DNA from: an uncultured Clostridia bacterium | GTDB lineage: Bacteria; Bacillota; Clostridia; Oscillospirales; Ruminococcaceae | Direction of reading: 5' to 3' | Assembly (NCBI GenBank): GCA_947629945.1 | Contig: CANRFR010000008.1 | Span: 1-46,164 of the forward strand | DNA: 46,164 bases | Program-made: the position numbers and the translations under genes | The notes under the pieces: model-generated | What the model was told of the DNA's origin: nothing | The model's database searches: none | The model's input: the letters and a program-made list of their open reading frames with translations, nothing else | Shown here: positions 1 through 46,164 of the stretch, in pieces | Layout of the letters: each line of letters starts with the position of its first letter | Position numbering within the stretch: the stretch's first letter is position 1

Positions 1-1
1 A

Positions 2-130
2 ATTTTCCTTGACGGGCGTCAGCCCGTCGGCGTCAAATTTGCACAATCTGACGAAAAATCTGCTGCGCAATCTGCACGCCCCGATTTAATCAGCACTTCC
101 ACAAAAACGCCATTGCCGAAAATTGCGTAA
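2..130 (+). CDS. 3' end of an upstream gene (partial, unidentified)
   Basis: An open frame enters from the left edge and stops at TAA 128-130, 26 bases before the next start. About 42 residues are visible; they are polar and end with a Ser/Thr/Pro-rich tail, with no recognisable motif. Genes for metallopeptidase-like/vWA proteins such as the next one often sit directly downstream of a MoxR-like AAA+ ATPase gene. This could be the tail of such a gene, but that is inference from context only. It could also be a chance open frame. Confidence 0.4.
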   Translation: MFLDGRQPVGVKFAQSDEKSAAQSARPDLISTSTKTPLPKIA

Positions 131-156
131 GAAAGATAAAGATAAGGAGAAAACGT

Positions 157-1521
157 ATGCTGGACGAAGTAACAAAAGAAAAAACGGAAAAAATCGCTCG
201 TGAAATATTGCAGAACGCGAAAAATAAGCTGCTTGTAAATCTGCGCTTTTTAGATGTGGCACTGAGCCGTCCAAAGCTGACTTCGGATGCGGAACACACC
301 ACATCTTGTGCAACGGACGGCGAAGTGTTTCTCTACGCGGCGAAATTCGTGCTGTCCACCTATAGAGTTGAACCCGATCTGGCGACAAGAAACTTTCTGC
401 ACATGATATTTCATTGCGTGTTTCGGCATATGTTCGTGAATACGCTTATTAACCGCGAACTGTGGGATATCGCGTGCGATATAGCCGTGGAAAGCGTAAT
501 AAACGATTTGCGGCTTGATTACCTCACTACGCTTAAATCGGGACAGCAAGAGCAGTTTTTAAGCGGCTTTAAGGACAAAATCAAAACGCTTTCCGCGGAG
601 AAAATATACAGATTTCTGCTTGACCAAAAGCTGCCTCAAAAGTCGATAGACGGATTGGGTATGCTGTTCAAAGCGGACGACCACTATCTCTGGTACCTCA
701 CCGACGAACAAAAAGCCGCGCTTAAAATTCCCGGTTACGGCGACGGAGAAAACGCCGAAACGCTCTCTCAAGCCAACGGGGAAATATTTGGCGCGTCTGC
801 GGATTGGGAGCAGATTGCGGAACGTATGCAGGTAGACTTGGAAACATTCGGAAAACAGCGGGGAATTGAAGCGGGGCTGCTGACACAAAATCTCCGCGAG
901 GTAAACCGCGAACGCTACAACTACACGGAATTTTTAAAAAAGTTCGCGGTGCGCGGCGAGATAATGAAAATAAACCCCGACGAGTTCGACTACAATTATT
1001 ACACCTACGGTCTGAACCTATACGAAAATATGCCGCTTATCGAACCGCTGGAATACAAGGACGTCAAGGCTATCCGCGAGTTTGTTATCGCCATAGACAC
1101 CTCCGGTTCCACCTCGGGAGAGCTTGTGCAGAAGTTCGTGCAAAAAACCTATAACATTCTCAAAAGCGCCGAGAGCTTCTTCACAAAAATAAATCTGCAT
1201 ATTATCCAATGCGACGCGGCTATTCAAGAGGATGTCCGCATAACCTCGCAAGAGGAGTTTGACAATTATCTCAGGAATATGAAAATACACGGTTTGGGCG
1301 GCACGGACTTCAAGCCCGTTTTCAGTTATGTGAATTCTCTGGTGGATACGGGCGAGTTCTCGAACCTCAAAGGACTTATTTACCTGACCGACGGCTATGG
1401 TGCGTTCCCGAAAAAAAAGCCGCCGTACGACGCGGCGTTCGTATTTATCGACGACGAAAACAACAACTACGACGTGCCCGCATGGGCGATAAAGCTGGTG
1501 CTTAGGAGAAACGAGATATGA
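157..1521 (+). CDS. Metallopeptidase-like / von Willebrand A domain protein (DUF2201-type)
   Basis: A 454-residue cytoplasmic protein with no signal peptide. The N-terminal half resembles the putative metallopeptidase domain of DUF2201-type proteins: residues 81-91 contain H82, H86 and H91 in the pattern LHMIFHCVFRH. The usual HExxH glutamate is absent, so catalysis is doubtful. The C-terminal third (about 305-450) is a vWA domain with the MIDAS parts D314-T-S316-G-S318, the GGTD loop with T383/D384, and TDG at 411-413. Proteins of this architecture commonly pair with MoxR-like AAA+ ATPases. The ATG is preceded by AAGGAGA (144-150). The stop overlaps the next start (ATGA), which couples this gene to the ANK-LRR array downstream. 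The domain call is firm; the biological role is unknown. Confidence 0.85.
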   Translation: MLDEVTKEKTEKIAREILQNAKNKLLVNLRFLDVALSRPKLTSDAEHTTSCATDGEVFLYAAKFVLSTYRVEPDLATRNFLHMIFHCVFRHMFVNTLINRELWDIACDIAVESVINDLRLDYLTTLKSGQQEQFLSGFKDKIKTLSAEKIYRFLLDQKLPQKSIDGLGMLFKADDHYLWYLTDEQKAALKIPGYGDGENAETLSQANGEIFGASADWEQIAERMQVDLETFGKQRGIEAGLLTQNLREVNRERYNYTEFLKKFAVRGEIMKINPDEFDYNYYTYGLNLYENMPLIEPLEYKDVKAIREFVIAIDTSGSTSGELVQKFVQKTYNILKSAESFFTKINLHIIQCDAAIQEDVRITSQEEFDNYLRNMKIHGLGGTDFKPVFSYVNSLVDTGEFSNLKGLIYLTDGYGAFPKKKPPYDAAFVFIDDENNNYDVPAWAIKLVLRRNEI

Positions 1522-2780
1522 CACACTATTCTTTGAAAACAGAATACGGAGCGTTGGACATTCTTTTCAAAGCTATCGTGACTCTTGACAAAAAGCGCGT
1601 TCAAGAATTGAAAGAGAGAGGTGTTACACTCTCCGAAAACGTGCGGAACGTTCTTTCAAACGGCACGGGAAAAGGTCGAGCCGAAAACCCCGCATATAAA
1701 TTTTGGTTTGCGCTCTTACGTGAAATAAAAACAATGTCTACAGAGGATTTTTCCGAAATAGCTTCTATGCTGCGCAAAGAAACGGACAAGCCGCTGTACT
1801 ATTCCGAAACATTGTGGATGTGGGGCAATAAGCGGGCTTTGGAACCGAGTTTTTTTGAAGTCACGCTAAAAAATTTCGACCAAAAGCGAATGCCGAAAAA
1901 ACACGCTATGAAACGCATTATCGACAGCGACAATCCCGGCTGTCTGCCGATATGCGAAAAGCACGGCTGGCTGAAAAATCCCAAGATCCGCGACGAGCTT
2001 ATCGACTACGCGTCGGAAAACGGCAAAACAGAAGCTGCCGCGTGGCTTTTGGAGTTCAAGAACCGCACTGCTGACCTCGCCGCCGAACGTGAACGCGCCG
2101 AAAAAAAAGTTCTTCGGGAATTAAATGCTGCTCCAACCTCCGTTACGATGATGAGGAAGTCTTGGAACTTTGAAAAGCGCGCGGATAGTTCTATAATCAT
2201 AACGGGCTACAGAGGTGAACGCACGGAAATCAACGTTCCCGATAAAATCGGCGGCTGCACTGTGACGGCAATAGGCGATTATGCTTTTTCGCCTGACGCT
2301 TATCGGGCAAGAAAGGTGCAGCGCACTGTACGGAGCACGATAACCAAGATAATTTTACCGAAGACGATAGAACGTATCGGAGAGTTTGCGTTTTTAAAGT
2401 GCAGGTCTTTGACAGAGATAAATCTCCCGGAAAAGCTCTTGGAGATAAGCAGGGGAATGATGTACCTCTCGGGCTTGGAGAGCATCGTTATAGGCGGAAA
2501 CATCAAAAAAATAGGCGCGGTGGCATTTTACGGCTGCCGCGGACTGAAATATGTGAAACTTTGCGAGGGCGTTTTGGAAATCGACGTGGCAGCGTTTTAT
2601 CTTTGTACCGAATTGGAAATCATAGTGCTGCCGCAGTCAATTGTAAAAATAGCCGCGTTCACAATGACCGACAGTCCGTTTTGGTGCTGTCAAAAGCTTA
2701 CCGCCGTTGTTCGGCGCGGCTCTTACGCCGAAAAATACTGCAAGGACAATAACATAGTTTACAAATACACGGAGGAATGA
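1518..2780 (+). CDS. ANK-LRR_5 array protein 1
   Basis: A 420-residue protein, first of nine tandem paralogues. An ankyrin-like start (about 12-38) is followed by helical sequence (55-125) and a second ankyrin-like segment (126-180). Then come the family signature KNRTADLAAERERAEKK (181-197), a beta segment ending in TAIGDYAFSP (250-259), about five BspA-type LRR_5 repeats (roughly 274-395), and a C-terminal cap containing GSYAEKYC. No signal peptide or membrane segment is visible, so it should be cytoplasmic. The start overlaps the vWA stop by ATGA. It is closest to array protein 2 in length and LRR content. LRR_5 and ankyrin repeats normally bind proteins; the ligand here is unknown. Confidence 0.85.
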   Translation: MTHYSLKTEYGALDILFKAIVTLDKKRVQELKERGVTLSENVRNVLSNGTGKGRAENPAYKFWFALLREIKTMSTEDFSEIASMLRKETDKPLYYSETLWMWGNKRALEPSFFEVTLKNFDQKRMPKKHAMKRIIDSDNPGCLPICEKHGWLKNPKIRDELIDYASENGKTEAAAWLLEFKNRTADLAAERERAEKKVLRELNAAPTSVTMMRKSWNFEKRADSSIIITGYRGERTEINVPDKIGGCTVTAIGDYAFSPDAYRARKVQRTVRSTITKIILPKTIERIGEFAFLKCRSLTEINLPEKLLEISRGMMYLSGLESIVIGGNIKKIGAVAFYGCRGLKYVKLCEGVLEIDVAAFYLCTELEIIVLPQSIVKIAAFTMTDSPFWCCQKLTAVVRRGSYAEKYCKDNNIVYKYTEE

Positions 2781-2781
2781 T

Positions 2782-4047
2782 ATGACGCATTATTCTTTGG
2801 AAACGGAATTCGGCGCGTCTGACGAGCTTTTCAAAGCAATAATAACGCTTAACAAAAAGCGCGTTCAAGAACTGAAAGAGATGGGTGTTACACTCACCGA
2901 AAAGGTGCGGAACGTTCTCGAAAACGGCGCCGGGCGATCGGTGAGCGTGGAAAATCCCGCTTATCAATTTTGGTTCTCACTGCTGCGCGAGATCAAAGAA
3001 ACGCCGATTAATGACTTCGCGGAATTCGCCGCGCTGCTACGCTCGGAGGTCGGCAAACCGCTTCACTACTCCGAAGCATTGTGGGTATGGGGAAACAAAC
3101 GGGCGTTCGAACCGCATTTTTTCAAGATCACTTTGGAGAATTTCAACCAAAAGAAAATGCCGAAAAAAATCGCTATGAAGCGCATAATAAATGAGGGAAA
3201 GCTCGACTGTATGCCGATATGTGAGAAGCATGGCTGGCTTAAAAATCCGAAAACGCGCGATGAGCTGATAGACTACGCTGCCGAACAAGGCAAAACGGAA
3301 ATCTCCGCGTGGCTGTTGGACTTCAAGAACCGCACCGCCGATCTCGCTCTGGAACGCGAACGCGCCGAGAAGAAAATGCAGCGCGAACTCAATGCCGACC
3401 CCAACTCCATTACAGAGTTACGAAAGATTTGGAAATTTGAAAAACGCGAGGACGACACAATAATTATATTGGGCTACAAGGGCGACCGCAGGGAGATAAC
3501 CGTTCCGGAAAAGATGGGCGGCTGTACCGTTACAGCACTCGGAGAATACGCGTTCTCGCCCTATGCCAAACGCATAAAAGCGGAACAGCGCGCTTTGCGG
3601 AAAGCGATCACCAAAATCGTTCTGCCGGATACGATAGAGAGCATCGGAGAGTTTGCGTTTTATCAATGCAAATCGCTGACGAGCATAAATCTCCCCGAAA
3701 AGCTCACCGAGATCAGCAAGGGTATGCTTGACATCACGGGTCTGGAAAGTATCGTTATCGGCGGTAACGTCAAGAAAATCGGCGGGGTGGCGTTTTGGGG
3801 CTGCCGTGATCTCAGATATGTGAAGCTCTGCGAGGGAGTTGCCGAGATAGACGTGGCGGCGTTCTATAACTGCGGGAATTTGGAAACGATAGAGCTGCCG
3901 CGCTCAATTAAAAAAATCGACCCGCAGAGTACATACGACGGTTCATTTTATAACTGCATAAGGCTCACGGCTTTGGTGCATAAAGGCTCATACGCGGAAA
4001 AGTATTGCGAGGAAAACAAGATAATTTACAAGTACGTGGAGGAATAA
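2782..4047 (+). CDS. ANK-LRR_5 array protein 2
   Basis: A 421-residue close paralogue of array protein 1, with the same order of parts. The N-terminus (MTHYSLETEFGASDELFKAI) is nearly the same. The signature KNRTADLALERERAEKK is present, followed by about five LRR_5 repeats and the GSYAEKYCEENKIIYKY cap. It starts one base after the previous stop; the end of the previous reading frame supplies a GGAGG site. The similarity to protein 1 over the whole length suggests a recent duplication. No secretion signal is present. The function is unknown beyond likely protein binding. Confidence 0.85.
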   Translation: MTHYSLETEFGASDELFKAIITLNKKRVQELKEMGVTLTEKVRNVLENGAGRSVSVENPAYQFWFSLLREIKETPINDFAEFAALLRSEVGKPLHYSEALWVWGNKRAFEPHFFKITLENFNQKKMPKKIAMKRIINEGKLDCMPICEKHGWLKNPKTRDELIDYAAEQGKTEISAWLLDFKNRTADLALERERAEKKMQRELNADPNSITELRKIWKFEKREDDTIIILGYKGDRREITVPEKMGGCTVTALGEYAFSPYAKRIKAEQRALRKAITKIVLPDTIESIGEFAFYQCKSLTSINLPEKLTEISKGMLDITGLESIVIGGNVKKIGGVAFWGCRDLRYVKLCEGVAEIDVAAFYNCGNLETIELPRSIKKIDPQSTYDGSFYNCIRLTALVHKGSYAEKYCEENKIIYKYVEE

Positions 4048-4049
4048 CT

Positions 4050-6176
4050 ATGGAATACTACTCAATTTCAAGCGTATACGGAAACCGCGACGAACTTTTC
4101 AAGGCGCTGATAACGCTTGACAAGGAGCGCGTGGAAGCCCTGAAAGCAAAAGGAGTTGCGCTTACCGACGACGTAAAAAACACGCTGCTGCACGGCGGCG
4201 GCTCGTTTATTTCGGGTTCGCCCGCGTCGGGGTTTTGGTACGGTTATCTTACCGACTTGGAGAATGTAGCGAAGTTGGATTTTGTATACATCTCGCGGGA
4301 GTTATTCGCGCAGACGTGCGAACCGCTTTACTTTTCCGACTCGTTAAATCAGGTGATAGCTAAATACTTTTTCAATCCCGAGGTGTTCACTTGCCTTTTG
4401 GAGTGCTACAATCAAAAAAAGCTGAACAAAACTCGGATAATGAAAGAACTTATTCGCAAGAACAACGTTCCGCTTTTGGAGAAATGCGCCGAGCACGGCT
4501 GGCTGAAGCAAACAAAAAAGCGCGATGAGATGATAGACTACGCCGCCGAGCAGAACCGCCCCGAATGCACGGCGTGGCTTCTCGAGTTTAAGAGCCGCAC
4601 CGCCGACCTCGCCGCCGAGCGCAAAAAAGCCGAAAAGAAACAGCTTGCCGAGTTGAACGCCGCACCCGATTCCGCAGCGGAACTCAAAAAGCTATGGACT
4701 TGGGAAAAGGGCGAGGACGGCGGACTTATTATCAAGAGCTACAAGGGCGACAAGACAGAAGTCGAAATACCCGCGAAGATCGGCAAGAACAGCGTTACCG
4801 CGATAGGCGGTTACGCGCTGTCACCCGAGGCTCCGCGACTTCCGAACGACAGCGTTAAGCGCCGCGCCGCGATACAAAAAATCGTCGTGCCCGACAGCGT
4901 GAAAAAGATAGGAGAAAGCGCTTTCGGCGGCGTGGGATATTATCATTGGACAAACACCCCCTCGCAGCTTAAAGAACTCGTTATCCCCGACACGCTCGAC
5001 ATTTTTAACGACATTGAAGCCGCAAAGAGCGCGCCGCGTTTTCTCGCAAAGTGCGGCATAGATGTTCTTGTCGTGCCCGACACGCCCGCCGCGCGGTACT
5101 ACTGTATAAAAAACAACGTCCAATTCCGCTTTGAAAAATGCGGCGAACTACATACCCCGTTTAAAGAAATCATCAAATCGGACGAGCTGTTTGCCGCGAT
5201 ACTCGCTGTCGATAAAGAAAAGGTTGAGAAGCTGAAAGGCTCGGGCTTTCCGGACTACATCAAGGAATGTCTGCAAAACGAACTTTACGGCATTATGTAC
5301 TACGTTCAGCGGGAAATTGCGGATATTATCGCAAAGGCAAGCGCCGATGACAGGCGGTATATTTTGGAAAACCTCGTTCGGGAACTCGGAGAGCCGCTTT
5401 ACTGCACCAACCTCATATACTCGTTGGACAAATCGCCCGAATTATGGAACTGCTTGCTGAAATTCTTCGACACGAAGCGCATTAACAAAACTGACGAGAT
5501 GAAGCGCTTTATCAACAAAGATCAGGTGGAGTATCTCGCGGTATTTGCGGAAAACGGCTGTCTCAAAAATTCCGCGACCCGCGACAAGCTTATACAATAC
5601 GCCACGGAAAACAACAAGACCGAATGTACGGCGTGGCTGCTTGATTACAAGAACCGCACCTCCGACCCCGAAAAGGAGCGAAAACGCGCCGAGAAAAAAC
5701 TCGAACGCGAACTTAACGCGCCGCCGCCCACCGAGGAGGAACTTCGCGAAAAGTCGGACAAGCTGTTCAAGAGAATGTTTACTTATGAGATTGCAGACGG
5801 CGAGGTCGTGATAACAGGCTACAAGGGGAGCGCCGCTGAAGTCGAGATACCGAGGGAATTTGAGGGAAAGCCCGTTGTCGCTATCGGCGAGCAGGCGTTT
5901 TATCCGTCAGGCTCGGGAGTTCCCACGCGGCACAGACACAACCGCGCGAACGTCAAAAGGGTAGTATTCCCCGATACGGTTCGGACAATCGGCGATATGG
6001 CATTTTTAGGGTGCAACGCCTTGCGCGAGGTCGTTATACCAAGTTCCGTGACGAAGATCGGGAACAGAGCATTTTTGACCGGAGTGGCGATAACGTTTAT
6101 TGTGGAGCGCGGCTCGCTCGCCGAAAAATACTGCAAGGCAAACGGAGAAAAGATCGCATATAAGGTGAGCCTATGA
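4050..6176 (+). CDS. ANK-LRR_5 array protein 3, in-frame double unit
   Basis: A 708-residue protein made of two family units fused head to tail. The ATG at 4050 was chosen because it follows GGAGG and gives an N-terminus matching proteins 1 and 2. A longer in-frame extension to 4005 overlaps the previous gene. Unit 1 (1-365) has the signature KSRTADLAAERKKAEKK at 181 and only one to two clear LRRs before a cap (about 337-362). Unit 2 (about 370-708) restarts with an ankyrin-like segment, carries KNRTSDPEKERKRAEKK at 534, and ends with two LRRs and a cap (RGSLAEKYC). Unit 2 lacks the usual LAAE after the signature. The stop overlaps the next start (ATGA). Confidence 0.85.
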   Translation: MEYYSISSVYGNRDELFKALITLDKERVEALKAKGVALTDDVKNTLLHGGGSFISGSPASGFWYGYLTDLENVAKLDFVYISRELFAQTCEPLYFSDSLNQVIAKYFFNPEVFTCLLECYNQKKLNKTRIMKELIRKNNVPLLEKCAEHGWLKQTKKRDEMIDYAAEQNRPECTAWLLEFKSRTADLAAERKKAEKKQLAELNAAPDSAAELKKLWTWEKGEDGGLIIKSYKGDKTEVEIPAKIGKNSVTAIGGYALSPEAPRLPNDSVKRRAAIQKIVVPDSVKKIGESAFGGVGYYHWTNTPSQLKELVIPDTLDIFNDIEAAKSAPRFLAKCGIDVLVVPDTPAARYYCIKNNVQFRFEKCGELHTPFKEIIKSDELFAAILAVDKEKVEKLKGSGFPDYIKECLQNELYGIMYYVQREIADIIAKASADDRRYILENLVRELGEPLYCTNLIYSLDKSPELWNCLLKFFDTKRINKTDEMKRFINKDQVEYLAVFAENGCLKNSATRDKLIQYATENNKTECTAWLLDYKNRTSDPEKERKRAEKKLERELNAPPPTEEELREKSDKLFKRMFTYEIADGEVVITGYKGSAAEVEIPREFEGKPVVAIGEQAFYPSGSGVPTRHRHNRANVKRVVFPDTVRTIGDMAFLGCNALREVVIPSSVTKIGNRAFLTGVAITFIVERGSLAEKYCKANGEKIAYKVSL

Positions 6177-7720
6177 ATTACGAGAATATACCGCAGGAAA
6201 ACAAAGCCGAGATTTTGGAAAGCGCTGTGATAAACGGCTCTTCCGAAGAGATTGTGAAAACTTTCAAGGAACTCGGATACATAGAGATGACCGCCCGTGC
6301 GCTGGGTTTGGCTTGCCGATTTCGCGGAGTAGAGTTCGTGAAAACGCTCACGGAAAGCGGCGCGACATTCGACATTCCGAAAACCGAGGACGCGGAGCGC
6401 CGATATCACTGCTACTCCGGAGCAAAATGGAACAACTACCGCTCAAACTTCGCGCTGTATCTTCTTAACATAACAAAGCACATCAAAGGAGCTTGCTGCT
6501 GCAAAGGCTTAAAGCTCACGAAAAAAGCGGCGCGGCACGACAAAACTTTTCTGGACCAACTGTCCGACGACGAACGCGCCAAAGTTTTGATATATCTTTG
6601 CGAAAACGCAGAAAAGCTGTCGTTTGTACCCGAGGAAATGCTGTACTACGCGATATTTGCGCGGGATAATTTTATTGTTTCGGAACTGAAAAAACTCGGC
6701 GTGAAACTCTCGGAAAAGCGCGCAAATATTATAAAAAACGGCGGACCGATCTCAGACGGATATTGGTTTGAATGGTGTTCAATGCAACGAAAACTGTCGA
6801 ACGACAACTATCTCCCCGTAATGAGAACTATAGCCGCGGAACTTGGCGGAAGGCAGTTTCACTGCACGGGAAAAATCTACGATATAACAAAAACGCGCTT
6901 TGAAAACACGGAAATTCTTGAGTTCTTCCGCGACAATTTCAAGATAGCGCGGCTCAACAAAACACAGATAATACGCGACGTTATCAACGTAAACAACCCC
7001 GGCGCACTCATCGTTTTCGAGCAGCTGGGGTGGCTTTCCGATATTCGGCGGCGCGACGAGATGATAGATTACGCGCAAAAGTTCGGCAACAGAACGGAAT
7101 GTGTGGCGTGGCTTCTCGACTTCAAGAACCGCACCGCCGACCTCGCCGCCGAACGCGCCAAAGCCGAAAAGAAAATAGAAGCGGAACTCAACGCAAGCCC
7201 AACCTCCGTTGCCGTAATGAAAAAAATGTGGGGCTATAAAAAGCAGGAGGACGGAACGCTTATTATCACGAGTTACAAGGGAACAAGCACCGACATAAAA
7301 GTGCCCGAAAGGATAGGCAAGGGCACCGTTTCAGCGATAGGCATAGGGGCGTTTTCGGGGAACAGCGGAATGTGCGGCGGCAGAGTTACGACCTACGCAA
7401 CCTACGAACAGCAAAGACAGCGCCGCACAATAACGAAGATAACACTGCCCGAAACCGTGAAATATATCGAACAAAGCGCGTTCGCGGATATGGAGGCGCT
7501 CACGGAGATAAACATACCCGATGGTACGACCGAGATAGGCGGCGTGGCGTTTTATCAATGTCTTTCGCTGGAAACGCTTGTTATTCCAAGTTCTGTGGAG
7601 CGTATCGGAGTATACGCGTTTCGGAATTGCTACAAACTCACGGCAATCGTGGAGCGCGGGTCGTTCGCCGAAAAATACTGTAAGGAAAACGGAGTTAAAT
7701 TCAAATATAAGGAGCAATAA
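6173..7720 (+). CDS. ANK-LRR_5 array protein 4 (long N-terminus class)
   Basis: A 515-residue family member with an extra N-terminal module of about 150 residues that proteins 1-3 lack. This module contains the ankyrin-like stretch TARALGLACRFRGVEFVKTL and a second helical block starting YLCENAEKLSF. The shared core follows: ankyrin-like segment, KNRTADLAAERAKAEKK, the beta segment TAIG-like GTVSAIGIGAF, about three LRR_5 repeats, and the cap GSFAEKYCKENGVKFKY. A stretch rich in Gly, Tyr and Arg interrupts the beta segment and first LRR. The start overlaps the preceding stop. It is cytoplasmic by sequence. The role is inferred only as a binding protein. Confidence 0.85.
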   Translation: MNYENIPQENKAEILESAVINGSSEEIVKTFKELGYIEMTARALGLACRFRGVEFVKTLTESGATFDIPKTEDAERRYHCYSGAKWNNYRSNFALYLLNITKHIKGACCCKGLKLTKKAARHDKTFLDQLSDDERAKVLIYLCENAEKLSFVPEEMLYYAIFARDNFIVSELKKLGVKLSEKRANIIKNGGPISDGYWFEWCSMQRKLSNDNYLPVMRTIAAELGGRQFHCTGKIYDITKTRFENTEILEFFRDNFKIARLNKTQIIRDVINVNNPGALIVFEQLGWLSDIRRRDEMIDYAQKFGNRTECVAWLLDFKNRTADLAAERAKAEKKIEAELNASPTSVAVMKKMWGYKKQEDGTLIITSYKGTSTDIKVPERIGKGTVSAIGIGAFSGNSGMCGGRVTTYATYEQQRQRRTITKITLPETVKYIEQSAFADMEALTEINIPDGTTEIGGVAFYQCLSLETLVIPSSVERIGVYAFRNCYKLTAIVERGSFAEKYCKENGVKFKYKEQ

Positions 7721-7722
7721 TT

Positions 7723-9111
7723 ATGGATATGTCCGAAAGACTTTACGCGGCTATCTTACAGCGAAGCTTCGCGGGCGCGGACAATATGATAAAGGCGGGC
7801 GCTACTCTTGACGGGGTAATCCGCGACGCGCTCGTGAAAGGTCCGAGCAGCGCCGCGCACTTTATAAAGGCGCAATACAACGCCTACGGGCAATTCATCG
7901 ACTTTGCGAAGAGCGCGTCGCCCAAGGACTTCGCCGCGGTTTCGGAAAAGCTGTTCGGACTTATCGGTGAGCCGCTTTACAACACGTTCGGGGAATATCG
8001 CTACGGTTTTTTCAAAGACCGCTTTTTCGACCCCGTGTTTTTCGAGGCGCTCCTGAAATTCTTCAGCGGAAAACAAATGCGCAAACAGATGACTATGAAA
8101 GAGATCATAGACCGCGGCGACGTAAAGCTGCTGGAACTTTGCGCGAAATACGGCTGGCTGAAAATGCCGCGTATCCGCGACGCTATGATAGATTACGCGA
8201 ACGAAAAGAACAGCACCGAGTGTACCGCGTTCCTTTTAGATTTCAAGAACCGCACCGCAGACCTTGCCGCCGAACGCGCCCGCGCCGAGAAGCGTATGCT
8301 CCGCGAGCTGAACGCGAACCCGAACTCGCTTACCGAACTTAAAAAGGTGTGGGGATTTGAAACACGCGAGGACGGTACGCTTGTCATCACGCGTTACAAG
8401 GGCAAGCGCACGGAAATTGACGTGCCCGAGAAGATCGGAAACGACGTTGTCGCAGCTGTCGGAGCATACGCGTTTTCTCCTATGGCTCCCCGTTTGAGCA
8501 ACGAACAGGGAGATCTGCGGCACAGGATAACGAAAATAAATCTTCCCGACAGCGTCCGCGAAATCGGCGAATGTGCGTTTTATCATTGCTCAAATCTTGG
8601 CGGGGTGAATATTCCAAACGGTGTAACCGTCATAAACAGAGATGTTTTCACCGGCACGGCGATAGAGCATCTTGAACTTCCCGAAACGGTGGAAGAAATC
8701 GTCGATTACGGATTTTCGGTCGTGAAATTCAAAGAAATAAAGCTGCCGAAAAAACTCAAAGCAATAGGAAAATCGGCGTTTCAGTGGTGTGTATTCGAGC
8801 GCGTGGAAATTCCCGAGGGGATAACCGTGATAATGAAGGGAACGTTTTGGCAGTGCGAAAAGCTGAAAGAGGTCGTGCTGCCCGATGGTATGGAAACGAT
8901 AAAGGCTCGTGCGTTCTGGAACTGTCCCGAGCTTGAAACAATAAACCTCCCCGCTTCGATAAAGAAAATCGAGAACTACAAGCGCGGCGGCAAAATGTGC
9001 AGCGTTTTCGCCGACAGCCCTAACCTCACGGCAATTGTGGAACGCGGCTCTTACGCCGAAAAGTACTGCGCGAAGAACGGCGTTAAATTTGTGTACAACG
9101 ACGAGGTATAA
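7723..9111 (+). CDS. ANK-LRR_5 array protein 5
   Basis: A 462-residue member of the short N-terminus class. The N-terminal 40 residues (MDMSERLYAAILQRSF onward) diverge from proteins 1-3, but the core is typical: the segment ending KYGWLKMPRIRDAMIDYA, KNRTADLAAERARAEKR, and the beta segment with VGAYAFSP. About six LRR_5 repeats follow, a longer solenoid than most siblings, with the GSYAEKYC cap at the end. The preceding gene provides AAGGAG (7709-7714) and ends two bases before this ATG. It fits a set in which LRR number varies while the flanking parts stay fixed. Confidence 0.85.
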   Translation: MDMSERLYAAILQRSFAGADNMIKAGATLDGVIRDALVKGPSSAAHFIKAQYNAYGQFIDFAKSASPKDFAAVSEKLFGLIGEPLYNTFGEYRYGFFKDRFFDPVFFEALLKFFSGKQMRKQMTMKEIIDRGDVKLLELCAKYGWLKMPRIRDAMIDYANEKNSTECTAFLLDFKNRTADLAAERARAEKRMLRELNANPNSLTELKKVWGFETREDGTLVITRYKGKRTEIDVPEKIGNDVVAAVGAYAFSPMAPRLSNEQGDLRHRITKINLPDSVREIGECAFYHCSNLGGVNIPNGVTVINRDVFTGTAIEHLELPETVEEIVDYGFSVVKFKEIKLPKKLKAIGKSAFQWCVFERVEIPEGITVIMKGTFWQCEKLKEVVLPDGMETIKARAFWNCPELETINLPASIKKIENYKRGGKMCSVFADSPNLTAIVERGSYAEKYCAKNGVKFVYNDEV

Positions 9112-9113
9112 CT

Positions 9114-10928
9114 ATGATAATTTCAAATAGTCTTGAAACATCGGTGCTGCTCGACAGTCCGGAAGAAGCGGCGGCGCTTTGCCGAAAGCTGCGAAAGGGC
9201 GAGAACTCTTGCCGAGCGCTGGGGCTGGCGTGCCGTTTCCGCGGTATGGAAACGGTGAGGGCGCTTGTTGAAAGCGGCGCTACTTTTAAATACAATCGTT
9301 CGTCCGAAAACGAGTTTATCGGATATTCCAAAATAAAATATTGGCTTGCGCTGTTTGAGAGAAACGGCGCTATGAAAAACGCTTATTTTCAAAACCGCGG
9401 AGACGGGTGTTTCAACAATAAATTCTCGTTTATGGACGTCAGACACGCGGCAATGAAAACCTTTGTCGTTCTGCCGATAGAACAGCGCGCCGAAGTCGTC
9501 CGCTATCTCTGCGAAAACAGCGAACGCGTTGATATCGAGCCGGGCGAACTTCTTTTCTACTCGATAATGAGCGGCAGCAAGAAAATCACTGCCGTTTTGA
9601 GGGAGCACGGCGCAAAGTTCTCCGAGAAGCGCGTGACGGGACTTACCGAGGACGGGCGGAGCGTTGAGTGGATGGAGTTCGCTTCTATGCTGGACTTGCT
9701 CGGCGACGAAGAATATGTCGAGGTCGTGAAGCAGCTCCACACGGAGCTTGACGGAAAACCGCTCCACTACACCAACAATATCTATTGGGGGAACTACGGT
9801 TATCATCGGATATTCCGAATGTTCAAGCCGGAATTTTTCCGAATAATACTTGAAAACTTCAATCAAAAGAAAATGAACAAAACTCAAATTATGAAAGGGG
9901 CTATAGACAACAACTCTGCGGAGTGTCTGGAAATCTGCGCGGATTACGGGTGGCTGAAGCAACCTAAGAAACGCGACGAGATGATAAAATACGCGTCAGA
10001 TAACGGCAAGACCGAGTGCTCGGCGTGGCTTCTGGACTTTAAAAACCGCACCGCAGACCTCGCCGCTGAACGCGAGAAAGCCGAGAAGAAAATGATGGCG
10101 GAGCTTAACGCCGACCCGAATTCCGTCTCGGAACTTAAAAAGCTGTTCGCTTATGAAACGCGAGAGGACGGCACGCTTATCATCACGCGTTACAAGGGAA
10201 CGCGGACGGTTGTCGAGGTGCCGGAGAAAATCGGCAAATCCACGGTGACCGCGATAGGCAACCGCGCGTTTTCAACGGGGCAAGCGCGGTTGAAATTCGA
10301 GCAGAGCGAAGCGCGGAGAAATATAACAAAGATCACTCTGCCCGAGACCGTAACGGAGATAGGCGAGGGCGCGTTTTTCGATTGCTTTGAACTGCGAGAG
10401 GTAAATATCCCGCGCGGCGTTAAAGAGATAAAGGCGAACACATTCGCCGCTTGTAAAAGTCTTTCGGAACTCGATATTCCCGAGGGCGTTAAGTCGATTG
10501 GCGACAGCGCGTTCTCAAACTGTCAAGCGCTGTCGAAGATAAATCTGCCGGATGGTATCCCCGAGATATGCGATTATATGTTGAGCGGGTGTATGTCTCT
10601 GAAAACGATAACTTTGCCGAAAAGTATCGAGAAAATCGGCAAGTGGGCGTTTCGAGACTGCAAAGCTTTGGAGACTCTTGAAATTCCCGACGGCGTTACG
10701 GAAGTCAACATTCTCGCGTTTGCGGACTGTATGGGGCTGAAAACGATAATCTTGCCCGCTTCTATCAAGAAAATGAAAAACTACACTTATAGAGGAACCG
10801 CCCCGCAGACTGTTCTCCACAACACAGAAACCGTTGTCACCGCCGTTGTGGAGCCGAAAAGCTACGCGGAGAAATACTGCAAGCGCAACGAAATCAAATT
10901 CGTTTATAAGGAGAACGGCGATGAGTAA
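9114..10928 (+). CDS. ANK-LRR_5 array protein 6 (longest LRR solenoid)
   Basis: A 604-residue member of the long N-terminus class. The extra module has RALGLACRFRGMETVRALVE followed by a second helical block (VVRYLCENSERVDIEPGELL). The core has KNRTADLAAEREKAEKK and the beta segment with TAIGNRAFS. Around seven LRR_5 repeats follow, each of the form I-x2-LP-x3-V-x2-I-x4-F-x2-C, before a cap containing KSYAEKYC. It starts two bases after the previous stop (weak GAGG site) and overlaps the next gene by eight bases. No signal peptide is present. The number of repeats, the largest in the array, should give the widest binding surface. Confidence 0.85.
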   Translation: MIISNSLETSVLLDSPEEAAALCRKLRKGENSCRALGLACRFRGMETVRALVESGATFKYNRSSENEFIGYSKIKYWLALFERNGAMKNAYFQNRGDGCFNNKFSFMDVRHAAMKTFVVLPIEQRAEVVRYLCENSERVDIEPGELLFYSIMSGSKKITAVLREHGAKFSEKRVTGLTEDGRSVEWMEFASMLDLLGDEEYVEVVKQLHTELDGKPLHYTNNIYWGNYGYHRIFRMFKPEFFRIILENFNQKKMNKTQIMKGAIDNNSAECLEICADYGWLKQPKKRDEMIKYASDNGKTECSAWLLDFKNRTADLAAEREKAEKKMMAELNADPNSVSELKKLFAYETREDGTLIITRYKGTRTVVEVPEKIGKSTVTAIGNRAFSTGQARLKFEQSEARRNITKITLPETVTEIGEGAFFDCFELREVNIPRGVKEIKANTFAACKSLSELDIPEGVKSIGDSAFSNCQALSKINLPDGIPEICDYMLSGCMSLKTITLPKSIEKIGKWAFRDCKALETLEIPDGVTEVNILAFADCMGLKTIILPASIKKMKNYTYRGTAPQTVLHNTETVVTAVVEPKSYAEKYCKRNEIKFVYKENGDE

Positions 10929-12333
10929 CCAAAAATCTGAAAAGGAACTTGCTGCGAGATCTAAAGAACTGGAATACGCGGCGACAAATCTCTCGGCGGA
11001 GGAAATAGCGGAAACTTACGCTCGGCTCGGCGAGGTGGAGTACACGGCGCGGGCGCTCGGGATAGCGTGCCGCTTTCGCGGAGTGGAATGCGTGAGGGCG
11101 CTTGTGGAGGGCGGTGCAAGTTTTCACGCGCCGCTTACCAACTATATGTACCAGACCTACGGCAGTTACGGCGACGATCTTTCGGTATTGCTGCTTGATA
11201 ATTTCCCCGACCGGACTATAACGTATTTCGTTGTAACGCGGCAGATTTACAAATCGGTGACGTGCGCGGACGGCTCGGCGCTTTCGCCGCTGCCGTTTGA
11301 GGAACGCGTTAAAGTCGTCGATTATCTGAACGAACACGCTGAACAGGTCGAATTCGACTTGGGCGAGCTTTTGTATTTCGCGATAATGTTTAACGACCTG
11401 CGTATGACAAAGGCTCTCGAACAGCGCGGCGCAGGATTTTCCGAGCAGCGCGTAAAAACGCTTGCGGAAAAGGGAAAGCCGAAAGACTTGTGTATCTGGA
11501 CGTGTCTGCTGGAGCGGCTTTCCGCCGAAAATTTTGTGACCGTATTAACACGTATAGTTGAGAAGGTCGGCGGGAAACTCCATTGTACCGACGGCGTTTA
11601 CAAAGCGTGTGAAGACAAGCTGTACACGTTTGAAAATCTTGATTTTTACTTTAACAATTTTGAGCCGCCGAAGATAAACAAAACAGACGTGATGAAGCGT
11701 TCAATAGACCTCGGCAGTGTGAGCGGACTGCAATTTGCGGAAAAGTCGGGCTGGCTTGCTCCGAAAAAGCGCGACGAAATGATAGCTTACGCAAACGAAA
11801 AAAACGCCATCGAGTGTACGGCATGGCTGTTGGACTTCAAGAACCGCACCGCCGATCTCGCAGACGAACGAAAAAAAGCGGAGAAGAAAATCGAGCGCGA
11901 GCTTAACGCGAACCCTAATTCCGCGGCGGAACTGCGAAAAGTCTGGAGCTTTAAAAAGCTCGAAGATGAAACGCTCATCATTACGAACTACCGAGGTAAG
12001 CAAACAAAGATAACCGTTCCCGCGAAAATCGGGAAAAGCGCAGTGACCGCGATAGGCAAAGAAGCATTTTCGCCGTTTCGTAGCAGAGTGTGTCACGGAC
12101 GTGAGTTCTTTAGGACGATCACCGAAATAACGCTGCCCGACGGCATTGCCGAGATCGGCGAAATGGCATTCGACAGCTGTCTCGCGCTGACGACAGTCGT
12201 TGTTCCGAAAAGCGTATCGGTTATCGGCAAAGCGGCGTTTGCCAACTGCAAGGGGCTGACCGTAACGGTCGAGCGCGGCTCTTATGCCGAGGAGTACTGC
12301 CGAGAAAACGACGTTAAATTTGAGGAGAAATAA
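10921..12333 (+). CDS. ANK-LRR_5 array protein 7 (long N-terminus, short LRR)
   Basis: A 470-residue member. The ATG at 10921 was chosen because it follows AAGGAG and overlaps the end of the previous gene in the manner of its neighbours; a longer frame from 10834 lies inside the preceding gene. The N-terminal module has TARALGIACRFRGVECVRAL and a second block (VVDYLNEHAEQVEFDLGELL). The core has KNRTADLADERKKAEKK. Only about two LRR_5 repeats remain before the cap GSYAEEYCRENDVKF. It shows how far the solenoid can be shortened while signature and cap are kept. Confidence 0.85.
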   Translation: MSNQKSEKELAARSKELEYAATNLSAEEIAETYARLGEVEYTARALGIACRFRGVECVRALVEGGASFHAPLTNYMYQTYGSYGDDLSVLLLDNFPDRTITYFVVTRQIYKSVTCADGSALSPLPFEERVKVVDYLNEHAEQVEFDLGELLYFAIMFNDLRMTKALEQRGAGFSEQRVKTLAEKGKPKDLCIWTCLLERLSAENFVTVLTRIVEKVGGKLHCTDGVYKACEDKLYTFENLDFYFNNFEPPKINKTDVMKRSIDLGSVSGLQFAEKSGWLAPKKRDEMIAYANEKNAIECTAWLLDFKNRTADLADERKKAEKKIERELNANPNSAAELRKVWSFKKLEDETLIITNYRGKQTKITVPAKIGKSAVTAIGKEAFSPFRSRVCHGREFFRTITEITLPDGIAEIGEMAFDSCLALTTVVVPKSVSVIGKAAFANCKGLTVTVERGSYAEEYCRENDVKFEEK

Positions 12334-12334
12334 G

Positions 12335-13558
12335 ATGGACGAACTTCACAAATTCGCGCTGTCAACAGACAAAAGCTATGCTCCCCGTGAGGACGAACAA
12401 AATACGATAACGAAAATACAGTACGAGTTCTGCGTGAAAATGCAAAGCGCCGAGGAAAGCGAATTTATAGAGACCGCAAGAAAACTCCGCGCCGAGTTGG
12501 ACTCCCCCATTCTTTATTTCAAGTCTATCTTCAAAAGCGGCGTTCCGAAATTCATACAAAGTACAGCGCTTTTGAAATGCGTTATTGAGTGCTTTGACTG
12601 TTCGCAAATCAACAAGAAGAAGCTAATGCAGAGTTACACAGACGCTGACAAAGTGGATTTATTGGAGGTCTGTATAAAACACGGCTGGCTTGAACAACCG
12701 AAAAAGCGTGATGAGCTTATAGACTACGCGAACCAAAACGGCAAGACGGAAGCCGAAGCATTCTTGCTTGACTTCAAGAACCGCACCGCCGATCTCACCA
12801 CAGAGCGCGAGAAAGCCGAGAAAAAACAAGAACGAGAACTCAACGCCGCGCCTGATTCCGTCACGGCGCTAAAGCAGATATGGAGTTATAAGAAACGCAA
12901 TGACGGCACGCTTATGATCACGGGTTACAAGGGCACGCGCACCGAGGTCGTTGTGCCCGAACATATCGGGAAAAACATTGTGACGGCGATAGGCAAAAAC
13001 GCGTTCTGCCCGTTCGCCGCAAGAGTGACGAACGAAGCTAAAGAAACGCGAAAAGCGATAACGAGGATAACCTTGCCCGAGACTGTTCGTTCAATAGAGG
13101 ACGGCGCGTTTTGGGATTGCGAAAATCTAATCTCGGTGAACATTCCCGAGAGTGTTAAAATGATAAACAAGAACACCTTTGCCGAGTGCCGCAAGCTCGA
13201 AAACATCGTCATTCCGACAGGTGTTAAGCGCATTGAAGAACGGGCGTTCTATTGCTGCAATTCACTTAAATTTCTTATAATTCCCGAGGGCGCGGAGTTT
13301 ATCGGCGACAATGCGTTTGCGCTGTGCGATAAGCTTATCACGGTGGTTCTGCCGAGTACGCTTAAAATGATCGGATATAACGTCATCAGCCGTCACATAA
13401 AGCCAATCGGGATAGTCGCGCCAAACGGTTCTTACGCCGCGGGCTACTGTGAGAAAAACGGACTGCCGTACGCGAACGCCGCAAGAAAAGTAACGCCCCG
13501 CAGCAAAGCCGAGGAATATTGCAGGGATAAAAATATACCGTATATTTATAAGGAGTAA
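12335..13558 (+). CDS. ANK-LRR_5 array protein 8 (short N-terminus, doubled cap)
   Basis: A 407-residue member, the shortest in the array. The ATG at 12335 lies one base after the previous stop and follows GAGGAG; an earlier in-frame start at 12284 overlaps the preceding gene. It lacks the first ankyrin-like repeat of its siblings and begins MDELHKFALSTDKSYAPRED. The core has KNRTADLTTEREKAEKK, then about five LRR_5 repeats. The end is odd: one cap (GSYAAGYCEKNGLPYANAAR) is followed about 20 residues later by a second (SKAEEYCRDKNIPYIYKE). This suggests an internal duplication of the cap or a fusion with the tail of another copy. Confidence 0.85.
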   Translation: MDELHKFALSTDKSYAPREDEQNTITKIQYEFCVKMQSAEESEFIETARKLRAELDSPILYFKSIFKSGVPKFIQSTALLKCVIECFDCSQINKKKLMQSYTDADKVDLLEVCIKHGWLEQPKKRDELIDYANQNGKTEAEAFLLDFKNRTADLTTEREKAEKKQERELNAAPDSVTALKQIWSYKKRNDGTLMITGYKGTRTEVVVPEHIGKNIVTAIGKNAFCPFAARVTNEAKETRKAITRITLPETVRSIEDGAFWDCENLISVNIPESVKMINKNTFAECRKLENIVIPTGVKRIEERAFYCCNSLKFLIIPEGAEFIGDNAFALCDKLITVVLPSTLKMIGYNVISRHIKPIGIVAPNGSYAAGYCEKNGLPYANAARKVTPRSKAEEYCRDKNIPYIYKE

Positions 13559-13561
13559 GCG

Positions 13562-13660
13562 ATGAACAAACTTTACTACGCGCTCCCTCGAAACGATAAA
13601 CTCATTGATTGGTTAGCGTTCAGCACCTGTCGAGCGCTGTGTGAAAGCGAGGACGTATGA
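13562..13660 (+). CDS. Small ORF (32 residues) inside the array
   Basis: ATG at 13562 is preceded by AAGGAG with good spacing, and the TGA at 13658-13660 overlaps the ATG of the next gene (ATGA), exactly like the larger genes here. The peptide starts MNKLYYALPRNDK and ends LCESEDV. It has no transmembrane segment and no clear match to the family core. It could be a real coupled peptide, a leader allowing translation to reach array protein 9, or the remnant of a lost family member. The spacing and start signals are what support it. Confidence 0.45.
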   Translation: MNKLYYALPRNDKLIDWLAFSTCRALCESEDV

Positions 13661-15138
13661 AGGCTTGGGAGAAAATTGAAAAGCTCGAAATGAGCGTTAT
13701 GCAAGACAGCACAGACAACGCGGCGGCGCTTTATGACACGCTCGGAGAGATGCCGTTTACGGCGCGGGCATTGGGGCTTGCGTGCCGCTATCGCGGACTT
13801 GAAATGACGAGACTTCTTGTCGAACGCGGCGCGGCGTTCGCGTTTGATATGGAAAAGCTGAAACCCGTACTGATACACGCGCGGTATTTTTGGTTGGATT
13901 TGTACGGCGATGAAAACTACTCGCTAGGACTGCTGAGTACTGTTGCGCGCCGGGAAACGTATGAACTGAACAACATAGGAAAAATGCACTGCGGGGTAAG
14001 TCTCGTTTCGTCAAGCGAACGGTTGCAGACGCTTGATTTTTTTCTCAAAAACGCGAAGAAAATCGGCTTCAAGGCGGACGAGTTTTTGTTTTACGCGTAC
14101 CTCGCCAACGAACGCGAAATGATAGATTTTCTGAAAAGTAAAGGCGTTCGCGCGTCGAAGCGTCTCTTAAAAATAATCACCGAGGGGGCGAACAACGACG
14201 ACTGGCTAAACTATTGCTTTCTTACGGGCAAGCTCACCGACGGAGAATTTTTGCGAGAAATGGGAGCAATTGCAGAGGAATGCGGCGGAAAGAAACTTCA
14301 TTTTACAGAAAAATTTTGGGAGTACAACTCGAGCCGTTTCGAGAAACCCGAATTATTCAAATTTCTGCTTGAACATTTCAATCAAACGAAGATGAACAAA
14401 ACTAAACTTATGAAGAATATCATCGAGCGCGACGATGTGGAGTGCCTTGAACTCTGCACGGAAAACGGCTGGCTTAAACTTCCGAAAAAACGCGACGAAA
14501 TGATAGCGTTCGCCGTCGACAACGAAAAAGCCGAGTGCTCGGCGTATCTTTTAGACTTCAAGAACCGCACTGCCGACCTCTCCGCCGAGCGCGCCAAAGC
14601 CGAAAAAAAGCTGGAACGCGAATTGAACGCCGACCCTAATTCCGTCAGCGAATTAAAGAAAATCTGGAAGTACAAAAAGCGCGAGGACGGCTCGATAATC
14701 ATTACGGGCTACAAGGGAAACCGCACGGAAATTACCGTTCCCGATAAAATCGGCAAATCGCCTGTCACCGCAATAGGCGAATACGCTTTTTCACCAAACG
14801 CTCCGCGCGTCACCGAGGAACAGGCTCTGACGCGCTGTCGAATAACAAAGATCACGCTCCCCGAAACTGTTGTGACTATCGGCGAGGACGCATTCGGCGG
14901 CAGCGGCGCTTGCGCGGTCAAAGGACTGTTCAACGCGTTTTCCGACCTTGCCGAAATCAACCTGCCAAAGAGCTTGGAATTTTTCGCAAGCCGCGAAGCC
15001 GCAGAAAAAGCACCCAAAATTTTCCGCAACTGCAAAAAGCTTACCGTAAAAATACCTCGCTCGCCTTATGCGCGAATGTACTGCAAAAGGCTCAATGTTG
15101 CTTTCGAGTTTTACGGAGGAAATTATGACTTTAAGTGA
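13657..15138 (+). CDS. ANK-LRR_5 array protein 9 (long N-terminus, degenerate LRR)
   Basis: A 493-residue member and the last full one. The N-terminal module has TARALGLACRYRGLEMTRLL and a second helical block. The core has KNRTADLSAERAKAEKK and the beta segment TAIGEYAFSP. After the first LRR (ITKITLPETV) the repeats are irregular, interrupted by a Gly/Ala-rich loop and a stretch similar to the end of unit 1 of protein 3 (EAAEKAPKIFRNC compared with EAAKSAPRFLAKC). The cap is weak (SPYARMYCKRLNVAFEF). The start overlaps the small ORF's stop. It is cytoplasmic by sequence. Confidence 0.85.
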   Translation: MKAWEKIEKLEMSVMQDSTDNAAALYDTLGEMPFTARALGLACRYRGLEMTRLLVERGAAFAFDMEKLKPVLIHARYFWLDLYGDENYSLGLLSTVARRETYELNNIGKMHCGVSLVSSSERLQTLDFFLKNAKKIGFKADEFLFYAYLANEREMIDFLKSKGVRASKRLLKIITEGANNDDWLNYCFLTGKLTDGEFLREMGAIAEECGGKKLHFTEKFWEYNSSRFEKPELFKFLLEHFNQTKMNKTKLMKNIIERDDVECLELCTENGWLKLPKKRDEMIAFAVDNEKAECSAYLLDFKNRTADLSAERAKAEKKLERELNADPNSVSELKKIWKYKKREDGSIIITGYKGNRTEITVPDKIGKSPVTAIGEYAFSPNAPRVTEEQALTRCRITKITLPETVVTIGEDAFGGSGACAVKGLFNAFSDLAEINLPKSLEFFASREAAEKAPKIFRNCKKLTVKIPRSPYARMYCKRLNVAFEFYGGNYDFK

Positions 15139-15211
15139 AGACAATGTTCGGCATGGTTGTTGGACTACTCGAACCGCGCACGAAAATAATTTGCCGATTG
15201 CGCTTGACTAA
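15125..15211 (+). CDS. Small ORF (28 residues) ending the array
   Basis: ATG 15125 follows a strong GGAGG (15115-15119) and lies inside the last codons of array protein 9, out of frame. The peptide begins MTLSEDNVRHGCW, which faintly recalls the TLSENVRN stretch near the start of array protein 1. It may therefore be the remnant of a tenth paralogue, or chance. The stop overlaps the -35 box of the next promoter. Expression is plausible because of the ribosome site; the function is unknown. Confidence 0.35.
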   Translation: MTLSEDNVRHGCWTTRTAHENNLPIALD

Positions 15212-15233
15212 CTCAAGCCTTTGGTGCTATAAT
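15204..15233 (+). promoter_or_regulatory. Vegetative promoter for the cation transporter gene
   Basis: TTGACT (15204-15209), an 18-base spacer and TATAAT (15228-15233). Transcription would start near 15240, giving a leader of about 80 bases before the ATG at 15320. It is the first good promoter after the array and separates the two transcription units. Confidence 0.75.
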
Positions 15234-15259
15234 TAGAAAAGCACATATAATGTAAGAAG

Positions 15260-15299
15260 CGTTCCTCCACGCTCACTGCGGAGAGAACGTAAAGCGTGG
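15260..15299 (+). promoter_or_regulatory. Foldable leader with two overlapping hairpins
   Basis: Two stems that cannot form together lie in the leader of the transporter gene. CGTTCCTCC (15260-15268) can pair with GGAGAGAACG (15280-15289, one bulged A). CCACGCT (15267-15273) can pair with AGCGTGG (15293-15299). The second stem ends nine bases before the GGGGGTGAGG ribosome site. It is not the yybP-ykoY manganese riboswitch as far as its conserved sequences can be recognised. A regulatory role is inference. Confidence 0.4.
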
Positions 15300-15319
15300 T
15301 CAAAAATGGGGGTGAGGCA

Positions 15320-16477
15320 ATGACCGAATTACTCATCAAACGATTTATCAAAGACGGCGGCGACCGCTCTGCTTACGGAAAGCTGGCGGGGAAAGTCGGG
15401 ATAGCTTGCAACATACTTTTGTGTATCGGAAAGTTTTTCGCCGGCATTTTGTCGGGAAGTCTGTCAATTTCGGCGGACGCGGTGAACAATCTGTCCGACG
15501 CGTCGTCAAGTATCATCAGCCTTATCGGTTTTAAGCTCTCGGAAAAGTCCGCCGACAGCGAACACCCCTACGGTCACGGGCGGTATGAATACCTCGCGGG
15601 CTTTATGGTGGCGGCGCTTATTATCGTTATCGGCGCGGAGCTGCTGCGCGACAGTATACGAAAAATCATTGAGCCGACCGAGGTAATTTTCGGAATTGTA
15701 CCGCTGGCGGTGCTTATCGTTTCAATACTTGTTAAGCTGTGGATGATGCGGTTTTACTTAAAAGTCGCGAAGAAAATCGATTCCGAAACGCTCCGAGCCT
15801 CCGCCGCCGACAGCCGAAACGATGTGTTCTCCACCTCAGCGGTGCTGATAGCGCTTATCATCGCGCACTTCGCCGACATCAACCTTGACGGTATTATGGG
15901 CGCGGCAGTTGCGGTTTTCATTCTGATAAGCGGCATAGGACTTATCAAAGACGCGCTCGACCCGCTGCTCGGCAAGGCTCCGAGCGCCGAGACGGTGGAG
16001 GAAATACGCGCAAAGATACTTGCGTACGATGGCGTTCTCGGTACGCACGACCTGATGGTGCACGATTACGGTCCGGGACGGAAATTTGCTTCGGTGCACG
16101 TTGAGGTATCGGCTAACCTGACGCTCATAGAATGTCACGACATTATTGATAAAATAGAACGCGATTTTCTGCGCGACGGACTTAATATGCTCGTTCACCC
16201 CGACCCCGTGTCCGATGGCGAGACCGCCGCTTTCGTCCGCGAGACTTTGCGCGAGATTGACGAGCGCATAACCGTTCACGATTTGCGAACCGACGGCTCA
16301 CCCGAGCCGTCCAAGGTCATCTTCGACTGCGTTTTGCCGCCGAATTGCGCCAAAACCCATTCGGAAATCACCGAGACCGTAACGAAAAAACTCGCGGAAA
16401 AATACAAGAACTGCCGCGCCGTTATAACGTTTGACGACGGCTATGCGAGTATTCCGCCAACCTCTCATCAAGAATAA
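15320..16477 (+). CDS. Cation diffusion facilitator transporter, probable Mn2+ efflux
   Basis: A 385-residue membrane protein of the CDF family, exporting divalent metal in exchange for protons. Six transmembrane segments fill roughly residues 25-220, and a cytoplasmic C-terminal domain follows. The metal site residues are N56-x3-D60 in helix 2 and D164-x3-D168 in helix 5. This N-D-D-D set is the one described for MntE-type manganese exporters, whereas zinc types use H-D-H-D or D-D-H-D. The conserved EHPYGHGR follows helix 2. The ATG at 15320 was preferred over GTG 15296 because GGGGGTGAGG precedes it. The C-terminal part (about 310-380) is longer than in minimal family members. Substrate assignment is family inference. 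Confidence 0.85.
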   Translation: MTELLIKRFIKDGGDRSAYGKLAGKVGIACNILLCIGKFFAGILSGSLSISADAVNNLSDASSSIISLIGFKLSEKSADSEHPYGHGRYEYLAGFMVAALIIVIGAELLRDSIRKIIEPTEVIFGIVPLAVLIVSILVKLWMMRFYLKVAKKIDSETLRASAADSRNDVFSTSAVLIALIIAHFADINLDGIMGAAVAVFILISGIGLIKDALDPLLGKAPSAETVEEIRAKILAYDGVLGTHDLMVHDYGPGRKFASVHVEVSANLTLIECHDIIDKIERDFLRDGLNMLVHPDPVSDGETAAFVRETLREIDERITVHDLRTDGSPEPSKVIFDCVLPPNCAKTHSEITETVTKKLAEKYKNCRAVITFDDGYASIPPTSHQE

Positions 16478-16479
16478 TA

Positions 16480-16510
16480 AAAACCGCCGCTTGTGAACAA
16501 CGGCGGTTTT
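16480..16510. terminator. Bidirectional terminator
   Basis: A perfect 10-bp hairpin, AAAACCGCCG (16480-16489) with CGGCGGTTTT (16501-16510), with an 11-base loop. The T run after the plus-strand stem and the matching A run on the other side let it serve both the transporter gene and the convergent LRR gene. Confidence 0.85.
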
Positions 16511-16517
16511 ATATGCT

Positions 16518-17354
16518 TCAAAAGATAACGCTGCATTTTGGTATCTTTTCGCACAAAAGACAGATATCCTTTTGGGAAGTGTTTTGCAGTCCGCGTATGT
16601 CTAACTCTTCCAAATTCGTGAACTCAAACAGCACATCAATGCTTTTCAAGGCGCAGTGACACAATTCCAGCTTTCGCAGCTTTTGAAAATCCTTTATCGG
16701 CGAAAGTTCTATATCGTTAGTCCAACTTAAATTGATATCTTCCAAATTCGGCAGCGATATCAGCGGGTCCAGCTTCGTTGAAAACCACAGGCTGCTTAAA
16801 TCGAGCTTCTTCAAATTCACAAGCTCGGCAAGCGGTTGTACGGTTTTCGTGCTAAGCTGCAATAAGCACAGTTCCTCAAGCTGCGTTAGCGTGCCGATGA
16901 GTTTCAGATCATCTAAGCTGTCGGATATGTCTAAATCGCGGAGACGGCGAAGTTTGGGCAGCTTTTTCAGCGGCTCAAGACTTTTATACGCGCAGCTCAC
17001 ATCCAGATATTCGAGCGGCAGACCCTCAAGCGGCTTTATATCGCGTACTTTCTCACAGTCGAGAACAAGCGAGCGCAGTTCCGACAGCTTTGACAACGGT
17101 TTGACGCTTTTTACGAGCGTTCCCGAAAGGTTCAGTTCGGTAAGCTTTGTGAGTTTGGCAAGCGGCTTTATATCGGTCAAATCGAGGTTGTTCAACAAAT
17201 TCAGCGAATGCAATTCGGTAAGCTTTTCAAGAGAGGAAATATCGGTAACGTCTGACCACGACAAATCAAGTTCCGTTATTTCATCAGGGTGTTTAAGTCC
17301 GCTTATCCACCCGCGAAGCTCTCCGTCGGTAAAGTCTGTGGATTTGAATTTCAT
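16518..17354 (-). CDS. Internalin-like LRR protein, cytoplasmic
   Basis: About 278 residues made almost wholly of 22-residue LRRs of the LRR_4/internalin type (L-x2-L-x-L-x-L..I-x-PL-x-L-x-KL). This differs from the LRR_5 type of the array at the left end. There is no signal peptide, LPxTG or membrane anchor, so it is probably an intracellular binding protein. ATG at 17354 was chosen because AGGTGA, overlapping the stop of the preceding gene, lies eight bases upstream. An earlier ATG at 17378 overlaps that gene and has no ribosome site. It is the third gene of a unit with the alpha-galactosidase and zinc-ribbon genes. The partner is unknown. Confidence 0.75.
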   Translation of the reverse strand: MKFKSTDFTDGELRGWISGLKHPDEITELDLSWSDVTDISSLEKLTELHSLNLLNNLDLTDIKPLAKLTKLTELNLSGTLVKSVKPLSKLSELRSLVLDCEKVRDIKPLEGLPLEYLDVSCAYKSLEPLKKLPKLRRLRDLDISDSLDDLKLIGTLTQLEELCLLQLSTKTVQPLAELVNLKKLDLSSLWFSTKLDPLISLPNLEDINLSWTNDIELSPIKDFQKLRKLELCHCALKSIDVLFEFTNLEELDIRGLQNTSQKDICLLCEKIPKCSVIF

Positions 17355-17359
17355 ACCCG

Positions 17360-17563
17360 TCACCTGAATAAAGTACATTGTCCGCTTTTGCGGTAGTAAT
17401 CAATACGCGCTTGTATCACCTCGCGCGTGGTTCGATAATATTTTGCAAGGCAGTCGATACAGAAAAATTCCTGAACGTTCCTCGAAATCAGCTTTTGATT
17501 TATCGCGATATCGTCCGAACCAAGTGGAGCGCTACATTCTTTGCACGTTTTCCAATTTGCCAT
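17360..17563 (-). CDS. Small zinc-ribbon protein
   Basis: A 67-residue protein with two CxxC knuckles, CKEC near residue 8 and CIDC near residue 35, and a C-terminus ending GQCTLFR. The layout (N-terminal CxxC, a short helix, CxDCLAKY, a helix, a final C-x-LF) resembles a small family seen in Clostridia whose function I do not know. The four cysteines probably bind zinc. Its ATG overlaps the alpha-galactosidase stop by one base (TAATG), and its own stop forms part of the next gene's ribosome site. Translation of the three genes is therefore coupled. Confidence 0.7.
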   Translation of the reverse strand: MANWKTCKECSAPLGSDDIAINQKLISRNVQEFFCIDCLAKYYRTTREVIQARIDYYRKSGQCTLFR

Positions 17564-18783
17564 TACTTCACCTTAACGACCTTTCCGCGGAGCACCATAC
17601 ACCCGTGCGGCGGCAAAGTGGTACATAATCGTTCCGTAAACGTGCCGAGATTTTCGTGCGCCCAACAATCGTATATTTCAAGACCGCGCCCCGAAGCAGT
17701 GGTAAGTCCGATATCCCAGAACTGGAGCGACATCTCGCCGTCGCGGTCGCCGAAGTTGAACATTCCGATAGCGTAAGAACCGTCGCTCATCGGCTTTACC
17801 AGCGAAAAGACGTTCTCGGGATTGTTCCATTGCTTTATGCAGTAAGCCGAGCGGCACTCGATATCTTGATTAATCTCGATAACGTCCTTGTTTGTAAGTG
17901 TTTCCTTGGTAGCGGGAGTCATGTTGCGTATATCACAGCCAATCATTAGAGGACTGTCCATTAGTGCCCAAAGCGAGAAATGCGTACGGTATTCAACATC
18001 GGTGCAGCCGCCGAGCCTTGGACCGCTCGCTGTGTTCGACACGTCCGCCGCCACGTTGACTTCGCCCTCGGTGTCCGCCGACGCTATCCACTGATTTACC
18101 GAGCCGCCGTAGATTCCGACTACCAACATATCAAGGTCGTTGTGGCAGAAATTCCCGCTGTAGGGTTCTTTCCCGAGCTGCGACAGCGCAAGCCTTTTTA
18201 TGCTCTCCCAGTTGTCCTGAATGTCACCCGTTGAGCGGAATAATTGCGCTCCGCTGCCGCGTATCCAATTGTAAACGTCGTCGTTGCCCCAGTTGCACGC
18301 CGAAAACACAATATCGCGTCCGCAGTTACGCAGCGCCGCGCTCATTCTCTTATAGAGCACCTCACCGGGGATATGGTCGGGCTTATAGCAGTAGTCGTAT
18401 TTAAGGTAGTCAACGCCCCATTCCGCAAAAGTTTCCGCGTCGTCGAACTCGTGCTCGAAAGAGCCGGGATGTCCGCTGCAAGTGTGAGTTCCCGCACAGG
18501 AGTGAATACCCAATTTCAGACCCTTTGAGTGGACATAGTCCGCGATAGGTTTAATTCCGTTCGGGAATTTCTCGCGGTCGGGAACAAGTCTGCCGTTAGA
18601 ATCGCGCCGCTTTTCGCTCCAGCAGTCGTCAATAACCACATACTCGTAACCCGCGTCTTTCAAGCCCTCCGTGATAAAAGCGTCGGCGGCGGATTTTATA
18701 AGTTCCTCGTTTATCTCCCACGAGAAAGTGTTCCAAGAGTTCCAGCCCATAGGCGGGGTCAGCGCGAGATATTTGTTCTGCAT
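17563..18783 (-). CDS. Alpha-galactosidase, GH27 family
   Basis: A 406-residue enzyme hydrolysing terminal alpha-galactosides. The conserved N-terminus TPPMGWNSWNTF is present. The likely nucleophile is D130 in DYLKYDYC and the likely acid/base D187 in FRSTGDIQDNW. The DSPLMIGCD stretch typical of GH27 follows, then a C-terminal beta-sandwich. There is no signal peptide, so it acts inside the cell on imported oligosaccharides. ATG 18783 was chosen over the longer frame starting at 18825 because AAAGGAG lies ten bases upstream and homologous proteins begin near this point. No sugar transporter is adjacent. It is first in a three-gene unit. Confidence 0.9.
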   Translation of the reverse strand: MQNKYLALTPPMGWNSWNTFSWEINEELIKSAADAFITEGLKDAGYEYVVIDDCWSEKRRDSNGRLVPDREKFPNGIKPIADYVHSKGLKLGIHSCAGTHTCSGHPGSFEHEFDDAETFAEWGVDYLKYDYCYKPDHIPGEVLYKRMSAALRNCGRDIVFSACNWGNDDVYNWIRGSGAQLFRSTGDIQDNWESIKRLALSQLGKEPYSGNFCHNDLDMLVVGIYGGSVNQWIASADTEGEVNVAADVSNTASGPRLGGCTDVEYRTHFSLWALMDSPLMIGCDIRNMTPATKETLTNKDVIEINQDIECRSAYCIKQWNNPENVFSLVKPMSDGSYAIGMFNFGDRDGEMSLQFWDIGLTTASGRGLEIYDCWAHENLGTFTERLCTTLPPHGCMVLRGKVVKVK

Positions 18784-18837
18784 ATCGTTTATTTCTCCTT
18801 TACTTTTCGTTATGGGAACAATCATGCCCTTTGGTTT

Positions 18838-18866
18838 ATTTTACCATAACGCGCCGAAAAATTCAA
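18838..18866 (-). promoter_or_regulatory. Promoter of the alpha-galactosidase unit
   Basis: On the minus strand TTGAAT (18866-18861), a 17-base spacer and TAAAAT (18843-18838) precede the gene by about 55 bases. TGGT and ACCA, arranged symmetrically around the -10 box (18831-18845 region), could be an operator half-site pair, but the arms are only four bases long. Confidence 0.6.
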
Positions 18867-18916
18867 GCACTTTCGGAAACTTTTCGGGAAAATCACGGCT
18901 GCCCTCAAATTAATTG

Positions 18917-19804
18917 TCATAACCCCTCGAAGTCGAATATGGGAGTATATTCCTCTTTCGCCGAGCTTTTTTCCTGCATAAAACCGCGTAGATCCGCCTT
19001 TATCACTTCCGCCAAAACTTTTTCGTACTCAAAAGAAGTTATTCTCCTATTCATTTTTGAGAGCGCGGGGTCGGTTTTCACTTTGCCGAAAGGAGTGTAT
19101 TGGCTCATCAAGCTAAAGATTATTCGTTTGCCGAACCGCTCCCCAAGCCGTCTTACAATCTCAATGCTGTCCCGATACTGCCACGGGAGCACCAAATGTC
19201 GAACTATCACGCCTTTTGTTATAGCGCCGCTTTCGTTAAAGCGCGGTTCTCCCGTCTGTCTCAGCATTTCGGAAACGGCGCTCATCGCGTTATCGAAATA
19301 ATTCGGAGCAGCAGAGAGCCGCACCGCCAATTCATCGGAAAAGTATTTCACATCGGGAAGATAAACATCGATAACTCCGTCCAACATTCGCAGAGTTTCC
19401 ACGCGTTCATAGCCGCCCGAGTTGTATACTATCGGAATTTTCAAACCTTGCCGTTTCGCCTGTTCAAGGCTTCGCAAAATTTGCGGTACGAAATGCGTGG
19501 GGTTTACAAGATTGATGTTCTGCGCGCCTTTATCCTGCAATTCAAGAAAAATTTCCTCGAGCCGCTCCTCGGAAATTTCCCGCCCCTTATCTTCGGTGCT
19601 GATGTCGTAATTCTGACAAAACACGCATTTCAGCACGCACCCCGAAAAGAACACCGCGCCGCTGCCGCGATCTCCGGAAACGCAAGGTTCCTCCCAAAAG
19701 TGGAGCATTGCTTTCGCCGCCGTGATCTTATCGCTCATTCCGCAAAAGCCGCGCTTTTCGGCTCTGTCAACACCGCATTTGCGCGGGCACAATTCACACT
19801 TCAC
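18917..19804 (-). CDS. Radical SAM protein, PflX-like
   Basis: A 295-residue protein with the radical SAM cluster motif C56-x3-C60-x2-C63 (GCVLKCVFCQN) and an N-terminal Cys block (CELCPRKCGVDR) that may bind metal. This layout matches the pyruvate formate-lyase activating enzyme-related PflX group (COG1313), whose substrate is not established. NPTHFVPQI and a YNSGGYER stretch are typical of the group. The start is GTG 19804, whose bases overlap the upstream DUF3592 stop (GTGA), so the two are coupled. No glycyl-radical enzyme gene is nearby. Confidence 0.8.
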   Translation of the reverse strand: MKCELCPRKCGVDRAEKRGFCGMSDKITAAKAMLHFWEEPCVSGDRGSGAVFFSGCVLKCVFCQNYDISTEDKGREISEERLEEIFLELQDKGAQNINLVNPTHFVPQILRSLEQAKRQGLKIPIVYNSGGYERVETLRMLDGVIDVYLPDVKYFSDELAVRLSAAPNYFDNAMSAVSEMLRQTGEPRFNESGAITKGVIVRHLVLPWQYRDSIEIVRRLGERFGKRIIFSLMSQYTPFGKVKTDPALSKMNRRITSFEYEKVLAEVIKADLRGFMQEKSSAKEEYTPIFDFEGL

Positions 19805-20211
19805 GGGTTACGCCGCCCGCCTTTCAGAAGCCCGAGAAAATCTCCGACGGTCAACAGCGCCGAAATAACCCCGAGTACCACGATAATCACCACATTTTTA
19901 GTCTCTCTGTAACGGCTTGCAAGCTGACTTGGATTTTTCGGATTATACCGCACGGTTATTCTGTCGCCCGAGGAAACCGCAATCGAGACTTCCGTTTTTC
20001 CACTGTATTCCGTATCGTTTACGGTATAGCGGCACACGGCGTAGTAGTGACGGCTTTTTTTGCGTCCTCGTGACTCTATGTCTGTCACTACCGCAGATGT
20101 TTCCTTGTATGAACCGTAACGCACGCTTGCTGCGATTTGCGGTATCAAAAACGCCGCGAACGCCAGCCAACATATTATTACATAAATTCTGCTTTTCGCC
20201 ATATTTTTCAT
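19801..20211 (-). CDS. DUF3592 membrane protein
   Basis: A 136-residue protein with one transmembrane segment near the N-terminus (about 8-28) and another near the C-terminus (about 107-127). Between them lies the DUF3592 domain with the hallmark GDRITVRYNPKNPSQL. AAGGAG six bases upstream supports ATG 20211. It overlaps the radical SAM gene. The function of DUF3592 proteins is not established. A damaged paralogue lies immediately upstream. Confidence 0.8.
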   Translation of the reverse strand: MKNMAKSRIYVIICWLAFAAFLIPQIAASVRYGSYKETSAVVTDIESRGRKKSRHYYAVCRYTVNDTEYSGKTEVSIAVSSGDRITVRYNPKNPSQLASRYRETKNVVIIVVLGVISALLTVGDFLGLLKGGRRNP

Positions 20212-20224
20212 AGTATCTCCTTAA

Positions 20225-20633
20225 TTATCGGCGTTTCACATTCAGTTCGCCCTTGGCGGCTATCGTAATCAGCGGAGCCAGCAGCCCCGTTGCGGCTGTT
20301 GCAATAATCAACACAAGATTTCCGCGTTTGTTTGCAAGTTGTGTGAAGTCCTTTGGATTGTAATAAACGATTATGTTATCGCCAGCGTTCACCGCGTTTT
20401 TCTTGTTGAGTTGAAGTTTGCCCTCACACTCCTTGCCGTCTATCGTGTATTTGCAAACAGCGTCGTATCTCACGGTAGCGCTTCGGTTGGGTCTATTCGA
20501 GCTGTGCGTCTTTATTTCCGTGACGACCGCCGTCGTTTCGACATACGTAATATACTTAACGTTCGTAGCTATCAGTATAATTTATGACACGATAAACATT
20601 AACCAAATTATTATTACGGTTTTGTTCGTTCAT
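20225..20633 (-). pseudogene. Broken DUF3592 gene
   Basis: The C-terminal part is intact (TAVVTEIK, GDNIIVYYNPKDFTQLAN, second membrane helix) and parallels the downstream DUF3592 gene. Its first membrane segment carries an in-frame TAA at 20584-20582, in the middle of a hydrophobic run. The only ATG with a ribosome site (AAGGAAG; ATG 20633) is in a different frame from that run, so there is also a one-base frame change within the first few codons. The remaining uninterrupted frame starts late (20473) and would lack the first membrane helix. Sequencing error cannot be excluded. Confidence 0.65.
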
Positions 20634-20649
20634 TTTGTGCTTCCTTAAA

Positions 20650-20679
20650 GCACACCCCCATCATACGGTGGGGGTGTGC
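20650..20679 (-). terminator. Probable terminator of the flagellar operon
   Basis: An 11-bp GC-rich hairpin (GCACACCCCCA, 20650-20660, with TGGGGGTGTGC, 20669-20679) lies just after the last flagellar gene. On the minus strand it is followed by TTTAAGG, a short U-tract, so efficiency is uncertain. Confidence 0.6.
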
Positions 20680-20686
20680 AAATTAT

Positions 20687-21172
20687 TTATAAGTTCTTGT
20701 TGAGCGACTGCCCGGTAGCCTTGCCGACCACCGCGCTGTTGTAGTAGCCGATCTTCTGCTTGGTCTGCTTTAACTGTTCAAGTTCGCGGCGCGAATCGGT
20801 GCGGCGGTCTTTAAACTGCCCCGATATAACTTTGTCCTTATCAACTATCCGCTGCTGACAAAACGTTAAGTTACGCTGAAGCATTTGCAGCTTTTTATGC
20901 TGTTCGTCAAGCTCAACGTTGACCAAAGAACCGTTGATAAGCGCGTTCAGAAGATTTTGTTCTTCGGGAGCTTCGCATTCTATAACGCTGTGCAGCTCCT
21001 CTTTCAAATCTTCAAGGGTATCGATAAGCTCGTTTCTGGCGATAAGAGCCTCTTGAAGCACCTCGATTTCGGCGTTTACCATATTGTCGGTCTGCTGTTC
21101 ATACTCCTGGAGCGTTGCAAGCATTTCAGACATCAGCTCGTTTACTCTTTCACAACCAAAAAGCTCTGCCAT
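20687..21172 (-). CDS. FliT/FlgN-like flagellar chaperone (coiled coil)
   Basis: A 161-residue, almost entirely helical protein with strong coiled-coil character (repeated E/L/K/Q heptads, e.g. residues 20-60 and 95-145). Its place directly behind fliD and fliS is where fliT is found in many bacteria. FliT binds the FliD cap and prevents early aggregation. Sequence identity with FliT is not evident to me, so the name rests on position, size and helix content. GAGGG precedes the ATG. It is the last gene of the operon and is followed by a hairpin. Confidence 0.55.
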   Translation of the reverse strand: MAELFGCERVNELMSEMLATLQEYEQQTDNMVNAEIEVLQEALIARNELIDTLEDLKEELHSVIECEAPEEQNLLNALINGSLVNVELDEQHKKLQMLQRNLTFCQQRIVDKDKVISGQFKDRRTDSRRELEQLKQTKQKIGYYNSAVVGKATGQSLNKNL

Positions 21173-21207
21173 AATCTTACCCTCTTTTCTGTGCTGTATC
21201 GAAACTC

Positions 21208-21624
21208 TCAGCCTATTTTCTTTTTCTTATGGTTTTGCTTGTCTTGAGCCTCGATCTCGTCGCGGGTCATTTGGCTAACCTGAGTCCACGCGTCGCGAAG
21301 CTCGGAAATCATCGGAACTACCTTTTTAAGCTCCGTAAGATCCTTGTTGACGTTCGCCTTAACTATCGTCTTATAGAAGAACACATACAGATCGTCAAGG
21401 TTCTGCGATATCGGGATAGACATATCCAAAGCCTCACGGAGAGCGTCGATGCAGTCCTCCGCCTTAATGAAAGCGTCGTTGGACTTCGCATAATTCTTCT
21501 TCTCAACAAAATCCATACCAATGGCGCATTGCTTTTCTATCTCGCTGTACAGTCTTATGACCACCTCAACGGGCGTCATAGTTTCTACCGACTGCTTTTT
21601 GTATTGTGCATAAGGATTTACCAT
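21208..21624 (-). CDS. fliS: Flagellin export chaperone FliS
   Basis: A 138-residue four-helix protein that binds the C-terminus of flagellin in the cytoplasm and delivers it to the export gate. The family start NPYAQYKKQSVETMTPVEVV and the LYSEIEKQC and YVFFYKTIVKANVN helices are clear. ATG 21624 was chosen: AAGGG lies nine bases upstream, whereas a TTG at 21633 abuts the ribosome site. The C-terminus ends in a Lys-rich tail (NHKKKKIG). Its flagellin partner is not encoded in this window. Confidence 0.9.
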   Translation of the reverse strand: MVNPYAQYKKQSVETMTPVEVVIRLYSEIEKQCAIGMDFVEKKNYAKSNDAFIKAEDCIDALREALDMSIPISQNLDDLYVFFYKTIVKANVNKDLTELKKVVPMISELRDAWTQVSQMTRDEIEAQDKQNHKKKKIG

Positions 21625-21661
21625 ATTTATCAACCCTTCATTTTATAGCTTAATTGCATTA

Positions 21662-24600
21662 TTACGAGGACAGATAGCCGCCGTTCGCAGTGAACTGCGT
21701 AATGTAACTCTGCTGTGAATCGAACTGTGCCTGCATTTTCTCAAGGTTGGTGAATACCGTCCACCAATACTCTTCCTTTTTGTCGTAGCGGTCTTGGAGC
21801 TGCTCAATGCGTTTGTTAATGCGCTCCATTTCCTTGTATATCGAGTTGTCCTTAGCGGACGTGCCCGTAGCAAGACCCGCCTTGCGAACAAGCGTACCCT
21901 TAGAGGTGTTGGTATCCTTGGTGGCGCTTTCTATCGCCTTGTTTACTTTCGACATAACGCCGTTGTCGAGGTCGGTGAACAGTGCAATGATCTTGTCGGA
22001 ATTTTCCTCGAACGCCTTGTCAAGAGCGTCTTCGTCGATTTTCAGCTTGCCGTATTTAGCGCCGTCGCCGCCGTCCGCGTCAAGGAAGCTCGCTGTCTTA
22101 ATGCCCATGCTTGAAAGTCCGAACCTTGAACCGTCCTCCAGCGTAACATAGGTAGACATAGCGTTTCTGATTTTCGACATTGCGGTCATAACCGTACTGT
22201 CGTGGTAAAGCAAACCTTTCTTGGCGGCTTCCTCCCACTTCTCGATTTCCTTATCGGACATATCCTCTTTTTCCTCATCGGTAAGAGGTTCGTAGTAGTC
22301 CTTGTTCTTATCCGTAGGACGCTGAGTTTGTGTGTAACCGTTGATTTCATCAATCATCTTGTTGTAATCCTCAACAAAACTCTTGATGGTTTTCTTAATG
22401 TCGTCATAGCTCTTGTCGATATTAACGGTGATAGGCTCGGTAAAGTCGTCGTCTACATCGGAGAAATCGTATGTAACCCCGTCAAGTTCGTAAACGTTGT
22501 CGTTATGTTCAATCTCGACGCCATCGACGCTAATGACAGCGTTAGAACCGGAAGTGAACTTCGATCCTGCGCCCGTAAGTCCCAGAGCCGCCGCAAGACT
22601 GTCGTCCGCCGCAATATCAACGTCGCCGCCGTTGCCCTTGTCGTTCGCGGTAACCGTGAACGCGCCCTCAAGCTTTGAGTAACTCATGGTAACGCCCGCG
22701 TCGCTCTTGTTTACGGCGCTGATAAGATCCTTAACGGTAGCGTTCTCGCCAACCGTGATCTCCGTGCCGTTTATCGTCATAGAGTAGCCCGCCGCTGATT
22801 CGGTGTATTCGGGGAACGTGTACTCAATATCATTCCCCGCGCCGACTCCGGGAGCGGGAACGACCTCGGAAGTAAAGCTGACTGCATTACCGTCCGCGTC
22901 TTTCGCGGTCAACTTACCGTCGTCGGCGTATTCAAATGTGATGTTTTCACCGGAATACGCCTCATTAAGTGTGTCCACGATCGTCTCTTGGTTTTGCTTT
23001 CTTAAAAGATCAACCGCATCACTGTCGGTACTGTCTATTTTGTCAGTTGTCATCAAGCCTTGAACATTTACGGTTGTTTCATCGGCGCCGATTGTGATTT
23101 TCAGTTGTTGATTTTGGTAATTAACATTGCCCGCGTCGTTCCAAACTTCATCAAGCGGCTCTGCGAACTTGCCTTGAGTTTGCTTAACGGAAAACGTCTT
23201 TCCGCTTGTCATTTCAAAGCTTACTGTGCCGTCCTTTTCGACAGCCTTAAGACCGTTTGCGCCGAACTCGGTTGAAAGCGCACTGTTAAGGCTTGAAACA
23301 AGCTCAGCCTTATCCGCTCCCGTGAAACTTATTGTTTTCTTATTTCCGTCAACGCCCACTTCAAGAGAGAAGCTGTATTTACCGTCCGCGCCGATCGTAC
23401 CGTCCGAACTGTTGGCATTTTTGATTGCCGCGTCCAAATCCAAATTGAACAAATCGGGCATCGTGTAATCGGTCTTTATGACAGCCGCCTTGTTCATCGA
23501 AATACCCAAATCGGAAAGCTTAGTTGTCTCATCTACATAGCTCGTACCCGAACCCTTGACCAAACCGAACGTTGCATCGCAAGTAGAAGTCATTGTGAAC
23601 TCAACTGCGCTGCCGTCCATAATGTACTTCGCCGTCATAGACGAACCGTCAACGCTGAATTGAACGCCCTGTTCTATACCGAACGCGCTGTTCAAAGCCT
23701 GTTCAAGGTTGTTCTTGTTGTAATCGTCCGCCGCGTCAAGCGAGGTATATTTGAAGTTCACGGAATTCATTACTTGCTCGGTTACTTCGCCGTTATAGCT
23801 GTACTGCTTCAAGAACGCCGCCTTTTTGAGTTCCATGAACTCTTCCTTTACTTTGGGATCGTCGTCGCGCCCGTCAAAGTAGCCGGAAGTGTGCGTGTCA
23901 AATTTTATGTTCTTTGTAACATCGGATTTGTCATAGTAGTTGGGGATTGTAACGGAAATCGAACTTGTACCCTCCTGTGCCGCCGCGGGCGAAATAGCCA
24001 CTCTCGCCGAGGGCTTTCCCATACCGAAGTTGCCCGTTCTCTCGGTAACGGTCGCCATTGCATTGCCCGCAGTATTAAACGCGAAGTTGCCTTTAGCGTC
24101 AAGCTGCGCCGTGATGAACGGATTGCCTGAATTGGTTGTACCGAAAGCGTCCGTAAGCTCTGTCTGAAGACTTGCAAGTATCTCGTCCTTATCCGCGCCC
24201 GAAAACTCAACGGTCTTGGCTACGTTGCCCACTTTAACGTCCAGCGCAAAGTTGTATTTGCCCGACTCGTCCTTTTGAGCGTCAGCCATAGCCTTGTCAA
24301 CGTCAAGTTTGAAGTTGCTTGAAGAAAACGAACCGCCCTTGAGTGTAGCCGCAGTCGCGCGATTAGTGACCTTTATCGTGTGCGAACCCGCCGTGGACTT
24401 GCTGTCGGTCGTGACCTTAAGCCCGCTTTCTTTGCCCGACTTGGTGGTGATCGTCGTTGCAAACTTGTTGAACGACGAAGGACTCATCAAATATGTATCA
24501 CGCTTCAAAATATCAAAGTACTTACTCTTAAAGGTCGTGAGCTTTGACGTTATGTCGCGGTACTGCTCCTGCTGCCACTGCAGCTTTTGGAGCTTTTTGT

Positions 24601-24706
24601 TCTGATTATCGATTTTTGTTTGATAAGCGGACATCATCTGCTGTATCATAGCTTCGGTATCGAAGCCCGAATTAACGCCGCTTATACGCATCTGACTACT
24701 TGCCAT
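21662..24706 (-). CDS. fliD: Flagellar filament cap FliD, enlarged
   Basis: A 1014-residue cap protein, well above the usual 450-700. The N-terminal FliD_N region starts MASSQMRISGVNSGFDTEAM, and the C-terminal region holds KSFVEDYNKMIDEINGYTQ and a long closing helix. The insertion between them contains at least two beta modules of the form Y-x-F-x-L-x-V..K-T-x-x-F-x-G-A-D..L..AFG, related to modules in FlgL of this operon, plus flagellin-IN-like segments (NGTEITVGENATVKDLISAVN). ATG 24706 follows AGGAGGAG, which lies inside the csrA tail, and starts one base after the csrA stop. The inserted modules are probably exposed at the filament tip. Confidence 0.9.
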   Translation of the reverse strand: MASSQMRISGVNSGFDTEAMIQQMMSAYQTKIDNQNKKLQKLQWQQEQYRDITSKLTTFKSKYFDILKRDTYLMSPSSFNKFATTITTKSGKESGLKVTTDSKSTAGSHTIKVTNRATAATLKGGSFSSSNFKLDVDKAMADAQKDESGKYNFALDVKVGNVAKTVEFSGADKDEILASLQTELTDAFGTTNSGNPFITAQLDAKGNFAFNTAGNAMATVTERTGNFGMGKPSARVAISPAAAQEGTSSISVTIPNYYDKSDVTKNIKFDTHTSGYFDGRDDDPKVKEEFMELKKAAFLKQYSYNGEVTEQVMNSVNFKYTSLDAADDYNKNNLEQALNSAFGIEQGVQFSVDGSSMTAKYIMDGSAVEFTMTSTCDATFGLVKGSGTSYVDETTKLSDLGISMNKAAVIKTDYTMPDLFNLDLDAAIKNANSSDGTIGADGKYSFSLEVGVDGNKKTISFTGADKAELVSSLNSALSTEFGANGLKAVEKDGTVSFEMTSGKTFSVKQTQGKFAEPLDEVWNDAGNVNYQNQQLKITIGADETTVNVQGLMTTDKIDSTDSDAVDLLRKQNQETIVDTLNEAYSGENITFEYADDGKLTAKDADGNAVSFTSEVVPAPGVGAGNDIEYTFPEYTESAAGYSMTINGTEITVGENATVKDLISAVNKSDAGVTMSYSKLEGAFTVTANDKGNGGDVDIAADDSLAAALGLTGAGSKFTSGSNAVISVDGVEIEHNDNVYELDGVTYDFSDVDDDFTEPITVNIDKSYDDIKKTIKSFVEDYNKMIDEINGYTQTQRPTDKNKDYYEPLTDEEKEDMSDKEIEKWEEAAKKGLLYHDSTVMTAMSKIRNAMSTYVTLEDGSRFGLSSMGIKTASFLDADGGDGAKYGKLKIDEDALDKAFEENSDKIIALFTDLDNGVMSKVNKAIESATKDTNTSKGTLVRKAGLATGTSAKDNSIYKEMERINKRIEQLQDRYDKKEEYWWTVFTNLEKMQAQFDSQQSYITQFTANGGYLSS

Positions 24707-24707
24707 A

Positions 24708-24941
24708 TCATTTCTCCTCCTGTTTATGACGTTCAAGAAGCTGCTTTATCGCCGCTTCGGAGACCTGAGCCGACTGCTCGTTCGTCTGCCGCAGAGTTTT
24801 AAGCTCGCTTCGATATATCTTAACTTCTTTCGGTGCGTTTATCCCAATCTTAACTTTATCCTTGGATATATCCAAAACCGTAATCTCAATGTTGTCGGCA
24901 ATGGTAATGCTCTCGTCGCTTTTTCGTGTAATTACAAGCAT
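24708..24941 (-). CDS. csrA: Carbon storage regulator CsrA
   Basis: A 77-residue RNA-binding translational repressor starting [20 protein letters not shown], with the [16 protein letters not shown] segment of the RNA-binding face. The C-terminal tail is longer than the classical 61 residues, as in many Gram-positive CsrA proteins. In Bacillus, CsrA represses flagellin translation and is held in check by FliW, whose gene is directly upstream here with one base between them. GGGGGAGG precedes the ATG at 24941; a longer frame upstream overlaps fliW and was rejected. Confidence 0.92.
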
Positions 24942-24942
24942 A

Positions 24943-25380
24943 TCACGCCTCCCCCATATCCGCCGAATAAACGGGATACTTAAATTCATAGTCTTCCAGA
25001 ATAGTCTGCCCCGCTATGCTGTTCTTCGTATTTAGAATTATCGGGCAGCGAAGATTTATAGTGGTTTTTTTGTAATCGTCCGGAACGATAGCCACCGCCA
25101 AAATACGCAGATCATCGCCGTCCTCGGCTTTTAGCGTTTTCTGCATTTCATCGTCTATCTCGAACTTATAGTCGGGGTAGATAGCCCACGGGTCGTAAAC
25201 CACAAAGCACGGCTCTTTTTTGTCCACTGCCTGAAGCCACATCGGAAATGTGTCGTCGCCAAGCGGAGATAGCAGCGTATAGCGCTTAACATCCTCAAAG
25301 CCGATTATTCCGTTCGGCACAGTTATCACCGTGCTTTCCTCAATCTCAACTTCTCCAAAATCTCTTGTTTTGATTTTCAT
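24943..25380 (-). CDS. fliW: Flagellar assembly factor FliW
   Basis: A 145-residue protein that binds flagellin and CsrA alternately, so that free flagellin releases CsrA repression. Family features are the opening [15 protein letters not shown], the [13 protein letters not shown] segment, a run of acidic residues, and [20 protein letters not shown] near the C-terminus. AAGGAAA lies upstream. It sits between a DUF6470 gene and csrA, the arrangement typical of Clostridia and Bacilli. Confidence 0.93.
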
Positions 25381-25408
25381 ATTCTGTTTCCTTTATCTCT
25401 TAAAGCAA

Positions 25409-26032
25409 TCAGCGCTTAATATCAAACAGCGGAGGCTCGTAGTTCGGGTTCGCCGACGGCGGTACGTAGATCGGATCGCCTATGTACTCGATCTCGACGC
25501 GCGGTCTGTCGCGCACAATAAACTCGACGCTGCCAGGAATAAACTCCAGCGGACTATCCGGGTGAATGTCCCAATCAAATTCTTGACTGCCCATCTGATA
25601 TTCGATGTTCAGCTTTCCCGCGTCGAACGTGATATCCGCGTTCTCCTTAGGCAAAAACTCCATGATAGTCTGAACGGTAGCGCCCGCGCGCGCATTGCTA
25701 AGCGCTATCTCGCTTGGCGACATTCCCCGGGCAAGCTGATCGCCCTCTTCCGCCACCTTGGCAGTGCCCTGAAACGCTATCGAAAAACCCTCCTGGGCTT
25801 TCTGCTCCAGAATATCTCCGTCGGTCATGTGACCGGGACCCAAACTCTTCCTCGCCTCGTATGTGTCGATATTAAGCTTCAGCGGCTCAGCCTCCATAAC
25901 ATATCCGCCATTCTTTGTCGAAATGTTTACTTTCGGCTGAGTATACTCTTCGGAATGTTCAAACTTAGCGTTTGTTACCTTGATCTCTATTTGAATAGGG
26001 ATCGTTGTAATTTGAAGCAAATTCGGAATCAA
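25409..26032 (-). CDS. DUF6470 / YviE-like protein of the flagellar operon
   Basis: A 207-residue soluble protein. It matches by position and general pattern the YviE-like/DUF6470 family found between flgL and fliW in Firmicutes: an N-terminal beta strand rich in I/T, the central IDTYEARKSLG motif, and a C-terminal half of beta strands ending in PPLFDIKR. The function is not established. The start is TTG 26032, chosen because AGGAGG (26041-26046) stands eight bases upstream. The 126-base spacer before it contains an extended -10 sequence. Confidence 0.75.
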   Translation of the reverse strand: MIPNLLQITTIPIQIEIKVTNAKFEHSEEYTQPKVNISTKNGGYVMEAEPLKLNIDTYEARKSLGPGHMTDGDILEQKAQEGFSIAFQGTAKVAEEGDQLARGMSPSEIALSNARAGATVQTIMEFLPKENADITFDAGKLNIEYQMGSQEFDWDIHPDSPLEFIPGSVEFIVRDRPRVEIEYIGDPIYVPPSANPNYEPPLFDIKR

Positions 26033-26054
26033 TTAAAACACCTCCTGCGTAATA

Positions 26055-26063
26055 ATTATATCA
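26055..26063 (-). promoter_or_regulatory. Possible extended -10 promoter inside the flagellar operon
   Basis: Minus strand TGATATAAT (26063-26055) fits TGnTATAAT. No good -35 is visible, and the leader would be only about 15 bases. It could give FliW/CsrA expression independent of the sigma-28 promoter. Confidence 0.3.
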
Positions 26064-26158
26064 TAAAACATCACCGAAAAGCCGATCTGTTTTTCGCTTT
26101 CCCACCCCGCTCCACGGGGAATGAAAACAGCGGATCGACTTTTGGGCGTGCCTTTAAT

Positions 26159-28351
26159 TTACTTTAAATAATTAAAAATACTGTTCGGAACTACCGAGCT
26201 TGACATTTGCAGACATGCGTTGTAAAGAGCCTCATACTGTTTCCAAAGCGTTATCTCCTTTGCCGCGTCCGTAACCTCAAGATCGTTTTGACGCTCCATA
26301 AGATTGAGGTCACGCGTAGTAAGCTTCTCGATGTTAAAATCGATAAAGTCCTCGTTGCAGCCGAGATCGGCAATCTGCACGAGCAGACGCTCGTTCGCGT
26401 CGACTATTCTGTCAATACAGCCGTTCGCGTACTCGATATCGCCGTCACGCAAAGCTCTCGCCGCGTCAATAGTCAGCTGAATGTAGTTGTTCGAGTATAT
26501 CTTATCTCTTTGGACGGTCGCCGCCTCTTCATCGCTGCCCGACTCCATCGAAGTCACTGCGACGGGATTGCCGTCGTAGGTAGTAACGTTGCCATCTTCA
26601 TCTATATTAATCTTACTGTGTATTCCGTCCAGACCGAACGCAACCGAAAGCGCGCCTTGAATGTTGCTTACCGTCTTTGCCGAATCTGCGCTGCCGCTAA
26701 AGCTTATCACTTTTGCGCGGTTGCCGTAAACGACCTTCAACGAATACTCCTCGCCATCATTGATGCTGTCCAGATTGACTTTATAGGTTGCCGCTTTTGA
26801 CGGCACCACCGCTGTAAATCCGGAAGCGGGATTTGCTACTTGTGTTATCGTCGCGTAGTTGTTGCCGGACTTAAAGTAAACCGACTGACTGTCGCCCATA
26901 GGCTCCGAAACAGTAAATCCGTACGTAGTAGCGATTTTTTTAAGATTAGCGTATGTGTCGGCAGTAGTTTTGCCGCCGTCAAACGGGAAAGTTAAGCCGC
27001 CAACTTTTATTGTATATTGATTACCCGCGTTCAGCTTAACAAGATCTATCTTGTCGTAATATTTCGACTCCACCTGTGCGCCCTTTGTTTGAGTGCCGCC
27101 CGTCATCTTCATCGAATCTTGCACTTTGACCACGGCACCCTCTGCGGAGAAACAGCCCTTTGTTACGGGATTGGTTGAAATGTTCACAAGACTGTGCCCG
27201 GCGGCGTCCTTGCCGAACGCGTCATCCAAAGCGTCCTGAACGTTCTTTATCGTATTCATCTCGCGCGTTTCTATATCAGGGTCGTTGTCTACGGTAAATT
27301 CTATTGACTTTGTAATATCGCCCATTGTAACGTCGACGGAATATATCTTATTTTCCACCAACGAAGCGAAGTTCAGTTTAAACTTATCGGTATAGCCCGC
27401 GTCGTTATCCACAACAAGCTTTTCGGCACTCGAGTTATACTCGTTGTTTGCAACGTTTACCAAGCTGCCCTCGGAATAGATTATGCCCCTATCGTCCATT
27501 TGCGGCTGCTTAAGCTTATCGTAAGCGACTTCCTTTCCGTACGCCTCTGCTAGCGCTGTATTTATGGTGGCTATCGTATCCTCGCGGGTAGCGCCGCCTA
27601 TAAACTCTATTGTTTTCTTTATGCTGTTTGCGTAAACGTCAATGCAATATTTTCTGTCGGGCTTTATCGAATTCAGGTTGATATCGGCTGTGCCTTTCTC
27701 AGCGCCGCAGCCTGTTATCTTCGCGCCATTAAACGAGATATCCAGCACCGACTGCTGGTCGACCTCCTGAGTATTCTGGTCAATGACCATTCCCAATCCG
27801 ATATCAACGGTCACGGGGGTGGAGTACGGGAAACCCTTATAGCTGTTCATCGCATTCACGGGAACCCCATGATAAGAACACTGCGTAAGAAATCCGTTGC
27901 TGTCGTATTCAAGCGTAAACGGAAGAGCGTCGTCGCTCTCGCCGCCGAAGATAGCGCGCCCTGCGCTGTCCGTATTAAATATGGAAACAAGTTTCTTAGC
28001 CGCGTTCTCAAGCTGATCCGAATAAATAGCGTAGTCCTGACTATCCTTTGTGGTGTTGCACGCCGCGACAAGTATCTCTCTTACCTCCGCCATTTTATCG
28101 GACACCTGCAAAAGCGACGTCTCGGCTTCGGTATAGAACTTGTTTGCTGTTTTGAGATTTTCCTGCCATTGCGTGGAATTGTAAAGCGATCTTCTTACAT
28201 TAAGCGCTTTCGCGGCGGAAAGCGGAGCCTCGGAAGCTCTTGAAAACTTTCTTGTTGAGGTAATTCGACGCTCGCACGCTGTTTTCTGCGTTAAAAGGCG
28301 GTTGAGGTCGCGGTTGTAGCCTCTTAATATAGTAGGATTTGTGATTCTCAT
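26159..28351 (-). CDS. flgL: Hook-filament junction protein FlgL, enlarged
   Basis: A 730-residue protein, more than twice the common length of about 300. The flagellin-like ends are preserved: N-terminal MRITNPTILRGYNRDLNRLL and AEVREILVAACN, and a C-terminal helix around NLMERQNDLEVTDAAKEITL. Between them lie at least three beta modules of about 75-90 residues (for example near IKPDRKYCIDVYANSIKKTI, VENKIYSVDVTMGDITKSIE and GEEYSLKVVYGNRAKVISFS), each ending in a helix with an AFG- or AYG-type turn. The same type of module occurs in FliD. GGAGGG precedes the ATG, and flgK ends 15 bases upstream. Confidence 0.9.
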   Translation of the reverse strand: MRITNPTILRGYNRDLNRLLTQKTACERRITSTRKFSRASEAPLSAAKALNVRRSLYNSTQWQENLKTANKFYTEAETSLLQVSDKMAEVREILVAACNTTKDSQDYAIYSDQLENAAKKLVSIFNTDSAGRAIFGGESDDALPFTLEYDSNGFLTQCSYHGVPVNAMNSYKGFPYSTPVTVDIGLGMVIDQNTQEVDQQSVLDISFNGAKITGCGAEKGTADINLNSIKPDRKYCIDVYANSIKKTIEFIGGATREDTIATINTALAEAYGKEVAYDKLKQPQMDDRGIIYSEGSLVNVANNEYNSSAEKLVVDNDAGYTDKFKLNFASLVENKIYSVDVTMGDITKSIEFTVDNDPDIETREMNTIKNVQDALDDAFGKDAAGHSLVNISTNPVTKGCFSAEGAVVKVQDSMKMTGGTQTKGAQVESKYYDKIDLVKLNAGNQYTIKVGGLTFPFDGGKTTADTYANLKKIATTYGFTVSEPMGDSQSVYFKSGNNYATITQVANPASGFTAVVPSKAATYKVNLDSINDGEEYSLKVVYGNRAKVISFSGSADSAKTVSNIQGALSVAFGLDGIHSKINIDEDGNVTTYDGNPVAVTSMESGSDEEAATVQRDKIYSNNYIQLTIDAARALRDGDIEYANGCIDRIVDANERLLVQIADLGCNEDFIDFNIEKLTTRDLNLMERQNDLEVTDAAKEITLWKQYEALYNACLQMSSSVVPNSIFNYLK

Positions 28352-28366
28352 TTATCGTTCCCTCCG

Positions 28367-30136
28367 TTACAAGCCGACTCTGCCCGTGCCGTTTATCAGC
28401 CTGTCAAGCATATCGTCCAAGGTGGTGAGCATTCTTGAGGAAGCATTGTACCACTTTGTATAGTTCAGCATATTAATGCCCTCCTCGTCCATTTGAACGC
28501 CCGAAACATCGTCGCGCGAGTCCAGCAGCTCGTTTACGGTAACTACGGCAGTCTCGTTGCGGCTTTGCTCATACTGTATTGTCTGACCCAAGCGGTTGGA
28601 GATGAACGAAATGTATTCAAAATAGCTGCCCTTAAAATCGTGACAGTTTCCGAACTTTATCTCCTTATTGTCGAACTGCGAGAACAAGAATTTAACGTTG
28701 GTGTTTTGTAAATTCACAATTCCGGAAGCCGTACCGTCAACTGTCTCATAAATGACATTGCCGTTAGCGTCCTTTTCGGGAACCAAGTTGTTATCTTTGT
28801 CTCTTAATCTCTTTCCGGGAATATACACTATATTCCCGTTTGCGTCCTTTTTCGGAACAGGGAGACCGTTGGCGTCGTACTTCGGAGTAATGCCGTCAGA
28901 TTCGGTCTCGTACTCGTACGCTTCCTTGTATTTAATTTTTGTAACGGGAGCGTCCGACTTCTCGTCAAATCCGTACTCATACATACCCGTTTTCTCATTA
29001 AAGTAGCGCACCTTGCCTATCATCGTCGGATCCTCGAGCCAATCCTGCGAAACGCGGATATTGCCCGCCGTGATAAGCGATTCTTCCGTTGCGGAAACAA
29101 ACATCGCCCTAAAGCTGTCAGTCTCCGCACCGTTGGCGGTATTGAGCGTCTCGGCGACCGTTCTGGCGTAAACATTCATCGCAGACTTGAAATAAGCGAT
29201 ACCGTAATTGCTGTTCTGACCGCCCGCCGCGTAAACGCCGTTGCCGTTTATCATATCTTGATATGCCTTCAGCGAGCCGCGAGTCAGAATCACCTCTTGA
29301 CCGCTCTGGAAGTAAAGATCGGCGGTCCCAAGAAGTTCATAGTCTTTCATTAAAATGTGGCTGTTCTTCTGCTCGATACCGTCAAGTATCTTTACGCCGC
29401 CCATTGATACATCATACGTACCGTTCTCGTTCTGGTGAACGGAGATCTCTCCGTAAGTGCCCAGTTCGTCGATGTAAAGGTTCATATCGTCGTAAAGCTC
29501 GTTGGGACCGTACTCCTCGGCATAGTGGAACTTCTCCTTTTCAATACGCACGTTGAGTTCGCGCATTTCATCAAGCATTTTGTTCACATAATCGAGATTA
29601 TCCTTCAGTTCGTTTACGTAGGTAGTCTCAACTTCTTTGAGCTGCTGGCTGTAACTGTTCAGCATACGGCAAAGTGAGACCGCCGCGTTCGCGGCTATTG
29701 TCGCGACCTCGGTACTGTCGGGCTTTTCTTCGGAGTAATCCTGAAGAGCGTTCCAGAAGTCCTGCGTTGCCTTCTGCAAGCCCGTAGTCTCAAAATTGTC
29801 GAGGATATTCTCGATATCGCCGAGAATGTTTATTTTCGTATCCGTCTCCGATTCAAGAGAAACGTTCTCTCTGTAGCGTTTATCAATATAGGTATCTCTG
29901 ATCTGCGAAACGCCGTAAGCGTTCACGCCCTGACCTTGCATTGACAGCATATTGCTGTGCGAGTTCCACCTTGCCTCGCCCACACCCGAAACGTACATTG
30001 AGTACATATCCACGCGCTGACGCGTATAGCCCGGTGTGTTTACGTTAGAGATGTTGTTTCCGACGATGTCCTGATTTTTCTGCGCCATCATCAGAGTTCT
30101 CTTTTGAGTTTCAAAGCCTAAAAAAGTAGGACGCAT
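28367..30136 (-). CDS. flgK: Hook-associated protein FlgK
   Basis: A 589-residue hook-filament junction protein. The N-terminal signature NNISNVNTPGYTRQRVDMY and the C-terminal region with QSRNETAVVTVNELLDSRDD and VSGVQMDEEGINMLNYTKWY are diagnostic. ATG 30136 was chosen because it follows GGAGG and gives the canonical MRPTFLGFETQKR start. A longer upstream frame overlaps flgN. A central low-complexity stretch repeats KDANGN twice (about residues 410-450). It lies within flgM-flgN-flgK-flgL. Confidence 0.93.
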   Translation of the reverse strand: MRPTFLGFETQKRTLMMAQKNQDIVGNNISNVNTPGYTRQRVDMYSMYVSGVGEARWNSHSNMLSMQGQGVNAYGVSQIRDTYIDKRYRENVSLESETDTKINILGDIENILDNFETTGLQKATQDFWNALQDYSEEKPDSTEVATIAANAAVSLCRMLNSYSQQLKEVETTYVNELKDNLDYVNKMLDEMRELNVRIEKEKFHYAEEYGPNELYDDMNLYIDELGTYGEISVHQNENGTYDVSMGGVKILDGIEQKNSHILMKDYELLGTADLYFQSGQEVILTRGSLKAYQDMINGNGVYAAGGQNSNYGIAYFKSAMNVYARTVAETLNTANGAETDSFRAMFVSATEESLITAGNIRVSQDWLEDPTMIGKVRYFNEKTGMYEYGFDEKSDAPVTKIKYKEAYEYETESDGITPKYDANGLPVPKKDANGNIVYIPGKRLRDKDNNLVPEKDANGNVIYETVDGTASGIVNLQNTNVKFLFSQFDNKEIKFGNCHDFKGSYFEYISFISNRLGQTIQYEQSRNETAVVTVNELLDSRDDVSGVQMDEEGINMLNYTKWYNASSRMLTTLDDMLDRLINGTGRVGL

Positions 30137-30155
30137 AAATTTTATCCTCCGCTTG

Positions 30156-30638
30156 TCAAACGTTTCTGAACGCCTTTGCCGCCGACGTGCCGCCCGCGAC
30201 CTTCGAAGCGTTCTTATTATAAGTCTCGGGTTTGTTAACAATACCCGTTTGGTCTACGATTTCCTTTTCGTTGTCGAGCTTTCGCTTGACTATCTCTGTA
30301 GTCTCCGCGTTCAGCTCGTTAATATTACCGACGATCTCGCCAAGCTGTCCCGCCAGCATTCTGATTTTGGGTCTGTAGCTTTCGGGCGCCTCATCGGCAA
30401 GCTCCGACAGCTTTTTGTCCTTTATACCAAGTCCCTCGAAAAGCGCGAGCCGCTTTTCCTCAATCGAACGGCTTTTCATAAGATATGCCTGCTCGTCGTT
30501 AAGCGACTTCGTGAGCCAGTCGATGTCGTCCTGTAAAATTTTCGTGTGCTTTTTCATCAGAAAAACCGTCAGTTCCCTATAAAAATCGACATCGATCTCC
30601 AAGCACTTCACAACAGCTTCGGCAGTCATTATATCCAT
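30156..30638 (-). CDS. flgN: Flagellar chaperone FlgN
   Basis: A 160-residue helical protein in the flgM-flgN-flgK order. FlgN binds the C-termini of FlgK and FlgL in the cytoplasm before export. The N-terminal two thirds form antiparallel coiled-coil helices (residues 5-120), and the C-terminus is low complexity. GGAGG lies seven bases upstream of ATG 30638. Assignment rests on helix content, size and position. Confidence 0.8.
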   Translation of the reverse strand: MDIMTAEAVVKCLEIDVDFYRELTVFLMKKHTKILQDDIDWLTKSLNDEQAYLMKSRSIEEKRLALFEGLGIKDKKLSELADEAPESYRPKIRMLAGQLGEIVGNINELNAETTEIVKRKLDNEKEIVDQTGIVNKPETYNKNASKVAGGTSAAKAFRNV

Positions 30639-30666
30639 TGCGCCGCCTCCTTAAAAACACTCGGTA

Positions 30667-30930
30667 TCAGCCCATTAAAATAAGTGCCGCTAACTCGTCG
30701 CCCGATAAATTGCCCGCCGAATTTGCCGCGTCAACTATTTCCTGAGGAGTAGCGTTGGCGTTTACTGCGTTCGCAATTTCAGCCTTAGCTGCCGAAATGG
30801 CGGCGGCAAAGCCGAATTCAACTCTGTCGGTGTTATTTTTTGCGGAAACGGCGGCACTTGACTTTTTCGCGGTATTTGTTTTTGTTGTTTTGTAGGCGGA
30901 GTAAATGCCTCCTATACCTTTTATCTCCAT
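30667..30930 (-). CDS. flgM: Anti-sigma-28 factor FlgM
   Basis: An 87-residue protein with a short conserved start (MEIKGIGGIYSAYK), a disordered Lys/Thr/Ser-rich middle containing DRVEFG, and a helical C-terminal sigma-binding half ending NLSGDELAALILMG. FlgM holds sigma-28 inactive until the hook is complete and FlgM is exported. Being the first gene behind a sigma-28-type promoter sets up the usual negative feedback. AGGAGG precedes the ATG. Confidence 0.82.
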   Translation of the reverse strand: MEIKGIGGIYSAYKTTKTNTAKKSSAAVSAKNNTDRVEFGFAAAISAAKAEIANAVNANATPQEIVDAANSAGNLSGDELAALILMG

Positions 30931-31014
30931 AGTGCCGACCTCCTTTTAAGTTTAAAAAATTAATTCAATGGGTAACAAATGTGTGAAAGAATGCAGATAT
31001 ACCCTTTAATATTA

Positions 31015-31041
31015 TTATCGGCAAGGAGATCAAAAACTTTA
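31015..31041 (-). promoter_or_regulatory. Sigma-28 (SigD/FliA) promoter of the flagellar operon
   Basis: On the minus strand TAAA (31041-31038) is followed by exactly 15 bases and then GCCGATAA (31022-31015), a full match to the sigma-28 consensus. It lies about 85 bases upstream of the flgM start. A weaker vegetative-like pair (TTGCCG at 31024-31019, TATATC at 31001-30996, 17-base spacer) overlaps it. Confidence 0.85.
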
Positions 31042-31085
31042 GCGCGGCTGAAAACGGTTACAAAATTTCGTCGAAAAGCACAAAA

Positions 31086-31111
31086 AGTGCGTCCTGTTTT
31101 GAGGACGCACT
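31086..31111 (-). terminator. Terminator of the pilin genes
   Basis: A perfect 10-bp hairpin, AGTGCGTCCT (31086-31095) with AGGACGCACT (31102-31111), six-base loop. On the minus strand it is followed by TTTTTGTGCTTTT. It lies 19 bases after the second pilin stop. Confidence 0.85.
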
Positions 31112-31129
31112 GTGAATTATTTACGCGTT

Positions 31130-31927
31130 TCACATTGTTGACAGTGAAGAACCCGCCGCGCCGAGGTTCAAGTTTGCCGAGCCGTAGGTGCCGAGCACCG
31201 CTCCGCTCTCGGTAATGTTCTGCGTTTTAAACGTATTTGTAGAAGCCGTTGCAGTCATCTCGCGGGAAGAATACGCCGCCCAATCGACTTTTACCGGAAC
31301 GCTGCTGTAATCCGACGGAGTGTTTCCTCCGGGAGCAAGCGCCGGTGCGGTATAAGATACCTTTGCATAATAGAATCCGTCTCTGTATTCGATACGGTTT
31401 TTCATTTCCTGAAGCAGCACCGCGCCGAGTTCACTTCCGCCGACGCTTGCGCCGGTTCTGCCCGCCATTACGCTAAATTGGTTCGCATAGTCCACATGCT
31501 TCACCACGCCGCCGATAACTCGAACCTCAACATAATACGACGCCGACTTCGGCATATCGGTCAAGTGATTCTCGCCCGCAACAAATCCGTCATAAGGATA
31601 ATTCCCGCCGACTTTCGGATAGTACTTTACGCCGGCGCACCCGGCATTTCTTATATTATTACTTGTAGCGCCGGTCCAGTGAGCAGCATATTCTTTGGCG
31701 AGTGTGGCGGTAAGCGGTCCGTCGAACATCTGAAGCTGCATACATTCCGATTGCATAGCGGAATAAAAGTCCTGTGCGGCGGAGTTTGCCGCCTTAACCC
31801 TGTCGCGGCGGTTCGTTGAACTTACCAGAACGCTTGCCACAAGAACGCCTATGATTGCGACAACAACAATAAGTTCTATCGTTGTGAAGCCGCGTTTTGA
31901 TTTTATTTTCTGCAGTCTTTTTACCAT
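31130..31927 (-). CDS. Type IV pilin-like protein 2
   Basis: A 265-residue prepilin. Positively charged leader (MVKRLQKIKSKRG), cleavage expected between G and F of GFTTIELIVVVAIIGVL, with Glu at position 5 of the mature protein and a hydrophobic helix of about 20 residues. The remainder is a globular domain with two Cys (C-x-AG-C pattern near SECMQ and NAGCAGVK). ATG 31927 was chosen for its GAGGAGG site and the clean leader peptide; a longer in-frame upstream extension is part of the structured leader. No prepilin peptidase or pilus motor gene is in the window, so whether it is a major or minor pilin is unknown. Confidence 0.85.
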   Translation of the reverse strand: MVKRLQKIKSKRGFTTIELIVVVAIIGVLVASVLVSSTNRRDRVKAANSAAQDFYSAMQSECMQLQMFDGPLTATLAKEYAAHWTGATSNNIRNAGCAGVKYYPKVGGNYPYDGFVAGENHLTDMPKSASYYVEVRVIGGVVKHVDYANQFSVMAGRTGASVGGSELGAVLLQEMKNRIEYRDGFYYAKVSYTAPALAPGGNTPSDYSSVPVKVDWAAYSSREMTATASTNTFKTQNITESGAVLGTYGSANLNLGAAGSSLSTM

Positions 31928-31935
31928 ATATGTTT

Positions 31936-32033
31936 CCTCCTCGGCGGACATAGTTCCAAAGCTTTTGCGCATACAAACCGGCGGTTTTCCGTCAAGTTCG
32001 GCACAGGCAGCCTTAATCTCCGCGAATCCGCCG
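31936..32033 (-). promoter_or_regulatory. Structured leader upstream of pilin 2
   Basis: On the minus strand CGGCGG(A) at 32033-32027 can pair either with ACCGCCG around 31984-31979 or with TCCGCCG at 31948-31942. The latter directly abuts the AGGAGG ribosome site (31941-31936). The enclosed sequence is GC-rich and foldable. The two pairings exclude each other, as in a switch. No known riboswitch class was recognised. The region is also an open frame in phase with the pilin, so it might be partly translated. Confidence 0.4.
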
Positions 32034-32073
32034 ATTTGCACAAACAAAAGTTTTGTGTTTAATATACACATAA

Positions 32074-32101
32074 TTCCTCGGCGGCGTGCGCCGTCGAGGA
32101 A
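32074..32101 (-). repeat. Hairpin flanked by 12-bp direct repeats
   Basis: A 12-bp stem (32074-32085 with 32090-32101, one G-U pair) stands between the two pilin genes. It is flanked by identical direct repeats TTTTGTGTTTAA at 32051-32062 and 32104-32115. It may act as a partial terminator between the pilins, or be a small inserted element. The following U-tract is poor. Confidence 0.5.
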
Positions 32102-32140
32102 CATTTTGTGTTTAAGCCGTGACTTTAATAAGCTATACGA

Positions 32141-32695
32141 TTAGGTCATCGGAAGCTTGGGAGAAGTACCTACAACAGCCCCACTGGTAGTAACGCCAAC
32201 CTTCTTAGAAGACTTCCAACCAAAAGAGCCGGCTGTGAAATCAGAATCCGAAGGAGCGTCGGAAGCAAGAGCAGTAACGTCATTCTGAAGTACGCAAGCG
32301 TATGCCTTACCCTCAGCGTTAATAAATACATTAGCTGCGAAAGTAGCAGAAGGATAATCGCTCTCTACCTTGTCAGCCAGTTCTTCAGGGTGATTAGCAG
32401 CAGCTGCAGGAGCATTTGTTGCTGTGCATGCACCTCTGCTCATAGAGATACCGACCGTAACAGCAGCGGTGATTTCAGTCCCACCAGCCGTCAAATCCTC
32501 TGTGAGCCAAGAACTTACTGTTTGAATAAGCTCCTTAGCGGTGGAGTCAGCGGATGTAACCTTAGACTTAGTGATCTGTGCCGTAAGAGTGGGGATGAGG
32601 ATCGCAGCGAGTACGCCGATGATAGCGATAACAACGATCAACTCAACGAGCGTGAAGCCCTTTTTGGCCTTGAGAGCCTGAAGTTTCTTTACCAT
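32141..32695 (-). CDS. Type IV pilin-like protein 1
   Basis: A 184-residue prepilin with leader MVKKLQALKAKKG and the methylation/cleavage site GFTLVELIVVIAIIGVLAAI (E5 present). A small Ala/Thr-rich globular domain with two Cys follows. GGAGG lies nine bases before ATG 32695. Its size and composition are those of a major pilin or of a competence-type pseudopilin. A promoter stands about 170 bases upstream. It is followed on the same strand by pilin 2. Confidence 0.88.
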   Translation of the reverse strand: MVKKLQALKAKKGFTLVELIVVIAIIGVLAAILIPTLTAQITKSKVTSADSTAKELIQTVSSWLTEDLTAGGTEITAAVTVGISMSRGACTATNAPAAAANHPEELADKVESDYPSATFAANVFINAEGKAYACVLQNDVTALASDAPSDSDFTAGSFGWKSSKKVGVTTSGAVVGTSPKLPMT

Positions 32696-32863
32696 GATAA
32701 AGACCTCCTAATAAGATAAAAATTTTTTATGTATAACCCCGGCGGGGCTATATCCGAAAATAAAGATCCGAAAACTCGGAAATCCGACAAAATACTTATC
32801 GCATAACTCATTAAGGAACAAAGCACGCGGTTAGTATTTGCTTTCGTTTTTGTTTATGTATTT

Positions 32864-32892
32864 ATTATAATACATCTATCAAAAAAAAGCAA
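32864..32892 (-). promoter_or_regulatory. Promoter of the pilin genes
   Basis: Minus strand TTGCTT (32892-32887), 17-base spacer containing a T tract, and TATAAT (32869-32864). The leader to the pilin start would be about 165 bases. Confidence 0.6.
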
Positions 32893-32915
32893 TAGGTTTT
32901 TCAAAAAATTTTTTT

Positions 32916-33160
32916 CACTTTCGTGATTTTGTACAAAAGTGTTCATTATCACGCGCTCCTTTGTGCATTTTTGCCATATAATCCCAAGGCGTTTGCGTGT
33001 AACTTAATTGAAGTTACATTCCGGAAGAAGTTTCAGACTTTCACCTTGATAATTTCGTCTCGTGAACACAACAAGCGGTTGGTTTTCACACGCCTAAAAA
33101 GTCCCCCGAGTTCAACAACCTCGAGGGATATGTACCAACATTGAACCTAAATCGGAATTT
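32916..33160 (-). ncRNA. Probable structured non-coding RNA (family not identified)
   Basis: This 573-base gene-free stretch (32696-33268) contains a transcript of about 245 bases that begins after a perfect promoter and has no credible ORF. Stems visible on the minus strand are: 33127-33120 with 33110-33103 (8 bp, followed two bases later by five T); 33094-33090 with 32992-32988 (GGCGT/ACGCC) closing an inner domain; 33018-33011 with 33005-32998 (8 bp, five-base loop); and GTTCA/TGAAC pairing the two ends. An imperfect inverted repeat (32916-32921 / 32936-32941) followed by A and T runs may end it. It is multi-branched. 6S RNA or the raiA motif are families to test; neither is claimed. Confidence 0.55.
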
Positions 33161-33166
33161 TTTCAT

Positions 33167-33195
33167 ATTATAGCATATCCGGCGAATTTTGTCAA
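33167..33195 (-). promoter_or_regulatory. Perfect consensus promoter (minus strand)
   Basis: TTGACA (33195-33190), exactly 17 bases, TATAAT (33172-33167). It points away from the plus-strand membrane protein gene and towards the gene-free stretch, which supports a strongly transcribed RNA there. Confidence 0.85.
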
Positions 33196-33215
33196 GCGGT
33201 TTTTTCGGCGGACGA

Positions 33216-33244
33216 TTGACTAATCCGCTGTAATGTGCTATAAT
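33216..33244 (+). promoter_or_regulatory. Promoter of the solitary membrane protein gene
   Basis: TTGACT (33216-33221), 17-base spacer, TATAAT (33239-33244). It is divergent from the minus-strand promoter, with the -35 boxes 20 bases apart. Confidence 0.8.
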
Positions 33245-33268
33245 ATAATTATTAAGCGAGGTGACGCT

Positions 33269-34018
33269 ATGAGCGAAGATGAAAACAAGCCGCGTACATT
33301 TTTTCACGCGGACAACAGCGAATACTCCAATTTCCTTAAGCACACGCTTATCGTTGTAGTTATACCGCTGCTGGCTATTTGCACGTTCTGCGTTGTCAAT
33401 ATCGTGCTGCATTACGATTCCGCGTTCACAAGACTTCTGGTGTTCATCATTTTGGGGTGCGTGCTGTTCGGAATGGTTTTTGTGTTCTCGGCTGTCTATA
33501 TCATGGAGAAGAAAAAGAGACGGCACGCGCGTTTTACTTTTTTTGATATCCTTCCCCAAGGCGTTATTTACAGCGAATACGCGGGCGAGTTTATTCGATA
33601 TGGAGAACGCGTGATTCTGCGGCGGCTTTACTACGTTCCGTTTGCCGAGCTTGACTGCGTATCGCGCGACCCGAAAAAAACTCCGCGCGAGCTTACGATA
33701 AAGGGCGGCGTTCGATTTTACTTTTATGACAGCAAAAGGCTCGGTTATCACGTCGACGAGGACGGCGCGCTTACTTTCGACTCCGTTATCCTCAACATCG
33801 GGCTTTACGAAAAGCTCGACGAATTTACCGTTAAAAAGCGCTTAGGAAACACGTCGGCTCTTAACGCGGCAATTCTTTATTATAAAGAGCGCTTCGACAA
33901 CGCTCCCGAGAAGAAGCCGTTTGACATTTCGCAATATGTTGCCGTGCGAAAGAGGCGCAAGCCGCGCACCTCAAATCCCGCGCTGGAAGCTCCGAGCTTC
34001 AGCCGCGATTGGAAATAA
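33269..34018 (+). CDS. Membrane protein of unknown function
   Basis: A 249-residue protein I do not recognise. Two transmembrane helices lie near the N-terminus (about residues 26-48 and 56-80), followed by a basic turn (EKKKRRHAR). A cytoplasmic domain of about 160 residues has alternating hydrophobic pattern and ends in a basic, disordered tail (VRKRRKPRTSNP). The domain layout resembles small membrane proteins with a PH-like or similar beta domain, but no motif proves this. ATG 33269 follows GAGGTGA; an upstream start at 33233 lies within the -10 region. It is transcribed alone. Confidence 0.7.
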   Translation: MSEDENKPRTFFHADNSEYSNFLKHTLIVVVIPLLAICTFCVVNIVLHYDSAFTRLLVFIILGCVLFGMVFVFSAVYIMEKKKRRHARFTFFDILPQGVIYSEYAGEFIRYGERVILRRLYYVPFAELDCVSRDPKKTPRELTIKGGVRFYFYDSKRLGYHVDEDGALTFDSVILNIGLYEKLDEFTVKKRLGNTSALNAAILYYKERFDNAPEKKPFDISQYVAVRKRRKPRTSNPALEAPSFSRDWK

Positions 34019-34050
34019 TAAGCTGCCTTTGTCAATTTGTTTCATAAAAA

Positions 34051-34086
34051 ATTTCGGTGTCAAGCGTATTCGCTCGACACCGAAAT
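34051..34086 (-). terminator. Terminator of the ribosomal/rpoA operon
   Basis: A 16-bp hairpin with one mismatch (34051-34066 with 34071-34086, loop TATT), followed on the minus strand by TTTTT. It closes the long operon after rplQ. Confidence 0.85.
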
Positions 34087-34138
34087 GCTTCTATAACGCA
34101 CGCACCCTAATCGGACGGCTTATTTTTATCTTTTACGA

Positions 34139-34489
34139 TCAGTCCTGAATAAGTTCAATGACTGCCATCTCCGCAGCGTCGCCGCGGCGCGGACCGAGCT
34201 TATAAATTCTCGTGTAACCGCTGTTTCTTGAAGCGTACTTGTTTTCCGCAACATCGTTCATCAGCTTCTTCGCCACGTCTTCTTTTGTGATGTAGGAATA
34301 AACCTGACGCTTTGTGTGAAGCGTATTAGCCTTGCTGAGAGTGATCATCTTCTCCGCCTCCGCGCGCACTTCTTTTGCACGGGTAACGGTGGTCTCGATC
34401 TTTCCTTTCTCAAAAAGGAATGTAACCATACCTCTGAGCATTGCTTTTCTGTGGTCGCTTGCGCGTCCAAGCTTTCTTGTTCCGGGCAT
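34139..34489 (-). CDS. rplQ: 50S ribosomal protein bL17
   Basis: A 116-residue ribosomal protein near the exit tunnel. The start [20 protein letters not shown] and the end [16 protein letters not shown] are typical of the short Gram-positive form. AAGGAG precedes the ATG. It is the last gene of the cluster, 30 bases after rpoA and before a strong terminator, which is its usual place. Confidence 0.97.
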
Positions 34490-34519
34490 TTCTATTTTCT
34501 CCTTTCGGTAGGATTTTGA

Positions 34520-35479
34520 TTAATTGGCGTCCTCCGACTGCATAAGGTCGCAGCCCAAGCTTTGCAGCTTCGCCTTTACCTCGTCGAACGACTTCTTTCC
34601 GAGATTTCTTACCTTCATCATATCCTCGGGGCTTTTGTTCACCAAGTCCTCCACGGTATTGATGCCTGCTCTCTTCAAGCAGTTGAAAGAACGCACGGAA
34701 AGCTCCAGTTCCTCGATAGTCATTTCGAGCACCTTGTCCTTGCGGCTTTCTTCCTTTGTCTCCATAAGCTCCTGCGGATTGGTCTCGTCGGAAAGCTCCG
34801 CGAAGAGCTGAAGTCTTTCAATGAGGATCTTCGCGGCATAGGACACCGCTTCTTTCGCGGATATCGTGCCGTTCGTCCATATCTCTATGATAAGCTTTTC
34901 GTAATCCGTTCTTTGACCCACACGCGTGTTTTCAACTGTGTAGTTGCATTTAAGAACGGGAGTGTATATACTGTCAATCGGGATAACACCGATAATAGGC
35001 TGAAGCTGTGCTTTGTTCTGTTCCGCCGAAACATAGCCTCTGCCTCTGTCAAGCGTAATGTCCATATAAAGCTTTGCGCCCACGCCCAAAGTCGCGATGT
35101 GCATTCCCGGGTCGAGTATCTCGACCTCGCTGTCGGTCTTGATATCGCCCGCGGTAACCTCGCACTCGCCCTCGGCGTCGATGTAGAGTGTTTTGGGAGC
35201 TTCGCCGTACATTTTCGCTCTAAGGCCTTTAACGTTCAAAATAATTTCGGTAACGTCTTCTTTAACTCCGGGAATAGTGGAAAACTCGTGTTGAATTCCG
35301 TCGATCTTAACGGAAGTCGCCGCAACTCCCGGCAATGAGGAGAGTAGCACCCTTCTGAGGCTGTTGCCCAAGGTGTTTCCGTATCCGCTCTGGAGAGGTT
35401 CCAGAACAAACATTCCATAAGTTCCGTCCGACCTCAGTTTTGAGGTCTCTATGTTGAGCTTTTCGATTTTTTCAAGCAT
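34520..35479 (-). CDS. rpoA: RNA polymerase alpha subunit
   Basis: A 319-residue subunit. The N-terminal domain contains [18 protein letters not shown] (dimerisation and assembly). A linker with many Glu and Lys (about 235-250) leads to the C-terminal domain ([20 protein letters not shown] and [17 protein letters not shown]), which binds upstream DNA and activators. ATG 35479 follows GGAGGG; the longer open frame to 35599 has no site. Length is normal. It lies between rpsD and rplQ after an unusually long spacer. Confidence 0.97.
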
Positions 35480-35825
35480 TGGTAACCCTCCTACCGGCTT
35501 TAAGCCAAGGGCTCGCCGCCCTCGGTCAATTATCCTGTGCCAAACGCCGCGTTCAAAGAACCCGGCATTACCCGCCGCCACAGCTTCACTCTGTTTCACT
35601 CAGCTCTGCGGCGCGGCTGCTGTTGTATTCCTGTTAATTTTAAATCAGACCGCCTATACCTTTTATACAGTATTGACGGGTTTTCCCCGCCCTAATCACG
35701 CGATTTTTCGTTTTGAAAGACCGTGCGGGCGATATGAATTAAAAATAACTGCACTAAATATCTGTATGCACTTTGCTTCTCCGAAATGCGCTCGAAAGAA
35801 CGCGAAAAAGAGAAACGATCTGCAA
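35480..35825 (-). other. Long spacer between rpsD and rpoA
   Basis: 346 bases without a gene. I see no convincing promoter (a TATAAAA near 35653-35663 on the minus strand lacks a -35), only a 4-bp CGGG/CCCG hairpin with no U-tract, and no ORF with a ribosome site. It may hold an unrecognised leader for rpoA. Confidence 0.5.
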
Positions 35826-36431
35826 TTATTTAGAATACAACTCGATAATCAGATGCTCTGCGATTTCGTAATCGAGATCATCGCGCTGGAACGGACGCGT
35901 TACCTTTGCGGACTGTTTTTCCTTATCGACGTCAAGCCACATGGGAGTGAGTCTGCCGCCTGCAACTTCCGCTATTTGCTCAAACTTCTTGCTCTTCTTG
36001 CTCTTCTCGCGAAGAGTGATGGTGTCGCCTACTTTAACTCTGTAAGAGGGGATATCCACTCTCTTGCCGTTCACACAGAAATGACCGTGAGTTACAAGCT
36101 GACGAGCCTCGCGGCGCGTTGTCGCCATACCCATTCTGAATACGATGTTGTCAAGTCTGCTTTCAAGAAGTCTTATCAGGTTCTCACCGGCGATACCCTC
36201 TTCTTTGGTAGCCAGCTCGTAGTAGTGATAGAACTGCTTTTCAAGAACGCCGTAAATGAACTTCAGCTTCTGCTTTTCCTTAAGCTGCAAGCCGTACTCC
36301 GACTGTTTCTTGCGGCGGTTTGCCTCGGGGTGTTTTCTCTTGGATACTTTCTTCTCCGAATAGCCCAAAACAGCGGGGCTGATGTCAAGCGTTCTGCACT
36401 TGTTGGATATCGGGTCGCGATTTACTGCCAT
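35826..36431 (-). CDS. rpsD: 30S ribosomal protein uS4
   Basis: A 201-residue primary assembly protein of the small subunit. The S4 RNA-binding domain is visible (RLLESRLDNIVFRMGMATTRREARQLVTHGHF, approximately 85-118), with the KKQSEYGLQLKEKQK segment before it. In several bacteria S4 represses its own operon by binding a leader. Two hairpins upstream of this gene are candidates for such a site. GGAGG precedes the ATG. Confidence 0.97.
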   Translation of the reverse strand: MAVNRDPISNKCRTLDISPAVLGYSEKKVSKRKHPEANRRKKQSEYGLQLKEKQKLKFIYGVLEKQFYHYYELATKEEGIAGENLIRLLESRLDNIVFRMGMATTRREARQLVTHGHFCVNGKRVDIPSYRVKVGDTITLREKSKKSKKFEQIAEVAGGRLTPMWLDVDKEKQSAKVTRPFQRDDLDYEIAEHLIIELYSK

Positions 36432-36479
36432 AAAATAATTTCCTCCGTTATTTCAATACAATATCGGCTTTTCATCGTA

Positions 36480-36532
36480 TTTCTTCCGCTTATCCGGAAG
36501 AAACCGTTTCGGTTTTGCCGACGTCCGGCAAA
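36480..36532 (-). promoter_or_regulatory. Two hairpins in the rpsD leader
   Basis: Stem 36480-36488 with 36495-36503 (9 bp, six-base loop) and stem 36514-36520 with 36526-36532 (7 bp, five-base loop) stand about 50-100 bases upstream of rpsD. Neither has a U-tract, so they are not obvious terminators. A role as an S4 binding site is inference. Confidence 0.35.
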
Positions 36533-36576
36533 CGTTGCGCCGGAACTTTCCTTTTGTTGTTTCGTCTGACGCAAAA

Positions 36577-36611
36577 AACTGTCAACTGTACACTGTACAC
36601 CGACAACTGTT
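36577..36611 (-). repeat. Iterated TGTCAACTG-type spacer repeat
   Basis: A short run of overlapping units like CTGTCAACTGTACACTGTAC between rpsD and rpsK. It belongs to the same group of spacer repeats seen at 37422, 41532, 41801, 43036 and 44071. Confidence 0.6.
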
Positions 36612-36613
36612 CG

Positions 36614-37009
36614 TCACACTCTTCTTCTCTTGGGGGGTCTGCAGCCGTTGTGAGGGATAGGAGTTACGTCCTTAATCATCTTTACCTCGAGACCCGCCGT
36701 CTGGAGCGCGCGGATAGCCGCCTCACGTCCCTGACCCGGACCCTTTACATAAACCTCAACGGTTTTAAGACCGTGCTCCATAGCCGCCTTAGCCGCTACC
36801 TCAGCCGCTGTCTGCGCTGCGAACGGGGTGGATTTTCTCGAGCCTCTGAAGCCGAGTCCGCCTGCGGAAGCCCACGACAGCGCGTTGCCCTGAAGGTCGG
36901 TGATGGTTACGATCGTGTTATTGAATGACGACTGGATATGTGCCGCGCCGTTTTCAATGTTCTTGCGCTCGCGGCGTCTGCGGATAACCTGTTTTTTAGC
37001 CTGTGCCAT
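36614..37009 (-). CDS. rpsK: 30S ribosomal protein uS11
   Basis: A 131-residue protein of the small-subunit platform. [19 protein letters not shown] and [15 protein letters not shown] are diagnostic, and the end [10 protein letters not shown] is conserved. The ATG follows AAAGGCGG. It lies between rpsM and rpsD in the usual order. Confidence 0.97.
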
Positions 37010-37026
37010 TTATTTACCGCCTTTCA

Positions 37027-37398
37027 TTACTTCTTCTTGTTTGCAATGGTCTTCTTCGGACCCTTGCGTGTTCTCGCGTTGGTCTTTGTGCGCTGACCGC
37101 GAACGGGCAGACCTTTTCTGTGACGCTGACCGCGATAGCAGTTGATCTCAACCAGACGCTTGATGTTAAGAGCTACCATTCTTCTCAGGTCGCCCTCTAC
37201 GATGTAGCCGTCGCGATCGATGACTTCACGAATCTTCGCTTCCTCGTCGTCTGTGAGGTCTTTAACGCGTGTGTCGGGATTTACGCCCGCCTTTGCCAGA
37301 ATATCATTTGCGGATTTTCTGCCGATGCCGTAAACGTATGTGAGACCTATCTCAACACGCTTTTCCTTGGGCAGATCCACGCCGGCAATTCTTGCCAT
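37027..37398 (-). CDS. rpsM: 30S ribosomal protein uS13
   Basis: A 123-residue head protein contacting 5S/23S rRNA and tRNA. The start [20 protein letters not shown], the helix-two-turn-helix [12 protein letters not shown], and the basic tail [17 protein letters not shown] are clear. GAGGAA lies upstream of the ATG. Confidence 0.97.
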
Positions 37399-37421
37399 AC
37401 TTTCTGTTCCTCCTCAATTAA

Positions 37422-37515
37422 ATAATGGACAATGTATAATGTACAATGGACAATTAAGGTGCGCCGCAGCGCTTTCCCCAAAATTGTCAATTGTCAATTG
37501 TACATTGTCAATTGA
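37422..37515 (-). repeat. Iterated TGTCAATTG spacer repeat with inverted arms
   Basis: The left arm (37422-37454: AATGGACAATGTATAATGTA and continuation) and the right arm (37481-37515: ATTGTCAATTGTCAATTGTA and continuation) are near-complementary around a GC-rich core. Transcripts would fold into a long AU-rich hairpin between rpsM and rpmJ. Confidence 0.7.
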
Positions 37516-37517
37516 AT

Positions 37518-37631
37518 TTAGCCCTGTCTTTGCTTGTGCTTAGGTTCAACACAAATTACCATAACTTTACCCTTGCGCTTGATAACTTTGCATTTATCGC
37601 ACATGGGCTTTACCGAAGGTCTTACTTTCAT
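37518..37631 (-). CDS. rpmJ: 50S ribosomal protein bL36
   Basis: A 37-residue protein: [20 protein letters not shown], then a short strand and the KHKQRQG end. It is the zinc-binding form, with C11, C14, C27 and H32 in the usual C-x2-C-x12-C-x4-H pattern. AGGAGG precedes the ATG at 37631. It sits between infA and rpsM, as in most Firmicutes. Confidence 0.96.
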
Positions 37632-37661
37632 AATATAACCCTCCTAACTAAAGGTTTTTAC

Positions 37662-37880
37662 TTACTTGGCACGCCATGTGATCCTGCCCTTTGTGAGATC
37701 GTACGGGGACATCTCCACCGTGACCTTATCACCCGGCAGAATACGGATGTAGTTCATCCGCAGCTTGCCGCTGATATGCGCCAAGATCTGGTGACCGTTG
37801 GACAACTCTACCTTGAACTGCGCGTTCGGCAGTGCCTCCAATATCGTTCCTTCTACTTCCAAAACGTCTTCTTTTGACAA
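37662..37880 (-). CDS. infA: Translation initiation factor IF-1
   Basis: A 72-residue OB-fold protein occupying the ribosomal A site during initiation. [20 protein letters not shown] and [19 protein letters not shown] are diagnostic. The start is taken as TTG 37880: it gives the standard 72-residue length, and AGGAG is ten bases upstream. The alternative GTG at 37889 is one base from that site. The use of TTG in such an essential gene is notable. Confidence 0.93.
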
Positions 37881-37885
37881 GCTGT

Positions 37886-38146
37886 TCACTCTCCTGTAAC
37901 GTGCTCGCCGACACCGCTCAGTTTATTGAGCGTCTGCCGCAGTTTTTTATCCGTCAGCCCCTCAACGTCTATCGACATTGAAGTGGCGCGGACATGCTTT
38001 AGGTTCTTTTTTTTCGGGGCGCCGAGCTTGCGCTCTTTTCCGTCCGCGACGAGATATTTCCCGCCGTCAGTTCCCACGACCAGCATAAAGCGTCCTTTGT
38101 CGTGCCCCGCGGAACTTATTATCACACTTCCCGCTTCTATCTCCAT
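37886..38146 (-). CDS. KOW-domain RNA-binding protein (L14e-like)
   Basis: An 86-residue protein with a KOW-type N-terminal strand set ([20 protein letters not shown] and [20 protein letters not shown]) and a short helical C-terminus. Such small RNA-binding proteins are commonly encoded between map and infA in Firmicutes. A ribosome or RNA role is inferred from the fold and place. Its ATG shares one base with the map stop (TGATG). Confidence 0.85.
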
Positions 38147-38901
38147 CAGTGGTTCTCCAATGTCATGATAACAGGCTCGCCGTTTGTGATGGCGACCGTA
38201 TGCTCAAAATGGCATGAAAGACTTCCGTCCGTCGTTACCACCGTCCACTTGTCGTTCAGGATATTTACCTTGCGGTTGTGTGAATTTACCATAGGCTCGA
38301 TAGCTATCGTCATACCCGGCATAAGTCTCGGACCGTGACCCGCCTTACCTTCGTTGGGAACCTCGGGATCCTCGTGCATTTCGTGACCTATTCCGTGACC
38401 GATAAACTTCTCTGCGACCGCGTACCCGCCGCTTTTGACGTGAGTTTCAATCGCGTGAGAAATGTCGCCGACACGGTTGCCTGCCCTCGCCTGCTCGATG
38501 CCCTTGAACAAAGCCTCTTTTGTGTATTGCATAAGCCGCTTTGCCTCGTCGGACACCTCGCCGACGGCGAAAGTTCCCGTATTGTCGCCCATATAGTCGT
38601 TAAGCTCGGCTACGATGTCGCAGGAGAGGATGTCGCCCTCTTTGAGTATTTTCCTCTTTGAGGGAATTCCGTGGATAAGCTCCTCGTTTATGGAAAAGCA
38701 ATTATGCCCCGGAAATCCGCCGTAGCCCTTACAAGGCGAGTGACCGCCTTTCGACCTCACGAAGTCGTCGACTATTTTGTCGAGTTCCCACGTTGAGATC
38801 CCGGGAACGGCATGCTTGCCCGCAAGCGCCAACGCTTGTGCCGCAAGCTCTCCCGCTTTCATCATACCCTTAAGCTCTTCTTTGTTTTTGATTTGGATCA
38901 T
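38146..38901 (-). CDS. map: Methionine aminopeptidase, type I
   Basis: A 251-residue enzyme removing the N-terminal methionine of nascent proteins. The metal ligands expected for the family are present in order: Asp in LSCDIVAEL, Asp in MGDNTGTF, His in GHGIGHEMHE, Glu in IAIEPM and Glu in HFEHTVAIT. The catalytic His of GGFPGHNC-type loops is also present. It overlaps the KOW gene by one base and follows adk by 28 bases. Confidence 0.96.
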   Translation of the reverse strand: MIQIKNKEELKGMMKAGELAAQALALAGKHAVPGISTWELDKIVDDFVRSKGGHSPCKGYGGFPGHNCFSINEELIHGIPSKRKILKEGDILSCDIVAELNDYMGDNTGTFAVGEVSDEAKRLMQYTKEALFKGIEQARAGNRVGDISHAIETHVKSGGYAVAEKFIGHGIGHEMHEDPEVPNEGKAGHGPRLMPGMTIAIEPMVNSHNRKVNILNDKWTVVTTDGSLSCHFEHTVAITNGEPVIMTLENH

Positions 38902-38929
38902 TGCCGTTTACACTTTCTAAATGGCTTTA

Positions 38930-39562
38930 TCAACCCTTGATAGCCGCCAAAACAAGCTTCGAGGTCTCCTCTATGCTGTCCTGACCCTTAACGCTCGTGA
39001 GTTTTCCGCGCTCCGAGTAGAAATCCTTAAGGGGCGCTGTTTTCTCGTGATACGTTTTAAGACGCGCCACAACGGTCTCGGGCTTGTCGTCCGCGCGCTG
39101 TACGACCTTACCGCCGCACGCGTCGCAGATACCCTCGACCTTAGTCGGCTTGTGCTCGATGTGATAGGAGTTTCCGCACTTCTCGCAAACGCGTCTGCCG
39201 CTCATACGAGCAGTGATCGCCTCGTCCGCCACGTCGATCTCGATAACCTTGTCTATCTGAACGCCCATTTTTTCCAAGGCTTCCGCCTGAGGAACGGTGC
39301 GGGGAAAACCGTCAAGAATAAAACCGTTCTTAGCGTCGTCCTGAGCTATTCTGTCCTTCAAAACGCCGATAACAACGTCGTCGGGAACAAGATCGCCCGC
39401 ATCCATATACTTCTTTGCCGCAAGACCCGCGTCAGTGCCGTTTTTAACAGCCTCGCGGAGCATATTGCCCGTCGAGATCGCGGGAATGTTAAGTTCCTTG
39501 CAGACAACCTCCGCCTGCGTACCTTTACCGGCGCCCGGAGCGCCCAAAAAAATCATATTCAT
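38930..39562 (-). CDS. adk: Adenylate kinase
   Basis: A 210-residue enzyme interconverting ATP, AMP and ADP. The P-loop GAPGAGKGTQ (about residues 8-17), the GFPRT stretch and a LID with four Cys (CEKCGNSYH and CDACGG) are visible. The four-Cys LID binds zinc, the Gram-positive form. AAGGAG precedes the ATG. It lies between secY and map, its normal place. Confidence 0.97.
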   Translation of the reverse strand: MNMIFLGAPGAGKGTQAEVVCKELNIPAISTGNMLREAVKNGTDAGLAAKKYMDAGDLVPDDVVIGVLKDRIAQDDAKNGFILDGFPRTVPQAEALEKMGVQIDKVIEIDVADEAITARMSGRRVCEKCGNSYHIEHKPTKVEGICDACGGKVVQRADDKPETVVARLKTYHEKTAPLKDFYSERGKLTSVKGQDSIEETSKLVLAAIKG

Positions 39563-39708
39563 AAAGTACTCCTTATTTAAATAATTTCAAAATCTTAAGT
39601 TTGAATGCTCGGACGCTTCGCGTCCTGCGCTTCATACTCAAGACCGGTCTCCCTACGCTTCGCTTCGGTCGACACTTTTTGAAATTTGTACGCCGCCGAA
39701 TCGTTGCT

Positions 39709-41067
39709 TTAATCCAAGAAGCCCGGATGATGTCTCATCATTATCTGGCTTTCGAGAGAACGAACCGTTTCAAGCGCAACGCCGACGATGATAAGCATTG
39801 TCGTACCGCCGAGCGATACCTGCGAGAAACTGGGGTTAATCCACGAAAGTATAATCGGGAATATCGCAATAATTCCAAGGAAGATAGCTCCGATAAGCGT
39901 TATCTTGTTCAAAGAATTGTAGATGAAATCCGAAGTCGGCTTGCCCGGACGATAACCGGGAATAGCGCCGTTGTTCTTTTTCAGGTTGTTTGCTATCTCT
40001 ATCGGATTATAGGTTATCGCCACATAGAAGTAGTTGAAGCCTATTATCAACAGGAAATAGATTATCGCGTACACGGGAGAGGTGTGCGAGAAAAATCTCA
40101 CGAAGCCGTTCCAGAAGCCCTCGCCCTTACCGTCTACTCCAAAGAAGAAGCAGATGGTCTGCGGCAGGCTCATCAGCGACATCGCGAAGATTATCGGCAT
40201 AACGCCGCTCATTGCAACCTTTATCGGAATGTGCGTCGACTGACCGCCGTACATTTTCCGTCCGACCACGCGTTTCGCGTATTGAACGGGAATTCTGCGC
40301 TCCGCGTTCGTCATAAAGATAACGAACCAGATCATTGCGACAAAAATTATCACGGTGGCTATTACGAACGCGATATTCTTGCCCATATTTGCTTTATCCG
40401 CCGAAACGATACCCACGAATGAGCTTATCGTTTGCGGAAGCCTTGCCACGATACCCGCGAAGAGTATCATCGAGATACCGTTGCCGATACCCTTTTCATT
40501 GATCCTGTCGCCCAGCCAGATGATTACCGACGCGCCCGCAACGAAGCAAGCGATTATTGTTATCGCCGAAAGAACGATAGAGAACATATCGCTTGTTGTG
40601 TCGTAAACGTCGCCATATCTCAAAATTGCCGTGTGACTGCCTTCATCGTTCAGACCGTTTCTCAGCGTGAAGTAGAACGCCGTTGCCTGAAGCACCGCTA
40701 TAATCAACGATGTTATCTTTGTTATCTTGTTCAGCTTTTTCTGACCCGTGTCGCCCTCTTTCGAGAGTCTCTCAAGCGGCGGTATCGCGACCGTTAAAAG
40801 CTGAATGATAATGGACGCGTTGATGTACGGTGTAATTGACATCGCAAGCAGCGTGCCTTGACCAAGCGCGCCGCCCGTCATAACGTCCAGATAGTTCAAA
40901 AGCGACGCTCCCGAAATCATCTCCGTTATTGCGCTGTTGTCGAGAAACGGAACAAAAATACAGGAACCCAAACGGAAAAGCAGCAGGATAAACAGCGTGT
41001 ACAAGATCTTTTTGCGCAGCTGGGTATCTACCCACGCGTTGCGAAAGACTGTCAGCATTCCGTTCAT
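39709..41067 (-). CDS. secY: Protein translocase subunit SecY
   Basis: A 452-residue integral membrane channel with ten helices. The plug and lateral gate region with [19 protein letters not shown], and cytoplasmic loops such as [20 protein letters not shown] and the GYRPGKPT loop, are typical. Its ATG overlaps the rplO stop (ATGA), coupling them. The 146-base spacer to adk contains a GGACGC/GCGTCC hairpin (about 39612-39626) of unknown role. Confidence 0.97.
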
Positions 41068-41510
41068 TCGATCACCTCGGCTGTGCCGCCCGCCTTTTCG
41101 ATTTTCTCCTTAGCGGAAGCGGTGAACTTTACCGCTTTCACAGTGATGTTCTTGGAAAGCTCGCCGTCGCCGAGGATCTTAATGCCGTCCTTAGCGTCCT
41201 TGATAGCGCCGCTCTCGATAAGAGCCGCCGCGTCAACCACCGCGCCGCTCTCGAATCTCTTCTCAAGCTCGGAGACGTTTACGGTCGCGTACTCCTTTGC
41301 GAAAATGTTGTTGAACCCGCGCTTCGGCATTCTTCTCTGAAGCGGCATCTGACCGCCCTCAAAGCCCGGTCTGATAGAGCCGCCCGAACGCGCCTTCTGA
41401 CCCTTGTGTCCCTTGCCGGCGGTCTTGCCCTGTCCCGAACCGTGACCTCTGCCTATGCGCTTTACGTCCTTTACGGAACCTGCCGCGGGCTGTAATTCGT
41501 GAAGCTTCAT
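41064..41510 (-). CDS. rplO: 50S ribosomal protein uL15
   Basis: A 148-residue protein with the basic Gly-rich N-terminal extension ([20 protein letters not shown]) that penetrates 23S rRNA, and a globular C-terminus. ATG 41510 gives the standard [12 protein letters not shown] start and follows GGGGGTG; an earlier in-frame start (41528) is upstream of that site. Confidence 0.96.
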
Positions 41511-41531
41511 GTTGCTTTGCACCCCCATTTT

Positions 41532-41563
41532 TCAGTTGACAATGTACAGTTGACAATTAACAA
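41532..41563 (-). repeat. Iterated TGTCAATTG-type spacer repeat
   Basis: A short run (CAGTTGACAATGTACAGTTG and continuation) between rplO and rpmD, of the same kind as the other ribosomal spacers. Confidence 0.6.
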
Positions 41564-41605
41564 TTTCTTGCCGCTGACCGCACACGTCAAAAGTCAGTGT
41601 TGTTG

Positions 41606-41782
41606 TTAAACTTCCTCTACCTTTACAAGGTGAGCGATAGTCTTGATCTTACCTCTTGTCGCAGCGTTATCGGGCTGCGTCGTTTCGGAATTTATCTTGT
41701 GCAGACCGAGAGCCTTCGCGGTCGCGATCTGGTTTTTCTTGCAGCTGTTAAGAGAGCGTACAAGCTTTATTTTAAGTGCCAT
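41606..41782 (-). CDS. rpmD: 50S ribosomal protein uL30
   Basis: A 58-residue protein starting MALKIKLVRSLNSCKKNQIA, with the KALGLHKINSETTQPDN turn and the end HLVKVEEV. ATG 41782 was chosen for length and the GGGAGGG site. A longer open frame runs up into the repeat-bearing spacer and was rejected. Confidence 0.96.
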   Translation of the reverse strand: MALKIKLVRSLNSCKKNQIATAKALGLHKINSETTQPDNAATRGKIKTIAHLVKVEEV

Positions 41783-41800
41783 TTTAAACCCTCCCATTTT

Positions 41801-41900
41801 ACAATTGACAATGTATAATGGACAATTCTTTCGGCGAAGGTCAAATCGCCCCGCTTTATAAATTGTCAATTGTCAATTGTCAATTGTCAATTTTCAATTG
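41801..41900 (-). repeat. Iterated TGTCAATTG spacer repeat with inverted arms
   Basis: The right arm has four consecutive copies of TGTCAATT (41859-41891 region). The left arm carries ATTGACAATGTATAATGGAC, and both flank the GC-richer core with TTTCGGCGAAGG. It lies between rpmD and rpsE. Confidence 0.7.
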
Positions 41901-41903
41901 GTC

Positions 41904-42401
41904 TTACAGCTCTTTAACGCTCTTGCCGCGAAGAGCCGCAACTTCTTCAGCGGTTCTGAGCGCGGTAAGACCCGCCATCGTAGCGCGTACCACGTTGCAC
42001 GGATTGTTCGAGCGCAAAGACTTCGTACGAATGTTCTTTATGCCCGCCATCTCTATTACCGCACGAACGGGACCGCCCGCGATAACGCCGGTACCCTCGG
42101 GAGCCGGACGCATAAGCACAGCGCCCGCGCCGAATTTTCCGGTAATCTCATGAGGAATGGTGGTTCCTTTAAGAGATATTTTGTGAAGATTTTTCTTCGC
42201 GTCGTCAATTCCCTTGCGGATAGCGTCGGGAACTTCGTTGGATTTACCCATACCGAATCCGACTGTGCCGTTGCCGTCGCCGACTACCACAAGCGCGGAA
42301 AATTTCATAATACGTCCGCCCTTAACGGTCTTCGAAACGCGGTTGATGTAAACGACCCTTTCCTGAAGCTCGTTTTCGGTCTGCTCTATATTGTTAGCCA
42401 A
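41904..42401 (-). CDS. rpsE: 30S ribosomal protein uS5
   Basis: A 165-residue protein important for decoding accuracy. [20 protein letters not shown] and [19 protein letters not shown] are diagnostic. The [19 protein letters not shown] stretch follows. GGAGG precedes the ATG. Confidence 0.97.
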
Positions 42402-42417
42402 GTCATTTCCCTCCTAA

Positions 42418-42777
42418 TCAGAAATTAAGTCCGCCCTCGCGAGCACCCTCTGCGAGCGCCGCTACGCGTCCGTGGTAAACATAACCGCCTCTGTCGAATA
42501 CGACGTCGGTAATACCTGCCGCCTTTGCCTTTTCGGCGATCATAAGTCCGACTTTCTTCGCAGCCTCTACGTTTCCGCCGTAGCCGTCAAAACCTTTCTC
42601 GGTGGAAGAAGCCGCCGCCAATGTTACGCCTTTCTCATCATCGATGATCTGCGCGTAGATGTGCATTGAAGAACGGAATACGTTCAAGCGGGGGCAAGCA
42701 GCCGTTCCGCTGATTTTAGAGCGGACGCGCTTATGACGGCGGAGTCTGCTCTTGTTTTTATCAATAGCTTTAACCAT
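42418..42777 (-). CDS. rplR: 50S ribosomal protein uL18
   Basis: A 119-residue 5S rRNA-binding protein: basic N-terminus ([20 protein letters not shown]), [18 protein letters not shown], and the end [26 protein letters not shown] precedes the ATG. The spacer upstream is interrupted by a palindromic element. Confidence 0.97.
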
Positions 42778-42809
42778 TCAAATTCTCCTTAAAAATTGGT
42801 GTTTGCTTC

Positions 42810-42973
42810 AGAGCGTGTTCACATCACCACTCAACGCTTGTACAGCGGCAAATTTTCCGCATAACTTCGTCAAAAATCTTTGACGTACATAAAGTACGTC
42901 GGCAGATTTTTTCCTCGTTCTGCAAAAAATTCGCTTCGCTGTCCAAGCATTTCGGGTAATGTGAACAAGCTCT
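42810..42973. mobile_element. MITE-like palindromic element (164 bp)
   Basis: The 298-base spacer between rplF and rplR holds a near-perfect palindrome. The ends AGAGCGTGTTCACATCACC (42810-42828) and, inverted, AGAGCTTGTTCACATTACC (42973-42955) match at 17 of 19. Similarity continues inward (GCTTG-ACAGCG, AATTTT, AAAAATCT) to the centre GACGTAC-ATAAA-GTACGTC (42882-42900). The midpoint of the ends and the centre coincide. It has no coding capacity, and no clear target duplication is visible. It would be read through as a long hairpin in the operon transcript. Confidence 0.8.
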
Positions 42974-43035
42974 AATTTTCTAAAGCACATTCGCAGCAGC
43001 GTTTTAAAACGCGCCACGCATACCCAAAGTTTTTT

Positions 43036-43078
43036 AATTGTGACGAATTGTACATTATCAATTGTACATTCTACATTA
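43036..43078 (-). repeat. Iterated spacer repeat
   Basis: Units such as AATTGTACATTATCAATTGT stand just downstream of rplF, next to the palindromic element. Confidence 0.55.
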
Positions 43079-43621
43079 TTTCTTGCCCTTAGCGGCTTTA
43101 CCCTCTTTACGGCGTATAACTTCGTCCGCGTACTTGATGCCCTTGCCCTTATAAGGCTCGGGGGGGCGCTTGCCGCGTATCTCGGACGCTGTCTGACCTA
43201 CCTTTTGCTTGTCGATACCCGAAACGATGATCTTATTCGGTGCGGGAACCTCAAGCTTGATATCATCGGTATCCTCAACCTCAACCTTGTGAGAGAAGCC
43301 GAGGTTCATGATGACTTTCTTGCCCTGCTTTTCGCATCTGAAACCTACGCCGTTTATCTCAAGCTCCTTTTTAAAGCCCTCTGTAACGCCCACAACCATA
43401 TTGTGAATGAGCGTTCTGGTAAGACCGTGAAGCGATTTGGAAAGATTTTCATCATTCGGGCGTGTTACGATTATCCCGCTGCCCTCTTGAGTTATCTTCA
43501 TCAAATGATTGAACTCCTTGGTGAGAGTTCCTTTGGGGCCCTTAACTGTTACGACCGGTCCGTCGATCTTTACATCGACGCCTGCGGGAACAGCAATAGG
43601 CATTTTTCCAATTCTTGACAT
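43076..43621 (-). CDS. rplF: 50S ribosomal protein uL6
   Basis: A 181-residue protein with two similar domains. [20 protein letters not shown] begins it, and [20 protein letters not shown] near the end is diagnostic. GGAGG precedes the ATG. The stop abuts a repeat-containing spacer. Confidence 0.97.
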
Positions 43622-43637
43622 ATTACTATTCCTCCTA

Positions 43638-44039
43638 TTACCATACGAACGCGAGGATCTCGCCGCCCACGTTGTTCTCGCGAGCTTTCTTGTCGGTCAT
43701 AATGCCCTTGGAAGTCGAAACGATAGCGATTCCGAGACCTTTCATAACCTTCGGCATATCCTTGCAGTTTGAGTAAATTCTAAGACCGGGCTTGGACACG
43801 CGGCGCAGACCCGTAATGACCTGTGCGCGGTTCTCGGTGTACTTCAATGTGATTTTGATAGTTCCCTGCTTCTTGTCGTCGTCGATAACCTTAAAGCCTT
43901 TGATGTAACCCTCGTCAAGCAAGATCTGCGCGATCTGCTTTTTGAGGTTGGACGCGGGAACGTCAACAGTGGGGTGTTTTGCGGAGTTCGCGTTGCGAAT
44001 TCTCGTCAGCATATCCGCAATTGTATCTGTGATCTGCAT
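43638..44039 (-). CDS. rpsH: 30S ribosomal protein uS8
   Basis: A 133-residue protein: start [20 protein letters not shown], and the C-terminal [20 protein letters not shown] that binds 16S rRNA helix 21. In several bacteria S8 also represses its own operon. AGGAGG lies upstream. Confidence 0.97.
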
Positions 44040-44070
44040 TCATTTACCTCCTGAATATAAGCCGTTACGG

Positions 44071-44235
44071 AACAGTTGACAGTTGATAGTTTACAGTTGA
44101 CAGTTGTTTGAACCGCCATTATTCACTGCATACTTATTTTCTTTTCCGTCGTACCTACATTTTCCCTTTCAATTGGGGACTTATCGTGTACAGCCATATT
44201 AACTGTCAACTTTCAACTGTACACTTTCAACTGTA
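44071..44235 (-). repeat. Long spacer with iterated TGTCAACTG-type arms
   Basis: The left arm (44071-44106, CAGTTGACAGTTGATAGTTT and continuation) and the right arm (44200-44235, AACTGTCAACTTTCAACTGT and continuation) are complementary, flanking a core of about 90 bases without an ORF. It lies between rpsH and rpsN. Confidence 0.65.
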
Positions 44236-44239
44236 AATA

Positions 44240-44425
44240 TTACCAGCTTGCTTTCTTAATGCCGGGGATCTGACCCTTGTAAGCAAGCTCTCTGAAGCAA
44301 ATTCTGCAAATGCCGAACTTACGCAGATAAGCGTGAGGTCTGCCGCAGATCTTGCATCTGTTGTAAGCGCGGGTGGAGAACTTAGGCGTTCTCTGCTGCT
44401 TCTGCTTTAAAGACGTTTTTGCCAT
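44240..44425 (-). CDS. rpsN: 30S ribosomal protein uS14, zinc type
   Basis: A 61-residue protein with the zinc pair CKICGR and CRICF. This short form (RpsN type Z) is the usual one in Gram-positives. It starts [20 protein letters not shown] and ends GIKKASW. GAGGA lies upstream. Confidence 0.97.
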
Positions 44426-44439
44426 TGTTATCCTCCAAA

Positions 44440-44979
44440 TTATTTCTCAAAGGGAGCGCCCATAAGGGTAAGCAGCTCTCTTGCTTCTTCATCGGTTTTT
44501 GCGGTGGTGATAAAGTTGATATCCATACCGCGAACCGCGTCGATCTTGTCGTACTCGATTTCGGGGAAGATAAGCTGTTCTTTCAAGCCGAACGAATAAT
44601 TGCCGCGTCCGTCAAAAGAGTTGGGATTTATGCCTCTGAAATCTCTTACACGCGGAAGAGCCACATTGAACAGTCTGTCCAAAAACTCGTACATAATATC
44701 GCCGCGCAGCGTTACCTTAACGCCGATTGCCTGACCCTCTCTGAGCTTAAAGTTCGCGACAGACTTCTTGGAACGGCACACAACGGGCTTCTGACCTGTA
44801 ATAGCCGCGATTTCCGCCGAAACGTTCTCGATGATCTTCGCGTTTTCCTTAGCTTCGCCGCAAGCAACGTTCACAACGATCTTGTCCAGTTTCGGAGTCT
44901 GCATAACGGACTTGTATCCGAACTTCTTGAACAACGCGGGAGCTACGGATTCCTTGTAAAAATCCTTCATTCTTGCCAT
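44440..44979 (-). CDS. rplE: 50S ribosomal protein uL5
   Basis: A 179-residue 5S rRNA-binding protein. The core has [20 protein letters not shown], then [20 protein letters not shown], and the end [24 protein letters not shown] lies ahead of the ATG. Confidence 0.97.
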
Positions 44980-45088
44980 TGTTTTTCTCCTATCTGCCGG
45001 ATTTTAGCTTTTGAGAACTCGCAGCCTTGCCGCATAAATGACTGCTGCGGTTATCTCAAACGCTCCTTGTATCCGACAAGTCGTGATT

Positions 45089-45418
45089 TTAATACTTAAG
45101 CTCTGCGCCGCAGTGCTTGCATATTCTGATTTTCTTGCCGTCCTCGACCTTGTGACCGATTCTGGTGGGCTTATTGCACTTGGGGCAAACCGGCATTACC
45201 TTGCACGCGTAGATCGGGCTTTCCGCCTGAACTCTGCCGCCAAGCTCGCCTTGACGTTTGGGCTTAACGTGCTTGGTTACGATGTTTATGCCCTCAACGA
45301 TAACCTTGCCCTCTTTCGGGGATACCTCCAAAACCTTTCCGGTCTTGCCTCTGCTGCCGTTTTTGTCGCCGACCATAAGCATAACGGTATCGCCTGTTTT
45401 AACGTGAATCTTACTCAT
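45089..45418 (-). CDS. rplX: 50S ribosomal protein uL24
   Basis: A 109-residue assembly initiator with an N-terminal KOW motif (VKTGDTVMLMVGDKNGSRGK) and a C-terminal CPKC...CKHCG pair suggesting a zinc-binding tail. AGGAGG precedes the ATG. Confidence 0.97.
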   Translation of the reverse strand: MSKIHVKTGDTVMLMVGDKNGSRGKTGKVLEVSPKEGKVIVEGINIVTKHVKPKRQGELGGRVQAESPIYACKVMPVCPKCNKPTRIGHKVEDGKKIRICKHCGAELKY

Positions 45419-45433
45419 TTCTACGATACCTCC

Positions 45434-45802
45434 TTACAGTACTTCGGGAGCGAGCGACAGGATCTTCATATAATCCTTATCGCGAAGCTCGCGTGCTACC
45501 GGCCCGAAAATACGGGTACCTCTCGGGTTTTTATCTTCCTTAATTATAACCGCCGCGTTCTCGTCAAAGCGGATATATGTGCCGTCGTCGCGTCTCAAGC
45601 CCTTTGCAGAGCGGACTACGACAGCTTTTACAACGTCGCCCTTTTTAACAACGCCGCCGGGTGTAGCTTTTTTAACCGATGCTACGATAACGTCGCCGAT
45701 ATTTGCGTATCTTCTGCGCGTACCACCAAGCACTCTTATACACATAAGCTCTTTTGCGCCGGTGTTGTCGGCAACCTTAAGCAATGTCTGCATCTGAATC
45801 AT
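45434..45802 (-). CDS. rplN: 50S ribosomal protein uL14
   Basis: A 122-residue beta-barrel protein: [20 protein letters not shown] start, [20 protein letters not shown] in the middle, [20 protein letters not shown] end. Length is the family standard. AAGGAG precedes the ATG. Confidence 0.97.
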
Positions 45803-45843
45803 GGCAATGCTTCTCCTTTCGCAAATTTAAAAATATCCGCCAA

Positions 45844-46098
45844 TTACTTAGCGCGCTCTATTACGTTTACCAAACGCCATCTCTTGTCCTTAGAAAGCGG
45901 ACGCGTTTCCATAATCTCAACTCTGTCGCCGATATTGCAGGTGTTCTGCTCGTCGTGAGCCTTAAGCTTTATGGTGCGCTTTACGATTTTCTTGTAAAGA
46001 GGATGACGAACATTATCCTCGATGGCAACAACTATCGTCTTGTCCATCTTATTGCTGACTACTCTGCCGACTCTGGTTTTTCTAAGATTTCTTTCCAT
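45844..46098 (-). CDS. rpsQ: 30S ribosomal protein uS17
   Basis: An 84-residue OB-fold protein: [20 protein letters not shown], then [19 protein letters not shown] and the end [17 protein letters not shown]. The best Shine-Dalgarno (GGAGG, 46108-46112 region) is about 15 bases from the ATG. This is longer than usual, but an upstream stop excludes earlier starts. Confidence 0.96.
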
Positions 46099-46122
46099 AG
46101 TTTAGTTCTTTATCCTCCTTCC

Positions 46123-46164
46123 TCAATTCTCTGCCGTAAGCTGACGTTCGCGCTGAATAGTCTT
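46123..46164 (-). CDS. rpmC: 50S ribosomal protein uL29, C-terminal fragment
   Basis: The last 13 codons and TGA of the gene that precedes rpsQ in this cluster; the frame KTIQRERQLTAEN is typical of the uL29 C-terminus. The rest lies beyond the right edge. Confidence 0.85.
   Translation of the reverse strand, partial: KTIQRERQLTAEN

Follow-up and report, generated by a model that had tools for sequence, protein, structure and literature searches.

An apparently undescribed three-part system of Clostridia that combines a vWA protein, an AAA ATPase and partners rich in repeats

Our analysis of a 46,164-nucleotide stretch of DNA from an uncultured Clostridia bacterium (hereafter, the window) points to a three-part machine, apparently undescribed, in Clostridia, of which many come from animal guts. 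Its components are a vWA protein, an AAA ATPase and partners that are rich in repeats. On the best reading of the sequences, it belongs with the MoxR-vWA ternary systems as a variant whose shared module would dock on the vWA/ATPase and whose interchangeable leucine-rich repeats (LRRs) would recognise targets. To the more specific interpretation, i.e., a three-part intracellular remodelling system whose gene array supplies interchangeable specificity subunits for one motor, we assign a probability of roughly one half.

Organisation of the vWA gene and its array

A gene for a DUF2201 vWA protein (157-1521, + strand) overlaps the first of nine co-directional ankyrin-like/LRR_5 genes—a tandem, same-strand arrangement proposed in the initial annotation and borne out here by ORF coordinates and Pfam matches. 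The features are given below, with the first coordinate of each array gene being the ATG start that was adopted.

157..1521, + strand: vWA protein, DUF2201_N plus DUF2201 (Pfam; residue counts over 48 chosen homologues)
1518..2780, + strand: ANK-LRR_5 paralogue 1, 69% identity with paralogue 2 (ORF list, Pfam)
1827..2072, + strand: shared ankyrin-like module, example in paralogue 1, ending in AAAWLLEFKNRTA
2782..4047, + strand: ANK-LRR_5 paralogue 2, 89% identity with its L068 orthologue in both halves
4050..6176, + strand: ANK-LRR_5 paralogue 3, two fused units (two module matches)
6173..7720, + strand: ANK-LRR_5 paralogue 4, long N-terminal form
7723..9111, + strand: ANK-LRR_5 paralogue 5
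9114..10928, + strand: ANK-LRR_5 paralogue 6, best-scoring of the array for LRR_5; Ank_2 exceeds its Pfam cut-off
10921..12333, + strand: ANK-LRR_5 paralogue 7; against L068 b6, LRR half 89% and ANK half 44%
12335..13558, + strand: ANK-LRR_5 paralogue 8; against L068 b5, ANK half 77% and LRR half 42% identity
13657..15138, + strand: ANK-LRR_5 paralogue 9, degenerate LRR; against L068 b6, ANK half 76% and LRR half 51%

The array, initially taken to end at 15211, closes with the last gene at 15138. The nine paralogues counted before correspond to nine genes holding ten units, because two units are fused in gene 3 (4050-6176). From the vWA gene to gene 9, the junction spacings are -4, 1, 2, -4, 2, 2, -11, 1 and 98 bases; the earlier description of overlaps or gaps of a few bases holds for eight of them (-11 to 2) and fails for the last, a gap of 98 bases. 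The ORF of gene 7 is listed from 10918, three bases 5' of its ATG (10921), and the overlap between genes 6 and 7, -11 from the ORF start, amounts to -8 when counted from that ATG.

The vWA protein matched Pfam DUF2201 (E 2.7e-13) and DUF2201_N (E 2.2e-6) and carries a complete MIDAS (D314-x-S316-x-S318, T383 and D412), with all five residues kept in 48/48 rows of chosen vWA homologues. Its DUF2201_N domain displays an HxxxHxxxxH pattern lacking the glutamate of HExxH, a residue present in 0/48 rows, and, judging from sequence, is probably a pseudo-metallopeptidase. No effector domain was found fused to the window vWA, which matches just DUF2201_N and DUF2201/VWA in Pfam. Among solved structures, the vWA profile found no match, and matches of the ATPase profile were confined to the P-loop region. 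Ordinary DUF2201 vWA/AAA pairs, which we take to be of the COG3864 type, have the same Pfam DUF2201_N domain but differ in two respects: in 14 other DUF2201 loci, HExxH was retained in 13 and an LRR, ANK or module neighbour occurred in none (0/14). A neighbour matching the ATPase profile was present in 12 of these 14 loci.

LRR_5 exceeded the Pfam cut-off in eight of the nine array proteins and fell just below it in the ninth (23.7 vs 27.7 bits); Ank_2 was detected at E<=0.01 in three (genes 3, 6 and 9), above cut-off in gene 6 alone. A KNRTADLA-type block, reported initially as common to all array genes, was indeed located in 9/9, the supposedly fixed C-terminal cap has a variant in gene 9, and the LRR number does vary, with crude pattern counts of 1-6 units per gene (about two to seven in the initial annotation). 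Moreover, hydropathy scanning across the N-terminal 45 residues found a strongly hydrophobic stretch in 0/10 window proteins (the vWA plus nine array proteins) and in 1/142 module proteins; the array proteins thus lack an evident export signal, in line with their earlier description as non-exported.

Recurrence of the linkage and location of the ATPase

The initial annotation held that a lack of recurrence would speak against the vWA-array association; this objection fails because the vWA/AAA-ATPase pair and its LRR partners recur across genomes. Within 80 named loci of the vWA subfamily (L068-L147), a MoxR-like AAA_5 ATPase was present in 60, a third component in 65 and both in 49, with the third component scored by LRR/ANK/module models anywhere in the locus (an adjacent-partner rule gives 62/80). 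Third components sit between the vWA and ATPase genes in 30 of the 80 loci. LRR/ANK/module genes accounted for 81/135 same-strand vWA/ATPase neighbours vs 12/420 genes at least three away, the latter group excluding genes that continue an array and the loci being related, hence not independent of each other. Partner linkage was observed in records of Oscillospiraceae, Lachnospiraceae, Christensenellaceae, Anaerovoracaceae and Erysipelotrichaceae. Module counts within the vWA loci are partly circular, because the module model was trained on proteins from those loci; the independent test came from 118 order-level genomes, where the module occurred in 12, the vWA (E<1e-40) in 13 and both in 11, so that 2/13 vWA genomes gave no hit to the module and one genome had the module but not the vWA. 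Additionally, in seven f13 genomes outside the model training, the module lies directly upstream of the vWA gene. In a vWA tree that omits L140, L143 and vWA pieces <250 residues, the array clade covers records of Oscillospiraceae and Lachnospiraceae, and the ANK label does not form one clade, with at least 7 changes forced.

A vWA gene and an ATPase gene without a detected third component were found in 11/80 loci and in L217, the diverged pair of G016 (L047) lacked an LRR/ANK neighbour and scored just weakly for the module, and G014 gave no array-type match. No recurrent fourth gene emerged: besides antisense ORFs, no other neighbour cluster occurred in >6/83 loci. One cluster spanning 11 loci was discarded as an artefact of the greedy ORF picker; in the instances compared, its members run antisense to genes for the vWA or the ATPase.

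The ATPase was initially expected upstream of the vWA gene; relatives carry it downstream of the array or elsewhere, and in the window the contig edge is reached 156 bp before the vWA gene. Three subfamily ATPases matched AAA_5 above cut-off and bpMoxR below cut-off, and none matched AAA_3 at E<=0.01. In the genomes of the three nearest loci (L068-L070), the ATPase is on a contig other than the array's, and all nine tested loci without an ATPase belong to genomes carrying one elsewhere (9/9). The subfamily ATPase is absent from the window's own assembly, where the sole AAA found is 25-26% identical and comes from another pair, and the ATPase-adjacent gene of the nearest relatives likewise has no close copy there. 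Two candidate sites in this assembly were rejected: the C17 region, which holds a relative of the ATPase-adjacent gene (only 62-64% identity over its better part) and no ATPase, and G000:C128, a different DUF2201/AAA pair with HExxH present and no LRR neighbour in the 6 kb examined.

A shared module joined to exchanged LRR halves

The partner proteins have in common a divergent ankyrin module with an ending like "ALLLDYKN". The earlier idea of a vWA/ATPase module with LRR partners stands for relatives, with the correction that the common feature is this module, not LRRs alone. Module partners carry variable parts: LRR_5 and, in some loci, BRCT, DUF4132 or DUF6273, the last two being domains of unknown function. 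DUF4132 or EFTL-type-tailed partners occur in eleven loci, with Pfam DUF4132 in the eight scanned. The single DUF4132 copy in the window's own assembly (C56) was rejected as part of the system; it lies on a 14-kb contig without a vWA, ATPase or module match. Proteins with a C-terminal module mostly display an [F/L]-x-L-type tail: the pattern [FLMYIW]x[LIF], picked after the tails had been seen, matched 26/38 distinct proteins vs 82/481 background ORFs. Array proteins mostly lack such a tail (12/82 match, about background).

Exchange between paralogues is exemplified by L068 b6, whose ANK half corresponds to that of gene 9 and whose LRR half corresponds to that of gene 7. Best-hit discordance between ANK and LRR halves reached 49/102 vs 33/147 within the ANK half, part of it being noise because LRR halves are poorly conserved. 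The join of exchanged halves lies near the conserved KNRTADLA block. Positive selection in the LRRs was dismissed, with dN/dS of ~0.1-0.4 in the array comparison and an average well below 1. The "diversified repertoire" of the initial annotation therefore survives as LRR halves shuffled between paralogues, not as hypermutation, and array diversity appears to result from recombination between paralogues. The copy number of array genes varies between relatives.

By analogy with the client carboxylate and C-terminus in CbbQO, the shared module with the helix or tail that follows it would dock on the MIDAS of the vWA protein, on the ATPase or on both. The LRR halves, recombined between paralogues next to the docking block, would bind different protein targets, and ATP hydrolysis would lead to remodelling or release of the LRR-bound target, or of the LRR protein itself. 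With a common docking module joined to exchanged target-binding LRR halves, the array would provide one motor with interchangeable specificity subunits. The system would then add a new class of third component—ankyrin-like module plus LRRs—to the MoxR-vWA systems, place them in clostridia and offer a docking hypothesis in which the module or tail is proposed to engage the MIDAS, with LRR-half swaps at a conserved joint as a counterpart in bacteria of immune receptors built from modules or of adaptors that can be interchanged. A doubtful extension is an intracellular recognition repertoire that diversifies as LRR cassettes recombine at one constant docking block, all receptors being read out via one vWA/AAA+ motor; if true, this would amount to an NLR-like strategy spread over several genes, with neither hypermutation nor a fused NTPase.

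Alternative explanations and known systems

Rather than serving as specificity subunits, the ANK-LRR proteins might be substrates that need the vWA/ATPase pair for folding, assembly or activation, like cNOR with NorQD—the sensing or scaffolding work would then fall to the LRR proteins, with the pair as their dedicated chaperone. MoxR/vWA pairs of known function, as described in the source excerpts available, do serve dedicated clients (NorQD, CbbQO, RavA-ViaA), a tail or module conserved across proteins that otherwise differ (DUF4132, BRCT, LRR) fits a client tag, and the separation of array and ATPase on different contigs in the L068-L070 genomes agrees with such a role; amplification within the array clade and LRR shuffling, however, are not explained by it alone, and we regard it as possible, if on the unlikely side. 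A conflict or defence system, with LRRs as sensors of phage or foreign proteins and the vWA/ATPase pair setting the response threshold (cf. the VMAP proposal), draws on the same core pair as the ternary conflict systems proposed in the available text of PMC7159879, on variable copy number, on shuffled LRRs and on an array clade found in both Oscillospiraceae and Lachnospiraceae. Against it, PADLOC matched 0/10 window proteins, no recognised effector domain was found in window proteins or scanned partners, no copy of the vWA or an array protein was confirmed on viral contigs and none of the vWA, the one protein searched there, on plasmids. With dN/dS below 1 and no further recurrent neighbour cluster (see above), the defence role suggested initially is improbable, and phage or plasmid carriage was rejected as a candidate.

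Two further accounts fare far worse. An array of BspA-type surface adhesins with an incidental vWA gene would fit the LRR_5 family match, the repeats being alike (8/9 over cut-off), and the weak, partial matches to the NCBIfam adhesin HupY; the latter lie far below cut-off, however, and hydropathy of the first 45 residues detected no strongly hydrophobic stretch, and no evident export signal or anchor, in the array proteins, which renders this account highly improbable. That the linkage reflects chance, i.e., abundant LRR_5 genes and genus synteny only, is hardly credible: the window's own genome yields 46 LRR_5 matches, and array gene 1 is matched in 38/41 relatives, mostly through its LRR part, but the adjacency contrast, the linkage in five families and the module profile all argue against it.

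The preferred remodelling system resembles VMAP, iSTAND and TERNS3, which the available portions of PMC7159879 and PMC8195603 present as MoxR-vWA ternary systems: all combine a MoxR-like AAA+ ATPase, a vWA protein and a system-specific third component, with variable modules. As far as those portions go, it differs in its clostridial hosts and in a third component made of an ankyrin-like module plus LRR_5; in VMAP ternary systems, effector domains are fused to the vWA, whereas the window vWA has DUF2201_N and no effector match. No domain named VMAP, iSTAND or TERNS3 matched in the scanned partners, such models being perhaps absent from the library. The terms DUF2201, ankyrin and leucine-rich never occur in PMC7159879, and LRR occurs once, in a reference; the available part of PMC8195603 mentions LRR and ankyrin, not as MoxR-vWA system parts. 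Among the matches listed, titles and abstract openings held no description of a vWA-ATPase-ANK-LRR linkage. In the accessible text of PMC10907252, ternary systems diversified by DGRs are proposed to tie diversified sensors to MoxR ATPases, whereas diversity here appears to arise by recombination between paralogues.

CbbQO offers a further parallel—an AAA+ motor with a VWA substrate adaptor that uses its MIDAS, a client acidic residue and the client C-terminus (available part of PMC4660213). The likeness lies in the motor and the complete MIDAS, with tail conservation here and client binding only putative; the difference lies in the defined rubisco clients, no LRR/ANK partner family being mentioned in that part of PMC4660213, where the part of CbbO that precedes the VWA is said to share no homology with any characterised protein. 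Finally, E. coli YehL and YehP were rejected as orthologues, as the ATPases share local P-loop similarity only and vWA similarity is marginal. In the annotated yehI-yehL-yehM-yehP-yehQ cluster, the VWA is CoxE-like and no LRR is annotated, but a MoxR-type ATPase gene and the VWA gene do adjoin a DUF4132 gene.

The vWA gene and the array downstream

The window covers contig C8 in full, one of 206 contigs in its own genome (G000, 2.75 Mb). It holds the following features:

157–1521, + strand: vWA protein of 454 aa, with Pfam DUF2201_N and DUF2201 vWA domains
After the vWA gene up to 15138, + strand: nine array genes (gene list and spacings)
Directly past the array, same strand as the array: cation-efflux gene (Pfam)
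16518–17378, − strand: LRR_4 protein of 286 aa, just beyond the cation-efflux gene, of a Pfam family other than the array's
21662–30241, − strand: flagellar cap and hook genes, encoding FliD (1024 aa), a 730-aa Flagellin_N-matching protein and an FlgK-like protein (624 aa)
34520–41067, − strand: RNA polymerase alpha, M24 peptidase and SecY (Pfam families), resembling part of a housekeeping ribosomal/translocation cluster

The array genes are spaced by −11 to +2 bases, the sole larger gap being one of 98 bases before the last gene, and the genes beyond the cation-efflux gene belong to other Pfam families. Gene 7 has a better start at the ATG at 10921, and gene 3 comprises two units in one gene according to module-model matches. 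LRR_5 exceeds the Pfam cut-off in eight of the nine array proteins; Ank_2 matches three of the nine (genes 3, 6 and 9), one of them above the cut-off. No strongly hydrophobic stretch was found in the first 45 residues of the vWA and array proteins of the window.

Among 48 chosen homologues of the vWA protein, the MIDAS residues D314, S316, S318, T383 and D412 are invariant, as are H82, H86, H91 and D108. The glutamate position of HExxH—the metallopeptidase motif expected in DUF2201_N—is Glu in none of the 48; the motif is retained at 13 of 14 control DUF2201 loci outside the subfamily (three from relatives, eleven phylum-wide). We infer that the metal site of the subfamily's DUF2201_N is dead or structural.

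Linkage to an ATPase and repeat partners

The ATPase of the relatives is an AAA_5 protein of about 505 aa, with Walker A and B motifs (recognised by eye) conserved across a 12-row alignment. It is encoded at the 3' end of the array in genomes G021 and G018, after one short partner in G020, directly 3' of the vWA gene in G014, and following the vWA gene in G006, where the array is divergent. Across 41 genomes, an identical set of 11 matches both vWA and ATPase; when only strong matches are counted (vWA E<1e-40, ATPase E<1e-80), vWA is present in 10 of the 41 and the ATPase in nine of those ten, G000 being the exception.

A protein encoded on contig C128 of G000 was considered as the missing ATPase and rejected: this sole match in the genome is 26% identical and is part of another DUF2201/AAA pair. 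That second DUF2201_N/AAA pair (L062:3-2396) keeps HExxH and has no repeat partner within the 6 kb read; two weak vWA/ATPase matches in G026 likewise represent another DUF2201/AAA pair. At the three loci nearest the window (L068, L069 and L070, the last from G024), the ATPase gene lies on a separate contig and adjoins a putative flavin reductase gene (called by eye), whose L068 copy is 92% and 84% identical to those of the other two. In G000, the most similar copy shares 62–64% identity over its better part and has no ATPase gene adjoining. Because G000 is also without a close copy of this ATPase-adjoining gene, a gap in the assembly seems more probable than the ATPase alone having been lost.

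To gauge recurrence, the best 80 of 205 relatives were kept from a scan of named genomes. In a six-frame profile search of these best 80 of 205 loci—many of them metagenome bins, with related genomes included in the counts and ORFs mechanically called—the ATPase was found in 60, a repeat or module partner in 65 and both in 49, with 11 loci having the ATPase but no partner and four having neither. Nine of the 20 ATPase-less loci were checked, and all nine genomes encode the ATPase elsewhere; in 8 of the remaining 11, the sequence ends ≤2.5 kb from the vWA gene. The partner lies in the vWA–ATPase interval in 30 of the best 80 of 205 loci, only after the ATPase in 12 and directly before the vWA gene in 14, these categories overlapping. 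LRR, ANK or module genes account for 81 of 135 adjacent genes vs 12 of 420 distant ones (genes continuing an array being excluded from the distant group), and none of the 14 control loci, with 6–15 kb read each, has such a neighbour. Two loci run against the pattern: L217, a subfamily member from the phylum sample that has vWA and ATPase yet lacks a partner, and L047, a diverged pair in G016 with no LRR or ANK neighbour and weak module scores only.

A shared module and C-terminal tails

Read side by side, partners of quite different LRR layout have in common a segment of ~70–85 aa that resembles a divergent final ankyrin repeat and closes with an A-x-L-L-D-Y-K-N-like motif. A profile (A2) built from 26 such segments matched 12 of 118 near-complete genomes of the order, two of them weakly (G101, 8e-4; G121, 3e-4); vWA was found in 13 (E<1e-40; 16 at the tool threshold of 0.001) and both in 11 (hypergeometric P 1e-12, relatedness ignored). 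The exceptions are G077, with the module and no vWA, and G156 and G128, with vWA and no module match; in G156, an LRR-matching gene lies directly 5' of the vWA gene. Nine of the 12 module genomes played no part in building the profile, and in eight of these nine a module copy adjoins the vWA gene. The module lies immediately upstream of vWA in seven genomes of family f13, namely G101, G121, G139 and four others; in the loci read from those four (L170, L171, L177 and L178), the gene order is LRR partner, vWA, ATPase.

Proteins with the module close to the C-terminus frequently terminate in a short acidic-hydrophobic tail (EFTLD, MFRL, RFEL, SFNL, TYDL). A pattern picked after inspecting the tails, [FLMYIW]x[LIF]x(0-3), fits 26 of 38 distinct C-terminal-module tails vs 82 of 481 background ORFs; in array-type proteins it occurs in 12 of 82, with no excess over background.

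Away from the array, G000 encodes two orphan module-LRR proteins, L168:7606-8472 (contig C7) and L169:2687-3742 (contig C73), ending in ...DSRFSL and ...DKFDLK, respectively. Additionally, in G021 (L048:8476-15302, contig C7), an ANK-LRR gene distant from vWA adjoins genes for a SWIM zinc-finger protein and two similar proteins of 610–613 aa, of which the one scanned matches HEAT_2.

LRR exchange and a candidate mechanism

In a tree of 88 vWA proteins, the array type falls in one clade (support 100/99; 24 rows, 22 labelled ANK) that spans Oscillospiraceae and Lachnospiraceae records. The ANK label is polyphyletic on this tree, with six more ANK rows outside the clade and at least seven changes forced, a scatter probably due to the ANK profile also matching the shared module. 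Array size at the 23 loci nearest the window is 0–6 genes as seen (some loci being incomplete) vs nine in the window. L068 carries six array genes and the same downstream cation-efflux gene; in its last array gene, the ANK half matches gene 9 (76% identity) and the LRR half matches gene 7 (89%), and identity between gene 8 and its L068 counterpart drops from 77% over the ANK halves to 42% over the LRR halves. A DNA match to L068 at 11766–12474 of the window starts shortly 5' of the KNRTADLA block of gene 7 and runs into gene 8. Across 105 genome pairs, the LRR and the C-terminal ANK segment gave discordant reciprocal best hits in 49 of 102 cases; for two segments within the ANK half, the figure was 33 of 147 (Fisher P 3e-5, the pairs being non-independent). 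The dN/dS values are about 0.1–0.4 throughout, which argues for LRR shuffling, not hypermutation, as the source of array diversity.

The components and their linkage, the conserved MIDAS, the shared module and the LRR exchange are directly visible in the sequences; in the mechanism we propose, the module or tail would dock on the vWA protein or ATPase, and the LRR would select the target. The ANK-LRR proteins may be adaptors or clients, as sequence fits either role. The nearest experimental precedent for such docking is CbbQO, whose VWA protein holds an acidic residue of the client through its MIDAS, with a further role for the client's C-terminus (PMC4660213). MoxR-vWA ternary systems have the same three-part plan; the passages and term counts of the two reports point to no ankyrin/LRR_5 third component and no DUF2201 in these (PMC7159879, PMC8195603). 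Among the open-access matches listed, we found no paper on a vWA-ATPase-ankyrin/LRR linkage.

Finally, DUF4132 occurs in partners of eight scanned loci. G000 itself encodes a 1711-aa ORF with DUF4132 (L226:4754-9889, contig C56), on a contig without a subfamily-type vWA, ATPase or module match. In E. coli K-12, a DUF4132 gene adjoins a MoxR-type/VWA cluster (by annotation), the ATPase and VWA proteins of which bear just distant similarity to those described here.
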